Assembly (NCBI GenBank): GCA_946803715.1
Contig: CAMPET010000011.1
Location: 395,400 to 459,399 of the forward strand
From: Beroe ovata
Taxonomy: Eukaryota > Ctenophora > Nuda > Beroida > Beroidae
Direction of reading: 5' to 3'
Length of the DNA: 64,000 nucleotides
Part shown: positions 1 to 64,000 of the stretch, piece by piece
Numbering within the stretch: position 1 is the first letter of the stretch
Layout: each line of letters begins with the position of its first letter
The notes under the pieces: model-generated
What the model was told of the DNA's origin: nothing
Databases searched by the model: none
What the model saw: the letters and a program-made list of their open reading frames with translations, nothing else
Position numbers and translations under genes: made by a program

Positions 1-540
1 AAAAAATTTTCCTCGAATTTCTGATCTCAGTATCGGTAGAAATGGAAGTGAGTGACTCCACACTTTTATACTCCGATTTTGGAGGTCCCTAATGGAGACT
101 TAACAGACACTTAGAGCGCTAATTTTTCACCAAATCATCTCTCCTACTCTCAGACTACAAGTATCAGCCCTTTTTATGATCAATCAGTATTCATACGAGC
201 CGTAAAGCCACGCCCAAATCACGATTTCAAACCCGTGGGAAGCAAGAGGTGTAAAAACACGAAAATCAATGGGACACACCGACACCAAAAATTATTTTAC
301 CTGAAAATAAAGTTAGAATAAGTGTTTCCGGCTTATTTTTTGACGTAGAATCCGAATCTGCAAGAATTATTGAGCTAACTTTTCGAAAAATAGGTCAAAA
401 ATTACATTTTCGTCTCACATGTGAGTCTCGAAGTCACGTGACGGACAGCACCTCAGGCAAGGAAAAAAGTGCTACAATTCGGCCGAGAATCGATTCAGCG
501 TCCAAAAAGACGCAGGAATCGATGGTATTTGTATTGAAGA
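1..540 (-). repeat. Diverged inverted copy of the 546-bp repeat
   Basis: Read on the minus strand, this stretch follows the tandem unit found at 32820-34815 block by block: the TATAAAAGTGTGG-type block near 60-80, the cattgattttcg block near 265, and the ggacgctgaat block near 500. It is clearly diverged, with several substitutions and small indels per line, so it is an older dispersed member of the family. It probably continues beyond the left edge of the window. I see no gene in it. Confidence 0.8.
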
Positions 541-544
541 CCGA

Positions 545-985
545 CGATAGGTTCCCAAGTCAAGGTCCGCCATTACCCTTTATCCACAAAGAGGTCAGTT
601 TCAGTTAGTATTTGAGGATAGCTCCTAAACGGATTAACCTATAGTCTTGAAACTTTCACCATAACTCACGGGTTATTAGAAACTCGGACTCCCAAAATTT
701 CACGTCAATCCGATAATCAGCTACCAAGTAAAGGGCCGCCATAACCCTTATCCGTTCAAAACATGCAAGTTTGAGTGAGCATTTGAGGATAACTCCTATA
801 CAGATTGAACTATAGTCTTGAAGCTTCTATCATAGCTCAAGGACCATTAGAAACTCGGACAACCAAAATTTCATGTCAATGTGATAATCGGTTCCCATAG
901 TAAGGTCCGACATAACGCCTTATCATTGTTCAATCGCTATTCTCAATTTAAATCCCCATTCGTTTTTACAGATTATCATTTTATG
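545..985 (+). repeat. ~170-bp satellite units upstream of the first receptor exon
   Basis: About three degenerate units of a ~170-bp repeat, recognisable by the blocks ttgaggatagctcc, gaaactcggac, caaaatttcacgt and ggttcccaagt. The same unit fills intron 2 of the receptor gene (1785-2640) and occurs once more at 4150-4325. Confidence 0.85.
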
Positions 986-1049
986 TAGCCCGCAGCAGGT
1001 ATGTCTGTCGTGAACACTGTTTAAAACTNAGCCTCTCTACCTTTCCCAG

Positions 1050-4033
1050 ATTTTGATGGGTTGCCCTACCAAAATACGACATGCCAGGTGGTGGCATTCT
1101 TGGCTCACTACTTCCTCATGACATACTTTTCTTGGATTTGCTGCTGCACCCTCATGGTGAAAACTCAGGTACCTAACTACACTTCTCTAGATTACGGATG
1201 TTTCTGTTTGTTTTTCTCCATAATTTTTACACCAATCTGCCACTATACATTTATACTCTGGCATTCTAAGACTATCAGGCACCCTTAAAGACAGTTTTAC
1301 ACATGTCTCAAACCATTTATTGTCAGTTTTTGACCAGAAACTGGCAGCTTATTAATCTACCTCATGTTCCGATGCTTAACGAGTGTACTTTCTCGCGCGC
1401 TTCAGGGAAATGTTTTCGCGCGCGACGCGAACTGGATATTGAGATTTCTGTGCGACCGATTGAGCGTGTGACAATGACATGAACATTTTTCAAGGAAACC
1501 CCCTCAAACGAATTCCCCACTTCAGATTGTTGATGCTGTGAAGAGTTTCGGTAAAAAGGACAAGAACCTGGTGAAGAAGTGTATCTTGTTCAGTTACGGG
1601 GTTCCAGTATTGATTCCTAGTCTGGCACTGCTTGTCGACCACCTCATTCAGACCAGTTACAGCGGATCGGTGAGTGATACAGAGACTTCTAGAACATACT
1701 TCTATCCTGCAAATGTAGAACGATTGTCCTGCAAAATTCTCTCATTTCTTCACCTCAATTTTCCCCATACCTGTTCTTCACATTTCAATGTGAGTGAGCA
1801 TTTGAGGATACCTCCTCTTCAGATTCAGCTACAGTCTTGAAACTTCTATCACAGGTCAAGGACCATTAAAAACTCGGACAACCAAAATTTCAAGTCATTC
1901 TGACAATCGGTTCCCAAGTTAAGGGCCGACATAGCCCCTTATCCGCTCCAAAAATGTCAGATTGAGCGAGCATTTGAGGAAAGCTCCCAAACGGATTGAG
2001 CTATAATCTTGAAATTTCTATCACAGGTCAAGGAACATTAGAAACTAGGACAACCAAAATTTCACGTTAATCTGATAATCAGTTCCCAAGTTAAGGGCCG
2101 CCATAGCTCCTAATCCACCCAAAACATGTCAGTTTGAGCGAGCATTTGAGAATAACTCCCAAACAGATTCAGCTATAGTCTTGAAACTTTTATCAAAGCT
2201 TAAGGACCATTAGAAACTCGGACAACCAAAATTTCACGTTAATCTGATAATCGGTTCCCAAGTTAAGGGCCGCCATAATCCCTTATCCACCCAAAACATG
2301 TCAGTTTGAGCGAGCACTTGAGGATAGCTTCCAAACGTATTGAGCTATAGTCTAGAAACTTCTATCGCAGGTCAAGGAACATTAGAAACTCGGACAACCA
2401 AAATTTCACGTTAATCTGATAATGGGTTCCCAAGTTAAGGGCCGACATAGCCCCTTATCCGTTCAAAACATGTTAGTTTGAGCGAGCATTTGAGGATAGC
2501 TCCCAAACGGATGGAGCTATTGTCTTGAAACTTCTATCACAGGTCAAGGACTGTTAGAAACTCGGACCAACAAAAATTCTCGTTAATTTGATTATCAGTT
2601 GCCTAGTTAAGGGCCGTCATACCCCTTAATCCATGAGTTTGAGCGAGTATTTTTATCTTTCCTCTCTGGCAGGAGTACGACAACCCACTCCACTACATTC
2701 GGAAGGACGAATGCTGGTACGAGGAAATCTGGCTCTACTCCTTCATCCTCTTTCCCATCTACGTGTTCATGGCACTCAACATTGTCTTCTTCGTCATGAT
2801 TATGAGAGTGTTGGAAAACTCGAGAAGGAGAGATGATGCGAACTCGCAGCGGGTGAGGATTTCGGGGTTTTTTGGGGGTATTTTTGGGCGGAGGGATGTG
2901 TTACATGCTAGATACCTTAGTGGTCGCTGATCAGTGATCAGTTGTGTCCGCCATTTGACCAATGACCATTTGTGTGTCACTAATTGAGTAATTTACTAGA
3001 GTGTCACCAATTGAGTAATTTACTTAAGTGGTGGTTCATATCCTCCTCCACTTTCAGAAGGTCCTAAAGGCTGGTTTTGCGTTGGCATTCACCCAAGGAT
3101 TGCCCTGGCTTATCCATCCTGGAGTCCTTCAGGGAAGCTTCGCTCCCATGATATTCCAGTACCTGTTCTTGATAACCTTCGGACTTCAGGTTGGTCTTGT
3201 CAACATGATTATGTTGCCATGGCTGCACCAATATGCCCAAATATGGTATAATGAGCAACATCATACCAGGGTCCAGGACTATTTCTATTCAATGTTCTCC
3301 TACAAGAAGAGGTCATGAAGAATCTCTTCTCCCAAGTGAACATGGAGACTCCATCTCTTTTCCTCAGTGTTGTCCCCTCAAAGGGAAGTCGGGGGTCCGG
3401 GAATACCACCAAAAAGACGAATTCATCGGTAAAAATACACTATCTTTTTCTCTGTAGTCTTTTTTTCTCTGTTCTCTTTTTTTCCGATTTGCATGTCGGC
3501 ATAGATGAGGCGTTATTCTACTTTTGTGCTAATCATCACCGTATGCCAAGATAGAGATGAATTGCTAAGAAAGACTTGCAAGTCTTTTCCTGTCATTTCA
3601 AATACAGCGCCGCAGATAACCGCTATCGCAAGCTGATGCTAGATTAGGAAACATTCTCTTTCTCCTTCTTTTTTTCTATTTTTCCGTCTCTTCTCAGGCA
3701 ACCATGAGGGTATTTAGTACCGAGGAGAAGTGCTATACTAATAGTCTGTAAGTCAGTTCTCGTGATTTGCTGTGCATTGTTACGAAATATCTGTGTGTTT
3801 TTCCATGGAAAACATACCTATCTTGTTTTTACAACCAAAGACAAGAGCTATACTTCACAAAAATTGATTGCTTAGTATGGGAAATCTCTCGAATATTCTA
3901 TTTTTACCATACTTTTTGTCACTATCTTGCATCTCCCCTTCTCTGCAGGGCACTAAGCCATCTAACGTCTCACGGCGACGAGGGAACTATAGATGACGGA
4001 TTAATCTACAAAAACTTAGAACCAAAAAAGTGA
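1050..4033 (+). CDS. Class B-like (adhesion/secretin-type) 7TM receptor, 3' part
   Basis: Partial gene, TM3 to the C-terminus. Exons: 1050-1168, 1526-1669, 2673-2852, 3058-3189, 3270-3428, 3698-3747 and 3949-4033. All junctions keep frame and the stop is TGA at 4031. TM3 carries the conserved Cys followed by AHYFLMTYFSW. TM4 has a YGVP motif. A Cys-Trp pair (DECWYEE) precedes TM5. TM6 contains FTQGLPWL. TM7 is completed only when an 80-bp intron (3190-3269) is removed, giving LQGPGLFLFNVLLQEEV, which matches the family's lnxxQGxxiFxF...eV pattern. The tail is short and hydrophilic, ending IYKNLEPKK. In this family the receptor couples extracellular adhesion or peptide signals to G proteins. 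TM1-TM2 and the ectodomain are upstream of the window or lost at the gap at 1029. Family is secure at class level; the subfamily and ligand are unknown. Confidence 0.75.
1785..2640 (+). repeat. ~170-bp satellite array in receptor intron 2
   Basis: Five or more head-to-tail units. The block ggttcccaagttaaggg recurs near 1910, 2080, 2250 and 2425 with a degenerate form near 2600, so the period is about 170 bp. Units differ from each other by a few percent. The array fills nearly all of the intron between the exons ending at 1669 and starting at 2673. Confidence 0.9.
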
Positions 4034-4047
4034 GTGCATGTGTGACN

Positions 4048-5257
4048 GTAACTGAGATGAAGGGCGGCAGAGATGTTGTCCTTCAACCTCTCCAACTCTT
4101 CCATTGCCTCTTCCCAGTTTTGCTGCCAAGAGGATTCATGATTTGTAATAACTTGAAGGGCCGACATAACCCCTTATCTACTCTTTACTGGTCAATTTGA
4201 GTGAGCATTTCAGGATAGCTCCAAAACGGATGGACCGATTCATTTGAAACTACTACCGTAGCTCAAGGATCATTAGAAACTCGGACAACCAAAATTTCAT
4301 TTTAATTCGATAATCGGTTGTCGCAGTGGGTAGGTATTATTAGCTCTTAAACATCTGAATTTCAATTGGTTTTCGTTTTCGTTTCATAACGAACATTCCA
4401 ACTTTTTCCGTATCAATGTTCAGAAAAGGAGGTGGTTAAATTCTCTCAGCAGTGCTCACCTGCAAGATTTCACTCGCTAATTTACCCCACTGTGCACTAC
4501 TGTAGAATTTACTGTCGGCTGGGGCCAAGTTTCGGTAGAAGTCAAGGTTAGAGCTGGCAATGGCATAGTTTCCAACGTCATACCTGTGAAGGGAGGTTGA
4601 GAGTCGCAAGGGGGGATGGGAAAAGGGTGGTGCATAAGAAGGACGGAGGAAAAAATGTGCTGAGGGAGCCTTACCAATTCAGACATAATATGATGTTTTG
4701 ATGACGTCATACTCACATGAATTTCCCGTATTTGAACACGTCATCCAGCTTGACTCTGTCAAACTGATAGTGCTCAGTGAGATAATCCCAGAGCTGCTGG
4801 CTATCTCTATGCTTCTCAACCATCTCGGAAACCTGTCAACAACATGTTAACAGAAACCAGTGACCACAAAAGAAGGTGCCAATATGATGTTACCATGGTC
4901 CATGTTAACATGATGTTAGCACTTAACATGGTGACATGTTAACATATTATGTAAGTGTCGTAAGGATGACAAAACATGATGCTGTTACCAACTCACATCT
5001 TTCTTTGAGAACAGCTCAATGACATGGTTACTTTTCTCCTGGAGCGTTGTAAGCTGTCGGACAACATCATTCCTCTTTTCATGTAGCATCTCTGGGGGCT
5101 CCTCGTCAGGGTGTAGAGAGTGGAACACATCGATTGTAAAGTCCACCATGTTTGTGTTCTGGAGAGGTGGGTTACTGAGAGTTACTATAGTATGTGTGTG
5201 TGTTTGTGTGTGTGTTTATGTACTGTGTGTAGTGTGTACTGTGTGTGTGTGTGTGTN

Positions 5258-5288
<31 letters not shown>

Positions 5289-5599
5289 GTGAGTGTGTGT
5301 GTGTGTGTATTGTGTAGTGTGTGTGTATATATGTACTGTCTGTGTGTGTTTGTGTGTGTATGTGTGCATGTGTGTTTGTATGTGTGTTTGGCGGTGTGAT
5401 TGTGTGTGTGTGTGTGTGTTTGTATGTCTAGGTGTGTGACCATTTGTTGCATGACGTGTACCTGAAGTAACTGATACTTTGACTCAGTCAGACTCTCATT
5501 CCTGTAGATATCTCTAGTGGACAGAAACTCGAGCAAAGGAAACACGAGATGCAGATCCATGAACTCGGATAGGACATTGGTCAAATCATACTTTGCCAT
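4048..5599 (-). CDS. EIF3E: Eukaryotic translation initiation factor 3 subunit E, 5' part
   Basis: Exons on the minus strand: 5462-5599, 4997-5158, 4717-4832, 4460-4583 and 4048-4122. They encode the N-terminal ~190 residues, beginning MAKYDLTNVLSEFMDLHLVF and including LVFPLLEFLS, NTNMVDF, KFMYDVGNYA, WGKLASEIL and QNWEEAMEEL, collinear with eIF3e of other animals (usually ~440 residues). The protein is a PCI-domain subunit of the eIF3 complex and acts in 40S recruitment in the cytoplasm. The reading stops at the single-n gap at 4047, so the C-terminal half with the PCI domain is absent from the window. A possible acceptor (tgtcatag) lies 6 nt before the start codon. The gene converges on the receptor, whose stop codon is only 14 bp away across the gap. 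Confidence 0.93.
4150..4325 (+). repeat. Isolated satellite unit in eIF3e intron
   Basis: One further copy of the ~170-bp unit (aagggccgacataacccctt, gaaactcggac), inside the intron between the eIF3e exons ending at 4122 and beginning at 4460. Confidence 0.8.
5188..5440. repeat. (TG)n microsatellite with an assembly join
   Basis: Imperfect TG repeat in the first eIF3e intron with a single n at 5257. The apparent open frames through it are repeat translations, not genes. Confidence 0.95.
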
Positions 5600-6004
5600 G
5601 ATGCCCTATGACAAGTGTTGTTTTCGGGTTTGGTTCTCAGGTATTCTAAAAGTCTAAAGGTTTAGGGAAGTACAAGACGCACTTACCGTGTCTCACCACT
5701 CTCAACAATGCCACATAATCACTCATCACTCATATCACTCATTAATTGGATAAAATGTTTTGGGCTTCCTCATCAATTTCGATTGGAAAGTGTCCATGAA
5801 GCAATGAAGGTCAGCAAATAATTCAAAGGTAAGTCACTGAGTATACCTGTTCTTGCATTTAAATATCATAATATCAAAAGTTAAGTAAAAATGAATCGAA
5901 AAACTGTTATAATAATTTCGGGGGGATAAATCCCATGTCAAACTTCTACCTACAGTATTCAAATAAAAACATCTGTCGAATAATTCACATGTGTAAAAGG
6001 GGGT
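5600..6004. other. Intergenic spacer eIF3e / zinc finger
   Basis: About 400 bp of AT-rich sequence holding the upstream region of eIF3e and the 3' flank of the zinc-finger gene. I see no coding sequence or clear motif. Confidence 0.6.
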
Positions 6005-7585
6005 TCAAGCATAAAGCTCAACTTTTGTACATAACTTTGCATTATAGTGTTCTGTCAACAGCGGCATCGTATCGAATCTTGATACACATCTAGGACATAT
6101 GAACAACATGATACTACCACTACCCAGGGTGATAGCAGGTGAAACCCTTGGTTTTACCCTCTGATATATGACTTTAGTCTGACGTTCACCACACACATGT
6201 TCCTGGAATCCTACGTAGGTGAGGAAGGTGTCATTGCAGGTGTCACAATGAAGTGACACCTCCCTTCCACCGCCTGACAGGTGCGTGTCGTGTGACACAC
6301 GGTAGTGTTCTCGGAGACCCTCAATAGTGACATGTTTGAAGGGGCATCTCTTGCAGTTCTTAAGGGTCAAAATGTCAGTTTTTATGGAATTTTTAGCGTC
6401 TTTGACAACGTCTTCGATTTCATCTTCCCCATTTTTCGAAGATAACTTTGTTTTCGGGCAAAACCGGGCATGTTTCTTGATTGATGCACGTTGGGAACTT
6501 CGGTAGTCGCAATCCGAACACTCAAACGTCCCTCCCTCATCAATAACTGAACCCGATATATCACTCTCCGATTCAGAAACACTGTCACATTCACTTGCAA
6601 CCGATTTATTGATCCGACAAGCTCTCTGAGTCCTTCCCTCGGTTTCGGGGACCCAACATTTTGGCTTATGCTTTCTAAGTTCTTCCTCTGTTTTGTATAC
6701 ATTTCCACAAGAGCAATGATTCGGCCTACTGGCTCTTTCCCTGTCTCTGATTTGCAAGTTCATTTGGTGTAACCATTCTGCAACCGCATTCTTCTCATCA
6801 ATAACCTCACCCCCAGCCTTGTTCTCGTTAAAAAGTATTACTTTGTTTTTGACCTTATCCTCGAAATCACCGATCGTTAGACCCTCTGCAGTAACCAGGA
6901 CTTCATCCATCCCAGCAATGAATTCGTCAGGGTACTTCCTTGTAGAATGATGGTATTTCAAAGTGTCAATCCACTTCTTGACACTCGCGTAGGGGAATAC
7001 ATGTCTGGGGAACCTTACAGTGAATTCCCATTGGGCTTCATCTGCCCCATGAATCACCCCATACCTCGCACATTCATTCTTAACACTCTTGGGTATCAAT
7101 CTGACAGCTTTCGACACTGACCGCTTGTTGCGGGCCTTGACTTTAGACTGAATTGCGGAGCTGTAGTGCTTCTCGAAACGATCATCATGTTTGTATTGAG
7201 TCATAAGCTCGCTTATTTTTCTCCAGCCGAGTTTCAGCTCTGGATGAAGTTTAGCATACTTGAGCTGTGCCTTATGTCGGCCATGGTGCAGAGCATATCG
7301 AAGGCACGCCTTCTCCACACCATCTCTGTTTTGAACAGTCGATGACTTCTTACCAGGCTTCTTCAGATCACCCTTGTATTCCCGCGGCTTCTTGTGCTTG
7401 GCTGTAGTGTGGCTTGTAACCTTCGCCTGTGTCTCACATTTAATCCCACAAATTTGACAGGAAAACTTGAGGAACTCATCATGGTATTGCCGAACATGCT
7501 GAATACGGAGCATTTCATTCACAAATTGAGCGTCGCAGAAGCCACACTCGACTAAGGGAGGAGGGGTTGTGGGTCTGCCATCCAT
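6005..7585 (-). CDS. Multi-C2H2 zinc-finger protein with a duplicated central module
   Basis: Single-exon open frame of 526 residues beginning MDGRPTTPPP. C2H2-type fingers lie at both ends. Two N-terminal fingers run from about residue 14 to 64 (C14-x2-C17-x12-H30-x4-H35, then a second). About five more or degenerate fingers lie in the C-terminal half, with cores HCSCGNVY, FECSDCDYR, CKRCPFKH, HCDTCNDTF and FICPRCVSRF. Between them lie two related ~45-residue segments (about 93-137 and 168-215) that share the pattern (C)xRYxxxHGxxxAQ, a proline ~10 residues on, and a later Trp. These look like helix-turn-helix units. Likely a nuclear DNA-binding protein. The family is not recognised. An origin from a domesticated transposon protein is possible but unproven. 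Confidence 0.75.
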   Translation of the reverse strand: MDGRPTTPPPLVECGFCDAQFVNEMLRIQHVRQYHDEFLKFSCQICGIKCETQAKVTSHTTAKHKKPREYKGDLKKPGKKSSTVQNRDGVEKACLRYALHHGRHKAQLKYAKLHPELKLGWRKISELMTQYKHDDRFEKHYSSAIQSKVKARNKRSVSKAVRLIPKSVKNECARYGVIHGADEAQWEFTVRFPRHVFPYASVKKWIDTLKYHHSTRKYPDEFIAGMDEVLVTAEGLTIGDFEDKVKNKVILFNENKAGGEVIDEKNAVAEWLHQMNLQIRDRERASRPNHCSCGNVYKTEEELRKHKPKCWVPETEGRTQRACRINKSVASECDSVSESESDISGSVIDEGGTFECSDCDYRSSQRASIKKHARFCPKTKLSSKNGEDEIEDVVKDAKNSIKTDILTLKNCKRCPFKHVTIEGLREHYRVSHDTHLSGGGREVSLHCDTCNDTFLTYVGFQEHVCGERQTKVIYQRVKPRVSPAITLGSGSIMLFICPRCVSRFDTMPLLTEHYNAKLCTKVELYA

Positions 7586-8085
7586 CTTAGCACTACAATT
7601 GTCACTTGGTGAAGTGAGTCTTTGTCAGTATTTGTGTCATGACGTTATGCTAGCTGCTCGTTGTCTCAGAGTGCTACATTATCCTTCATGAAAATATAAA
7701 CTGATTAAGTATCCATGTTATTCGTTGTTCGGTCTCTATTTATAGCGTCAAATATTTTATACTTCACATTTAGACAGCCTCAATCATAATGCATACTGTA
7801 CTTGCATTGCACTAAACAGGATCATTTGTTTGTCACAACATTCAAAGTGCTGATATGAATAAACACCACACAAAATTGTCAGAAAGCAGAACTTTTTCAG
7901 TGATTCTTGGACAAAAGTTCAACATAATGAATTTTAAAAACTATCAAATAACTTATAAAATATGTCTGTGACTGAAACAGAAAAGAATACGATGGAATTA
8001 AAAATTTTATAGCTTTCCTGTTGAATAATATCAGAAATGGTCAGAAAAATTACAGTTCTCTACATGAGGCCGATGATAAAATAAT
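7586..8085. other. Spacer between zinc finger and NUP50
   Basis: About 500 bp of AT-rich DNA with no coding potential that I can support. It contains the zinc-finger upstream region and the NUP50 3' UTR, both minus strand. Confidence 0.6.
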
Positions 8086-10323
8086 CTAACTATCTTCGCT
8101 GGGTGCTCCCTTTTTGTACTCGACAAGTTTTTCATAAAACTCCTCCACTTTATCTTTGTTTACCCGACAAAGGTATGTTTCTGATTTCATGTCCTGAAAC
8201 ACAAGGTTATTATAAAGGAGGATATTATATAGGAGGATATTATATAGGAGGATATTATATAAGAGGATGTATTATAGTAGTGTGAGACAAAATCAGTCCA
8301 TACCGAAATATAGGTAGCTACTAGATAGGTACTCAGAAGACTTTTAATAAGGTAGGATCATCACAAAGTTAAACAATCTAGTATCTGCATGAATCTAGGG
8401 GTGTTATTATTTCTGGTATCAAAACTTACTGCACTGGTGACAACGATCATGATTCCGTTCTTTCCACTACGGGTAATAGGAATATTCTCATAGAGCAGAG
8501 TGTTCAGCACCACTGTACCCATGGTTGTATCATTCCTTACCAGTAACTGCACCTGTGAAGTCATGTGGGGCGATCATCGTCATAAGTCATCCCAACATTG
8601 TTCAACTGATCTTCAGACATGTGACGGTCTTCGACCTTTTTTTGGAAAATACTCATTGCTCACACCTTCCCGTTACAGCTGGTCAGATTAGCTGTTCCAA
8701 GTCCCTTCTCATTCCAATCACTGCCAGACTTGAGAAAGAGTTTACACTTGATGTGGTACAGAGCATCTTTCTCCACATGATCCACCTGTACATAGATTTC
8801 ACGATTCGTGGTTTCATGATGTTCGATGGATATTGGATGACATACGAATCACACGAGTTATATTATCATGATAGCGAATGTAATATGGTAACTGTTTATT
8901 GATAGTATTCTCAGTTCTAGCAATACCTTCTCTGGTTCTGGTGGCTTTTCATCATCGGCTTCCTGGGAAGATTCTGGAGTATCTACGGCTTGTGATGTCG
9001 TGGGATCAGAAGCTGAGCTAGGCTTGCCAACAAGAGCACCGAAACCTTGAAACAAGGCTCATATGTCTAGGGATTCGTGAAGGGAGGAATTAAACACACA
9101 TTTCACACAATCAGCACTATTCTTCCTATTATACCTGTGAACTTATTGTCCCCCACAGGCTTCCCAAACAGAGATGGTCCAGCAGAAGGAGTGGAAGGTT
9201 TGAAGGAAAACCCACCACTAATACCAGAAGTGCCCTCATCAGTTGGAGCTGAGGGTTTGAAACTGAAACCAGAGGACGCAGTTCCAAAGGGAGAGCTAGA
9301 AACTGTCGCCAAACCTCCGAATGAAAATGGTTTTGTTTCTGGCTTGCTCACGGTTTCGGGAGCTTGAGATTCCTTTGCAGGAGATTTGATTTTTGGGGCT
9401 TCAGATTTCTGATTATCAGATGACTCGGACTGTAACCTTTTCAAATGATTCTCGTAATCATTGAAGACATTAGTGAGAATAACGAATGGGTTTTTCTGAA
9501 TGTGCTCTGTTGCAAACTTTATTACTGATTCATTGAGCTTTTTTAGTTTCCTCAAAAACACAGCATCAGTTATGTTGTCATTAGATTTTGGAGTTTCACT
9601 TTCTTGGAAGGGGTTAGAAGAAACAATATTGTCTTTCTTAACGGAATTTACAATTGACTGGATGGACGAAATGTCTGTGCTGGTCAGGGTAGGAGAAGCT
9701 GCTGGCTTATTACCATTTGTTTCTGCCTTAGTTTCGGTTTTAGCAGGAAATGAAAACAGTGGTTTGGTGTCTGTATTTGTGTCTGTTATCTTTGGAAAGC
9801 TGATGGTAGGCTGCACAGATAAATTAGCATTGGTGTTCCCTCCAAAGCCACCAAATCCAGCAAACAGGCTTGGTTTCTGAAATAATTATTTGAAAGGAGA
9901 ATCCGATCAAAATAATGGACAAATGGGCCGGGTGTATGAAAGTTTTGCATGGCATCTTAGACGATTATTGAACAACTAACCTCTTCTGTATTTGAGGTTG
10001 GAACATGGCGGCGTTTTGCAGTCTTGATTCTGAAAAGGTTAAGTGGAGTTATCTATGAATTGCTGTAAAGTGTCGGAAAAATCAATATGGTACTTCATTT
10101 TTCAAATTCTATTTATCAGTCACTCACACTCTTTGCCCAATGATATCTTTGGAGGCTCTTTGAAATTCGCCAGCCTGAAATTTCGAAGAATGGTTGTGGA
10201 TCAGCTGGTTGTTAAAATAGATCAATCCATATTTAAGGATTAGGCAATCAGTACCTCTTCCGGCTCATCCTCATCTTGCCAATTTCTATCAGTTAGCTCT
10301 TTTTCAGCAATCCTTTTACTCAT
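8086..10323 (-). CDS. NUP50: Nuclear pore complex protein Nup50
   Basis: Complete gene of eight exons: 10255-10323, 10128-10174, 9981-10029, 9135-9876, 8927-9045, 8666-8785, 8430-8552 and 8086-8193, giving 458 residues. The N-terminus MSKRIAEKELTDRNWQDEDE and the basic run IKTAKRR match the importin-alpha-binding end of NUP50. The middle has FG and FSFKPS motifs (GFGGFGG, SGGFSFKPS) around the segment LNESVIKFATEHIQKNPF. The C-terminus is a Ran-binding domain with ALYHIKCKLFLK, NEKGLGTANL, VQLLVRNDTTMGTVVLN and TRSGKNGIMIV. In the family the protein sits in the nuclear basket and helps Ran-dependent release of import cargo. An acceptor-like tatag lies 1 nt before the ATG. Length is close to the vertebrate protein. 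Confidence 0.95.
8210..8277 (+). repeat. 15-bp tandem repeat in NUP50 last intron
   Basis: About four copies of a 15-bp unit (ggaggatattatata) directly after the acceptor of the last NUP50 exon, inside its intron. Confidence 0.85.
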
Positions 10324-10733
10324 TCTATAAATTAAGGTATGTATCATTTTCAAGGTTTGTACCATCTTCAGGGTTGTGTGTGATTGCAATACACATTTTG
10401 ACAGCTATAAATACACGTGAATGTAATTGAAGCCAACAGGTAAAGTGAAAAATAGACTGATTATAAACTCAGGTAAACCCCAACTACTTTGAAACCCATA
10501 ACACCAAGTATATCTTCCAATTATCCACAAAATCAATCATATATGTTCAATATAGATATCCTTGTTTTCCAATTTTATAATAGACCCAAATTGCTGTGAT
10601 TTAAATTGCAGGAACATGTTAAGATAAAGCTTCTTGAATATCATATCGAGTCCAGCAAAGCAATCAAAGTGAAATGACACTTGAGGACCAGGTTCTACAA
10701 ATACAGTTAGTTATGGCAATGTTTCTCAACAAT

Positions 10734-11293
<560 letters not shown>

Positions 11294-13193
11294 ATCACTC
11301 AGCTAAAGAGTTTGTTAATCAAGAAAACTATCATCTGCATAATAAAAGGTTCCATATTTGTCTCATAATAAAATAATCTGACAGCGTATCAATAAGCATT
11401 GGTGTATGAATTGTAAATGTAATCATCGAGCTGAACAACACTTCATTTATAGCCAAAAACCTTCAAATTGATGGTTTGACAATAAGTTGTGAATCGCGTC
11501 GCTCAGCATCGTTATCTGTCATTGTAGGATTTCACCCTACCCTTGCTGGCGNATTGAAATTTGAAACGTTTCAAAACAAATAAACAACGAAATGAAGCGC
11601 ATCCATACGCGCGCATTTAATTCGCACGTGCAACTCCTTAATCGCGTAGCAACGGCGTTAAATGCAAATTCTGCTACACCCTATAATTGATTTTTGCATC
11701 TCTTCCCAAAACTTCCGACGCCCATTACGAAAAATCTAAGACCTAAATCAAAAATATCGAATGATCGTAAGAAGCGGAATCCTTTTTTCTACCACCTTGC
11801 AAAAAATCCCGACCCTCCAACTCCATTTGGTCGAGTTATTCGTACACAAAAAACCGATTTCCTATAAGTGCCTTATTCCTTTATATTATAGATGCGCGGC
11901 GCGACGCGTAATTCAGTCGATCCGTGCAAATGAGACTTATACGTCGCGCGCGACCGCCAAATATCGCGCACCCCAGTTCCGGGGGTGCCTATAGTGTTAT
12001 TCTCAGACAGCTGCTAGAGCTTAAATCAGCGAACTGGCATGGCATCGCCAAACAAGCACATTTATAATGTCGATCAATAATGCTCCCGCGCTGCGTGACC
12101 CAAATACTCCGCGCGCGCTGCGCGTCTCCGTGGTTTCTACGACTTTTCAGTTAACTTTTCAGTTCACTGAGTAGAACAGAGTCGCGCGCAACCTGTGTAC
12201 AATCAATAATATAAAGCTATAGACTGAGCTTTGTCGAAAGTTTTGTTCCGCGCGCGCGGCGCAAGCTTATTCTCAGTGGCTTGCATCATGATCAGCGATT
12301 TATATTATCGTCAGACAACCATCAATGATTGATAATCCCGTTTTTGATTCGATATTGCGATGTGCAGGGCGCAAACGCTCGAACAGCTTATGCATGCTTC
12401 TTGTTTGCGATTTGCGTGGACGCGCGCACATTGCAATGCAATTGTCTATTGCTCATTTTTCTCTGCATGTTGTCGTTGACTGACGATATTACTACTCATG
12501 CTTGGAAATACTTGCTCCTAATTGCTAATTCTGAAAAGTAAAGAGAAATCCGCTCACTGGCAAAGGATATCATAAACCTGCCTGTTGGGAATCAGCCTGT
12601 AATTTTTGAGATTAGTTCATGTGTACAATACAATTTATTCAAGTAGAAGTTTTTGGTTTCTCCCCTTCCATTGATTTTTACCACCAATTCTGCTGTCCCT
12701 CTAATTTGTTAAGCTCCAAATTTTGGTGTTTTGGATGGCTTAGCCTTGCAGATGTTAGCAGTGAGGGGAATGGTGGGTCAAAAGCCGTCTGTTTCTCTTG
12801 CTACCTGCAGATATTATGATCCGTATTGCAGTTGATAAGTGAGGGCCTTACATCGGCTCACTGTGCAGTTTCTTCTTTTATGGCATTCCTTCCATTAGAT
12901 GATCCAAACCCAGTATTTGGTTATGTTTTCAGCTTATCAATATACATCTTTTACTTTGTCAAGCTGCCAAGTTTAATGATTGTCAAGGATGAAATCCTTT
13001 CAGTGAAGTTGAGAATTTCCATAATGTGAATTGAGTGAGGATAATTAAATATAAACTTATCGTCTCCATAGAGAGTAATCCTTTATCCTTGTGATTGATA
13101 TATCTTAGAGTCTTCATTATGTATAGTTTTACCCCCATCATTGGATGTTGAATCTTAATTTCAGTAAATAAAATATTAGTTTTACCCTCTAGA
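11294..13193. other. Intergenic region with CpG-rich repeat
   Basis: Between the divergent RBX1 and SIDT genes. It has a gap at 11552, an AT-rich part and a CpG-rich part (11590-12450) with a dispersed repeat copy. A ~410-bp open stretch at 12619-13029 shows no family similarity and no convincing splice structure. I support no gene here; promoters of RBX1 and SIDT are expected. Confidence 0.6.
12082..12200 (+). repeat. CpG-rich dispersed repeat, copy 1
   Basis: About 120 bp beginning with cccgcgctgcgtgaccc, then aatactccgcgcgcg, tacgacttttcagtt and gagtagaaca. Related copies lie at 28581-28692 (minus), 28889-29010 (plus) and 48911-49024 (plus). A linked block, cgcgcggcgcaagcttatt, follows near 12251 and recurs near 28556. 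Confidence 0.9.
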
Positions 13194-15029
13194 ATGACTT
13201 GGGGCCTGTTGTTATTGACTCTATGTATTGGCTCCTTGAGTACAGGTCAGACTTTCCTTTCATATCTGTTTATTGCCTTCTTGTCCATCTCCAGTTCAGA
13301 ATAAATATCATTTAATCATTACATGATAGCTCAAACTGTAAACAGGGGTTCGATCATTGTGTTCCCGTGAGGCATTTGAAAGCTCCTGGGAGCACGGATC
13401 TGTTAATTGGATCAAGTCAGCGAATGGAAGTGCACCAGGACACCTGAGATGTGACAAGGGATATGTATTTTCTGGAGCTTATGACCTTGTCTACTGTGAT
13501 GACACGGAAAGCAAGTATGTGAAACAAAGCAAGGATTCCAAGTGCTTAGAAGATGCCTATGGTGAGCTTGATTATTATTCGCATTATTTAAACTCATTCT
13601 ATTAACTCAATCTTATGTAAGGTACAGTGAGTTAAGTAATTGAATTGAGTGAGTTTAGAATATAGGGTTGATTAAGGGTACTCTCAGTTCGGGACAAGAA
13701 TGTGACATTCCAAGGACAAGTTTACAAGTTTGAGAAAATTGATGTTGGAAAGAAGACTTATCAGTATCCAGTACTCAACCCCAACATTACTTACGTTGTG
13801 ACCACAAATTACACTGCCTCCAATGTAAGTTTGATTTCACAAATTAGCTTACCCAAGTTAGCTAAGCACGTAAAGCTGAATAATGCTTTTTTCAATCGTT
13901 CTTATTTCCAGCTACTGTTCATGTGCTATCGATTTTTAATTCAAGTCACGACTTTTTCTCTGGATTCCTCTCTCATTCATTGCCCTCCCCAGCACACACC
14001 TACAATCAGAGTGAGAGTCGGCCTTGTTGGCAAAGTTAAGCAGCCTGTACTTGTCAACATACAGCAGTCAACAGAAAGTGTGGGCTTTGAACTGCCACTC
14101 AAAGTTGTAGGAAAAGCGTCTAAAGAATTAGGGTGAGCTCCATTTCATGTCCAGGGTTTGTGTACTGAATAAATAGAGTAAGTGTATTGACTATTGGTGT
14201 CAAATCATACATGTTGTAATAAGTGTCCTGCTCAAGTAATAAAGATGTTGTTGTAGCTATAGTAGGGTCTTTTCGAAGAGATGTTTTAGTATTATAATTT
14301 CGAATGTGATGTACCATGTGTGTGTATGTGTCTGAGGTGAAGTAAATGAATGACTTTCGCTGTAGGGCGCATGAATCAATCTTATCCGCATGTTCCAGAA
14401 CCAGCCCTCTCATTCTACAGTGAACATTCAATAAATGTCTACCTAATAGTAGAGTGACTATACCTCAATCAATCTATTGTTAAATGAGTCACAGTGTAAA
14501 GTGTCATTAATATACGTAGTGATCTTGTGGTAATTATCAAACGTATGCCATACGTTTGACTAAGGCGATAACTGAGATGGTCACAGCTGTCAATATATCG
14601 CTCCTTTCTTTCCGAATTCTCTCCCACTATCGCGCCTTTCATTGTATAACCACGTAACGTGGTCCACGTTGTTGACACTGTTTTGATTGAGCTTAAATCG
14701 GGCGTGACAAGGATGAATAGTCATTCGCCATTCATTCACTGTCAAAGCAGGAAATACAATATTAAAATTACTATCTAGTTGAGTTCATGGGGTTGTTACA
14801 GCTAGCAGCGTGCAAAGATTGGTGATATATCATAAATTGCTTTCACTGTCAAAAATAAACAAGGCTTATCACCATTCATGACCAAGCCGGCACTTAGCTG
14901 ATGATGATCAGTGACATGATTTAAGTGAAATAGAAAGAAACAATGGCTTATCTACACCTTTGATTACGGCGATATGATATTGTATTGCGATAGTGCACTG
15001 TGCAATTATACCTAAAAGGTACACAGAGT

Positions 15030-15060
<31 letters not shown>

Positions 15061-18000
15061 GGACACAGTACACACGATTGAATTATAAAGTTGTGCTTTT
15101 GGGACTCTAGAATTTCTTGTCAAAGACAGTGGTGTCAAGGACAGTACTTATGTTATCATCAAATTATTCACGTTACACATTCATTGTATGTGAAATATCA
15201 GATTGCAGTGGTTTCTGTTTAGTGTAACAGGTGTGAGAGATAAGAAACACTGGAATATAGCATGAATATTGTCATAATGTATGTTCTAGACGTTTTTCAA
15301 ACCTGCTTTTAGCACACTGATCACACATAACCATACACCTCTTTGCTGACCAAATGAAATTCCTCAATATAGAAGGGATATAGAAACATGATTCTTAGAA
15401 CAGCTGAACAGTCATTCTATTATCAGTAATACTTGCAAAATTAAAGTAATTCTAGCAATCACTACCTACTCAATGTTCGTTTATCACCCTTAACTTTCGA
15501 TACACTGGCCTACCATAACAGTGTATCACAGAAGACTGACACGCTACCCACGCTTTTCTATCAGGGGATCAGGTCCATCGTGCATCGAGCAATCACCGTA
15601 TGACTGCTTCCTCTTACTAGAGTCGCAGCTCTAAACCTTACATTCATAAACCCTTAATATCGGGTTAATATCCATTCCTAAAATACCCTATAATCCCGAT
15701 GCTCATTTACCACCTAACTCTTGCCCCAATCCTTATTCCCAAGTTTCACCAGTTCTCCATGAGATTGCCCCGGTTAGAAAGCTGGATTCTGAAAAATGCG
15801 ATGGGTTTTCGTAGAGTCCCCTGCGGTTCTGGCAAATTTCCAACCCTTTTTATGAATGGCTGTCAGGTATAGATCAAAATATGGATTGCGACGTAGGGCG
15901 CGAACGCCGATCCGGATTTTTGTGGAGGCTGATATTTTTCACACGCGCGTTCATTTTCAATATTCGTAGATTTCAAGACCAGTGACTGCCCTTTGTTTGT
16001 AGGCAGACGCCGAGCATTCGAGCAAATACCCGAGTAGGTAGACCCTGCTGTTATTTCGGGATTGTCCCATTTCTCAAATACGTAATAAGCCGAGGGGAGG
16101 GGTATTCGAATGATTATATATAGGTAGGGCAGAGGCTGCATGTAGTGATAAAGATGTACTCCAAATATGATGGGAAGGGGGGGGCTAAATGGCCACCCAG
16201 TGTGGTGTAAACGCTCCTTCATTGCCCTTCCCAAGTCCCTAAAATCTGAGCTCGCCCTCCAAGGAAAATGCAAACAAGTCTCCATCGATTCATTCAGTTG
16301 TATTTGCTGCTAATTTCTTGCCATGTTCTTGATTTGTGTTTGATTCCCGTGTTTATTTCAATTGCTCTGTTCGATTACGTGAATTGTCCGGTTTTATCCT
16401 CCCGCGCTATACCCCGGCTCATTCTCAGGATGAACTACACAACGACTGTCCGTGAGATGTGCAACACACGCAACCTATCGGAAGTTAACCGGGAGGAAAC
16501 ACTACTCATCACAATTCTCTCGCAGGAACCACCAATTCACGTGCATAATCCCAACTTTTCCGATCCAAATATCACGATTAACGTGAGGGTAGCGCAGGAT
16601 GCATTCCGACCGCTAGGTGAAATACACTCTGCGCGCGCGGCCCCAAACGAGGATCAATGGTTCTTCTTCTCATGGGCTGGAGTGGATCGTGCGATACAGT
16701 TTGTGGTGGTGAACATAACATCACCGACTCGCCAGTGTGCCACCGTGGCCGTCAGGAACACCAGCTGTGCTCTGAACAAGGAAAATATCCTGGAATACGA
16801 CCATGGTCTACACATGACAATGACACGGCGAGCAGCTATTGTGGTGCCACGGGATAAATACCCCGAGGTTTTCTACGTTTCCGTGCTCTCGGAGATCGAC
16901 GATGAGCCGTGTGGGTTGCCAGCCAATTCCACGGGCCGGAGTCGGACAAAGAGTTTCGTGTTGAACATTCACCAGCACAATGAATCAGTGGGCTTTATGT
17001 TCCTGCCGCTTCTCATCATACCGATATGTTCGTTAGTCTTCATATTCGGGTCCATCTATCTGAAGTACAGCAATGAGAAGGACAAGAGGTCGGGGGAGAG
17101 TCGATACTCGGAGAAAGACCGATCAGACACATTAGAATCAAATAGTCCCGCGCAAATACAAGCTAACGGCACGGACGATAGACGAGCCACACTAGAATCA
17201 CTGAGTGACCAACTCATGCCGATGACGATTGTCGGTTTTGAAGTGCCCCACACCCGGGTCGACTTCATACCGCTCATAATCTCGCTCATCATACTCCCAG
17301 TTTTCCTAGACGTGCTGTCTAATAGGATGGACCAGTACCACAAATACGGGATGTTGGACTCTTGCCAATACAACATGGAGTGCAGTTTCCCCGTGGGTTA
17401 TCTTCCTGATGTCGGGCGAGCTGTAACCAGTCTCTCCTACGTCTTTGTGGGCTTCACACTACTTCTCCTGGTCTTCACACATCACAGACGAGCGAGACTT
17501 CAGAACGTATCCGATAGTGTGATGGGAGTTCAACACGATTACGATATGCTGCGAGCCATTTCATACTGCCTCATATTCCAAGGTTTCATAGGGTTCACAT
17601 ACCATGTGTGTCCGAACGAAAGTGTCGAGTCTCTCGCCGAGATCTTCTTCCTGATTGCAGTCTCGTACACGTGTCACAAGATTTACCAGAACCGACACCC
17701 TGACGTCCGTCATCAAGTCTTCACCCCGATCTACGTGACGGTGTTTTTTGTCGGAATGCACGGTATTGTGAGTGTGCCCATCCATCGCGAGTCCATCGTC
17801 ACCTGGGTTATTTTCGGGGGTATCCATGTCCTCCTTACGATCACAGTTCCGATCCAATTCATACTCCTGGAAACATTTTCCGTCTCTCCACACCCGTACC
17901 TCGTTTACCAGCAATTGCCCATGCTCCGGGCCAAGTTTTCCAAAATTCCAGCCACCCAACGGATCTGCCTCCTCGTTGGATTCCTTCTCAACTTCCTCTT

Positions 18001-21000
18001 CGCCATTCTGTTCTGTGTCCACCAACCACCCAACTTCAAAACATACCTCATCCCATGTTTTGTACTCAACCTACTCCTCTACCTCGGTCATTACCTCGCT
18101 ATGAAAGTTCTCCATCACCGGGAATCGATATCATCTCTGTCCGCCTCTCTGGCCATCCTCTCTCTCCTCCTCTGGTTCTTTGCTCTTTATCACCTCATTT
18201 TCCACACCAGCATCTCACCTGGAATAGCACCTGCCATTTCCCGGGAAGGTGCTAAACCGTGCGTTGTGCTGGATATGTTTGACGGGCATGACGCTTGGCA
18301 CGTCCTCAGCTCGGCTGCCATATTCGTAACGGCGTTTTTGGTGATGATCGTGGATGATAGACAGCGTTATGTGCAATCGTGTCATTTACCCGTGTTTTAA
18401 ATGAGTTCTCTGAAACGGCTTGTTCAAATGTGATAAGAAGCAACATAGTAGTGGTTTCTGTGTTAGTGGTGTAAGAGGTGGTTTCAGATATTTAATTTCA
18501 GTTGAGTGTTGGTAGTAGTATTTTAAGTTCACTGTTACTGTAATATTATTTCTCGATTTTGGTGTGTCGTCGATGATCAAGTTATAACGATGTTATTGTG
18601 ATAGTTTTGTCTGATTGAGAGTAGTAAACGAGATATTTCAAACAGTATAATTTGAAGATATAGTGTTCCCAACGATTCCGGACAGTTTTTCATAAACAAT
18701 TCAAAATACTGTTAACTTCCGGTGTTCGCAACAATGTTTATTAATTACTTAATTAATTAATTAATCTGTAACTTCTGACACAGGGCCCTGCATGAGCAAA
18801 CAATAGAATTGTGCCCTCTTGAGTTGGACTTGGACGATAATGGAAAAGACATTCCATTGGAGGAGTATGTCAAAATCGTGCTCAATGGCGGTGGTGCCAC
18901 AGCCCCAGGTAATGTCTGCTAGTGAGGTGTCAACTGTCACTATAGTAACATGCGGTGTCACTATAGTAACATGTGGTGTCACTACCCCACTATAGTAACA
19001 TGTGGTGTCACTATAGTAACATGTGGTGTCACTATAGTAACACGTGGTGTCAACTGTCACTATAATAACATGTGGTGTCAAGTGGTGAGGTTGTATCCGG
19101 GTGTGAGGTTTCAGACGGGCGGTATTCAGGTACCAAGGAGGCAGTAATGACTGCCCAATGAGTATACATATCACTCTCTCTCTCTCTGAGTGATGGTATT
19201 TTTGACAGAATTTAATCATTCTCTACTTGATTGTATTCTCTATAAAATATCCTAGTCACGCTTTGCAGGGAAGGAGCCGAGAATTGATATCCACGCGTCA
19301 GCAGTGGAACACCTTGATCTAAGTCCGGGCAAGTCAATCGGACCTACAAACGTGAGTACATCAATATGAAACTGATGATAATGACAGAGTTATGAAACTG
19401 ATTTTAGTGTGAAATATTGAATATAGCTCTCCTCTATCTGTTTTCCCAATACCGCACTCCAGTTGCCATTGACTGTGTTGTGCAGGTGTTGGAGACAGAA
19501 ACACTTGTTTTCCGGTACAAGTGGCCGACTGACAACAGCATTGAAGAAGTGGGAATTCTTGTTTCTCACTTCAAAGGAGGTATATATAAGTGAGAAACTT
19601 ATCCACTTCTTTCACATTAAGTGATTCCGATTGACTCTGAACTTCGAGTCATTGAATGGAACACATTGAATCGAACACAGTACTTATCATTGTGACATCT
19701 TATGGCAGTGGTACACCCTCATTTCAAATATCAGAGTACCATATATCGAAGCATCATTTCACTTGTTAACTTCATCGTACTACACCCCTTCAAATTATCG
19801 TTTTGCCAGATCAAAACCAAAAGGAAGGTGTGGGAGCCGATGTATGTGCCAAGCTGTCATTGCGGAGTGGGAAATGTCCAATGGAGGAGAGAGGGGTTCA
19901 TGAGCTCACTTTTACGAGGTGTGTATGTGTGTGTGTGTGTGNNNNNNNNNNNNNNNNNNNNNNNNNNNNNNNNNNNNNNNNNNNNNNNNNNNNNNNNNNN
20001 NNNNNNNNNNNNNNNNNNNNNNNNNNNNNNNNNNNNNNNNNNNNNNNNNNNNNNNNNNNNNNNNNNNNNNNNNNNNNNNNNNNNNNNNNNNNNNNNNNNN
20101 NNNNNNNNNNNNNNNNNNNNNNNNNNNNNNNNNNNNNNNNNNNNNNNNNNNNNNNNNNNNNNNNNNNNNNNNNNNNNNNNNNNNNNNNNNNNNNNNNNNN
20201 NNNNNNNNNNNNNNNNNNNNNNNNNNNNNNNNNNNNNNNNNNNNNNNNNNNNNNNNNNNNNNNNNNNNNNNNNNNNNNNNNNNNNNNNNNNNNNNNNNNN
20301 NNNGTGTGTGTGTGTGTGGGAGGGGGTAAACCAAGGTTATATTTTCACTCTCTCTCAGGCAAGCGTTCGTGAGTGTGAACAGGCTCGACAAGCGAATGGA
20401 ACGGTTGAGAGACGGCTTCCTGGTTGTGATCAGTGTTATGCCAGACGACTACGAGTACGTCACCAATTGACACCACAGTTCCTGACACCACTTCCACCCT
20501 GACACCACTTTCACTCTGACAATACTCTCTCACACCAGTCACCACTATCACCCTGACACCACTCTCAGACACCACTTTAACCTTGACACCACTCTCTGAC
20601 ATCACTGCCCTCCTGACACCACATTGTTACTTTCAGATGTCGTTCCAGTCCAGAAGATGCAACAAGTATGGGGCGAACTAAGAGCATCGAGGTTTTCGAC
20701 AATACTGATCAGATCAAAATACATACGACTGAAAACAACCACATTGTCAAATATCCATCTCATTGACACCATCGTCAATCCCGTCATATCTAAGTATTGA
20801 CACCACTCATGTACCCCAGATTTCGCTGTCAGAGCGACCTCAACAATCCCATGTGTATCTCGCTATCCCGATCGTTATGTGCTGTATTCTTGTTGTATTG
20901 ACCTACCTCTTCTACGTTCTGTTCATCAAACCTACGGTAAGCACTGTAGTTCAGTGGTAAGCAGTAAGCACACTGTATGACTCTGTTATACAAAGCTCCA

Positions 21001-24000
21001 ATATACAGTGTTCAGAAATGTCATTCTTGGTAACTCTGCCCGTGCTCTAAAGCTTGCACGGAGTTGACCACCATTCAAACGTCGTTCAGAAGGGCGTGGC
21101 CATGACCGCCCATATGAAACATACTTTATCAAACCGAGTACTCTCTCAAAACGCATGATTCTCAATATCTCTCACACTTATACCTCTCTCTCTCATCGAG
21201 TCTAGAAATATGAAGAATTGGATGAAGAAATTGTCGATGTTAGCAGTGATCAGAACAAACTCATTGCCGAGATTGCTGTCGATCCTCCATTTGAACCCAA
21301 AATGGCTGAAATCAACCCCAAAATGGTAAGTCTGTGTGTGTGTGTGGTGTGTGTGTGTTTGTGTNTGTGTACTGTGTGTGTGTGTGTTTGTGTGAGTGTG
21401 TTTGTGTGTGTCTGTGTCTGTGCGTGTGTGTGTGTATGTGTGTGTGTGCACTGTGCCTGTGTCAATGTAGTATTCACGACTTCTCACTAGGTTGATCTAG
21501 AGGAATGTGCGGATGTTGATCTCAATGGTGGACCGAGCAGAGCCGCGCAAGAAAACAGTGATGATAGTGCTGGTAATGTTCTTTCCAAGATATTGCAAGT
21601 TCTATTACTCAAGCTAAGAGAAATCTTCCGCCCGATCAAGAAATTGTTGCAAACTCTGAATTTGAAATACCCAAAAGTTTTCTCAAGGATATACTCAAAA
21701 GTTTTCACAAAGAAATACTCAAAAGTGTTCACCAACATCCTGGGTAAACCATATTGTGACAATCGCGACGCGATTTGCAGACTAACTTTCCCGTCTCCCG
21801 GAGTAAAACTCGCCTCCCTCATTCTAAATTTTGAAGGGAGAACTAGTCTCCCTCATACCCAAATGTCGGGGATACCTTACCCCCAACTCCCTCCTCGCAG
21901 ACGACATGATGCCCGATTTTATGCACCAATCGTTCACACTGTCGGGGATACTGAAGAAGGTAAAGGAGAATGAAATGGTGGTGAACCTGACTCAGACCAT
22001 CGGACACTGCTCCGTTCCCCTGGTTGTGTTCCTCAACTGCTTCGATTCGACTGCCGTCGATATACAAGGTAGCTATCATGATTCTCTGACGTAACCGAAC
22101 TGTACTACGTAACCCACTGTACTACTTGCTCTTGTAGCTATTAATAATGATCGTCTCGTGGGATTAGTTCAGCGTAAAAAAACTGAAGATTCTGAGGTTT
22201 TTGCCCTCTGAATGCATATCGGTCGAATACTTATCTAGGTTCAATGACTCGCTACTTGAGTTGTTAAGCGATTCATGAGTGTTAACAATCCATATTTTCA
22301 GGAAATTTGAAAGAGATGACACTGGAAGGAAACCTCGATGCGTGCTACTTCAATTCTCGCTGCGCGTACCCAATCGAAATCGCTGGTAATGACAAAATCG
22401 TGACAACAACAGTGACAGTAGTCACTGTAACCCCGACAACACTGTTACCATGACAAGTTGTTACCACCCTATGTCACAGCTCTATTACCATGACACCACC
22501 ATGCTCCCGCCAGGTTACATTATCCCGGATATATCCCGGGTGACGTCCAATCTCCCCTATCTTGTCTCCGGAATCTGTTGTTACCTACTCGCGTACCAGA
22601 AGAGCAAGGCGATGCTGCCGATTAATGCCCGTGGAAAAGGTGTCAAACATGACTTTGCTCTGTTCAACGCTATCGCTTTCATCACAGGTATGATCCGGCA
22701 AGAAATGTACAGCTATTTATATTGATCACGTGACCTCTCACAGCACTGATCACGTCACCTCTCTCTCCCACAGCTTTGATCACGTGACCTCTCTCTCCCA
22801 CAGCTTTGATCACGTGACCTCTCTGTCTCACAGCTTTGATCACGTGACCTCTCTGTCTCACAGTACTGATCACGTGACCTATCTCTCCCACAGCACTGAT
22901 CGGCGTGACAAGTGCGATATACCACGTGTGCCCAAACCGCACCACGTCACGAATTGACATGTACTTCATCGAGATTCTCCTCGGTTACTACTCGCTGAAA
23001 CTGTACCAGAGTCGCGTTCCAGATATCCGAGAAGTGTACTATGCCCCTGGTGAGTGGGGGGAGAGTTGGGTGGGCCGGGGGAATAGTCGAGTGGGGGGGG
23101 AGTAGAAATACCGTGTGATGATCACGCACTATGCCCAGTTATTACTGTGTGATAATCACGCAATTTCCCAGCTATTACTGTGTGATGATCACGCAATTTC
23201 CCCAGCTATGACTGTTCGATGATCACACACTATCCCCATTCCCCAGTTATTACTATCTGTGTGATGAGTGCGGTTGAGAGGCTGCTGGGTGGAACCGCAT
23301 TGGCTTGGTATATCATCGGAGGATTCCACATTTTCACTACATTCTGGGTTTCCGTCCAACTTTTCTTCATGGGAAAAGTATCCATGAATCCCCTCGTCAT
23401 GTTCAAGGAACGACAGAAGTGAGTGTTCATGTTGATTCTATTTCTTTTGAATGAAATATGATGTGGACTACAATTTGCACCTTCACTGGACAATAGTTGT
23501 TAAAAATTATTGAATTTGTCATTTACAACGCCGGTTTCACTCAGCCTTGTAACAAATTGTACGATACAAGGCTACAAACATGTTTATTGCAGGATAATGG
23601 ACAAGATCCGCACCAGCTACTTCACTCCCGAGTTCAAATATCAAGCTGGATTCTTCACCCTTGCCCTGATTGCCACTATCTCCATTTCTATTACAGGTAA
23701 CATTGGCATAAGATGGAAGGGGGGAGATGATAGTCGACTAGATTTTATAGGATAAGAATAAAAAGCAATCGTAAATGTATGTATCACCCAAAATTATCAA
23801 CTCATTAAAACATGATAATGAGGTCAAACACATTTTCTACTTTGCTGTGGAGTGTGGGTTGTTAATCAATCTATTTATGAACCGAAAACCTCCTGATATC
23901 CCAATATCAATAATTACTACATAATTACTACATAATTACTACATAATTACTACATAATTACTACATGTTGATGTAGTAACTGCAAGTAATCATCTTGTCC

Positions 24001-27000
24001 TCGTCTCTGTCACATGTGACGGCCACTGACTTCACGTTCCGCGCCATGTGACCGAGTGGAGCTAAATTACTCTCATAATACTTCATGCAGGATCCTTTAC
24101 CATACAGCATGACGGGTTCTAATCCATGTAGAGGTTCATCAAGCCATGTCATTCCAAATTCGTTCTCGTGCATGTATTTCAAACATTTTGGTACTCTTCT
24201 ACTCGAAACCACGTTTACCATAACAGTGGCCACCAAAATGAGGGTTGTTAGTTTCATAATATATCTGTGGGATATTTAGATAAAATTGAGTATGGTGGTG
24301 ATTTGGGAAATTGATGTTCATGATAGGTCATGATATTTTGAAATTTTGGTCCTGCTCAATATTCCAATTAAATTGCACAATTTCTGATAAGTAGGCCCTA
24401 AGTTAGTGATCAATATGTAAAACAGATATATATGAATAATGTCTCCTATCATAGTCGGTGATACGTATCACAAGAACTATAAACTGACTTATTTTGTTGC
24501 GAGTATCGCTTTTTAAAGTGCGACTAAGCGGAAAACAGGTGGTTAGAAAAGACAATTACTAAATTCTCATTCTCATTTAGTCACTTCTATAAATTTATGC
24601 TGCTTTTGTTTAGGCATAGTCTGAGAAAATGACCTGGAATTATTCAGGTCACCAATAATAGGGATTATCGAAAAATGCTCGTCACCAGGTGGCATGAATG
24701 TGACGAGATTTAGACTGATCGCAGCGAAAACAATGGATATAACAATGGATATAACAATAGATAACTAAAACAATAAATCAATAATAACTATGGATGTAAA
24801 AGAAGTATTGAGAGAAGTTTAGTGGAGAATCAAGTGTAACAGCTGCGGATTTTTTGTCTTTACGAGAGACTTAATATTCACAAATAATCAGAAACAATTT
24901 ATCATTAGTCTTTCCAAGACGTTAACCGTGATATTTCTTGCTTCTAATTAATCTCTTCCAATTCCAGCATTTGTGGGAAAATGGGACGACCAAGCAATGT
25001 ACAACGTGACTGCACTTTCCGTTGATATCGTGATCTACATTGCCTACTACATTCTCACTAAGCAAGTCCTTCGCAAGGAGCAGGTAATATGGACCACACC
25101 CCACCCCTCCAAACTGCAATTCCCTCATAGACTGAAGGGCCACACCCCCCAACTGCATTACTCCTTCATAAATACTAGCACTCGCTGACATATTACCCCC
25201 ACTCCCCTTATATCCATATCTCCTCAACTCCCCTCGTTTACTCCCTCTCTCTTTCACGATTCCCTCTGATCCCTCCTTCTCACAATCCCCACATTCCTAT
25301 GTAAGTCTAATTTCATCATAACTCCCACCTCTTTCGCCCTAGCTCCCACACCCCTATGTCCTATCTCCTTACCTCAAATCCCTCCCCAGATGAAGACTCG
25401 TGTTGTTGTCATGGTCGCAGTTAGCATCATAATCTGGGCTGTCAGTTTTATCTTCTTCTTCGCATACAGGACTATCGATACTAGTGCTAGCCCTGCTGGT
25501 GAGTATTATAGCAACCACGCGTGTAGGGTTTGCATTATCGGTCCAAAATTTTTTATCGCCGATAACCGATAACAATTTTTCAATTATCGGCGATAACGAT
25601 AATTATCGGCGATAAAATTCGGTTAGAACAATGAGCCTATTTTCTATCAATCTTGTGGCCATGACTCATGCTTCATGACTTTCGTGACTGTAGATTATGA
25701 TTTATGAACACTTTAATTCTAAGAATCAAAACACGTTGTAATTTGTATATTAATTGAAAGTGAATAGTGATGTCAGATAAACATACATGATACAAGCAAC
25801 AATACACTTTACACAATATACCTACAGAGTACAGTGTTAATGACAACTTTTTCGTTTAAGTATTGTGTGTCTGGTTTTTATCTACATATTGTTGTTAGGT
25901 ACTCAATAGGTAGCTGGGAGTAAACATCTGATCCGCAATGGGGTGGGGCGAAACTACGAGACCTCCTTATTTCGTTACAACTTACCAATTAAGTATTAAC
26001 CGTTCATTATATTATGTTAAATTCAAATATGCAATGCACTATTTAATATTTTACTTATTTTTCCCAAAACCAAATGGGATTTGGTTGTTTCTGTCCGCGG
26101 CGTCTGGCGTTCTTTATTTTTAAGTCTATGATATGATAAAGAACGCGGCATGTACGACAGACTGCCGCCATCTCACCGTAGAAACACTGAAGCTTTTTCT
26201 ATTGATGTGGCGGCAGTCTGTCGTACATGCCACGTTCTTTATCATATCATAGACTTTAAAATAAAGAACGCCAGACGCCGTGGACAGAAACAACCAAATC
26301 TCATTAGGTTTTGGGAAAAATATCACTATTTTTCAGTTTTGGAGAGTGCAGTACGTCTCACTATCAAAAACTACAGATGCCGCGGGGGGCTTGCCAGCCC
26401 CCTGATATATTTACTTATATAATGGGTAGGATGAAATGTGAATACCTTTACACTTAGTTCATACGCTGACTCTTGCTGATTAAGTAAGTAGGTACTGTAG
26501 CAAATTCAGATGTTTTGATCAGCTTTACTTATCTTAATCTTATAATCAATCATTCGAGTTAGTACTAAATTTTATTGTGTGAAATCAGGAAATTCGAAAT
26601 AGTTTTTGAGAAAAAGTTCTGAAATTATCGGTTTATCGGTAAGAAATTATCGCCGATAACCGATAATGATTTCACTACGAATTATCGCCTATAATTTTAT
26701 CGCCGATATTATCGATTGCAAACCCTACACGCGTGACTCATAGCAACCACGCGTAACTCATAGCAACCACGCGTGACTCATAGCAACCACGCGTGACTCA
26801 TAGCAACCACGCGTAACTCATCAGTCATCGCAATCACACTCCTCACGAAATGACATATAATATCGTATCCTCAACCGCATATTTTAACCAGAATCCCGTT
26901 GTCTGAACAAGGCGTGTATCGGAGGGTTCCTCGACGGGCATGACTTGTGGCACTGCCTCTCGGCCATGGCTATCTTCCTCACCAACAACATGATCCTCAT

Positions 27001-27049
27001 GTTCGATGATGATCTAATTGACACCAAAACCGAGAGCACGTACTTCTGA
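13194..27049 (+). CDS. SID1 transmembrane family protein (SIDT), 22-exon isoform
   Basis: Exons: 13194-13245, 13346-13561, 13688-13824, 13993-14132, 18784-18908, 19269-19351, 19486-19579, 19810-19918, 20359-20454, 20637-20691, 20820-20936, 21206-21325, 21491-21572, 21901-22068, 22302-22385, 22514-22687, 22894-23049, 23247-23418, 23593-23696, 24968-25083, 25390-25498, 26892-27049. The total is 888 codons plus stop. A signal peptide (1-18) is followed by a Sushi-like module (~23-87) and two beta-rich ectodomains. TM1 is near 381-402, then come an acidic cytosolic loop and the conserved core: GNLDACYFNSRCAYP, SAIYHVCPN with Ser624 and His628, Asp639 in RIDMYF, and DGHDLWHCLSA with His853 and His857. 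SIDT proteins are lysosomal or plasma-membrane proteins linked to dsRNA and lipid handling. They belong to the CREST superfamily of metal-dependent hydrolases, whose Ser, Asp and three His are all present here. An acceptor-like ccctctag lies 1 nt before the ATG. Confidence 0.93.
13346..13561 (+). other. Sushi/CCP-like exon of the SIDT gene
   Basis: Exon 2 starts and ends in phase 1 (72 codons), the symmetric class typical of shuffled extracellular modules. It encodes four cysteines in Sushi spacing: CSREAF, a HGSV motif, then LRCDKGYVFSG, LVYCDD and SKCLED. The fit is by eye to the CCP pattern; the usual W before the last Cys is not obvious. Confidence 0.65.
14133..16267. other. SIDT intron 4, upstream part
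   Basis: About 2.1 kb of intron between the last shared SIDT exon and the intronless SIDT module. It contains a (CA)n run near 15031-15058 and a more GC-rich part near 15880-16260 that could hold a promoter. No gene is supported. Confidence 0.6.
16268..18400 (+). CDS. Intronless SIDT module nested in SIDT intron 4
   Basis: Uninterrupted 710-codon frame, homologous along its length to SIDT from the second ectodomain to the C-terminus: SRTKSF before TM1 (~245-264), the LDSCQYNMECSFP loop, TYHVCPN (His446), and DGHDAWHVLS (His674, His678). The Ser four residues before His446 is Gly442 and the Asp eleven after it is Ala457, so two CREST active-site residues are lost. The frame is open for 54 codons upstream of Met55. 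A good acceptor (cattctcag) ends at 16428. Used as an acceptor, it would join the four upstream SIDT exons in phase 2 to residues from Met55, giving an 838-residue protein. Alternatives are its own promoter with a start at 16268 (hydrophobic N-terminus) or trans-splicing at 16429. The absence of introns suggests retroposition of an SIDT cDNA. The intact frame argues against a pseudogene. Confidence 0.85.
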   Translation: MQTSLHRFIQLYLLLISCHVLDLCLIPVFISIALFDYVNCPVLSSRAIPRLILRMNYTTTVREMCNTRNLSEVNREETLLITILSQEPPIHVHNPNFSDPNITINVRVAQDAFRPLGEIHSARAAPNEDQWFFFSWAGVDRAIQFVVVNITSPTRQCATVAVRNTSCALNKENILEYDHGLHMTMTRRAAIVVPRDKYPEVFYVSVLSEIDDEPCGLPANSTGRSRTKSFVLNIHQHNESVGFMFLPLLIIPICSLVFIFGSIYLKYSNEKDKRSGESRYSEKDRSDTLESNSPAQIQANGTDDRRATLESLSDQLMPMTIVGFEVPHTRVDFIPLIISLIILPVFLDVLSNRMDQYHKYGMLDSCQYNMECSFPVGYLPDVGRAVTSLSYVFVGFTLLLLVFTHHRRARLQNVSDSVMGVQHDYDMLRAISYCLIFQGFIGFTYHVCPNESVESLAEIFFLIAVSYTCHKIYQNRHPDVRHQVFTPIYVTVFFVGMHGIVSVPIHRESIVTWVIFGGIHVLLTITVPIQFILLETFSVSPHPYLVYQQLPMLRAKFSKIPATQRICLLVGFLLNFLFAILFCVHQPPNFKTYLIPCFVLNLLLYLGHYLAMKVLHHRESISSLSASLAILSLLLWFFALYHLIFHTSISPGIAPAISREGAKPCVVLDMFDGHDAWHVLSSAAIFVTAFLVMIVDDRQRYVQSCHLPVF
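18401..18783. other. 3' flank of the intronless SIDT module
   Basis: AT-rich 3' UTR-like sequence that ends in the acceptor of SIDT exon 5 (cttctgacacag). No AATAAA hexamer is evident. Confidence 0.5.
18925..19085 (+). repeat. Minisatellite in SIDT intron 5
   Basis: About seven copies of a ~20-bp unit (cactatagtaacatgtggtg), some spaced by inserts. It begins 17 bp after the donor at 18908. Confidence 0.9.
19919..20358. repeat. (TG)n with 362-base gap
   Basis: SIDT intron 8. A TG repeat flanks an N run at 19942-20303. The gap is intronic and does not interrupt the coding frame. Confidence 0.95.
20465..20630 (+). repeat. gacaccact-rich degenerate repeat in SIDT intron 9
   Basis: Degenerate tandem of units around ctgacaccact, ending at the acceptor of exon 10. 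Confidence 0.8.
21325..21470. repeat. (TG)n microsatellite in SIDT intron 12
   Basis: Imperfect TG repeat with a single n at 21365, directly after the donor of exon 12. Confidence 0.95.
22735..22900 (+). repeat. 30-bp minisatellite made of splice acceptors, SIDT intron 16
   Basis: Five to six units of about 30 bp, each containing a pyrimidine tract plus cacag followed by (c/t)(a/t)(c/t)tgatcacgtgacct. The last unit is the functional acceptor of exon 17 (cag ending at 22893) and its first bases match the unit (cactgatcggcgtgac). Confidence 0.9.
23112..23265 (+). repeat. Minisatellite carrying the exon 18 acceptor, SIDT intron 17
   Basis: Units of ~32-40 bp reading cccagttattactgtgtgat plus gatcacgcaatt, three to four copies. 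The last copy is the real acceptor and start of exon 18 (ccccag ending at 23246, then ttattactatctgtgtgat). Confidence 0.88.
23911..23966 (+). repeat. 11-bp tandem repeat (ataattactac)
   Basis: About five copies ending over the stop codon region of the nested minus-strand gene. Confidence 0.9.
23961..24257 (-). CDS. Small secreted protein nested in SIDT intron 19
   Basis: Single open frame of 98 residues starting at an ATG. Residues 1-19 form a clear signal peptide (MKLTTLILVATVMVNVVSS). The predicted mature part starts RRVPKC and has four cysteines, enough for two disulfides, with polar and charged residues throughout. I do not recognise the family. An acceptor-like atcccacag lies 7 nt before the ATG on the minus strand. 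It lies antisense to the SIDT gene, inside the intron between exons ending at 23696 and starting at 24968. The signal peptide and the start context are the evidence that it is real. Short length and lack of homology keep confidence moderate. Confidence 0.55.
   Translation of the reverse strand: MKLTTLILVATVMVNVVSSRRVPKCLKYMHENEFGMTWLDEPLHGLEPVMLYGKGSCMKYYESNLAPLGHMARNVKSVAVTCDRDEDKMITCSYYINM
25516..26735. mobile_element. hAT-type non-autonomous DNA transposon (MITE) in SIDT intron 21
   Basis: The element runs 25524-26727, with terminal inverted repeats TAGGGTTTGCA at the left and its complement TGCAAACCCTA at the right. It is flanked by the 8-bp direct repeat CACGCGTG (25516-25523 and 26728-26735). 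TIRs of the TAGNG type and 8-bp target duplications are hallmarks of hAT elements. Subterminal DNA is full of ttatcggcgataa-type palindromes on both sides. No transposase frame is present. The neighbouring cacgcgtg-containing tandem repeat means the target duplication could partly reflect that repeat. Confidence 0.85.
26056..26322. repeat. Foldback hairpin nested in the MITE
   Basis: Two ~117-bp arms (26056-26172 and 26204-26322) are inverted copies with few mismatches around a ~31-bp loop. Outer ends are tatttttcccaaaacc and ggttttgggaaaaata. Inner ends are cagactgccgcc and ggcggcagtctg. Transcribed in either direction it would fold into a dsRNA of more than 100 bp. Confidence 0.92.
26728..26822 (+). 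repeat. ~20-bp tandem repeat (acgcgtgactcatagcaacc)
   Basis: About five units immediately right of the MITE. One more partial unit (tagcaaccacgcgtg) lies left of it at 25509-25523, so the MITE inserted into this array. Confidence 0.88.
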
Positions 27050-27314
27050 TAGGCTGTGAAACCATGATATCATAGGGGGAGGGCAGACTCCATGGGAATT
27101 GTTATTCCATATAAGGTATAATTGCAGATTCGCGAGTCTTTCCTCGCTCCTTCAGTTTAGCGGAAGAACTTGCGCAGGGGAAGGTCCTCTTAAGATGAAA
27201 ACTATCTATGATAGAGACAGACGTTTTGGAGGCTTTTCAGTAATATATAGATGTGTGTGTGTGTGCGCGCGCGCTAATCAATCGAATTGTTTGATTGATT
27301 GAATTTTAATTAAT

Positions 27315-27320
27315 AATAAA
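27315..27320 (+). terminator. Candidate poly(A) signal of SIDT
   Basis: AATAAA, 266 bp after the SIDT stop codon on the same strand. Position only; no cleavage-site evidence. Confidence 0.4.
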
Positions 27321-27927
27321 TGGAGTATATTTTCGGATCATCATACCCCAATATTTGTACGGAATCGTTCACATTTCGTTCAGTCATCCACATAATCATG
27401 AGGGAAAACACATGACACTGACAGGGCACGGTTTTCAAATTCGGATCACTTAGTGTCAAACAGGTTTTGGAGTGATGATACGCTCCACGAAATGTTCATT
27501 CAAAATGGGAAGAGGGTATGAAATTGATTGAAAATTGGCGGAACTCAATGTGAACGTTCCTTTTTGATATTCCAACCATTATACGGTTTGGTGATGTAGC
27601 TTTGTAATATTGAATTCATTGAATGGATGGCCGAATGAACAAAATCTAGGAATGCGTATTTTGCCTAGATAATGAGCATTTGTAATTTCAATGAATCACA
27701 CTGATTCCCTTGGTCTATCAGCCAATATATATCACTGTTTAATTACATATGTTGAATAACTCTTATCGTAGGTAATATTTTGATGTAGTTATAGATGATT
27801 GAGCTGGAGCTAGAATCAGAAAATGGTTAATACTTCTCCCTTGATATGTGCGTTATCCGTTGACGCATACTTTTTTCCACTTCTAGGCGTCATTGGATGA
27901 ATTTTGTAATTGTTAGTTATGGTACTG

Positions 27928-28033
27928 AGGGTCCTTTCCGGAACTGGCTTAAGTTAGAAAGCTGACTTTAAGTGCAAATTTACACTTCATTTTCGACATA
28001 CTTAAACTTAAGTCAGTTTCGGGAAGGACCCCC
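27928..28033. mobile_element. Short inverted-repeat (MITE-like) element
   Basis: About 106 bp with ~25-bp inverted ends: agggtcctttccggaactgg at the left and its near-complement ending gggaaggaccccct at the right. No obvious target-site duplication. Confidence 0.7.
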
Positions 28034-28548
28034 TGTTCACCGGAAACACGATATCTAGGAAAGTTTGTCGGCATAATGCCTGCTTTTAATTTTAAGTTGC
28101 TTTTAGTTTTATACATGTATTTAACTAGATGACGAAGAAAATTCTAGTTTCGATAACAATCGCATTTTATGGATTTACTTGGAATTTTTGGGGAAAAGAG
28201 TTAAATTTCTCTTCGGAGTTTGCTTGGGAATGGGATGAAGAATTGTTTTTTCACAATTAATGTTACTGTTCAATATCAACTTATCTTAACCTATTATTTA
28301 TCTTATTCTCAATCTCCAATCTCACTGCTATTTTTCATGTAATTGTATCAGTATACAGATACTTGAGGAATAAAAAAGTCTGAAATTCAGCTTCTTCGAG
28401 CAGCCCGTTGTTTTTAATTTTAGAGCGGTGCCATGCCACCGATGAAGGCGCACGAGCGAGAAACGGTCAGATAACAGCAGACTATCGGCGATTCCGCGCG
28501 GCTCCTTTTTGCGCGCCCCTCATTTTACTCCGTGATACTGATCTGTAA

Positions 28549-29012
28549 AGGAGACGCGCGCGGCGCAAGCTTATTGATATTCGCGTGCGCCCCTGTTCTA
28601 CTCAGTCACAGTGAACTGAAAGTGAAAAGTCGTAGAAAGGAACCACGGAGACGCGCAGTGCGCGCGGAGTATTTGGGTCACGCAGCGCGGGAACATATTT
28701 GCGCTGATGCAAGCTTCCCGGCTTGCAGTTGCATCAGCGCTCTGGGCCGGGATAGTGGGATCGCCCAACATGAACAACGTGCGCCGCGAGGCCCCGTGGT
28801 TTCACATTCACTACATTTCAGCTCAGATCACAGAGTAAAATAAGCTAACAGGCGCGCAACGTGTGCACATGCACACACAATTTGAATTTGTTCCCGCGCT
28901 GCGTGACCCAAATACTCCGCGCGCGCTGCGCAGTGCGCGTCTCCGCTGCGCATCCTTTCTACGACTTTTCAGTTCACTGAGTAGAACAGGGGCGCGCAAC
29001 GTTTGCACATTT
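28549..29012. repeat. Inverted pair of CpG-rich dispersed repeats, copies 2 and 3
   Basis: Copy 2 (28581-28692, minus) and copy 3 (28889-29010, plus) face each other about 200 bp apart. They share cgctgcgtgacccaaatact, ctacgacttttcagttcact and gagtagaaca. Between them is a short stem, gatgcaagcttcccggcttgc, near 28707. Confidence 0.9.
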
Positions 29013-29741
29013 GAATTACTATTAGAACGTGACATATCCATATTTTCACTGTGTCAGTGTACTGACGTACACTGAGATTGAGAACGGATAAATAATCAAA
29101 TTCCCATCTATATTGTCTTATTGAAGGACTACTGGATTTTGAGAGAATGGGGATTTGGTTTCACCCGATTCACTGCTCATATGTACTTATAGCTGTACTA
29201 TTTTGTATTAAGTCTGCGACTGTTACATTGTGTCGTGTGGAGCAGCTGTAACTGTAAGTGTAACCAACTGTGCGGAAACCTGCAACCTGAACCAAGTTCA
29301 AATTACTCGAATTCGTCAGAACCAGCGGGGAATGAGATTTCTATTTCATTATGATAATTTCATTTCCTACCTTTTTGTTATCTCATTTTTATCTTTCAAT
29401 TTTGAATTTGGCAATTTAATTTAATACGTCATCATTCGTAATCGTAACCATACGTCAATTCACCGTATCATGAATCCACTAATGTGGCATCAATCTTATG
29501 TTCGGCAGGTTTTGTCGTTGCTTGCACTTGCAGTACAGCTTTCTCAAACTGACCCTTTAGTCTAACTTGAAAACCTTATTTGGCCTTAAACGTAATTGAC
29601 CAAATCATTATCACATTTTGCGCTCCTCAAAACCCAACAAAATGACTCGACATTAGCATGGTATCAGTATCGGTATAACAAACTGATCCCGCCTACCCCG
29701 CCCATTTTAGAGAGTGAATTATTGTCCAAGAGGACAGTACC

Positions 29742-32700
29742 ATGACAACGTCGAAACAGAGTAGCAAAACCACCGGACTGAGCCAGGCAAAGACAATCTA
29801 TACTTTTTCCGTCGTGACAATTGTCTTGTGTAAGTATAATGGATTGTCTTGTGTAAGTCTTGTGTATGTGCCTAAAATCCGAGATTTCGTCTCGGTGTAT
29901 TTGATATTGCTGTCCAGATTTTATCTGTCCACTTTACCATGGGCATTTCATAGCAAAGTTTAAACCGGTCAAAACCCAATTTTATTCTGTCGATATATAA
30001 CTCACGCGGCAACTCCATGTGTGACAAATCCATGGCAACCTCCCCCAATCCTATCTCCCCTCAGCACTGTCGTTCATGCTGTACACCCTACCTGCTCCCT
30101 TCATGCCCATGTACCATGCGGAGAGGAACATATCCTCGCTTTGGGACGGGATTATCATTGGCGTCGTACCTGTCGGGTGAGAAATATCCTGAGAAATATC
30201 CGTATTCATAGCTGAGAATCGCAACTAACATAAATGTAGAATACCAAAACGAAGATTTGAAATATCCTCACTCCTAACGGCTGACTCTTCCCTCATCTGC
30301 GCTCAATTTTCCCTTCACCTCACTTCTCACTTTTCCCTTCCCCTCACTCCTCACTTTTCCCTTCCCCTCACTTCTCACTTTCATTGTAGGAGCGTGGCAT
30401 CGTCATTGGGCGCAGGTGTAGTGTTGAACCACGTGACCAACAAACCAGTGCTCATGACGGCCTCAGCAGCTCTGGGGATATTCTTCATTGTTAACAGGTG
30501 ATAACAGTGTAAAGTTAACACTGTGGCTTGAAGTTTGATGTTCAATCTTAAACTTTCGAACCAAATAAACCACTCATGAAATCCTCATTTGCACTTGGCC
30601 TTGTAGTACACTTCCCAAGAAAAATGGTGTATATACCTACTTCTCTAGAAATCATATGCTCGCACTGTTATCTGATAACTGCCGGGACATCTTTAATTGA
30701 ATTCCCGTTATCTGTAATTCCCGTTATCTTGGTATAGCCATTTTTCCATCACATACACTTTCATACGGTACCACATCGTTCAACTTCATCAGAACCCACG
30801 TAATGAGTATCAGTCGAAGCGTTGACTGGAACTTCCGTAGAAGTTTATGAATCATGAGACAAGAGTTCTGGCCAACAGTGACCACTCGATATATGATAAG
30901 ATCTTGACATTTCTGAGGGAGCATAAAGTTTATTTCGAAATTGAGGGATAGACATGTGCGATATAATCATGTAACTGTCACAGATTCTGACAGGAATATT
31001 CGAAACAAAAACCACGCCTCAACACCAGTTTATCTTGATCCCCCACTTGCTTCAGTTTCTTTAACAAGATCCTAAACAACACACTATACATCGTTCTCTC
31101 GTGTTTGCTGAGGATCCTCTGTGGTATTTCGACAGGTACTTATTTTGACCAAAATTTGGGGGAAACATTGAAACACACACACTCACACACACATTCACCA
31201 TCCACCCACACACACACACACACACAATACACACACACAGAAGAGTGTCTGATGGTAAATTTTCCCGAATCAAGGTTTGCTNACACACACACGCCCCTGC
31301 CCCACACACACACACAAACACACCCCTGGCCCACACACACACATTTTCATGACAGGGGCGTTGGCTGCCACCTCATTTTCGGTGTTGACTAAGCTCATTC
31401 CAACGAGAGTGGCATTCGTGACGGCACTTGCGGAGGCAGCGCTAAACGGAGCACAAGCATTTGGACCGTTTCTCGGGAGTGTGCTGTTTGCAGAGGGGGG
31501 ATACAGGTGAAACCCACAGTATACTGTAACACTGTAGTGTCGCACCGACCGGTGTCTCACTTAGTGTCGCACAAGTGTCATCGGGAATCGAGTCAATGAC
31601 CATAGAAATACATGTCTCAGTTACATAATGATTCGTCCTCAAGGCTCAGGCGCGTATAATATGGTCAATGATCATTGACACTGATTTGCGAAGTCATCGT
31701 TGACCACGTCATCAATGATGACTCATAGTCATCATCATCATCTCAGACTGGCACTGTGGGTTCCTGGCGTGATACTTCTGTCATCAGTGCTACTCACGAT
31801 GAGCATCCCGTATGTTAACACCAAACCAACAGTGACCACAACAAACGATAGTTCCAAGGTGTATCGTGACCCGTGGTTGATACTGGCTGCTTGGCATTGT
31901 GCTGCTTGTCAGGTGAGCCAAGTGGAATACCACAGCATAATTATAGAAACCAGAGCTGGCAATGATTCAAATCAGAGCCTCTTCTACGACAGATCCATAA
32001 TTATCTACCTATTATCTAATTACCTATGCCCTATTCAATTCCACCCCTATCTTCTGTAGGTCTTGCTCTATTTCCATCTCCCCATTCTGGCCCCATTCGC
32101 CGAGAGGACGCTCCACGAATCTATAGTATGGACAGGACTGGCTCTTCTGGTCAATACCAGTACGATTGTCATCAGTGCCCCTCCACTGGGTTAGTATAGT
32201 CACATGCGATGGGCAACAGCTGACAGAGATATGAGGGCGATGGCCCTGCTGAAGTTTGTGGAAATACAGATCGAAGAATTCTTTGAGAATGTCTGATTCA
32301 TTAACTGACAATATTTGAGAACACTGATGCAACCACAGGCCATCAGTGAAAAAAAACATCTTTTTTGTTACTCGTATGCTCTTGTCAGGTTGGTTGATCG
32401 ATAGGTTCAATCCGTATATTTTCGTGATGGTCTCAGCTGTCTCTTTACCCATCCTCTACATGTTTCTTGGACCACTACCCCTTCTACAGGTTAATGTCAC
32501 TGTAGTTTAATTATACAGAATATGGCAATGTCATGACGTCTTTAGGACTAGTGACTATTTTCTTTTCTTGTATTGCAAAGTTGCAAGTACGTTTTGTTCT
32601 GTTTCAATCACTCAGTCCTCCAGGCACCATCTTCACCATCACAAGTGATGCTCGTGCTTGCCCTTCTCGGTCTATTTGTACCGATGGGCTGCACTCCCAT

Positions 32701-35376
32701 TCTACTGATCATGTTCGAAGTGTACAAGGTGAGTTTGCCAATCACTCAATAAAAACTACGTATCACTCTTTTTTTAGTATCTCTCATTCACATTTGAGCT
32801 ATATTAGGATGACCTACTCGTCATGTGACTTCGAACCTCGTATTTGGGATGAAATAAGAATTTGGGCGCGGTTTCACGGCGAGTATGAACTCTAAGTGAT
32901 CGTTAAAGGGTTGATATTTGTAATGACAGAGTAGGAGAGTATAAAAGTGTGGGATCAATCACTTCACTTTCTACCGATGCTCAGATCAGAAAATTTTTTG
33001 TTTTATTTCCATGCAAACACTATGCATTCCCATGCATTTTTGGGCGCTGAATTGATTCCCGGGCGAATTTTGGCCCCATCTCGCTTCCCTGAGGAGCTGT
33101 ATGTCATGTGACTTCTAACCTTGTGTCCGATAAGAAAGTGGAATTTTCCCCGATTTCCCAATCAGCTAGCTCTCCAATTCCTTCAGATTCGAATTCCACG
33201 TCAAAAAGTAGGCCAGAAACACTATATTTCAGCATGTCACGTGCAGAAATAATCTTGGCCTATTTGTGTGTCCCATTGATTTTCGCGTTTTTGTAGCGTT
33301 TGCTTCCCAGGGGAGAGAAATCGTCATCTGGGCGTGGTTTCACGGCGAGTATGAACTATACATGATCGTAACGAGGGTTGATATTTGTAGTGTGAGAGTA
33401 GGAGAGATGATTTGGTGAAAAATTGGTGTCGTAAGTGCCGGTAAAGACTTCATTAGAGACCCTCAAAAACGGAGTATAAAAGTGTGGGATCAATCACTTC
33501 ACTTTCTACCGATGCTCAGATCAGAAAATCGAGGAAAATTTTTTTGTTCTATTTCCATGCAAACACCATGCATTCCCATGTATTTTTGGACGCTGAATTG
33601 ATTCCCGGACGAATTTTGGCCCTATCTCGCTTCCCTGAGGAGCTGTATGTCATGTGACTTCTAACCTTGTGTCCGAGAAGAAATTGGAATTTTCCCCGAT
33701 TTCCCAATCAGCTAGCTCTCCAATTCCTTCAGATTCGAATTCTACGTCAAAAAGTAGGCCAGAAACACTATATTTCAGCATGTCACGTGCAGAAATAATT
33801 TTGGCCTATTTGTGTGTCCCATTGATTTTCGCGTTTTTGTAGTGTTTGCTTCCCAGGGGAGAGAAATCGTCATTTGGGCGTGGTTTCACGGCGAGTATGA
33901 ACTATACATGATCGTAACGAGGGTTGATATTTATAGTGTGAGAGTAGGAGAGATGATTTGGTGAAAAATTGGTGTCGTAAGTGCCGGTAAAGACTTCATT
34001 AGAGACCCTCAAAAACGGAGTATAAAAGTGTGGGATCAATCACTTCACTTTCTACCGATGCTCAGATCAGAAAATCGAGGGAAAATTTTTTGTTCTATTT
34101 CCATGCAAACACCATGCATTCCCATGTATTTTTGGACGCTGAATTGATTCCCGGACGAATTTTGGCCCTATCTCGCTTCCCTGAGGAGCTGTATGTCATG
34201 TGACTTCTAACCTTGTGTCCGAGAAGAAATTGGAATTTTCCCCGATTTCCCAATCAGCTAGCTCTCCAATTCCTTCAGATTCGAATTCTACGTCAAAAAG
34301 TAGGCCAGAAACACTATATTTCAGCATGTCACGTGCAGAAATAATTTTGGCCTATTTGTGTGTCCCATTGATTTTCGCGTTTTTGTAGTGTTTGCTTCCC
34401 AGGGGAGAGAAATCGTCATTTGGGCGTGGTTTCACGGCGAGTATGAACTATACATGATCGTAACGAGGGTTGATATTTATAGTGTGAGAGTAGGAGAGAT
34501 GATTTGGTGAAAAATTGGTGTCGTAAGTGCCGGTAAAGACTTCATTAGAGACCCTCAAAAACGGAGTATAAAAGTGTGGGATTAATCACTTCACTTTCTA
34601 CCGATGCTCAGATCAGAAAATCGAGGAAAATTTTTTGTTCTATTTTCATGCAAACACCATGTATTCCAATGTATTTTTGGACGCTGAATTGATTCCCGGA
34701 CGAATTTTGGCCCTATCTTGCTTCCCTGAGGAGCTGTATGTCATGTGACTTTGACTTGTTCCAAGAAGAAATTGGAATTTATCGAAGTTTCTCGATGAGC
34801 AAGCTATCTAAATTCTTACTGCTAATATCAATAGAGTATTTAGCAGTGTAGATGACCTCTAAACTATGACAGCTGATTGACAGTGACTTGCCAACCCCCC
34901 CTCAGTTGAGAAACAAAGGAGAACTCTCGATATCTGCATCCAACACAATTGTATCCATCTACTGTTCCTGCTTTCCTATCGGAGCATGCATTGGTTCCTT
35001 TGCAGCAGGCATCTCTTCCCTTTTCTGCAACTTCCAGTGGGCAACTGGTGGCATTGGGATGATTTTCACCATACAGGTTTTTATCAAACTCAGAGAAGGA
35101 GAATGATTCGCCGCAACGTTGCTAATCTATGCACTCACTTGTCTATGTCATAGAGCACTCACTTGTCATAGAGCACCAACTAAATCATTGAGCACTTTTT
35201 CAATCACAAAGCCAGTAGCACTTACCAAAGAATATAATATTCTCCAGTCAGTCCTGGCCTTTGTCTACTGTTGGAGAGTTAAACGACTGAAGAAGAGTTA
35301 CAATCGTGAAGAGACAAGCCCTATCCTCGGAGCTGAGAGTCAGATCAAAACATACAATACTGAGGCAGATTCATGA
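29742..35376 (+). CDS. Major facilitator superfamily transporter, SLC18B1-like
   Basis: Complete gene of 11 exons: 29742-29829, 30065-30176, 30390-30497, 31056-31135, 31356-31506, 31747-31912, 32060-32189, 32389-32489, 32624-32728, 34906-35076, 35248-35376. It gives 446 residues with about 12 hydrophobic segments. The region LRILCGISTGALAATSFSV followed by EAALNGAQAFGPFLGSVLF and GGYRLALWVPG matches the TM4-TM5 signature of the DHA1/SLC18 group (RxxxGxGxA, then GPxxGxxL), and the closest animal family by eye is SLC18B1, the vesicular polyamine transporter. Substrate and location are inferred only. Intron 9 (32729-34905) holds the 546-bp array. The short C-terminal tail EETSPILGAES resembles an acidic dileucine-type sorting motif. 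Two identical donor-like sites follow exon 1 (29830 and 29853). Confidence 0.82.
31170..31345. repeat. (CA)n microsatellite with assembly join
   Basis: CA-rich tract in MFS intron 4 with a single n at 31282. Confidence 0.95.
32820..34815 (+). repeat. 546-bp tandem array in MFS intron 9
   Basis: A partial, internally deleted unit (32820-33104), three units starting near 33105, 33651 and 34197 with an exact 546-bp period, and a degenerating end after 34743. The second and third full units are almost identical, so the expansion is recent. Each unit contains tataaaagtgtggg, a taccgatgctcagatcag block, and an open stretch of 62 codons without an ATG. Confidence 0.95.
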
Positions 35377-35662
35377 CAGATTATTTAAGAGGGGTGATTC
35401 ACATTGCGATTTGCATGATCGACCAGTGAGATTTGATGAAATTGGCCAGTGTTTAATATTCAAGATCGCGTGATAATGCAGACATGGGGATGACCGTTCG
35501 TTTTCATTATCAATTTATCAAGACGTAGATTATCGACCCAACCGAATGTTTCGTTTTTCAAAGTTATCACTATCAGACGGGTCTGAATATCCAAAACAGA
35601 GTAATCTACACTCCATTTTGTTAGTATGACAGTACAAATGAATGCATGATGATGATGATAAA

Positions 35663-35668
35663 AATAAA
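35663..35668 (+). terminator. Candidate poly(A) signal of the MFS gene
   Basis: AATAAA, 287 bp after the stop codon on the same strand. Position only. Confidence 0.35.
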
Positions 35669-38600
35669 TCACTTTTAACTCCTATTGAGACCTTTTTATT
35701 GACTGCATAGTGCATACTAATGCAACATCATATGGTGATTTAAACTCACCTCACAGTTGATGAACCGATTCTTTTCTATCTGATCTCTGATCTCTAATCT
35801 CTGTTACTCATCACTCATCAGTGTGATCTTCAACGCTCGTCGGTTCCATGAATTTGAAATCCTATAATATTGAAAATTTATTTCTTGTTTAAATGGAAAT
35901 GAAAGATTCACCAATCTTCTCACTTTTTGGTAGTATGAAAGGTTGATCATGAATTAAACAAACTGAATACCAGTATATTATGGTTGTACCTGTCAAAATC
36001 AGGTTGAATCACTAATAGTAATATTTAAATCACACTTAATTCTCATATTACCCAACCACTCAAACACAAAATCTGTTGAACTTTCGGGAAAAACACATTT
36101 CTATTTGACCAGACGATCTAAAAGCAGATTGTAGAGTAAGCTCATCTTAATATGCCCTGTTGATAGATTAACTCAAAAATTGTCCCCTGACTCAAGTCCT
36201 CTGAACCTATTCCATGTTTTAGCAACACCAATCCCATTTCTAAGTCCTGTTCATGGTGCAGATCAACCATCGTTGACACAACGAGGGGACACTTGCATCA
36301 ATGTTCTTGAGATTACTCAATACCAACAAAGAACCCGCAAGTCTCTGTTTCTAAGGGTTTTTAGGGTACAGTCTCTGTCTTTTAGGGCGATAAGGTCGTG
36401 AGGGGCTCACGGCGTGAGGGTCGGCTCCTCACTTGAGACTTGAGAGAATTTAGTCTCGCTGGATAAATTCATCACTTATTGAATGATCGGGTCTGGGAGC
36501 TGAAAAGGAGTACCTTTTCACTAAGGTCATGCAATTGCAATTACACAACTACTAGTAGTAGTACTCCCTAGTAGCTAAGTAGGTATGTTGACAAGTACTT
36601 AGTCAACAAGGTCAATACTGTGAATCAAACTCGGAATTTCGATGGGCCGTCTTACTCACCTCAACCTAGAGGGGACAATGAAGTTGATCTGGATCTAATG
36701 ATTCGTACATAAACGATGAAGCACAGACTCGTCAAGGACTCTTATCCCTGAAAAGTAAATGATCCCGTCAATCTGTCGATGAAAAATTTATTTTCAAAGA
36801 TTCATTATCTCTCAATTAGGAGTCAATTAGGTCAAAATTGAATAAACTTACAACACTTTATGCTCTAGTAGATGTTGATTAACTCCTTGCCATTGTAACA
36901 GGCTATGATTTCTCGACGTCTTAAATCGTTGGTCTGGTTTTCAAGTACCTACTGAGCCAATCCCCAGATATAATATTCGTGTTTGATCAGCACAATTCAA
37001 ATTAAATTCACATAACGATAGAAAATAATGTAAGCTTCTTAATAATTCAACTTCTTGATAATCTTAACTTCTAGTTCACTTTATCGATAACCGATATCAA
37101 CTCGATCACCGATATCGATAACCGATATCAACTCCAGAAACTATGTAAGTTTTGCATGAATTCTCATTCAAGTTCTCGACAGGAGTCAACGTCCGAATAC
37201 CGATTCGGACACTCATCAAGTGTTAATGAGTCTGACAGGAAAGATGGAGAGTGAAGAAATGGACAGATTCATAAACATCGACTTCTTCTTGATAAGTATG
37301 TTTCCAATTCAAATTCAAGAACCGATGTGTAGACCGAAAGGAGAGAGATTATTTGATTTCCATTGGCTACACATACCACAGCTCAAGGAGTGACGCAGAC
37401 AGTTTATTATTCTATCAGTTTAAATCGTATTAAGTATTTTCTTATCAAATAAAAGTTATAGAAATAGAATAGAATAAATAGCATTATCAAGCATCAAGAT
37501 TGACAGTTTACGGCAGTGGTACACCGTAATTAATTTCCCCAAAATGAGTGACTTGATGCTCTACATCAGGGGACAGATACACCAATAAAACATGTTTTCT
37601 GTCAAAAGAGACAAAAGTGGAAATACAGCGATCCAGCACTATCGGCAGTTATGAGATAATTACTGCCACTAATTGATTATGGTGACAGTAAAGAGTCTCA
37701 TTAGCTTGCACAAGAAATAACTTATTCAACATTAAATACAATCAAGATCAATATTAAGCATGATATACGGCGATAGTATCGCGATAAACATGTCAAAAGA
37801 TTAATAATTTATTAAGTAATTCTGGCACCAGAGTATGAGTTGGATACTACTTGGTAAAACTCGTGGTAAGAACAGTGAGAAGTCTCCGGCGAATTTCTTC
37901 CGATGCCTGCTTTTGGACTATTACAGACCCCCTAATGTCAGAGATTTCTTCTACTAAGTGGGGACTACCAAGCTGACTCTTGAATACTATGAAACCTATG
38001 AGATTGTCAAGAGGCGTGCTACACTATCATCTAATTGGACATGGAGTCACGGATTCGGCTGTTGTAGAATACCCTGAACCACATCTGATATATGTTACGA
38101 CCTAAAAACAGAGAGCTCACAAGTTCTTCCAATAAGTTATTTTCACATTAATTGGTTTCAAACTGGCTGCAGCCCAGATGAAGTCACTAGAGGAAGCCAC
38201 TCGGTGAAGAGAAACGTAATTATAGAAAGTGGCATTTAACTTCAAGGGAAACTGTCTCTCAGAAATAGAGGAATGAAATGGATAATTAATAATTCAAGGA
38301 AGCTGCATCCTCTGGACTAACATATATTTTTCAAGCTCCAGCACATAAATGTCGCAGCCCCATAATATTGATTTACTAGGGGAGGCCATTATAGGTGAAT
38401 AGAAATGCGAAATCCCATGAGCAGGAAGCAGAAGATATGTTGTATATAAGAGATATCGAAGTTGAAGTAGATATACAGTACCTACAACACACTGAGGATT
38501 CCTATTTCTAGTTCAATCTAGGACAGAAGGTATGATATACAGGAAAGTCATCTGTCCTGCGTAGTATCCATACATATATCAGTCACATGCCTACTGTTTC

Positions 38601-39834
38601 ACTCTTGGTTTAATGTATCTGACAACGACTGCATGCTCCCCACACGCAGTACCGAATACCAATCATGTAACTGTCATATCTTTACACAATAAAGATATGT
38701 CACCGAATAAAATAATTATACCATACTTGAACTTTAATTCAAAATCCTGTGTCGAAAGGTGTGAACACTGAAATTTGGCGGGAAAAATACACGCGCGGCG
38801 CGCGCTCGAGAAAGCGTCGCGCGCAGCATACATTCACAAATAGCACTCTAACAATGTCACCGCCGCTTCCAGAAGTTCCATATTTCTGAAGAAAGCTGTA
38901 GCGAAGTCAGATGAAAACATCAACTTCATGTATCAAGTTGTAGTATGAAGTAAGTGAAGGGAATTCAGGAATCAAGTCTACAAGATACTTGTTGTTTGTA
39001 ACAGTAGACTTGCCAATATGATTGGGCAAGATTGCAACTGGCAAGCAAGAAGAAAACAGAAATAATCGCGATCTATATTATTAAGGAAGAAGGAATACTT
39101 AGTCAGAAAGTAAGAGACAAGAAAGATACAGTCAAGAGTGGGGAAACTGTGCATAACTTAAAGGCCTCCCGAACTCTAGAAACAACTTTGTCTAATTGTC
39201 TAACAGGTTGTACTACGCAACAACAGAACAACATTCGAAATTTCTTCTTCTTTTATTTATCTTATAGGATGTTGGGTCAAGAGACCTATGTCTATTGCAA
39301 GAGGCATATTAATGGTTGAGCAAACTATTTGGTCAAACCACACCAAAGAGAGCAAGAAACAAAGCAACAATAGCGGCAGTTATCCTAATCCGTAGTCAAT
39401 CAGGGTAATCGGAAATTTTCAGCAAGACATTCAGTTACAACAGTCGACTTTACGACTTCCACTCCCACCACAAGGAACCACGACCTTACACGCACAGAGA
39501 CAATTCTCGTGAGACATTGCTTCGAATGATAATTATAGTAAAAAGGTTTACAATTCAATTATATTCATTACTTCGAAATTTATTAAGCATAATGAAGTCC
39601 TATCTTTCACAAATCACGTGTGATTACGATAACATGTTGTGGTGCAGTTTCGTGCTTTAACTGGAATGAACTCACCGGCAATATTCGAAACCCTGTTGAG
39701 TTACGCGCTGACATGCCACGTTCAAGTGGAGATCTCCCATGATCCCAGGACAAGGAACTGAACGTGTAAAATACCCAGGTAGGTTGAAAAGCTGCACAAT
39801 TACAGGGAAGTAGATGTAGCGCAACAAAATATCT

Positions 39835-39925
39835 AGTATAGATATATCTATTATCTTGTATAGATATATCTAGTATAGATATCTAGTATAGATATATCTA
39901 GTATAGATATCTAGTACACAATATC
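39835..39925 (+). repeat. tatagatatatctag tandem
   Basis: Five imperfect palindromic units with ctagtatagatat cores in gene-free DNA. Confidence 0.85.
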
Positions 39926-42512
39926 TAAGTATGTCAAACTTCACGCGGAATACCTGCAAATGAGGTAAGAACTAAGAGGTACATCGGGATAACAGACAGC
40001 AGAACGATTTCATGGCACATCCAGAGAAAATCATCGCCACTACGCTGGGTAGAAAGTCAACGATGAAAACTTGTCTATACTTATACACAATAACTGTTCA
40101 TTCTATTTCAGTGTTGGTTGATATGATTAACTTTTTGATAAAAAGGTACGGAAGCTTGTTTTAAGAAAGGTACTATTGGATAATCTCTGTCTCAGCTCTG
40201 TCAGAGATTAGGAGTCAACCAGTAAGATACAGTGTCGGGCAGGAGTAGTGGAACACGGCAACGAATCGTAAGAGATGAGGTGCGAGGAAATTTCATGGTA
40301 AGATTCACACTCGAAAGATTAAAGCTTGTCCAAGAACACACCCTGAAAGTCAATTACGAAAGATTATAGCTTGTCCAAGAACACAATAGTTGGTGAAAAT
40401 GAGGACAAACTAACATTGATTTTAAAAATTACATCGATATTATTAGATATTGAAGTCTTTATGATTTATCATTACATTAAATGTCGATGAATTATATATC
40501 CAACTAGATAACTAGATCACTTTGAGTAACCATTCTCCTCGCTGGCTTGTACACAGCTCGCGAGCTCAATTTAAACAAAGTGGATTGGTCGAGTTATACC
40601 GATATAATTCTATGGGTAGGTATTAACGATTTCAAAGTCTGAAGCAAGGCGCAGCTGTAGCATTGCTCCTCAATGCAAGACTCTACAGCCTGGGAACAGA
40701 ATGGTATAAAACTATAGCCATCAGATCTCAAGAGATGACGCCACTGGCTGTTGCTATATTCTACTTCAACACGGCGTGCCACAACTAAGTGTTGGGAAGG
40801 ATTTCACGAGAACCGTGTCAAGCAAAAACGGTTTAAGCTAGAACAAGAACACAATTAAAATTCTAGTGGATAGATTTAAATATATAATCGGTCTATAATA
40901 TAATAACTTGGTCCAAGGAACTTAGTTGTTTCATTGCTCATTTGTTAATATCAGAAATTGGAAGGCGTTACGGGAAAAGTCAGGCACCTGTGGTGGAGGG
41001 CTTTGGCCCAATCCTGGATTTCCCACGGGAATTCGGGGAGAGTCTCAGAAATCACCGTCAACCGTACTGAGTAAGTTAGCCACACTGATAGAACTTATTT
41101 GCCGTATTTAATATAACGACCACAATATTCTATACTGAATTTTTATCCTGAATCTTTGAATATGTTGTATTGAGGCACAAATCGTCTACATAAAAGTTTA
41201 AAATCTAAGTTATACGAGTAGTTTATAATTCACAGTAGAATCAACTATTGCTCTATACATCGTTGATGGATCATTGAAAACATATGAACACTGTGCAGTC
41301 CGATGTCATATCATCAGAAGGTTCTTCTGGGGTGAAATTCGCACAGGAAGGCAGGCTGCAAGCACGTAATAATGAGTCGCGCTACCCGTCCATAACTATC
41401 GAGCTCATTTTGGAAAATCTATTTTAGTTGCAACGACGTTCAAGAGACTTAAAGCGCGCACACACGCTGTGTGTATGTCCTCAATAAAGCGGAATAAACC
41501 ATGCTAAGCTCTAAGTCTCTAGTAAGAACTTGAATTCGGCAACGATACGATATCTTACGATTTAGTATATTTTTGAACCCTGTCATTTTTTTAAGTCGAG
41601 GAGTGAGATTTTGAACAGTCTTCTGGATCATGTCCTTTTGTCCTTTGTTGAATTAATGTGTGAGTGACTGAATGGTTCTATATATTTATGGCACTGGATT
41701 TATGGTTCCATATAATAGTTCCTAAGAACAAGTGTCTTAACTGAGCAGGAATTTGTTGCATAGCACGTTGCTAATTCCACCGAAGTTTGCTGCACTATTT
41801 TTTCACCAAGGGAACGGACATGAATGGAACGCGGTCCAAGTTTTTCAAATTGTGTGAAGTTTGTCATGACTCCTGATTCAGGAGTCATGAGTGTATCAAT
41901 TGTGAGAATTTTGTCAACAATGTGCCCTTTGTGGGAATTTTGTCAAGAGCGTTGATCTAACAAAAGCTGTGGTGACGTTGGTAGAACCCACATCACCACT
42001 GGGCCCTGCAGGATAGAATGTTTTGCAGTTCTTGAGAACAAATGGGAATAAAGTTTTTTCCGGGTGATATGAATGTTCATGAGCCTGTGTTTGGTCATTC
42101 AACTTCTGCGAGCAGAAGGTAGATTCAACACAAGGAGCAGAAGGTACATTTAACACAAAGTAACTGCTAGTTCCCGAGAACAGTCGTGCATAATAGAAGG
42201 GAGTTTATTTCTGGGTGAGTGAATTGATCAAATGCCATACCTCACGTTGAAGCAGAGTACTACTTCCACGTGTTGAGGGAGTTTAAAACACTCGGCTCAG
42301 AAGGGTGCATATCACTTTCTCCCACTGTGGGATAGTTGCGTTGTCCTCAATCAATGACACACACACACACACACACACCTATATAATTCTCTCATTATAA
42401 CATGGTACTGACCATAGAGGACTGACATGAGACACTTCACTGACATAGGTACTTACACATCTAGTCCATCATAACATAAGCATGCTGATACAGTAATTCT
42501 CCTTCAGATTAC

Positions 42513-43955
42513 ATGGCAATTTTGTTTCCTGCCTTCTTGATGCTGGTGATGGTGGCTAGCTTGGCAGAGTCCAAGGCTTCTATTGACGACATACCAGCTC
42601 TGTTCCAGAACACGATTACAAAGTGGGATGTCAAGGTTCGAGACAAGAGGGACCTTGCTGAGCGGTATGCCAGGCTGGTCACAATGAAGAGAGATCTGGA
42701 TATGACTACCAGTGGAGGAGAGCTACTCGATCATCTCAACAGATACTCTGTCAACAATGACGAGGAGCACGAGACTCTCATGGGTAAGATGAGGAAAAGA
42801 CGTGCTGCAGCCGTCGCTGAATCCGACGAGGTCATGCTACCAACTCTCGCCAAGAGAAGTGACGAGAGTACTGATCTTCCCCTGGAATATGAGTATTGGG
42901 AGAAAACACTTGGTCTACAGGAGCCGGTTGGAGACCAACTGGGCTGTGGAGCTTGCTGGGCCTTCCCCCAGGCGGTGGCATTACAGGCACTGTACAAGAA
43001 CCTGACTGGTGAAGAAGTGGACCTCTCGGAGCAATTCCTCATTGACTGTGCCTCTGAGGATGGACAAGGATGTGAAGGTGGTACTAGCAAAGAAGCCTAT
43101 GAGTTCATAATCAACAACAACAACTTCATTGCCAGTGAGGAAGAACTGCCGTATGAGGGATACAATATACCGTGTGAGTACAGTGACGAGGACATGACTG
43201 CAGAAAAAAGTGCTCTTAAACTGGCATGGGTGACGTATAAAGCCAATCTTCCTAAAGAAGAAACAACCATCATGACTTGGCTCCTCAACTGCCCAATTTC
43301 GATGATTACAAAAATTTCGGAAACCTACATGAGCTACTACGGAACTGGCTTGTTTGAGGACAATCTCAGTCCCAACATATTTACACATGCCCAGCTTCTT
43401 GTAGGATACACAGAGAACTCCTTTAGATTGAGAGGGAGCTATGGTACGGACTGGGGTGATAACGGCTACATTAACTACAAGCGATCCACCTTCCTGTCAA
43501 GCAGTGTCCTGTCGACAGCACACATGGTCGGCATGGCTAAAGCTCGAGACATCCAGTATGCGTTCTGTAACGATGCAGCAGTAGCCACCTGGACCGTCTG
43601 CAGAGAATCATGTCTGGCCATGAACAGTGGGGATGAGACAGGATGGGACCTGGCTGTAATTCCCACGAATATGCACAACGAGCAAGTCCGGGGTATGGCG
43701 GATGAGATGTGGCCCGGTGTTAAGAGTAAGGACAAGTTCAACTACCTGTGGATAGGTCTGTACAACCCCGAGAAGGGCTATGATTCGCACTACTGGCTCG
43801 GAGAGGTGTACAGTTACCAGTACAACAACTGGGAATACGCTACAGACAGGACAATGAAGTACACTCTCATCAACAAGAACACTGGAGAGTGGATAAGCAA
43901 GAATTCGGAAACTTTCTCCGCCCGGGGCGTGTGTAGCAAGACCACGGACTACTAA
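42513..43955 (+). CDS. Papain-family (C1) protease-like protein with C-terminal C-type lectin-like domain
   Basis: Intronless CDS of 480 residues. A signal peptide (~1-21) precedes a pro-region with dibasic sites RKRR (94-97) and KR (114-115). The C1 domain runs ~120-340: oxyanion Gln142, CGACWAF with catalytic Cys148, LSEQFLIDC, GCEGG, PYEGY, and THAQLLVGY with His292. In the block that normally reads NSWG the sequence is RGSYGTDWG, so the catalytic Asn is Gly308 and the following Trp is Tyr310. From ~351 to 474 a C-type lectin fold follows, with cysteines at 352, 363, 367 and 474, WIGL at 413-416, HYWLGEVYSYQYNNW, and a late Trp460. Its EPN/QPD and WND sugar-calcium motifs are not evident. 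Likely secreted or lysosomal, possibly digestive or immune. Activity may be weak or lost. An acceptor ctccttcag lies 5 nt before the ATG. Confidence 0.88.
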   Translation: MAILFPAFLMLVMVASLAESKASIDDIPALFQNTITKWDVKVRDKRDLAERYARLVTMKRDLDMTTSGGELLDHLNRYSVNNDEEHETLMGKMRKRRAAAVAESDEVMLPTLAKRSDESTDLPLEYEYWEKTLGLQEPVGDQLGCGACWAFPQAVALQALYKNLTGEEVDLSEQFLIDCASEDGQGCEGGTSKEAYEFIINNNNFIASEEELPYEGYNIPCEYSDEDMTAEKSALKLAWVTYKANLPKEETTIMTWLLNCPISMITKISETYMSYYGTGLFEDNLSPNIFTHAQLLVGYTENSFRLRGSYGTDWGDNGYINYKRSTFLSSSVLSTAHMVGMAKARDIQYAFCNDAAVATWTVCRESCLAMNSGDETGWDLAVIPTNMHNEQVRGMADEMWPGVKSKDKFNYLWIGLYNPEKGYDSHYWLGEVYSYQYNNWEYATDRTMKYTLINKNTGEWISKNSETFSARGVCSKTTDY

Positions 43956-46900
43956 CTGGTAGTAATTTGGTGATTTGATGATGCAAAGCGCACTGCACCC
44001 ATGTTGCTTACCAGGTTACCCTTGAGAAGACATGCCGAATTTTAGTTAACTTTCGTCTATAATATAGGTACCTCTTAGAAGATTAGAAGATGTCTGTCTT
44101 TTCCTGAGTTAATTCTACACTGAAATGGCACGTATCAATGTTTGAAGTTTCATGAAACGTCACACATTGATACACTGAATTTACGGGCGCAGCGCATATG
44201 GGCTATGGCTAGTTTTGACATTGGTATACATGAAAAGGAAGTGGCGAGCCCATCAAGACGGTCCGCGCGACAAACTACTTAGAACCTGCCTTCTTTATCG
44301 TGCATGATCCAAGAGATAAGAAGCCTCTATGAGGTGAATAAGTAAATCTTAGAATCCCAAGAACGGCATGTCCTTTGTTGAGTCCATATTACTCCTTATC
44401 CACCATGCTTACCATGACTAAACAGCTTACGCGGAATTTCTTCTCATTTTGCACTAATGCTATCAGTCACAATTCTGAGGTGCTACAGGAAAATCTAGAA
44501 GTTACCTACAGTCGGAACAAGATCCGCGAATGCATGGATTTCGAGGAATTCCCATAGAAATTATTGTTGGAGTAGTAAAAATTTATTCAGTGATCATTTA
44601 TCCTGAAAATGAGGTAATCGCAACCAGTTTAAGACAGATAAAAGAGATGTTTGTAGGTTCTACAGCAGTAATTATATAAGCTTGACATTAGACAACATAA
44701 TGAAACCGTGACAAAGAAAGCCAAGTTTAGCACCAGTGATACGATGCTCTACAATATCCACTTATTTGCCCACATTGAAATGACGGATATTACTTCAGAC
44801 CTGGAGTATCATGGACTATGTTGATGTCGAGACGTTCACACTCATCTTCACCAGCAACACAGCATCACTTCACCATACTGTATGTGATTCATCACTTTCT
44901 TAATTTCATGACATAAATCTTATTTGTTAAACGTCATTTCCCAAACGATCATCTACCCCCTCTAATTACCTTGGTCAGTTCATCCTCATAACCTTTGTTC
45001 AAATCACGTGAGCCCTCTGCAAAATTAAAATAAAAGTAATTTTGGTAATAGTAACAAATTTGGAGAATCACTATGAAATTAGAAAATAACCCCGATACAA
45101 GAGCTTACACCGGGAGAAAATAACCCCGATACAAGAGCTTACACCGGAAGAGTCGCCAACAGAATGATCGGTGCGATTGGAACCTATGCGGGCAGAGCCC
45201 AATTGATTTCCGATACCACACCCAACAAAACAATATATCACTCATTAAGAATAAAGTGAGTTAAATAAAACCTATAACTGAAGAAGAGGTATAACAGATG
45301 TGTCAACAGGTGACATTATGGAGAAGGTGGTGTCAATCATTGCTCAAGTGGACGAGCAAAAATTCATAGGATATTTTTCTATTACATAACAACGCCATAA
45401 GCATCGTTATATGGTGAACTTGTACTTAGGTATAATCTTACGTATGATAGTTGTTAAAATATTGATTGTTGTATTATCAAGGTCCTTATGAGAGAAAGCA
45501 AAAGATAGAAGAAGAACAAGCCAGGAATTGTAATAAGAGCTTGATAAGAGCCTACTTACTTATTTCTCTAACATTATTAAGTAGCAATTATAATATACGA
45601 ATGTAATAAGAATTTTCCTGTACAAAGCTTTTCAAGTCAGTACTTGAACGCATTTTACACTAATTTCTATGATAAGTTGGTTATATCCTGATATACCATT
45701 ACTTCATATTCCTGCTTATAGAAGCGGCAACACACAACAGCACAAATCACAAGATTTGGAGAGTCCATTTTTCGGAAGTGGAAATTGAAGTAAAGACTAG
45801 GGAGAGTAAGCACCAGTGTCGGGAAAGGCACAGATTTCACCCAGGAACATTGTGACGGGGTTCACAACTCACGAAAAAGCTCGATGAAATGTTCATTACT
45901 CCCCACGCGGGGGAGAGGAGAAAGTATTGTACTATTATTGTATTAATTGTATTACCTAATTGTATTAATTGTATTGTATCATTGTACTATGATATTAAGT
46001 ATGATAGATAGTTAGTGTAGGCATGACTATATCACAGCTTAGAGCAAAGCTGCGAACATCGCTTTACCGTGCAGCAACGGAACAACATGTTTTTTTGTAC
46101 TTGGACGGGTAGAAATAGCACATAAATGTCATGTCAACAGGCTAAACGTTAATGTCATGTGCAATCGAATTCAAATCGAAGTACAGTGATTTGACCTACT
46201 CCAGAGACTGAGTGATCCGTGACAGGCAAGTTGTCGAGAAAGCCTAGGTAGTAGGTAGGTATATATATCTAGGTAGGTACGTATGTAAGAGGATAACTTG
46301 GAGACGACTTTAAGGTGATCAAACTTTAGAAAGGAGATCAAAGAATTAAAGAAGATCAAACGGACGGGGTTAAACATTTGGGAAGAAACAAACTGCTCTA
46401 GAGTTGTACGTCAGACCTCGGGATCGCATAATCTAGATAGTTCTATTTACTATTTGATAGTACCAAAGTGATCTTTTCATCTGATCACTTTGAAATATAG
46501 ATTCCATTCTGGAGACCTGCACGTATGTATGCTCGGAAGAATACAGCTTTGCACGAAACAAGATAACTGTGTGTAACTATCATCTGTTACCGATGTGTTA
46601 CCTTTCCTTCTTTGAATACGTTTTATTATGGTAGTTCCGGTAGTTCTACTGTCCAAGGGAAAGGGGTTCATTACACTGTCATTATTGTGCATATAACAAT
46701 ATTATACTTCAAACTGGGTGTAGAGATGTTTCATTCACTCCTACACTCATCTTACGACCATGTTCTCAGAATTTGTTCGAAATCCTCGGAGGCTGTAAAA
46801 GGGCACAGACAATCTAATTAAATGCCACCGGTGGTGATGTTCAGTCGACAAAGCTATTGCTCATGAATCGTCGTTCATTGGCTGAGCTTATTAAATCATT

Positions 46901-49545
46901 ACACACTACGAATTGAATCACACAGGGCAGAGTAGCCTCGGGAGACAAAGAAATCACTACCTAATAAAAACCGAAAAATGGAAACATGTCTACTATGATC
47001 AATATGATAAATCAACCGAAATTCAAATCGAGGTCTTGGTAGAAATGCCCACGCTATACCTATCAGTCACGTGAATGACTGGGCATCAAACAGTTACACC
47101 AATTACCTATCCTGTGAACCAACAATCATCTTATACATTGGCAGAACACACTTAATTAGGAAAGATAACACAGATAATTAGGTAAGCAAGTACAGGACGT
47201 GATGAGTTTGAGCTCTAATTTGACCTAATTTGGAACAGTTAGCACAAGATGAAATGATAAGGGGACTGAAAGATTAGCCTTTGGCGAAGTAATTGAAAGA
47301 AAAAACTCATTAGGAAAAGAGGACAGCTGTACACTTCTTAATTAGCTGTTGCAGAGGTTTGATTGCATGCAATTAGACAGGATGTTTGATGAGAATAATC
47401 CAATTGTAGCCATTGGATCTAAAACAGTAAAACACTCCCTGTCCTACAAAGCATTCCTATGTCCAGAGAAATTCATATTCAAAAGAAAAAGGTATAATAA
47501 CGAATATGAGAACAGAATAATGTAAGTCTTTTGGTCGAATTCGACAATCTTGTTGCCATGGTGAGGACTAAGGAATAGTGTTACACAGCAGATAAGGTTG
47601 GAGCAGTTATGCTCCCTGTATACAATGCAGGGGCGATTAAATGAATTAAATGAACTGATGGCTATAATGGATTTCGACTTATGGGCCAACTGAATATATA
47701 ATATATAACTGAAGAAGGTACCATTTTAATGGGTGTCAAGGAGTAGTCGTGGACATGGACATCAGGGAGGTAGGTACTCACTGCACTCACTGTACTGAGC
47801 AGTGAGTACACAAAAACTGATAACTGGAAGAAGACAGACTGATTGGGTGGTGCTAGAGGCCAGGAATGGGAAGCCCTAGTGGAAGGTGATTGGGTGACGC
47901 ATTGCAGGTGTAAGAGTTAATGGAATACAGTTTGGTAAAGCCTCATGTGTACTGGATTTACAAGACATGGTTATGGATAATCAACATCTGATATATGATG
48001 TGTCGTTCAGGCTTTCATTTGAGATGATTCATTCAGAAACACCTTTTTAAATAAATTTGTAAATCGATGGATCATGGCAGCTTCCACCTCATTAGGGAAT
48101 TGTGAGGGTTTTTAGGTAAATGTATCAGTTTTGTAGAATATTAACATCATGGAATACACTGCCAAAAGACCCGGTTTTCTTGAGAATAAGCCTGAGAATG
48201 ATCAGTAATCAAGAAGTTACAATTGACTGCCAGAGAAAGTCACTGTCAACACTCAACAGTGGCAGTCACTATAGAATACTGAATACTCATAGACAAAAAA
48301 TGCATCTTAGCAGTTATATTATTGTGATAGGGCACTCTATTCTAGAGTGACTTACCTATGCAGTGAGTTTTAATCTTATCAACACTACAATCACATTTGT
48401 GTAGGTTGATGGAAACAAGAACTGCCCCAAGAAAGGAGTCCTAGTGTTATGAAGCAGAGATAGAGCCCCCAGCCAACAATGTGTGTGAAACATTGCACCT
48501 GGAAACCTGTTTTTCATGTTTCACCCTGAGCAGAGTGTTGGTTGTTCAGAAGATTGTGGCTCTCTGGATTGAGTCATTAGCATGTATCATCAACTTACTC
48601 TCATATCAGCCATTTTAATTCCTCAGTCTAGTAGTGAATTTGAAAAGTGACTAATGACTATGAGTGTCAGAGTCAAGAGCAAGACATGGACATAGGTGGG
48701 TTGTGTTCTGTGCAGGTGGGTAATAGTCTCCAATAAGGCAGCAGCCGATTTAGACTGGAGAAGTGTCATCTGAGTGCATCAGTGCATGTGATGCGCAGGT
48801 GATGCGCGCGCGAGAAACAGCAGGTCTTATAAAATTTGACGAAGCCATAACACTGATCACTGCGCGCGCGCGAGCAAGATGCAAAATATCCATGTCCCTC
48901 ACGCAACGTTATTCCCGCGCTCGCGCTGCGTAATCCAAATACTCCGCGCGCGCTGCGCGTTTTTTCGACTTTCAGACGTTTGTCGTTCACTGAGTTGAAC
49001 AGGGCGGCGCGCGCAACGTGTGCACACTCTACGCTCCTTTTCAAACCCTATTTGGGATCTTTCAGATCGAAAATAAGATATGGAGCGCGCAACATGTTCA
49101 TAATATATATGATATATGATAAAATCTGACAAAAGTTTGGATGACTGATATGCCATCAAAATATTTTAGTTATTTCAGTCAACTAGTGCCCCGATCATGT
49201 ATTGTTTCAAATCATGTGTTGTTTCTGTTCATTTCGATGGATTCATCCATGAGTCTTTAACAGGTCAACAGGATTTAATTTGTATAGCAGGAATGTGCTC
49301 AATATTGTGATTCATGTATGATTGACACAAAAAGTTGTTTAGATGTTTTATTCTGGGTATCCAGACTGGAGTGCTTTGTAGGGATGAGTCCAAAGTGAAT
49401 ATTGAAGTTGATTTCAGTCCAGATTATTTAATTCAATTCAATTCAAATCATCAATCCTGGATTGCTTAGCACATTTGAAATGAGTATCTTATTACATCAA
49501 ATCTAATTAATTGAGTTGAAATTTAATGAAAGTACATTTAAGGAG
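43956..49545. other. Long stretch without a supported gene
   Basis: About 5.6 kb. Visible: a 38-bp direct duplication with the block gagaaaataaccccgataca at 45080-45150, (TAGG)n-like DNA at 46245-46290, and CpG-rich repeat copy 4 at 48911-49024 preceded by CpG-rich DNA from 48790. Short open stretches lack homology and splice logic. Confidence 0.6.
48790..49024 (+). repeat. CpG-rich dispersed repeat, copy 4
   Basis: The block at 48911-49024 matches copies 1-3: aatactccgcgcgcgctgcg, a diverged ttcgactttcag, and gagttgaacagggcgg. The upstream 48790-48870 is rich in gcgcgcgcg. Confidence 0.88.
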
Positions 49546-51514
49546 ATGATTGATGTCAGCTCACTTTCTGATGATCAGCTCCGAGAATGCTTGCTTACCT
49601 TGAATTACAAGCCAGGTAACTTGTTTAAATCTAGCCAAAATTATCTGCAGACTCCCACACTTCTGATGAACCAGCAATTTAGACTACATTGGTGTAGGTA
49701 TCTTGAATGTTGAAAAGTTGATAGTGTCTTAAAGTTTACAAAATAAAATCAAATTTGAGATGTATGATTATGATTCATGACAGATGAATTGAAATATTGC
49801 ACCAGATTAGTGCTTTGTTTTATTGCTACAGTAAAATGTTCGTTATAGCACTACTTGATAGTGTCCCTTGATCACGTATCTTTAACTTCCTCTGTTTCTA
49901 GGGCCAATAACTGAAACAACAAGGAGAGTTTATGAGTTGCAATACCAGAAGCTGTGCAGTGAAGTCAATGGAAATAGTTCATGTGAAGTGATATCAAATG
50001 GAGGTTTGTATTTATAGGTTAAAATTATACTACCTAGTAAACATAGTGAAAGTTCTACTTTTATTAACCTTTCATCCTTCATAGGCTTTAGTTTATGAAC
50101 CAATAGAAACAATGAGCGATAACAAAGATAGATTTTCTCAAAGCCCAGAAGCTTATCTGGAATCACACCATGTTGTAACATATCTTTCACATGCCCTCTC
50201 CACTCTATTCTCTGTCAAGGACTCAGACCCCAAATTCCAGCCATACCGCTATTTAATGGAATACTTTGAACGTGTTTCTTCTGGAGACCATGTTATTCAC
50301 CAAGACTATTCTTATATCAGTATCACTCCACATAATAGAGCCAGTTTTGTGAAGCTGATCTGGAAGGTATACAAGACCATTGGTAACCATGGTGATTTGC
50401 TCACTGCAAAGGAATACCACGCCCTTATCCAACTTCTATGTCCTGATTTTCCATTCAACATTGTTCAATCAGCGGCAAGGATTATTTTGATGGATGATGC
50501 TATTTCAGATTGTCTTATGGCATTCCAGGACTTCCTATACGCGTTCCAAGTTCAGTTTTGCTACAACGAATTTCTTAATGCATGTAGAGAACTCTATCTA
50601 TCTCTGTCGAAAGAGAATGGAGGGTCTACTCCTCGATTAGAAGGTGTAGAGTCCAACGTTTTCCTCGAGGGAATAACTGAGCTTGTTGCAAACAACTTCT
50701 ACCACCATCCTTCAATAAGGGTAGTGCACAGAATACTGGGGAAATCACAAAAAGCCTCCTTCTACACATACTTGCTGGGAATCGCTAACAGTGATACTGT
50801 TAATTCAAATATCGGGGTTTTGCCAAAAAAGGGACAGTGTTTGGATGCTGAACCTAAATCCAGCAAGTCAGATTGAAAAACCTGTCATTGAGGGTTATAA
50901 AATCTTGACTCAAGTCAATTTTTTGTTATAACAGTGGAATCATCCTTTCACTCAGGTTGATGTTGAAACACTGAACAATTGATTCTCACATTTTCACATA
51001 TATTTGTTTGTGTATATCCGAGTGTATATCCCAGATCCGCTCAGCAAGTGAGCAACTTGTAAATTTTAATTGTAAATATGATCTACTAACTTATCGCATA
51101 TAACTCATGAATTTATCTGATTCTAGTTGTTTATTTCTCCTCAATTCCCTTCTCAATACTCAATCTCTTATCCTATGGAATTACCGCCAATTTTCCCTCC
51201 ATTCCCTACATCCCCCTCCATCCTCAGATTCGGAGGAGGAGGAGATAGTGTGTGTGGACCACCCCAACGAATCGCCTGAGGTTGAGGAGGTCCGTCCTGC
51301 TCCAACAACCCCCACTAGGACTCCTCACGTCTCCTCCGGTCTCACTCAGAGATCTCGGGGAACACCCTCAGCGCGATCCTCAATCCACCCTCCAAAACCG
51401 GGCAGTCAGCCTTCCTCCGCCGCACAGAGGAGCGCGAAATGGAAAGTTCGTATCGCGGCCGTCCTCGCGCTATCCATTATTATGTATGTTTACTTCAACT
51501 TCTCGACAGAGTAA
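49546..51514 (+). CDS. LEM-domain tail-anchored protein (emerin-like)
   Basis: Three exons (49546-49615, 49902-50003, 51228-51514) give 152 residues. Residues ~6-45 are a LEM domain (SLSDDQLRECLLTLNYKPG, then GPITETTRRVYELQYQKL), with the conserved PGPIT-TTR turn that contacts BAF. A Ser/Pro/Thr-rich linker with an acidic start (DSEEEEIVCVD) leads to a single C-terminal membrane segment (VRIAAVLALSIIMYVYF). This is the emerin/LEMD1 architecture of inner nuclear membrane proteins that tether chromatin through BAF. The start Met is the first in-frame ATG before the domain. Intron 2 contains the complete CSTPP1 gene on the same strand. The family is secure; orthology to emerin rather than another short LEM protein is not. 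Confidence 0.88.
50112..50876 (+). CDS. CSTPP1: Centriolar satellite tubulin polyglutamylase complex regulator (C11orf49 family)
   Basis: Single-exon frame of 254 residues. It is strongly collinear with vertebrate CSTPP1/C11orf49: YLESHHVVTYLSHAL, ITPHNRASFVKLIWKVYKTI, GDLLTAKEYHALIQLLCPDF, AARIILMDDA, QDFLYAFQVQF, and a C-terminal LPKKG. It lacks the long Ser-rich C-tail of the mammalian protein. In vertebrates the protein works with the tubulin polyglutamylase complex at centriolar satellites. The gene sits wholly inside intron 2 of the LEM gene, same strand. An acceptor-like ggctttag ends 20 nt before the ATG and is in phase with LEM exon 2, so a 318-residue LEM-CSTPP1 read-through is formally possible. 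Lack of introns suggests retroposition. Confidence 0.93.
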   Translation: MSDNKDRFSQSPEAYLESHHVVTYLSHALSTLFSVKDSDPKFQPYRYLMEYFERVSSGDHVIHQDYSYISITPHNRASFVKLIWKVYKTIGNHGDLLTAKEYHALIQLLCPDFPFNIVQSAARIILMDDAISDCLMAFQDFLYAFQVQFCYNEFLNACRELYLSLSKENGGSTPRLEGVESNVFLEGITELVANNFYHHPSIRVVHRILGKSQKASFYTYLLGIANSDTVNSNIGVLPKKGQCLDAEPKSSKSD

Positions 51515-52462
51515 GCACTATGATGTAATATGGAATGTAATGTATTTGATTCTTATTGTCGTTTCATTTTACATGACGAGTGCATGACATTAGTTACAAA
51601 ATATGTGAGGAATGAATATATTATACAGTGATGACTTCGAGTGAATGGTGCTTTGAATATTTGAACATCTGCGACAATGTCTGTACTAAACAAAGATTTT
51701 GATGAATATAACATTTGATTTAATCTTTGTAATCTTTTTTTCATCATTTTGGATTTCCAAAAGTTCATTGAGTTATATGCGCAAAACTCGTATATTCATC
51801 TTATAGTGAAGAATTGTGTTCTATTAAGTTACATAAGTTTTAAAACAGCATTTGATATGAACTATAGAGTCGTAAAAGTGACTCTTTATCCCTATCATTA
51901 TTTGCGAATAACAATTTGCTATTTTACTCTATAGTCTATTATTTACAAGATTAGTTATATCTTTGGTGTTTTGCTTTCGCCTTCTATTTTACTTTCATAT
52001 TCCATCAAGCTAATATCTAGAAGTCAACCGTTATAACTCTTCAATTCTTGTTTTGACTGTTTAATCCAACTCCTCTTTAGCTAGGTATCAAGAATACGGA
52101 ATGTAATGAGATCTAATATTGAACTAGATATCCGATAAAACATGACGCTGGGACATGACATGTCATAATGACGTCATTACAAGGTTAGTAACCCCGATCG
52201 ATAATTATCCAATTTCAATCATCCTCCAACAGTGACATGATTCATTGTGTATGACTCTTTTCATTGCGTATGGGCTAAAATAATTCAAGATAGAATCTAT
52301 TAAGAATGGATTTTTTTCGGGTGGGCATGTTCTGAATTTCGAAAGATACGGAGACCATTGACCCTGTGCAATGAGGACAAGAAATCCCTTATTACAGTCC
52401 GTGATCACCTAATTGATCGACATATTTTGTGAATTGTAATAACTATTTCACATTCACTTCAG
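51515..52462. other. Spacer LEM gene / nischarin
   Basis: About 950 bp, AT-rich: 3' flank of the LEM gene and upstream region of nischarin. A further 5' nischarin exon could lie here but I cannot define one. Confidence 0.55.
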
Positions 52463-55400
52463 GGTCGCTACCAGAATCGGCTAGTGGACTGTGGAGAGTG
52501 GATAGAGAATACGGTATTCCGACCATGAGAGTTAAGCACGTGGTTATACATGAGGCGCACGTGCGAGAGTCACCTGATAGACACGTGGTGAGTAACTAAC
52601 GTGATCATGTGACTAACGTGAAACGTTTCAAACTGTGTAGTGAATGTTGCACAATGCGTTACCCGTCACGCTACACAACGCGTTACGCAGGTATACAGGG
52701 TGGACGTGTTCACTCAGGAACGAAACTGGTGTGTTTACCGTCGGTACAGCGAGTTTCTCAAACTTCACGACAAGATATCGGAAGTGTTCAAGATGTTTAA
52801 GGGATCTTTCCCCCCAAAACAACTCTCTGGAAACCTCTCACCGGCAGTTATTGAACAGAGACGCAGTGCTCTCGAGCATTACCTCCTTAAAATTATCAAC
52901 AGGTTCGTGCGGATAGTAAAATGTTTCGACCCTCCTTGTCCATGAAGCTTGGGGAAACTGCCCCAGACTGCCAGATTTATCTAGTCATGCAGGAAATCAA
53001 TTCCCTCATGGGCGACTTCCCTTGTAACATAGTTTTCCAATTGCGTATTATCTTCAGTCATAACCGTGACGTGTCGTGCAATCCATGTGTGCTCCGGTTT
53101 CTTGACATGCACAAGAACGACGTGTACCACGTTACGAGCACGTTATGCCGTTACGTGCGCACGTTTGGGGAAGCAATTCTCCACGAGCGACACTTCTTTG
53201 TGATGTCGCCCACACAACTGTTCTGTCTTCACAAGAGATTGCGGATACCTAATAGTGACGCAGGTGAATGGGGATCATTACTTTTTCTATATGTGAGGGG
53301 TTATGATTTTGTTACTCATGTAACGTTATGAGTTAACGTAACTTTCGTTAAGTCGCGTGAGATAAACAACGTTATAATCAGTGAATAACGTGATTTCAAT
53401 CCGCAGATTATAAAGCTGATGCAGTTTTCTGTGACCTTGGCTCGCTCTACGATTTCGTTAGTCGAGTTGACAAGGTTTGTGTCAAACCGTCTAGTCTACA
53501 AGACCAGGGTGTAAGGAGTGAGGTAACGTTGTTGAGGAATGTCAAGGAGTTACAGATACAGACAGTTTCAGTTTCTCTGATCAAGGGTAGGTCATCTCAA
53601 ATTTGAGTTAAGTCTGTTAAATTGGTATTCTTAGAACCAAGTTATAGAAGGAAAATTCATGTTGAAACAGTGAGGAGTGAGTTGCAGAAAGTTTTATTCC
53701 CATCTTCAACACTTTGTCCGAATGTTATATCTCCCAAATTTTAGGTTTAGCTTCGTTGCAGCTGCAAATGCAGCGTCTGAAAGCATCACAAGCAGTCACA
53801 GCGATGAAAGATCTGCTCATTGATTGCGTTATGGAGAGAAAAACACAGGTATCCTCATACCATATCAATCACGGCACGTGTCCATGGCAACGTGCTCTTG
53901 TCACATGTTCCCATGGTGACGTGCTGTTGTCACGTGTTCCCATGGTTACGTGCTCTTGTCACATGTTCCCATGGTGACGTGCTGTTGTCACGGGTTTCCA
54001 TGGTAACGTGCTGTTGTCACGGGTTTCCATGGTAACGTGCTGTTGTCACGTTTTTCCATAGTCACGTGCTATGGTCACGTGTTCCCATGGTACCGTGCTT
54101 TTGTCACGGGTTTCCATGGTAACGTGCTGTTGTCACATATTCCCATGGTGACGTGCTGTTGTCACGTGTATCCATGGTAACGTGCTGTTGTCACGTGTTT
54201 CCATGGTAACGTGCTGTTTACACGTGTTCCCATGGCAACGTGCTGCTGTTACGTGTTCTCATGGAAACGTGCTGTGGTCACGTGTTTTATCTCGTGTAGG
54301 CGTCTCACTCGGCGGGAAACTGGGATTGGAACGAGTGGGAACGCTCATTTCCTCTTACTGTAAGATATCACGTGTTGATAGCGTGATGTGATTGTTGTAT
54401 TTGTGTAACGTGATCTTATGTCCGCTCATTGATTGGTTGACACTCATTGTCCGATAGAACTTGATCAATATGAGTTATCCTCTCGACTGTTTGTCACTCG
54501 AGAATACGTGTCGAAATACAATACTCTGGTATCACATGTGATGTGAGAGCTGAAATCTGAGTCAACGATAATGTGTTATGTTGTAACACACTTTGGGCAA
54601 TCCTTACTGCTGAAAAGGTTTTGTCAGTGATTAAGTCAAATAATTACTACCTGTTAGATTAGGAGCGGTAAAATTCTAAATTCCAATAATTCAGCCAAAA
54701 CCACCAACTGCAACACAAGCGAAGCCACCAACAAATAACAGTAATTGGAGGGCAGCTTACAACTCGAAAGTCATGTTCAACTCGTAAGTTAATGAATGTA
54801 TCTGAAGGATAAAATGGAATCTTCAGAATAACCTGTCGAACCTGTTCGTTAAATTGGGGCTGTCACAATTTACAAATTTTGTGCTGGCGCGAAGTCCTAA
54901 TGACATTCCGACATGGTGTATTCGCGCGTTTATCAATCCAAATTGTCACAGACACCATTTTTGTGAAAATCGCGCATTTTCGGAATTAAGGTAGTTTCCG
55001 CTAGCGCCGCGCACTTCAAAACAAATCGCCGCGTGAAAGTCCGCATGAAATGAACAGATTCATTTTCAGGTACACTATTCATCCCTGGATCTCCCTTCTC
55101 TACCTGGACCTATCTCACAACAATATCCGGCAACTTGACGATTCATTCTCTCTACTTCCAAACTTACAGGTGCATAATTGATTGTTCATGTTGTGTGTGA
55201 ATGTTGTTTGTCTTTAGGGGCTTTAGAGAAGAATTGGAATTAAGAATTCATATTGAATGAAATATCGATTGCAGTTCCGCAATTGACCGGCGAGACCAGT
55301 TGAAGGAGCCAATTTACGTACTGCAATTTCAGGAGTTGGATTTGAGTTACAATCAGATAGATGTGCTTGATCTGAACTACATTAATCCATCCCTAACTAA

Positions 55401-58400
55401 ACTCACCTGTACACACAGCAATGTTGTGACTGTTATTACGAAGGTAAATTATTATTCCTAATTTGCATGAATAAACTTTATCATTTTGCAATTTGCATTT
55501 CAAGATTAGCTCCGCCTGATTCACATATCTTTCAGTTGCACGAAAATCTGGCCGAACTATATCTGTTTTGTAACAAAATAACTGATATCTCTGGGTTCAA
55601 CAAGATTGTGATGCTCAAGAAACTCAATTTATCAAGGTTTACAATCCGAATACTCCGATATCATTCTTTTCACTCTGTTTTTTACATTGAACAGGTTTTT
55701 GGAACCTGGCCAGTGACTTCACCACGCTTGTTTCAGTAACGGTATACCCTCAGTGGATAGCATTGCTTGTCTCACTGAACTACCACGACTCCACGACATT
55801 TCTCTAGCAGGTATAAGTCAGCATGATCGTTACAAACACGTGATGATCTGTGCAATAACGTGACAAAAACGTTACTGTAACGCGACTTGATCACGTTACA
55901 AACTTCATTATAACGCGTTTATTAAGGAACAATTCCTCCCTATTTCAGATAACCCAATATCACGGACTCGGTCTTACCGAACGAACATTCTCTGTATGTT
56001 CACACAAGCGTGTAGACGGGATGATATTGTTGTGGATGGGAAAACATTCTCAGGTATTTGAATTGTCCTGGACTGAACCTGTCGTACACCGACAGTACGA
56101 GTTTCTAAACACTGATTTGAATCGGTTCACAAATCCTGTGTGGGAAAACTTTGCAATCCCTCCATCTCAAACAGAGAAGGAGAAGAGAAGAGCGAAGAAC
56201 ACGCGTGTGAAGGGGGCCACGCCCACCACGCCCTCTGGATTACCATTCTTCGGTACCTCCTCTGATCAGATACCCACTGCGTTCACCAAACAACGAGGTA
56301 AACAACATACTGAGTCATGTTGTGAAATTTTCAAAACATTATTGCGGAAACAGACACGCACACGCAGACACACACACACACACGTACATAGACACACACA
56401 CACACACACACACACNNNNNNNNNNNNNNNNNNNNNNNNNNNNNNNNNNNNNNNNNNNNNNNNNNNNNNNNNNNNNNNNNNNNNNNNNNNNNNNNNNNNN
56501 NNNNNNNNNNNNNNNNNNNNNNNNNNNNNNNNNNNNNNNNNNNNNNNNNNNNNNNNNNNNNNNNNNNNNNNNNNNNNNNNNNNNNNNNNNNNNNNNNNNN
56601 NNNNNNNNNNNNNNACACACACACACACACACACTCCCTCTCTCAGAAGACGCATGGAACAGTATACTCCATGATACTTCCAACTCATCCGCCTCCTCCT
56701 CCGCACCGGACGACGATGAAGGAGAGACGAGTACAGCAGAGGAAGCCCTCTCTACTACCACATCTGATATCCGTAATTACAGTGTTTTAGATAGTCATTA
56801 CATTTGTGTTTCAGCATCTCCGTATTCCGATCTACTTTTCTAAGACTGGTCTTCCGCGGAAACGAGGTCAAATTCAGATTGAACTTTGAAATCTTCAACT
56901 CTTCCAATCAAGCTGAGATCTTTAAACAAATTTCCCAGGAAGTACTCCATCTCAAATCCGCACCTACGATTGGGATCCTGCGCAGGCGTTTGCCAGTTCC
57001 GCCAACTCGACCCCACCACCTATGGGCATGCCTGTGGCGCTCAGCGGTTGGGATAAAACAAGCAGTTGCGATGAGGGGTGAGAATATCTTCAAATTTACA
57101 TTTTGATTCCGGGACATTCCCTCGGAATCAAGGTCGAAAGAACACTTCGGGAGAATCGAATAAAAATCGTCGATAACGCGAATTTGTGGAGATATCGCTG
57201 GTCCATTAATCTGTCTTTTAACTTGTTTCCCAATTCCCAGGGAAATTGGTGAAGTCCTCGGAACCAGCCTCTCGCCCAGTGACATTGTGAACTCACCCCT
57301 CAACACATCACCCTCGCTCAAACCCTTTAACTCCGCTTTCTACAACCTCTCTGGATCTAGCGAGCTCTATTCCACACAGACGGGGGTTTGTGGTTCTCCT
57401 GAGTCCACACAGTTTACAGCCTGTGGTTCACCAGGACTTGAACACCGCACAGCGATGAGGGGGATGTCTGTCTCAGAGGAAATTGAGGCTGAAGTGGGTG
57501 GTGAAGTCATTAGTCCAGGAAGCCCTCCTGTTTGTATGGAATTTCCGACTGATGAAAATACAGATGCGGAAAGAAATACACTATCTTCTGTGTCTCAAAA
57601 TAAGGAGGAAACAGCAGTTATAGTAACAGAAAAGGAAGATGAGTTTCACGCTGTAACTGAATCTAAACCAGAGGAGGATATGTATGTGGCGACATCTAGT
57701 GAAGAGAAACTGATGCCTGGATCACGATCAGAGCTTGATGAGGACAGTGAAAACAACGCTCCTGTACCCAGTATTGGTGTATCTATCGGTGTTACTGCTA
57801 CGGGTGTCGATGAAACCAATAGTGGTGTCAATGAAATCGATAGTGGTGTCAATGTCTCTGATACATGTACCATGGTCCCTGATACGACCTGTCCGGAGCA
57901 TGGATATACGACTCCAAACCCCACAGATCTTATCTGTGAAGTGGAGGGTGTTACTGTCTCAGAACCGACTTACCAGTTATGTGATTATTCACAAACTGGT
58001 GATAGAGGGAAGAGTGGAGTAGATGACAATCAATCGGTACAGGAGCACGAACTTTTAGATCAAGCTGTAGAAGGAGACTTTGAAGTAGGTGAGCTAAATG
58101 ATCCATCTCAACCGGAAAGATCGAAGACAACATCAGAAGTAGACAGCCCGTTATCATTTTCCGGTCAAACAAGCGACAAACACTTCCCTAACACGACAGC
58201 ACTGCAGCCCACTGTGGCATTTGTGTCCCAGGCGCCTGGTTCTGATGACACGTTTGTTGTTGACAGACCAGACTACGATGACATCATATTCTCCGGTGGT
58301 GTCAGCAGTGAAATAGCGCCGAGTGAACGGGAATCACCGGTAGAACCGATTTTGGGATACAGTCTCGCGACCACAGAAATACAATCGAACCTGTTTCCCT

Positions 58401-59034
58401 CCATTTCCAGTCCTTGTCTCTCGACCACTGGTCATGTGACCCGAGATTCGCCCGCAAGTTTTGGCAGTGATCCAAGATTGGACTCTTCCCCTACCCCACC
58501 TCTCCTAACCGCGATAGTCCCATCTGTTACGGACTCCCCTGAGTTACCAACCACTGAATCACCTATCGCAAGGGATTCCCCCATGGCGAGAGACTCGCCG
58601 ATGACAGAATCTCCGATTCCGAATTCTGGCGGTGATGGGCCGCCGATAATCCGGATATTGAGTAGCGGTGCTGGTTCATTCGATAGCGGTGGAACGAACG
58701 TGTCCTCGGGACTCACGGAGAATACTTCTAGCAGTGACGAGGTGAGTTCTTGTGGTCAGGATTTAAATGGAAATTACTCAGTGAATCTAGTTCTACCCCC
58801 ATGAATTTGTCTGCGGAATTTCTCATCCTAAAAGCCTCCCTATTTGATCGATAAGGGGCCCTTATTCCGATCGATTATCTCACACATAATCTATAGGTGA
58901 CGAGGTTGGACAAGATAGAATCACTAAGTCTGGGACGATACCCGACGGATATAGCAGACCTGTACGATAGTGAAGACAGTGAGGAGGATAACAGCGTGGA
59001 GTTGTCTTTCACCAACTCTAAACTCACATTCTGA
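52463..59034 (+). CDS. NISCH: Nischarin (PX + leucine-rich repeat protein)
   Basis: Exons: 52463-52587 (ATG 52525), 52691-52902, 53058-53263, 53407-53586, 53745-53848, 54300-54359, 54695-54783, 55070-55169, 55333-55443, 55536-55636, 55737-55810, 55949-56053, 56175-56297, 56647-56772, 56939-57077, 57241-58741, 58897-59034. They give 1143 residues. The PX domain (~3-92) has NWCVYRRYSEFLKLHDKI and FPPKQLSGN. A nischarin-specific region follows, then LRRs (~305-433: LLYLDLSHNNI, LDLSYNQIDVLDL, LAELYLFCNKITDI) and an LRR cap (~434-468, SYRTNILCMFTQACRRDDI). The 500-residue exon is acidic, Ser/Pro-rich and presumably disordered (RDSPMARDSP). The end is acidic (YDSEDSEEDNS). Nischarin binds phosphoinositides and endosomes and restrains Rac/PAK and integrin signalling. 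The true start may lie further upstream, since the frame is open to the acceptor at 52462. The junction 56772/56939 is the least certain. Confidence 0.88.
53870..54290 (+). repeat. ~29-bp minisatellite in nischarin intron
   Basis: About 14 units around cacgtgttcccatggtaacg and tgctgttgt. Each unit carries near-palindromes CACGTG and CCATGG. It fills the intron before the exon at 54300. Confidence 0.92.
56347..56632. repeat. (CA)n with 199-base gap in nischarin intron
   Basis: CA repeat flanking N run 56416-56614. It lies between the exons ending at 56297 and starting at 56647. Confidence 0.95.
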
Positions 59035-59773
59035 TACTAACTCACAACTCACATTTTGATGGGATAGTAACTCAAACCTCACAATACGCAGCTTTGTACC
59101 TTGATTGATCGATTAATACTGAAGTGAACGGTTAAAAAACCTTAAAAAACGGTTAAAAAACCTTACGCGAACCGTTTCAAAAGAGACGTCTTTCCTGTTT
59201 TTGTGTGAGTTGGAACGATCTCCCGATAAAGTTAATCAATAAATGATAATCATTTCAATTATTCTGTTTCGTATGATAATTTAATCAGTTGATTGTTGTG
59301 TTATGTAAATGCTGTAATTAAATTTCTCCGACATTTAAGTCAGTGTATTTAATCTAAACAGAGATACGATATTCAATTCTTTGATTGCGCGAGAATTACA
59401 AGACGCCATGTGTAGAATATAAGAAAACGGATTTACGTTCAAAAGTTGGATTAAAGTGGTATGATGATGTTAACAATGATATTGTATTTAAATAGCGACT
59501 TAATGGGAATAACTTAATCTAAAACTAAAGCGAAACACAAAACTAACAAAAGCAAAACTAACTAAACCATAAGTATACCCTAACAAATAAAACTGTCACG
59601 TGCTCTACCATGTTTAACTTAGTCTTACATGTACAAAATCCGCTGTACCATTTTCATAGAACATGGAAACTTAGAATTCAACAGCGAATTACCTCGAAAA
59701 TAAGCGACAAAATCCGACAACATATGCGACTTAAATTTCAAAAAACCGAAATTAACGCTGGAATTGAAATCCC
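59035..59773. other. Spacer between convergent nischarin and galactosyltransferase genes
   Basis: 3' flanks of both genes; a nischarin poly(A) hexamer is at 59238-59243. No coding sequence seen. Confidence 0.65.
59238..59243 (+). terminator. Candidate poly(A) signal of nischarin
   Basis: AATAAA, 204 bp after the nischarin stop codon. Position only. Confidence 0.4.
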
Positions 59774-61279
59774 TTATCCCTGCTGCCGTTTCCGTTCCTC
59801 TTCTAACCTTTTACGTTCTGCTTTCTCCTCCTTTTTCTTCTTCTCTGCAGCTTTGTACTCCTGAACAGTCGCATCGTCACAAAACCGTGCTGTTTTCTTG
59901 TATGACGTCATGTACGATGCTTGTTTCTCATTCTTGACGTAGTGGAGTAATGCTATATCTGGGTCATTGCACGCTCCATCGGGCGAAAACGCTTTGAATG
60001 GTCCGTTCAGCGCTGTAGGATCGATCTGAAAATGAATCGCTTTTTAAACATCACGCTCGAAAAACCTTGAGCACGCATGAGCGTTGACCTGGTTCCATGC
60101 CTGATTGAGTCGATTGTTGCGCGCGCGCGTCGAAATTCACTTAAACGCGCATAAGAGCTAGATTTATAAGAACCGCGCGTTCCGTAACAGTATGGATGTG
60201 TGCAGCGCCACTTGGAATTATGTGCTAGAGGGGGTCGTGACTTCTCCTAAATGTGGATGGGTGATTCCGTAGGAGAGTCTTAATCAAGAGAGTGTTATGT
60301 AACATTAGCTACGCTAGTGATCCAAATGTATTCATTGTCATAATCAGTTATTAATGGAAATAAACTTAAAATCCTTGTGAATTTTTCATTTTCAAGTACA
60401 CACATAAGGTACATAAGCTATAAAACATCCTATGGTGTTTGTATTTTAAACAGATATACCAAACAACAGGTATACCAAAACAACAGGTATACCAAAACAA
60501 CCGATATACCAAAACAACAGATATACCAAAACAACAGATGTACCAAAACAGCAGATATACCAAACAACAGATATACCAAAACAACAGATATACCAAAACA
60601 ACATACCTGAGCGTGATACGAGAGAACGCCCATGTACGCATCTTCTACCAGAAATAGTTCCTGCTTGCCCGAGAAATGAACTTCCAGCATTTTCTGAAGA
60701 GATGTATTCATCATAAACTGCAGTATTAGAACAAGACCATTTTCTTAGAATTTGCTCCGAGACACCTGTTTGCAAAAGAGACCTGTTCTGACCTATGGCC
60801 ATTGGCCATAGGTCAAGATTAACCCTTATGGTCAAGATTAACTTAACAAGCACGAAAAATGAATATTGTACATCACTTATTGTATAGTATTTAACATTGT
60901 CTGTCATATATAGCTTGTCTCCTTGAATCCGTTGCTATAGCGACTATAATCACTGGATATTCTACGCGGTTACAACCATGGCGGTAACAAAACAATGGTG
61001 GTTAAAACAATGAGGTATTATGTTGACATATAGCTCATGACATATAGCTCATGACATATAGCTCATGACATATAGCTCATGTTGACATATAGCTCATAGC
61101 TCAAGTATCAGGTGAATTGATTTCCGCTTCTAATGGTTTCAGAGATTATTCAGAGTGTTGTGTGTAAGTATGACAAGTAAATGAGCTATTTTTGTGAGTG
61201 TGAGTGTATATTGTTTGTACGTGTATGTGTGTGTGTTTGTACGAGTATGTGTGTATGTGTGTGTGTGTGCGTGTGTGNT

Positions 61280-61317
<38 letters not shown>

Positions 61318-63206
61318 TGTGTGTGTGTATGTGGGTGTGTGTAACCGTTGGATCAACACCACTACTTTTCATGTGGGTTACATGTGGCACTACCTATACA
61401 CAATTGGTACGCAATTCTATGGTGTGTCCCATATTGAAATGTACACTGTACATCATCTACACTCATATGAGGTAGTTATAACTTATAGGGAAAGGTAACC
61501 GGCCAAACTATTAAAATTTGGGTAGGAAATTTATTGAAAAACATTTCAGGGCAATTAATCATCCAATATTATCAAACTGAGAAATGCGCATCACACCTGT
61601 ATTGCAAGTTTGTTGAGTGTATATCCGCCTCCAGAACAATACGGTGGAAACTTATCCGGTTCCCACGCAGATTTAGACACCTCGTATCTGTGCAGGGGGG
61701 ATAGAACTGATATATCTGACTTCATTACCGGCAGTGGAAGCGCTACAAAACGTAGCGTTTGTAACCCCCAGATCACGAAACTACAGAAATCAAATCAGCG
61801 ATCTTGACCTCATTAGACATCACATCGGATCTCGATATAAATCATATCAAATATAGACGATGGGGGCGCTAACCTTCCGCTCCTAAACACGGGCATTCCG
61901 CCAAACCTTACTCCACCATAGAACGGCTTTTGCAAATCTTGTTTCTTCATCAATTCGTCGTATTTGGATATATTGATAATTGTATCATCATCACACTTTA
62001 CCATGGCATCAAAATCGTACCTGTGAACAAAAGTTGTGTGTGAGAAAGTGTAGTTTTCGTACATCCCTCACACTTTATGAGTTGATATGGCTATGCAACG
62101 ATAATGTTAAACAGTGTTTTGATTTGGGAAAAACACATTACACAGCGTGTAATACAAACCTGTTTACAGCCCATTCAATAAGCCAAAGTGTTTTATAAAC
62201 AAGATTTTGGTAGGAATCTGAGAAATCGCCAATAAGAATGTCTCCACACTCTTTAGATTCTTCTAGAACTGCAGCATTAACTTCACTGCTCTCTGTCTGA
62301 CCTGAAGTCATATGAACTTATACGGAACATATATGGAACATATCAACTAACAATGCAGTATGATCATAGATTATGCATCCAAAACATACAAATGTGAATT
62401 CCTCTTTGTAATTGCTTGATTCCACTTATGACAAATTTGTCGAGATAAATATATAAAGGGGTGTGTTACCTACCTACTACAAAGTAATGTTTCCAATTTA
62501 TGATTTTACCATCTGAGTCAACCCAGTCATGGCCCCAATAGCCTTGCGTTCGTAATAAATCTCTAATCTCTCTTTTATGAGGATTCGATATAACGAATAC
62601 CAAATACTGTACATAATCTGTTCTGGAAAAGAATTTCATGTCAAGAACAGAGTTGTATGATGTAAATATTTATTGATCTCACTCACATTAATGAAATGTA
62701 CACTTTAGATTTCTCCAAATAACAAAACTTACTTTCTTAATGCATCAGCAAATAACTGACTGATCTCGTTAGTTTTCTGATGTGCAGGATTTAACTGATT
62801 GTGAGGAGTTTTTAATCTGTTCCTTAGACTTCTGCAAGGAAAGGGTGTTAACTGTTAGTGTTGCATGTATCCTTATTTACAAATTTTGGTTGATGAGCTG
62901 AGAGAAGGATGGGGCTACCTGATAAAGAGCTGAAGGCGCATCCTTGGAAGGAATAGATAATATTTAACTGATTTGAGAAAAGAACTGGAATCATTGCTTT
63001 TATTTTCTGAAGCAGCTGCCTGCATGTATAGAGTCTGAAACATAAACAATTTTATCAAATACAACTCATCATTTCTATGACTGCTTTAATCAAATCATGG
63101 TGAGATAGGCAGTATCATAATTCCCTTGATTTACCTGAAGAATCATAATAGATACCAAACCACACAGAATAAGAAATGATACAAAAATAAGTTTGGTCAA
63201 CTTCAT
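59774..63206 (-). CDS. Beta-1,3-galactosyltransferase family (GT31) glycosyltransferase
   Basis: Nine exons on the minus strand: 63135-63206, 62919-63034, 62733-62831, 62474-62622, 62160-62301, 61874-62020, 61597-61687, 60607-60717 and 59774-60025. They give 392 residues. It is a type II membrane protein with a short N-tail and TM ~5-23 (LIFVSFLILCGLVSIMIL), then a stem. Catalytic-domain signatures appear in order: LVFVISNPHKREIRDLLRTQ, DILIGDFSDSYQNLVYKT, the DxD-type metal site KCDDDT at ~201-206, KPFYGGVR, PPYCSGGGYTL and VEDAYMG (Glu297-Asp298). These are standard for Golgi GT31 enzymes using UDP-sugars. The C-terminus has a long Lys/Glu-rich basic tail (EKKKKEEKAERKRLEEERK), unusual for a lumenal enzyme. 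The exact acceptor and sugar cannot be told. Confidence 0.9.
60455..60605 (+). repeat. 15-bp minisatellite in galactosyltransferase intron 8
   Basis: About ten copies of ataccaaaacaacag ending exactly at the donor of the exon at 60607. The open frames it creates on both strands are repeat artefacts. Confidence 0.95.
61022..61105 (+). repeat. 14-bp tandem repeat (gacatatagctcat)
   Basis: About five copies in galactosyltransferase intron 7. Confidence 0.9.
61190..61345. repeat. (TG)n microsatellite with assembly join
   Basis: Imperfect TG repeat in intron 7 with a single n at 61278. Confidence 0.95.
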
Positions 63207-64000
63207 ATTACTTCATGAGGACACTGATCAAAATCAAGCTGGGTTTGCTCAGGCTTTTCAGGATATTCCTGTTTGCCTTTCCTAGTGGAATGATTTATTA
63301 GAGATCTCAAGATTTGACATGAATGTTGCCTGAGCCAATCAGGCTGGGAAGGGTCCCTAGTAAGTAACAGACATAACACTGCCTGAGGTATGACAAAGAA
63401 CTTCACAAGATATTGTGTCTAACTTATTTCCCAATACTTTATTCAAAACTACAAAATATGATCGGCATCTGCTTTCTTTCAGCAAACCCTTATTATGCAA
63501 GTCAATAGATAAAAGATAAATTAAGGCTCTACTAGTTTATAATTACTAGGTCCTAGACGTCATGATTCATAGATAGATATTTCTCAGAAGATGTTCCACT
63601 TATACAGTCACCAGAATTCAAACACTCAGATAAATAACTGTGAAAGAATGATAAAATAAATTAATTATATAACCACTTGCATATCACTTTCCACTGTCAC
63701 ATATCACAACTTCTAGAAAAGATATGTTAAAAAGATTAAAAAAATTTGTCGATCAATGATAGACCCTGTCGAGAATTTCGTTTTGCTGACGCAAGCCGCT
63801 TCGCGGCTTGCATCAGCGGTCTAGCATCGCCAGACAAAAAAATAAAAATAAAAGGATAATGGTATTTAACCATCTCAATGTTGGGACATCCAACATCTGC
63901 ATCAGTCAGTATATTTCTATCATAAAGTGCGAGAGCATAATCTCATAGTCGAAGAAATTAAGCCAGGGCAAAAACCGCCGCAGTCAGCATGCGTACAAAT
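63207..64000. other. Upstream region of the galactosyltransferase gene
   Basis: About 800 bp. A 67-codon minus-strand open stretch at 63203-63406 ends at the gene start in a different frame and shows no family similarity. A GC-rich hairpin lies at 63787-63816. No gene supported. Confidence 0.55.
63787..63816. repeat. 13-bp stem hairpin, dispersed motif
   Basis: The inverted arms tgacgcaagccgc and gcggcttgcatca flank a ttc loop. A related but weaker motif (gatgcaagcttcccggcttgc) lies near 28707 between the CpG-rich repeats. Confidence 0.75.

Follow-up and report, generated by a model that had tools for sequence, protein, structure and literature searches.

We identified a SIDT locus in the 64,000-nucleotide stretch of Beroe ovata DNA analysed here (the window) that is probably a single gene, in which exons 1 to 4 are joined to either of two alternative 3' bodies. 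One body is an intronless module and the other consists of exons 5 to 22 of a 22-exon model, SIDT-A (Table 1). Several observations support a role for the module as an alternative terminal exon, namely the strength of its splice site, the point at which similarity to the metagenome protein P0002 begins, a junction that falls in the middle of a domain, and sequons that are invariant while no signal peptide is conserved. We infer that the junction from 14132 to 16429 is used, that the choice between the two bodies is regulated, and that one of the two products has lost hydrolase activity.

Locus architecture

All introns of SIDT-A are GT-AG and its reading frame is intact. Runs of N within 13194-27049 occur at 19942-20303 and 21365 and nowhere else, so the stretch from exon 4 to exon 5 is free of gaps. 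Both the sequence and the gene model agree with the original prediction that exon 4 ends in phase 2 at 14132 before the donor gtgagc, and the acceptors ending at 16428 (cattctcag) and 18783 (cttctgacacag) are each followed, as proposed, by an exon that begins with G and continues in frame. One donor faces two in-phase acceptors and the proximal exon contains a stop, which is the configuration of an alternative terminal exon. The intronless continuation yields the expected 838 amino acids and the second acceptor leads into 18 further exons; the 22-exon product is 906 amino acids long in our model, not 888 as first calculated.

The hydrophobic core of exon 1 (LLLLTLCIG) has a mean hydropathy of 2.77. 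A Pfam search of exon 2 up to an E-value of 10 gave no Sushi match. The only poly(A) signals after the proximal exon are the weak variants AGTAAA and CATAAA, which may count against an alternative terminal exon. A second copy of 14133-16428 was sought in the same genome and none was found.

Table 1. Features of the SIDT locus (positions within the window).
Feature	Position	Strand	Description and evidence
Shared exon 1	13194..13245	+	Start codon, signal-peptide-like stretch MTWGLLLLTLCIGSLSTG; gene model, hydropathy
Shared exon 2	13346..13561	+	Cys-rich segment, sushi-like by eye only; gene model
Shared exon 3	13688..13824	+	Part of jelly roll 1 ahead of the junction; gene model
Shared exon 4	13993..14132	+	Jelly roll 1 up to the junction; phase 2 end, donor gtgagc at 14133
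Intron 4 of the 22-exon form	14133..18783	+	Houses the intronless module; gene model
Strong 3' splice site ataccccggctcattctcag	16409..16428	+	Precedes the module; splice-site scores
Open frame 5' of the module	16268..16428	+	ATG at 16268; interpreted as intron; intron-like codon score
Intronless alternative terminal exon (putative)	16429..18400	+	Last part of jelly roll 1, then jelly roll 2, the transmembrane domain and a stop; PF13965 match
Weak poly(A) signal variants 3' of the module	18623..18696	+	AGTAAA at 18623, CATAAA at 18691
Exon 5 of the 22-exon form	18784..18908	+	Weak acceptor ending at 18783; gene model, splice-site scores
Exons 6-22 of the 22-exon form	19269..27049	+	Jelly roll 2, transmembrane domain, complete metal site, stop; PF13965
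AATAAA poly(A) signal 3' of the 22-exon form	27315..27320	+	Signal scan

Position of the junction

Jelly roll 1 of human SIDT1 is reported to span G45 to K167 (PMC11208740). The junction lies at approximately residue 120 of the human protein, in the same alignment column as intron 4 of SIDT-A and four columns from intron 1 of the canonical SIDT paralogue C71, and all three are in phase 2. The module had been thought to lack exactly the first ectodomain, but it begins inside jelly roll 1. This suggests that the module alone would code only for the end of that domain; it does not provide two complete jelly rolls by itself, and both would be complete only if exons 1 to 4 are joined to it. The claim that both bodies continue at the same place in the fold held up, with the Cys of REMC being the 11th residue past the split Gly and that of IELC the 10th. 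The corresponding Cys of SIDT1, C130, is described as bonding with C222 of jelly roll 2 (PMC11137008, PMC10770124, PMC11208740).

Exons 3 and 4 together match residues 64-123 of human SIDT1 (shuffle p 0.0007; p 0.49 against residues 124-193). The first 83 residues of the module, compared as single sequences, gave p 0.065 against human residues 124-193 and p 0.26 against C71, while P0002 matches C71 from the junction onward with an E-value of 5e-5. An AlphaFold model of the module built from a six-row alignment had a mean pLDDT of 35.3, too low to be informative.

Splice-site strength and coding potential

We scored acceptors with a matrix derived from 34 real acceptors of two SIDT genes, which also served as the yardstick. 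The acceptor at 16428 ranks first among the 123 AGs in 14160-16429 and second among the 231 in 14160-18784, where the exon 5 acceptor at 18783 is weak (rank 75). Four of the 34 yardstick acceptors score as high as 16428 and six score as low as 18783. Among 63,230 positions of the window on each strand, AG sites with scores at least equal to that of 16428 were found at 9 positions on the plus strand and 5 on the minus strand. In 200 first-order Markov copies of the 5' part of intron 4, such sites arose at a rate of 4.4e-5 per position. We estimate the chance that such an acceptor falls within 15 bases of the border of the homologous exon and also matches in phase at roughly 5e-4 to 1.5e-3, with the observed site itself as the score threshold and the matrix built on 34 acceptors. 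The one-in-three chance given in the original prediction is correct for phase alone and understates the coincidence of strong acceptor, homologous border and phase combined.

The frame at 16268-16428 scores -0.08 per codon under module codons and -0.19 under SIDT-A codons. The corresponding means are -0.23 and -0.17 for intron 4 and 0.27 and 0.07 for the module, the module-codon model having been trained on the module itself. Counting against a clear separation, windows of the module overlap intron values under SIDT-A codons (minimum -0.17).

Relatives of the module, family membership and metal site

A search with the module returned five metagenome proteins (P0001-P0005) that are 53-82% identical to it, each carrying the module in one open frame. 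This shared intronless form among six sequences suggests that the event is old. P0002 extends 50 residues further upstream, and its match to the module starts at the acceptor (NYSTTVREMC versus NYTTTVREMC), the position of the acceptor in P0002 being deduced from protein letters. The other four (P0001, P0003, P0004 and P0005), as called, begin at the Met of REMC and are therefore silent on the acceptor. Five sequons of the ectodomain are kept in all six module sequences before TM1, and after TM1 none occurs in more than three of the six. No signal peptide is conserved, and at the ORF starts of all five relatives the hydrophobicity stays below that of exon 1 (1.1-1.4 versus 2.77).

Peptide searches with exons 2-4 and exons 16-17 returned one match each, namely a relative of exon 4 (P0006, on a 683-base contig) and a relative of exon 17 (P0007, on a 90,417-base contig). 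Linkage between the module and host exons was not seen in these relatives, whose contigs differ in length from those of P0002 (108,289 bases) and P0004 (99,344 bases). A pattern search for DNA around the module relatives matched 67 stretches of genome contigs and 55 of viral contigs, none of which belongs to a relative.

The module matches PF13965 (dsRNA-gated channel SID-1) with 269.6 bits and an E-value of 7.1e-80, against a curated cut-off of 28.7, and exons 5-22 match it with an E-value of 4.8e-70. All eight structural cysteines (C130, C212, C222, C271, C479, C485, C565 and C782) are present in all six module sequences. The metal site is complete in exons 5-22 (N501, S559, H563, D574, H791 and H795), whereas the module retains the three histidines (H563, H791 and H795), and N501, S559 and D574 are lost in all six sequences. 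The PF13965 match and the cysteines point to membership of the SIDT family, and the loss of metal-site residues speaks against hydrolase activity. This suggests that the 838-residue form is a family member that probably lacks lipid-hydrolase activity.

Alternative explanations

An unlikely alternative is that the module forms a gene of its own lying within intron 4. A trans-spliced leader or a private 5' exon would then be joined to the acceptor at 16428, with translation beginning at the ATG at 16430, at the Met of REMC or in the private exon. There is a parallel in another animal, the glass sponge A. vastus, in which 2432 genes (12.4%) are reported to be nested and a leader of about 37 bases to be trans-spliced (PMC10282587). 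Single-exon bodies within introns of other genes are common to both cases; in B. ovata, however, the reading depends on host exons and an independent start is not supported. An ATG does lie one base past the acceptor, but it corresponds to Val in P0002. The Met of REMC is present in 6/6 sequences, which weighs little because 276 of the 631 ungapped alignment columns of the module are invariant anyway. A protein started at either Met would lack a signal peptide and the first strands of jelly roll 1, although all six module sequences keep the five sequons and the bridging Cys. The same genome contains a stand-alone intronless SIDT gene (C265) with its own start and a signal-like N-terminus, which speaks for this alternative. 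Intron 4 also holds 31 possible first exons running from an ATG to a phase-2 donor, but among the 15 of these that were listed the most hydrophobic have poor donors (for example GTGTTT and GTTCGA). No conserved start of the module's own with a signal peptide was found.

Less probable still is that the module has a promoter of its own and that its transcript is trans-spliced to exons 1 to 4, by analogy with Drosophila mod(mdg4), where common exons are joined to alternative 3' exons from independent promoters (PMC12692577). This would give the same 838-residue chain, and all sequence evidence for a fused product is equally compatible with it. However, nothing calls for trans-splicing, since 2.3 kb separates exons 1 to 4 from the module in cis on the same strand and the acceptor is strong. 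For mod(mdg4), more than 30 isoforms arise by trans-splicing, whereas here a cis arrangement would offer two bodies, each comprising a complete multi-pass membrane domain.

A single-exon gene starting at the ATG at 16268, with its first residues as a signal anchor, is more improbable still. The frame is open from 16250, contains a hydrophobic stretch (2.71) as well as the ATG, and shares the motif SIALF with P0002, which counts against treating this segment as intron. However, its codon score is intron-like, a strong acceptor lies in mid-frame, and its similarity to the upstream frame of P0002, which has no comparable hydrophobic stretch, is not significant (p 0.067). Finally, a decaying, functionless copy would account for the lost metal-site residues, but the intact frame and five relatives with the same losses and 8/8 structural cysteines leave it practically no room, conservation refuting it unless all five are contaminants of one kind.

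Origin of the intronless module

The original prediction derived the module from a retroposed SIDT 3' part that inserted into intron 4 and became an alternative terminal exon. The alternative terminal exon is supported; retroposition of the host's 3' part is not shown, since the module is only 23% identical to exons 5-22 (28% to C71), its parent is not placed by the tree and the acceptor of the old intron is kept. In the tree, on long branches, the module grouped with neither SIDT-A nor C71 (a grouping with SIDT-A had an AU p of 0.43). A recent retrocopy was dropped as an explanation on the basis of the 23% identity, and at this age any poly(A) tract or target-site duplication has probably been lost. 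Introns are missing throughout the open frame 16429-18400, including at two further places where SIDT-A and C71 share them in phase. The module nevertheless keeps the 3' splice site of the intron common to SIDT-A and C71, which would be absent from a fully spliced mRNA copied with 5' truncation. Copying of an RNA that was only partly spliced, or a duplication with later loss of introns, would fit better than a retroposed spliced mRNA. Another SIDT gene of this genome has probably undergone retroposition, as intronless C265 and intron-bearing C53 share 13 matching pieces with 33-85% identity, and this makes the general idea of retroposition plausible.

Discussion

Under the reading of one gene with two alternative bodies, exons 1 to 4 would supply the signal peptide, the Cys-rich segment and the beginning of jelly roll 1. 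Where the strong acceptor at 16428 is taken, the transcript would end in the intronless exon and give the 838-residue form; where the module is skipped, the weak acceptor at 18783 would lead into exons 5-22 and the 906-residue form. Each body would join at one and the same old phase-2 intron position, complete the jelly roll begun by the shared exons and bring the Cys that links jelly roll 1 to jelly roll 2. All six metal-site residues (N, S, H, D, H, H) would be present in the 906-residue form, and the 838-residue form would be without N, S and D.

Both bodies resemble the SID-1/SIDT family in their transmembrane-region match, and the module also in its structural cysteines and metal-site histidines; the difference is two alternative bodies per set of 5' exons, the intronless one without N501, S559 and D574. 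Myomaker is a separate gene and, to our knowledge, has no SIDT-type ectodomain. Like the module, myomaker is a relative in the SIDT, ADIPOR and ceramidase group that lacks an Asp and a Ser presumed necessary for hydrolysis, but its description mentions no alternative active body from the same gene (PMC10272179). In TRIMCyp (TRIM5-cyclophilin A), an intronless module in an intron or beside the last exons is likewise reported to be spliced to upstream exons and to replace the normal 3' domain (PMC2703620), whereas the B. ovata module belongs to the family of the part it would replace, would complete that same domain, is of old origin and cannot be traced to a recent retrocopy.

A search of titles and the openings of abstracts found no earlier report of such SIDT isoforms, which does not prove their absence from the literature. 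SIDT proteins are dimers, held together in part by jelly roll 1, so the two isoforms could form mixed dimers. Whether the SID-1 family moves RNA as a channel, through a lipid-hydrolase site, or by both is unsettled. We tentatively suggest, as a possibility rather than an expectation, that one gene yields an enzyme-competent and an enzyme-dead SIDT with a common ectodomain front, that mixed dimers and splicing might tune RNA or lipid handling, and that the arrangement predates the split of the six lineages. If true, this natural pair, differing in the hydrolase site and sharing the same signal peptide and jelly roll 1 front, would provide a ready-made experiment. A complete multi-pass membrane body would, moreover, have long served here as an alternative terminal exon, finishing a domain that an ancient intron divides.

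Structure of the SIDT-A locus

The window (C11:395400-459399, from an assembly of 534 contigs and 77.8 Mb) carries the 22-exon gene SIDT-A and, inside its intron 4, an intronless exon, here called the module. The originally predicted exons, phases and splice sites were borne out when the window was re-checked. An identical glycine codon is formed when exon 4 is joined to either body; the 22-exon form has 906 aa in our gene model, and joining exon 4 to the module gives the predicted 838 aa. PF13965 was matched by frame 16250-18400 (E 7.1e-80) and by the 22-exon protein (E 4.8e-70). One SIDT front with two alternative bodies is the likely arrangement: acceptor strength, conservation and domain position favour the predicted alternative terminal exon and its putative RNA junction with exon 4.

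Features of the window and of related loci
Feature	Coordinates	Remark
Exon 1	13194-13245	shared; predicted signal peptide
Exon 2	13346-13561	shared
Exon 3	13688-13824	shared
Exon 4	13993-14132	shared
Module	16429-18400	candidate alternative terminal exon
Exon 5	start 18784	
Exon 22	end 27049	last exon
Inverted-repeat element	26080-26320	intron 21; aaagaacg...tttgg
Papain-like protease	42516-43952	single frame; PF00112, E 1e-35; extra C-terminal region
C265 SIDT gene	L009:4940-7351	intronless
C71 tandem duplication	L012 about 330-4330	G000:C71:238830-242830
Sequence resembling end of intron 21 element	L012 about 2173-2237	by eye; interrupts first copy of duplicated small gene in C71

The Cys-rich segment encoded by exon 2 follows the signal peptide and precedes jelly roll 1; the model of the SIDT gene on contig C71 has no counterpart of it. 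The segment looks sushi-like by eye only, and Pfam gave no such match.

Splice acceptors and the upstream frame

Scored with a matrix built from the other 20 SIDT-A acceptors, acceptor 16428 came out top among the 123 AGs of 14160-16429; over 14160-18784, with 231 AGs, it was second and acceptor 18783 was 75th. With C71 acceptors included (34 in all), 16428 scored 11.66 bits, a score reached by 4 of the 34 real acceptors, and 18783 scored 2.61 bits, with six of the 34 equally low. Such a pairing, strong at the proximal site and weak at the distal one, is presumably what a terminal exon that can be skipped calls for.

The frame upstream of 16428 scored as intron-like under both codon models. 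One of these was trained on the module, however, and the second gave the lowest-scoring module windows values in the intron range. Scoring was confined to the 7998 candidates with the greatest word overlap, and among these we found five metagenome proteins (P0001-P0005) with the module in a single open frame (ORFs of 637-706 aa). Four were called from the Met of REMC and are uninformative on the acceptor. P0002 extends further upstream: on the module side of the acceptor, nine of ten residues are the same (NYSTTVREMC vs NYTTTVREMC), and an equal-sized downstream stretch gave p 0.002, the floor of the 500-shuffle test, whereas before the acceptor there was no significant similarity to the window (shuffle p 0.067; common run SIALF). 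Read back from protein letters, the end of the P0002 upstream stretch, FLR, would fit ttyctcag followed by G.

Position of the predicted junction in jelly roll 1

The module had been predicted to lack exactly the first ectodomain. Our alignment instead places its start at about residue 120 of human SIDT1, a column where SIDT-A intron 4 also falls. That position is inside jelly roll 1, described as G45-K167, with C130 bonded to C222 of jelly roll 2 (PMC11208740; bond also in PMC11137008, PMC10770124). The module alone would thus encode just the end of jelly roll 1, including the bridging Cys, so exons like 3-4 are needed for a complete domain. Exons 3-4 matched the part before the junction (human SIDT1 p 0.0007, C71 p 0.006, by shuffling) and not the part after it (p 0.49 and 0.69). 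In C71 the latter was matched by SIDT-A exons 5-7 (p 0.003), in human SIDT1 by the same exons at no better than p 0.13, and in both just weakly by the module N-terminus as a single sequence (human p 0.065, C71 p 0.26); the alignment of P0002 to C71, however, starts at the junction (E 5e-5). C71 intron 1, phase 2 like the junction and SIDT-A intron 4, lies at about 124, four columns from the junction. Two more introns, both missing from the module, are common to SIDT-A and C71 in phase and within 6 columns.

Five N-glycosylation sequons, all ahead of TM1, are present in all six module sequences (the window and five relatives), and a sixth adjoins the junction in both of two sequences; each sequon beyond TM1 occurs in at most three of six. 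Because the ectodomain sequons are invariant, the module needs a signal peptide. None of the relatives' ORF starts is as hydrophobic as the exon 1 stretch, and the simplest source would be an upstream exon, such as exon 1 with its signal-peptide-like stretch.

A mod(mdg4)-like trans-splice of the module onto exons 1-4 would yield a protein identical to the cis product. A nested gene receiving a spliced leader at 16428 would have a real prior if the host were such an animal as the glass sponge A. vastus, for which nested genes, at 12.4%, are reported together with a spliced leader (PMC10282587), but it would leave the module without a signal peptide and jelly roll 1 front despite the invariant sequons and bridging Cys.

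Age and origin of the module

Judged from sequence, both bodies are old. Identity of the module to exons 5-22 is 23%, against 28% to C71; a tree with long branches did not decide its grouping with SIDT-A (AU p 0.43). Relatives of exon 4 (P0006, 37/46 residues identical) and exon 17 (P0007, 93% identity over 40% of a 110-residue query) were found, neither on a contig that equals in length those carrying the module. The module has lost the downstream introns and kept the acceptor of an old intron. The proposal that a retroposed SIDT 3' part landed in intron 4 leaves that acceptor unexplained if the copy was fully spliced and 5'-truncated; the acceptor would be accounted for by a copy of partly spliced RNA or by a duplication followed by loss of introns.

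Elsewhere in the genome, PF13965 matches lie on C71, C265 and C53. C71 carries the canonical form (817 aa and 15 exons in our model; 553 bits against human SIDT1). C265 carries a separate intronless SIDT with its own start, full-sized at 791 aa and without the four ectodomain Cys, which is probably an independent retrocopy; C53 (L013) holds 13 intron-separated pieces matching it at 33-85% identity. The C71 gene contains a tandem duplication (1923 bases, copies 92.4% identical) that covers exons 9-12 plus a small Pro-rich gene, itself intronless, lying in the intron that follows; an N adjoins the first copy. The copies represent either blocks of alternative exons or an artefact of assembly or of alleles.

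Metal site

The human SIDT1 metal site is described as N501, S559, H563, D574, H791 and H795 (PMC11208740). SIDT2, with the same H3-D-S site, is reported to hydrolyse ceramide, a double-His mutant being inactive on it (PMC10272179). All six residues are present in SIDT-A, C71 and C265. The module and its five relatives all keep the three His, and in all six N is replaced by S or C, S by G, and D by A or S. Myomaker, like the module, is described as without the Asp and Ser (PMC10272179). Given this parallel and the loss of N, S and D in all six sequences, the module form is likely to be without hydrolase activity.
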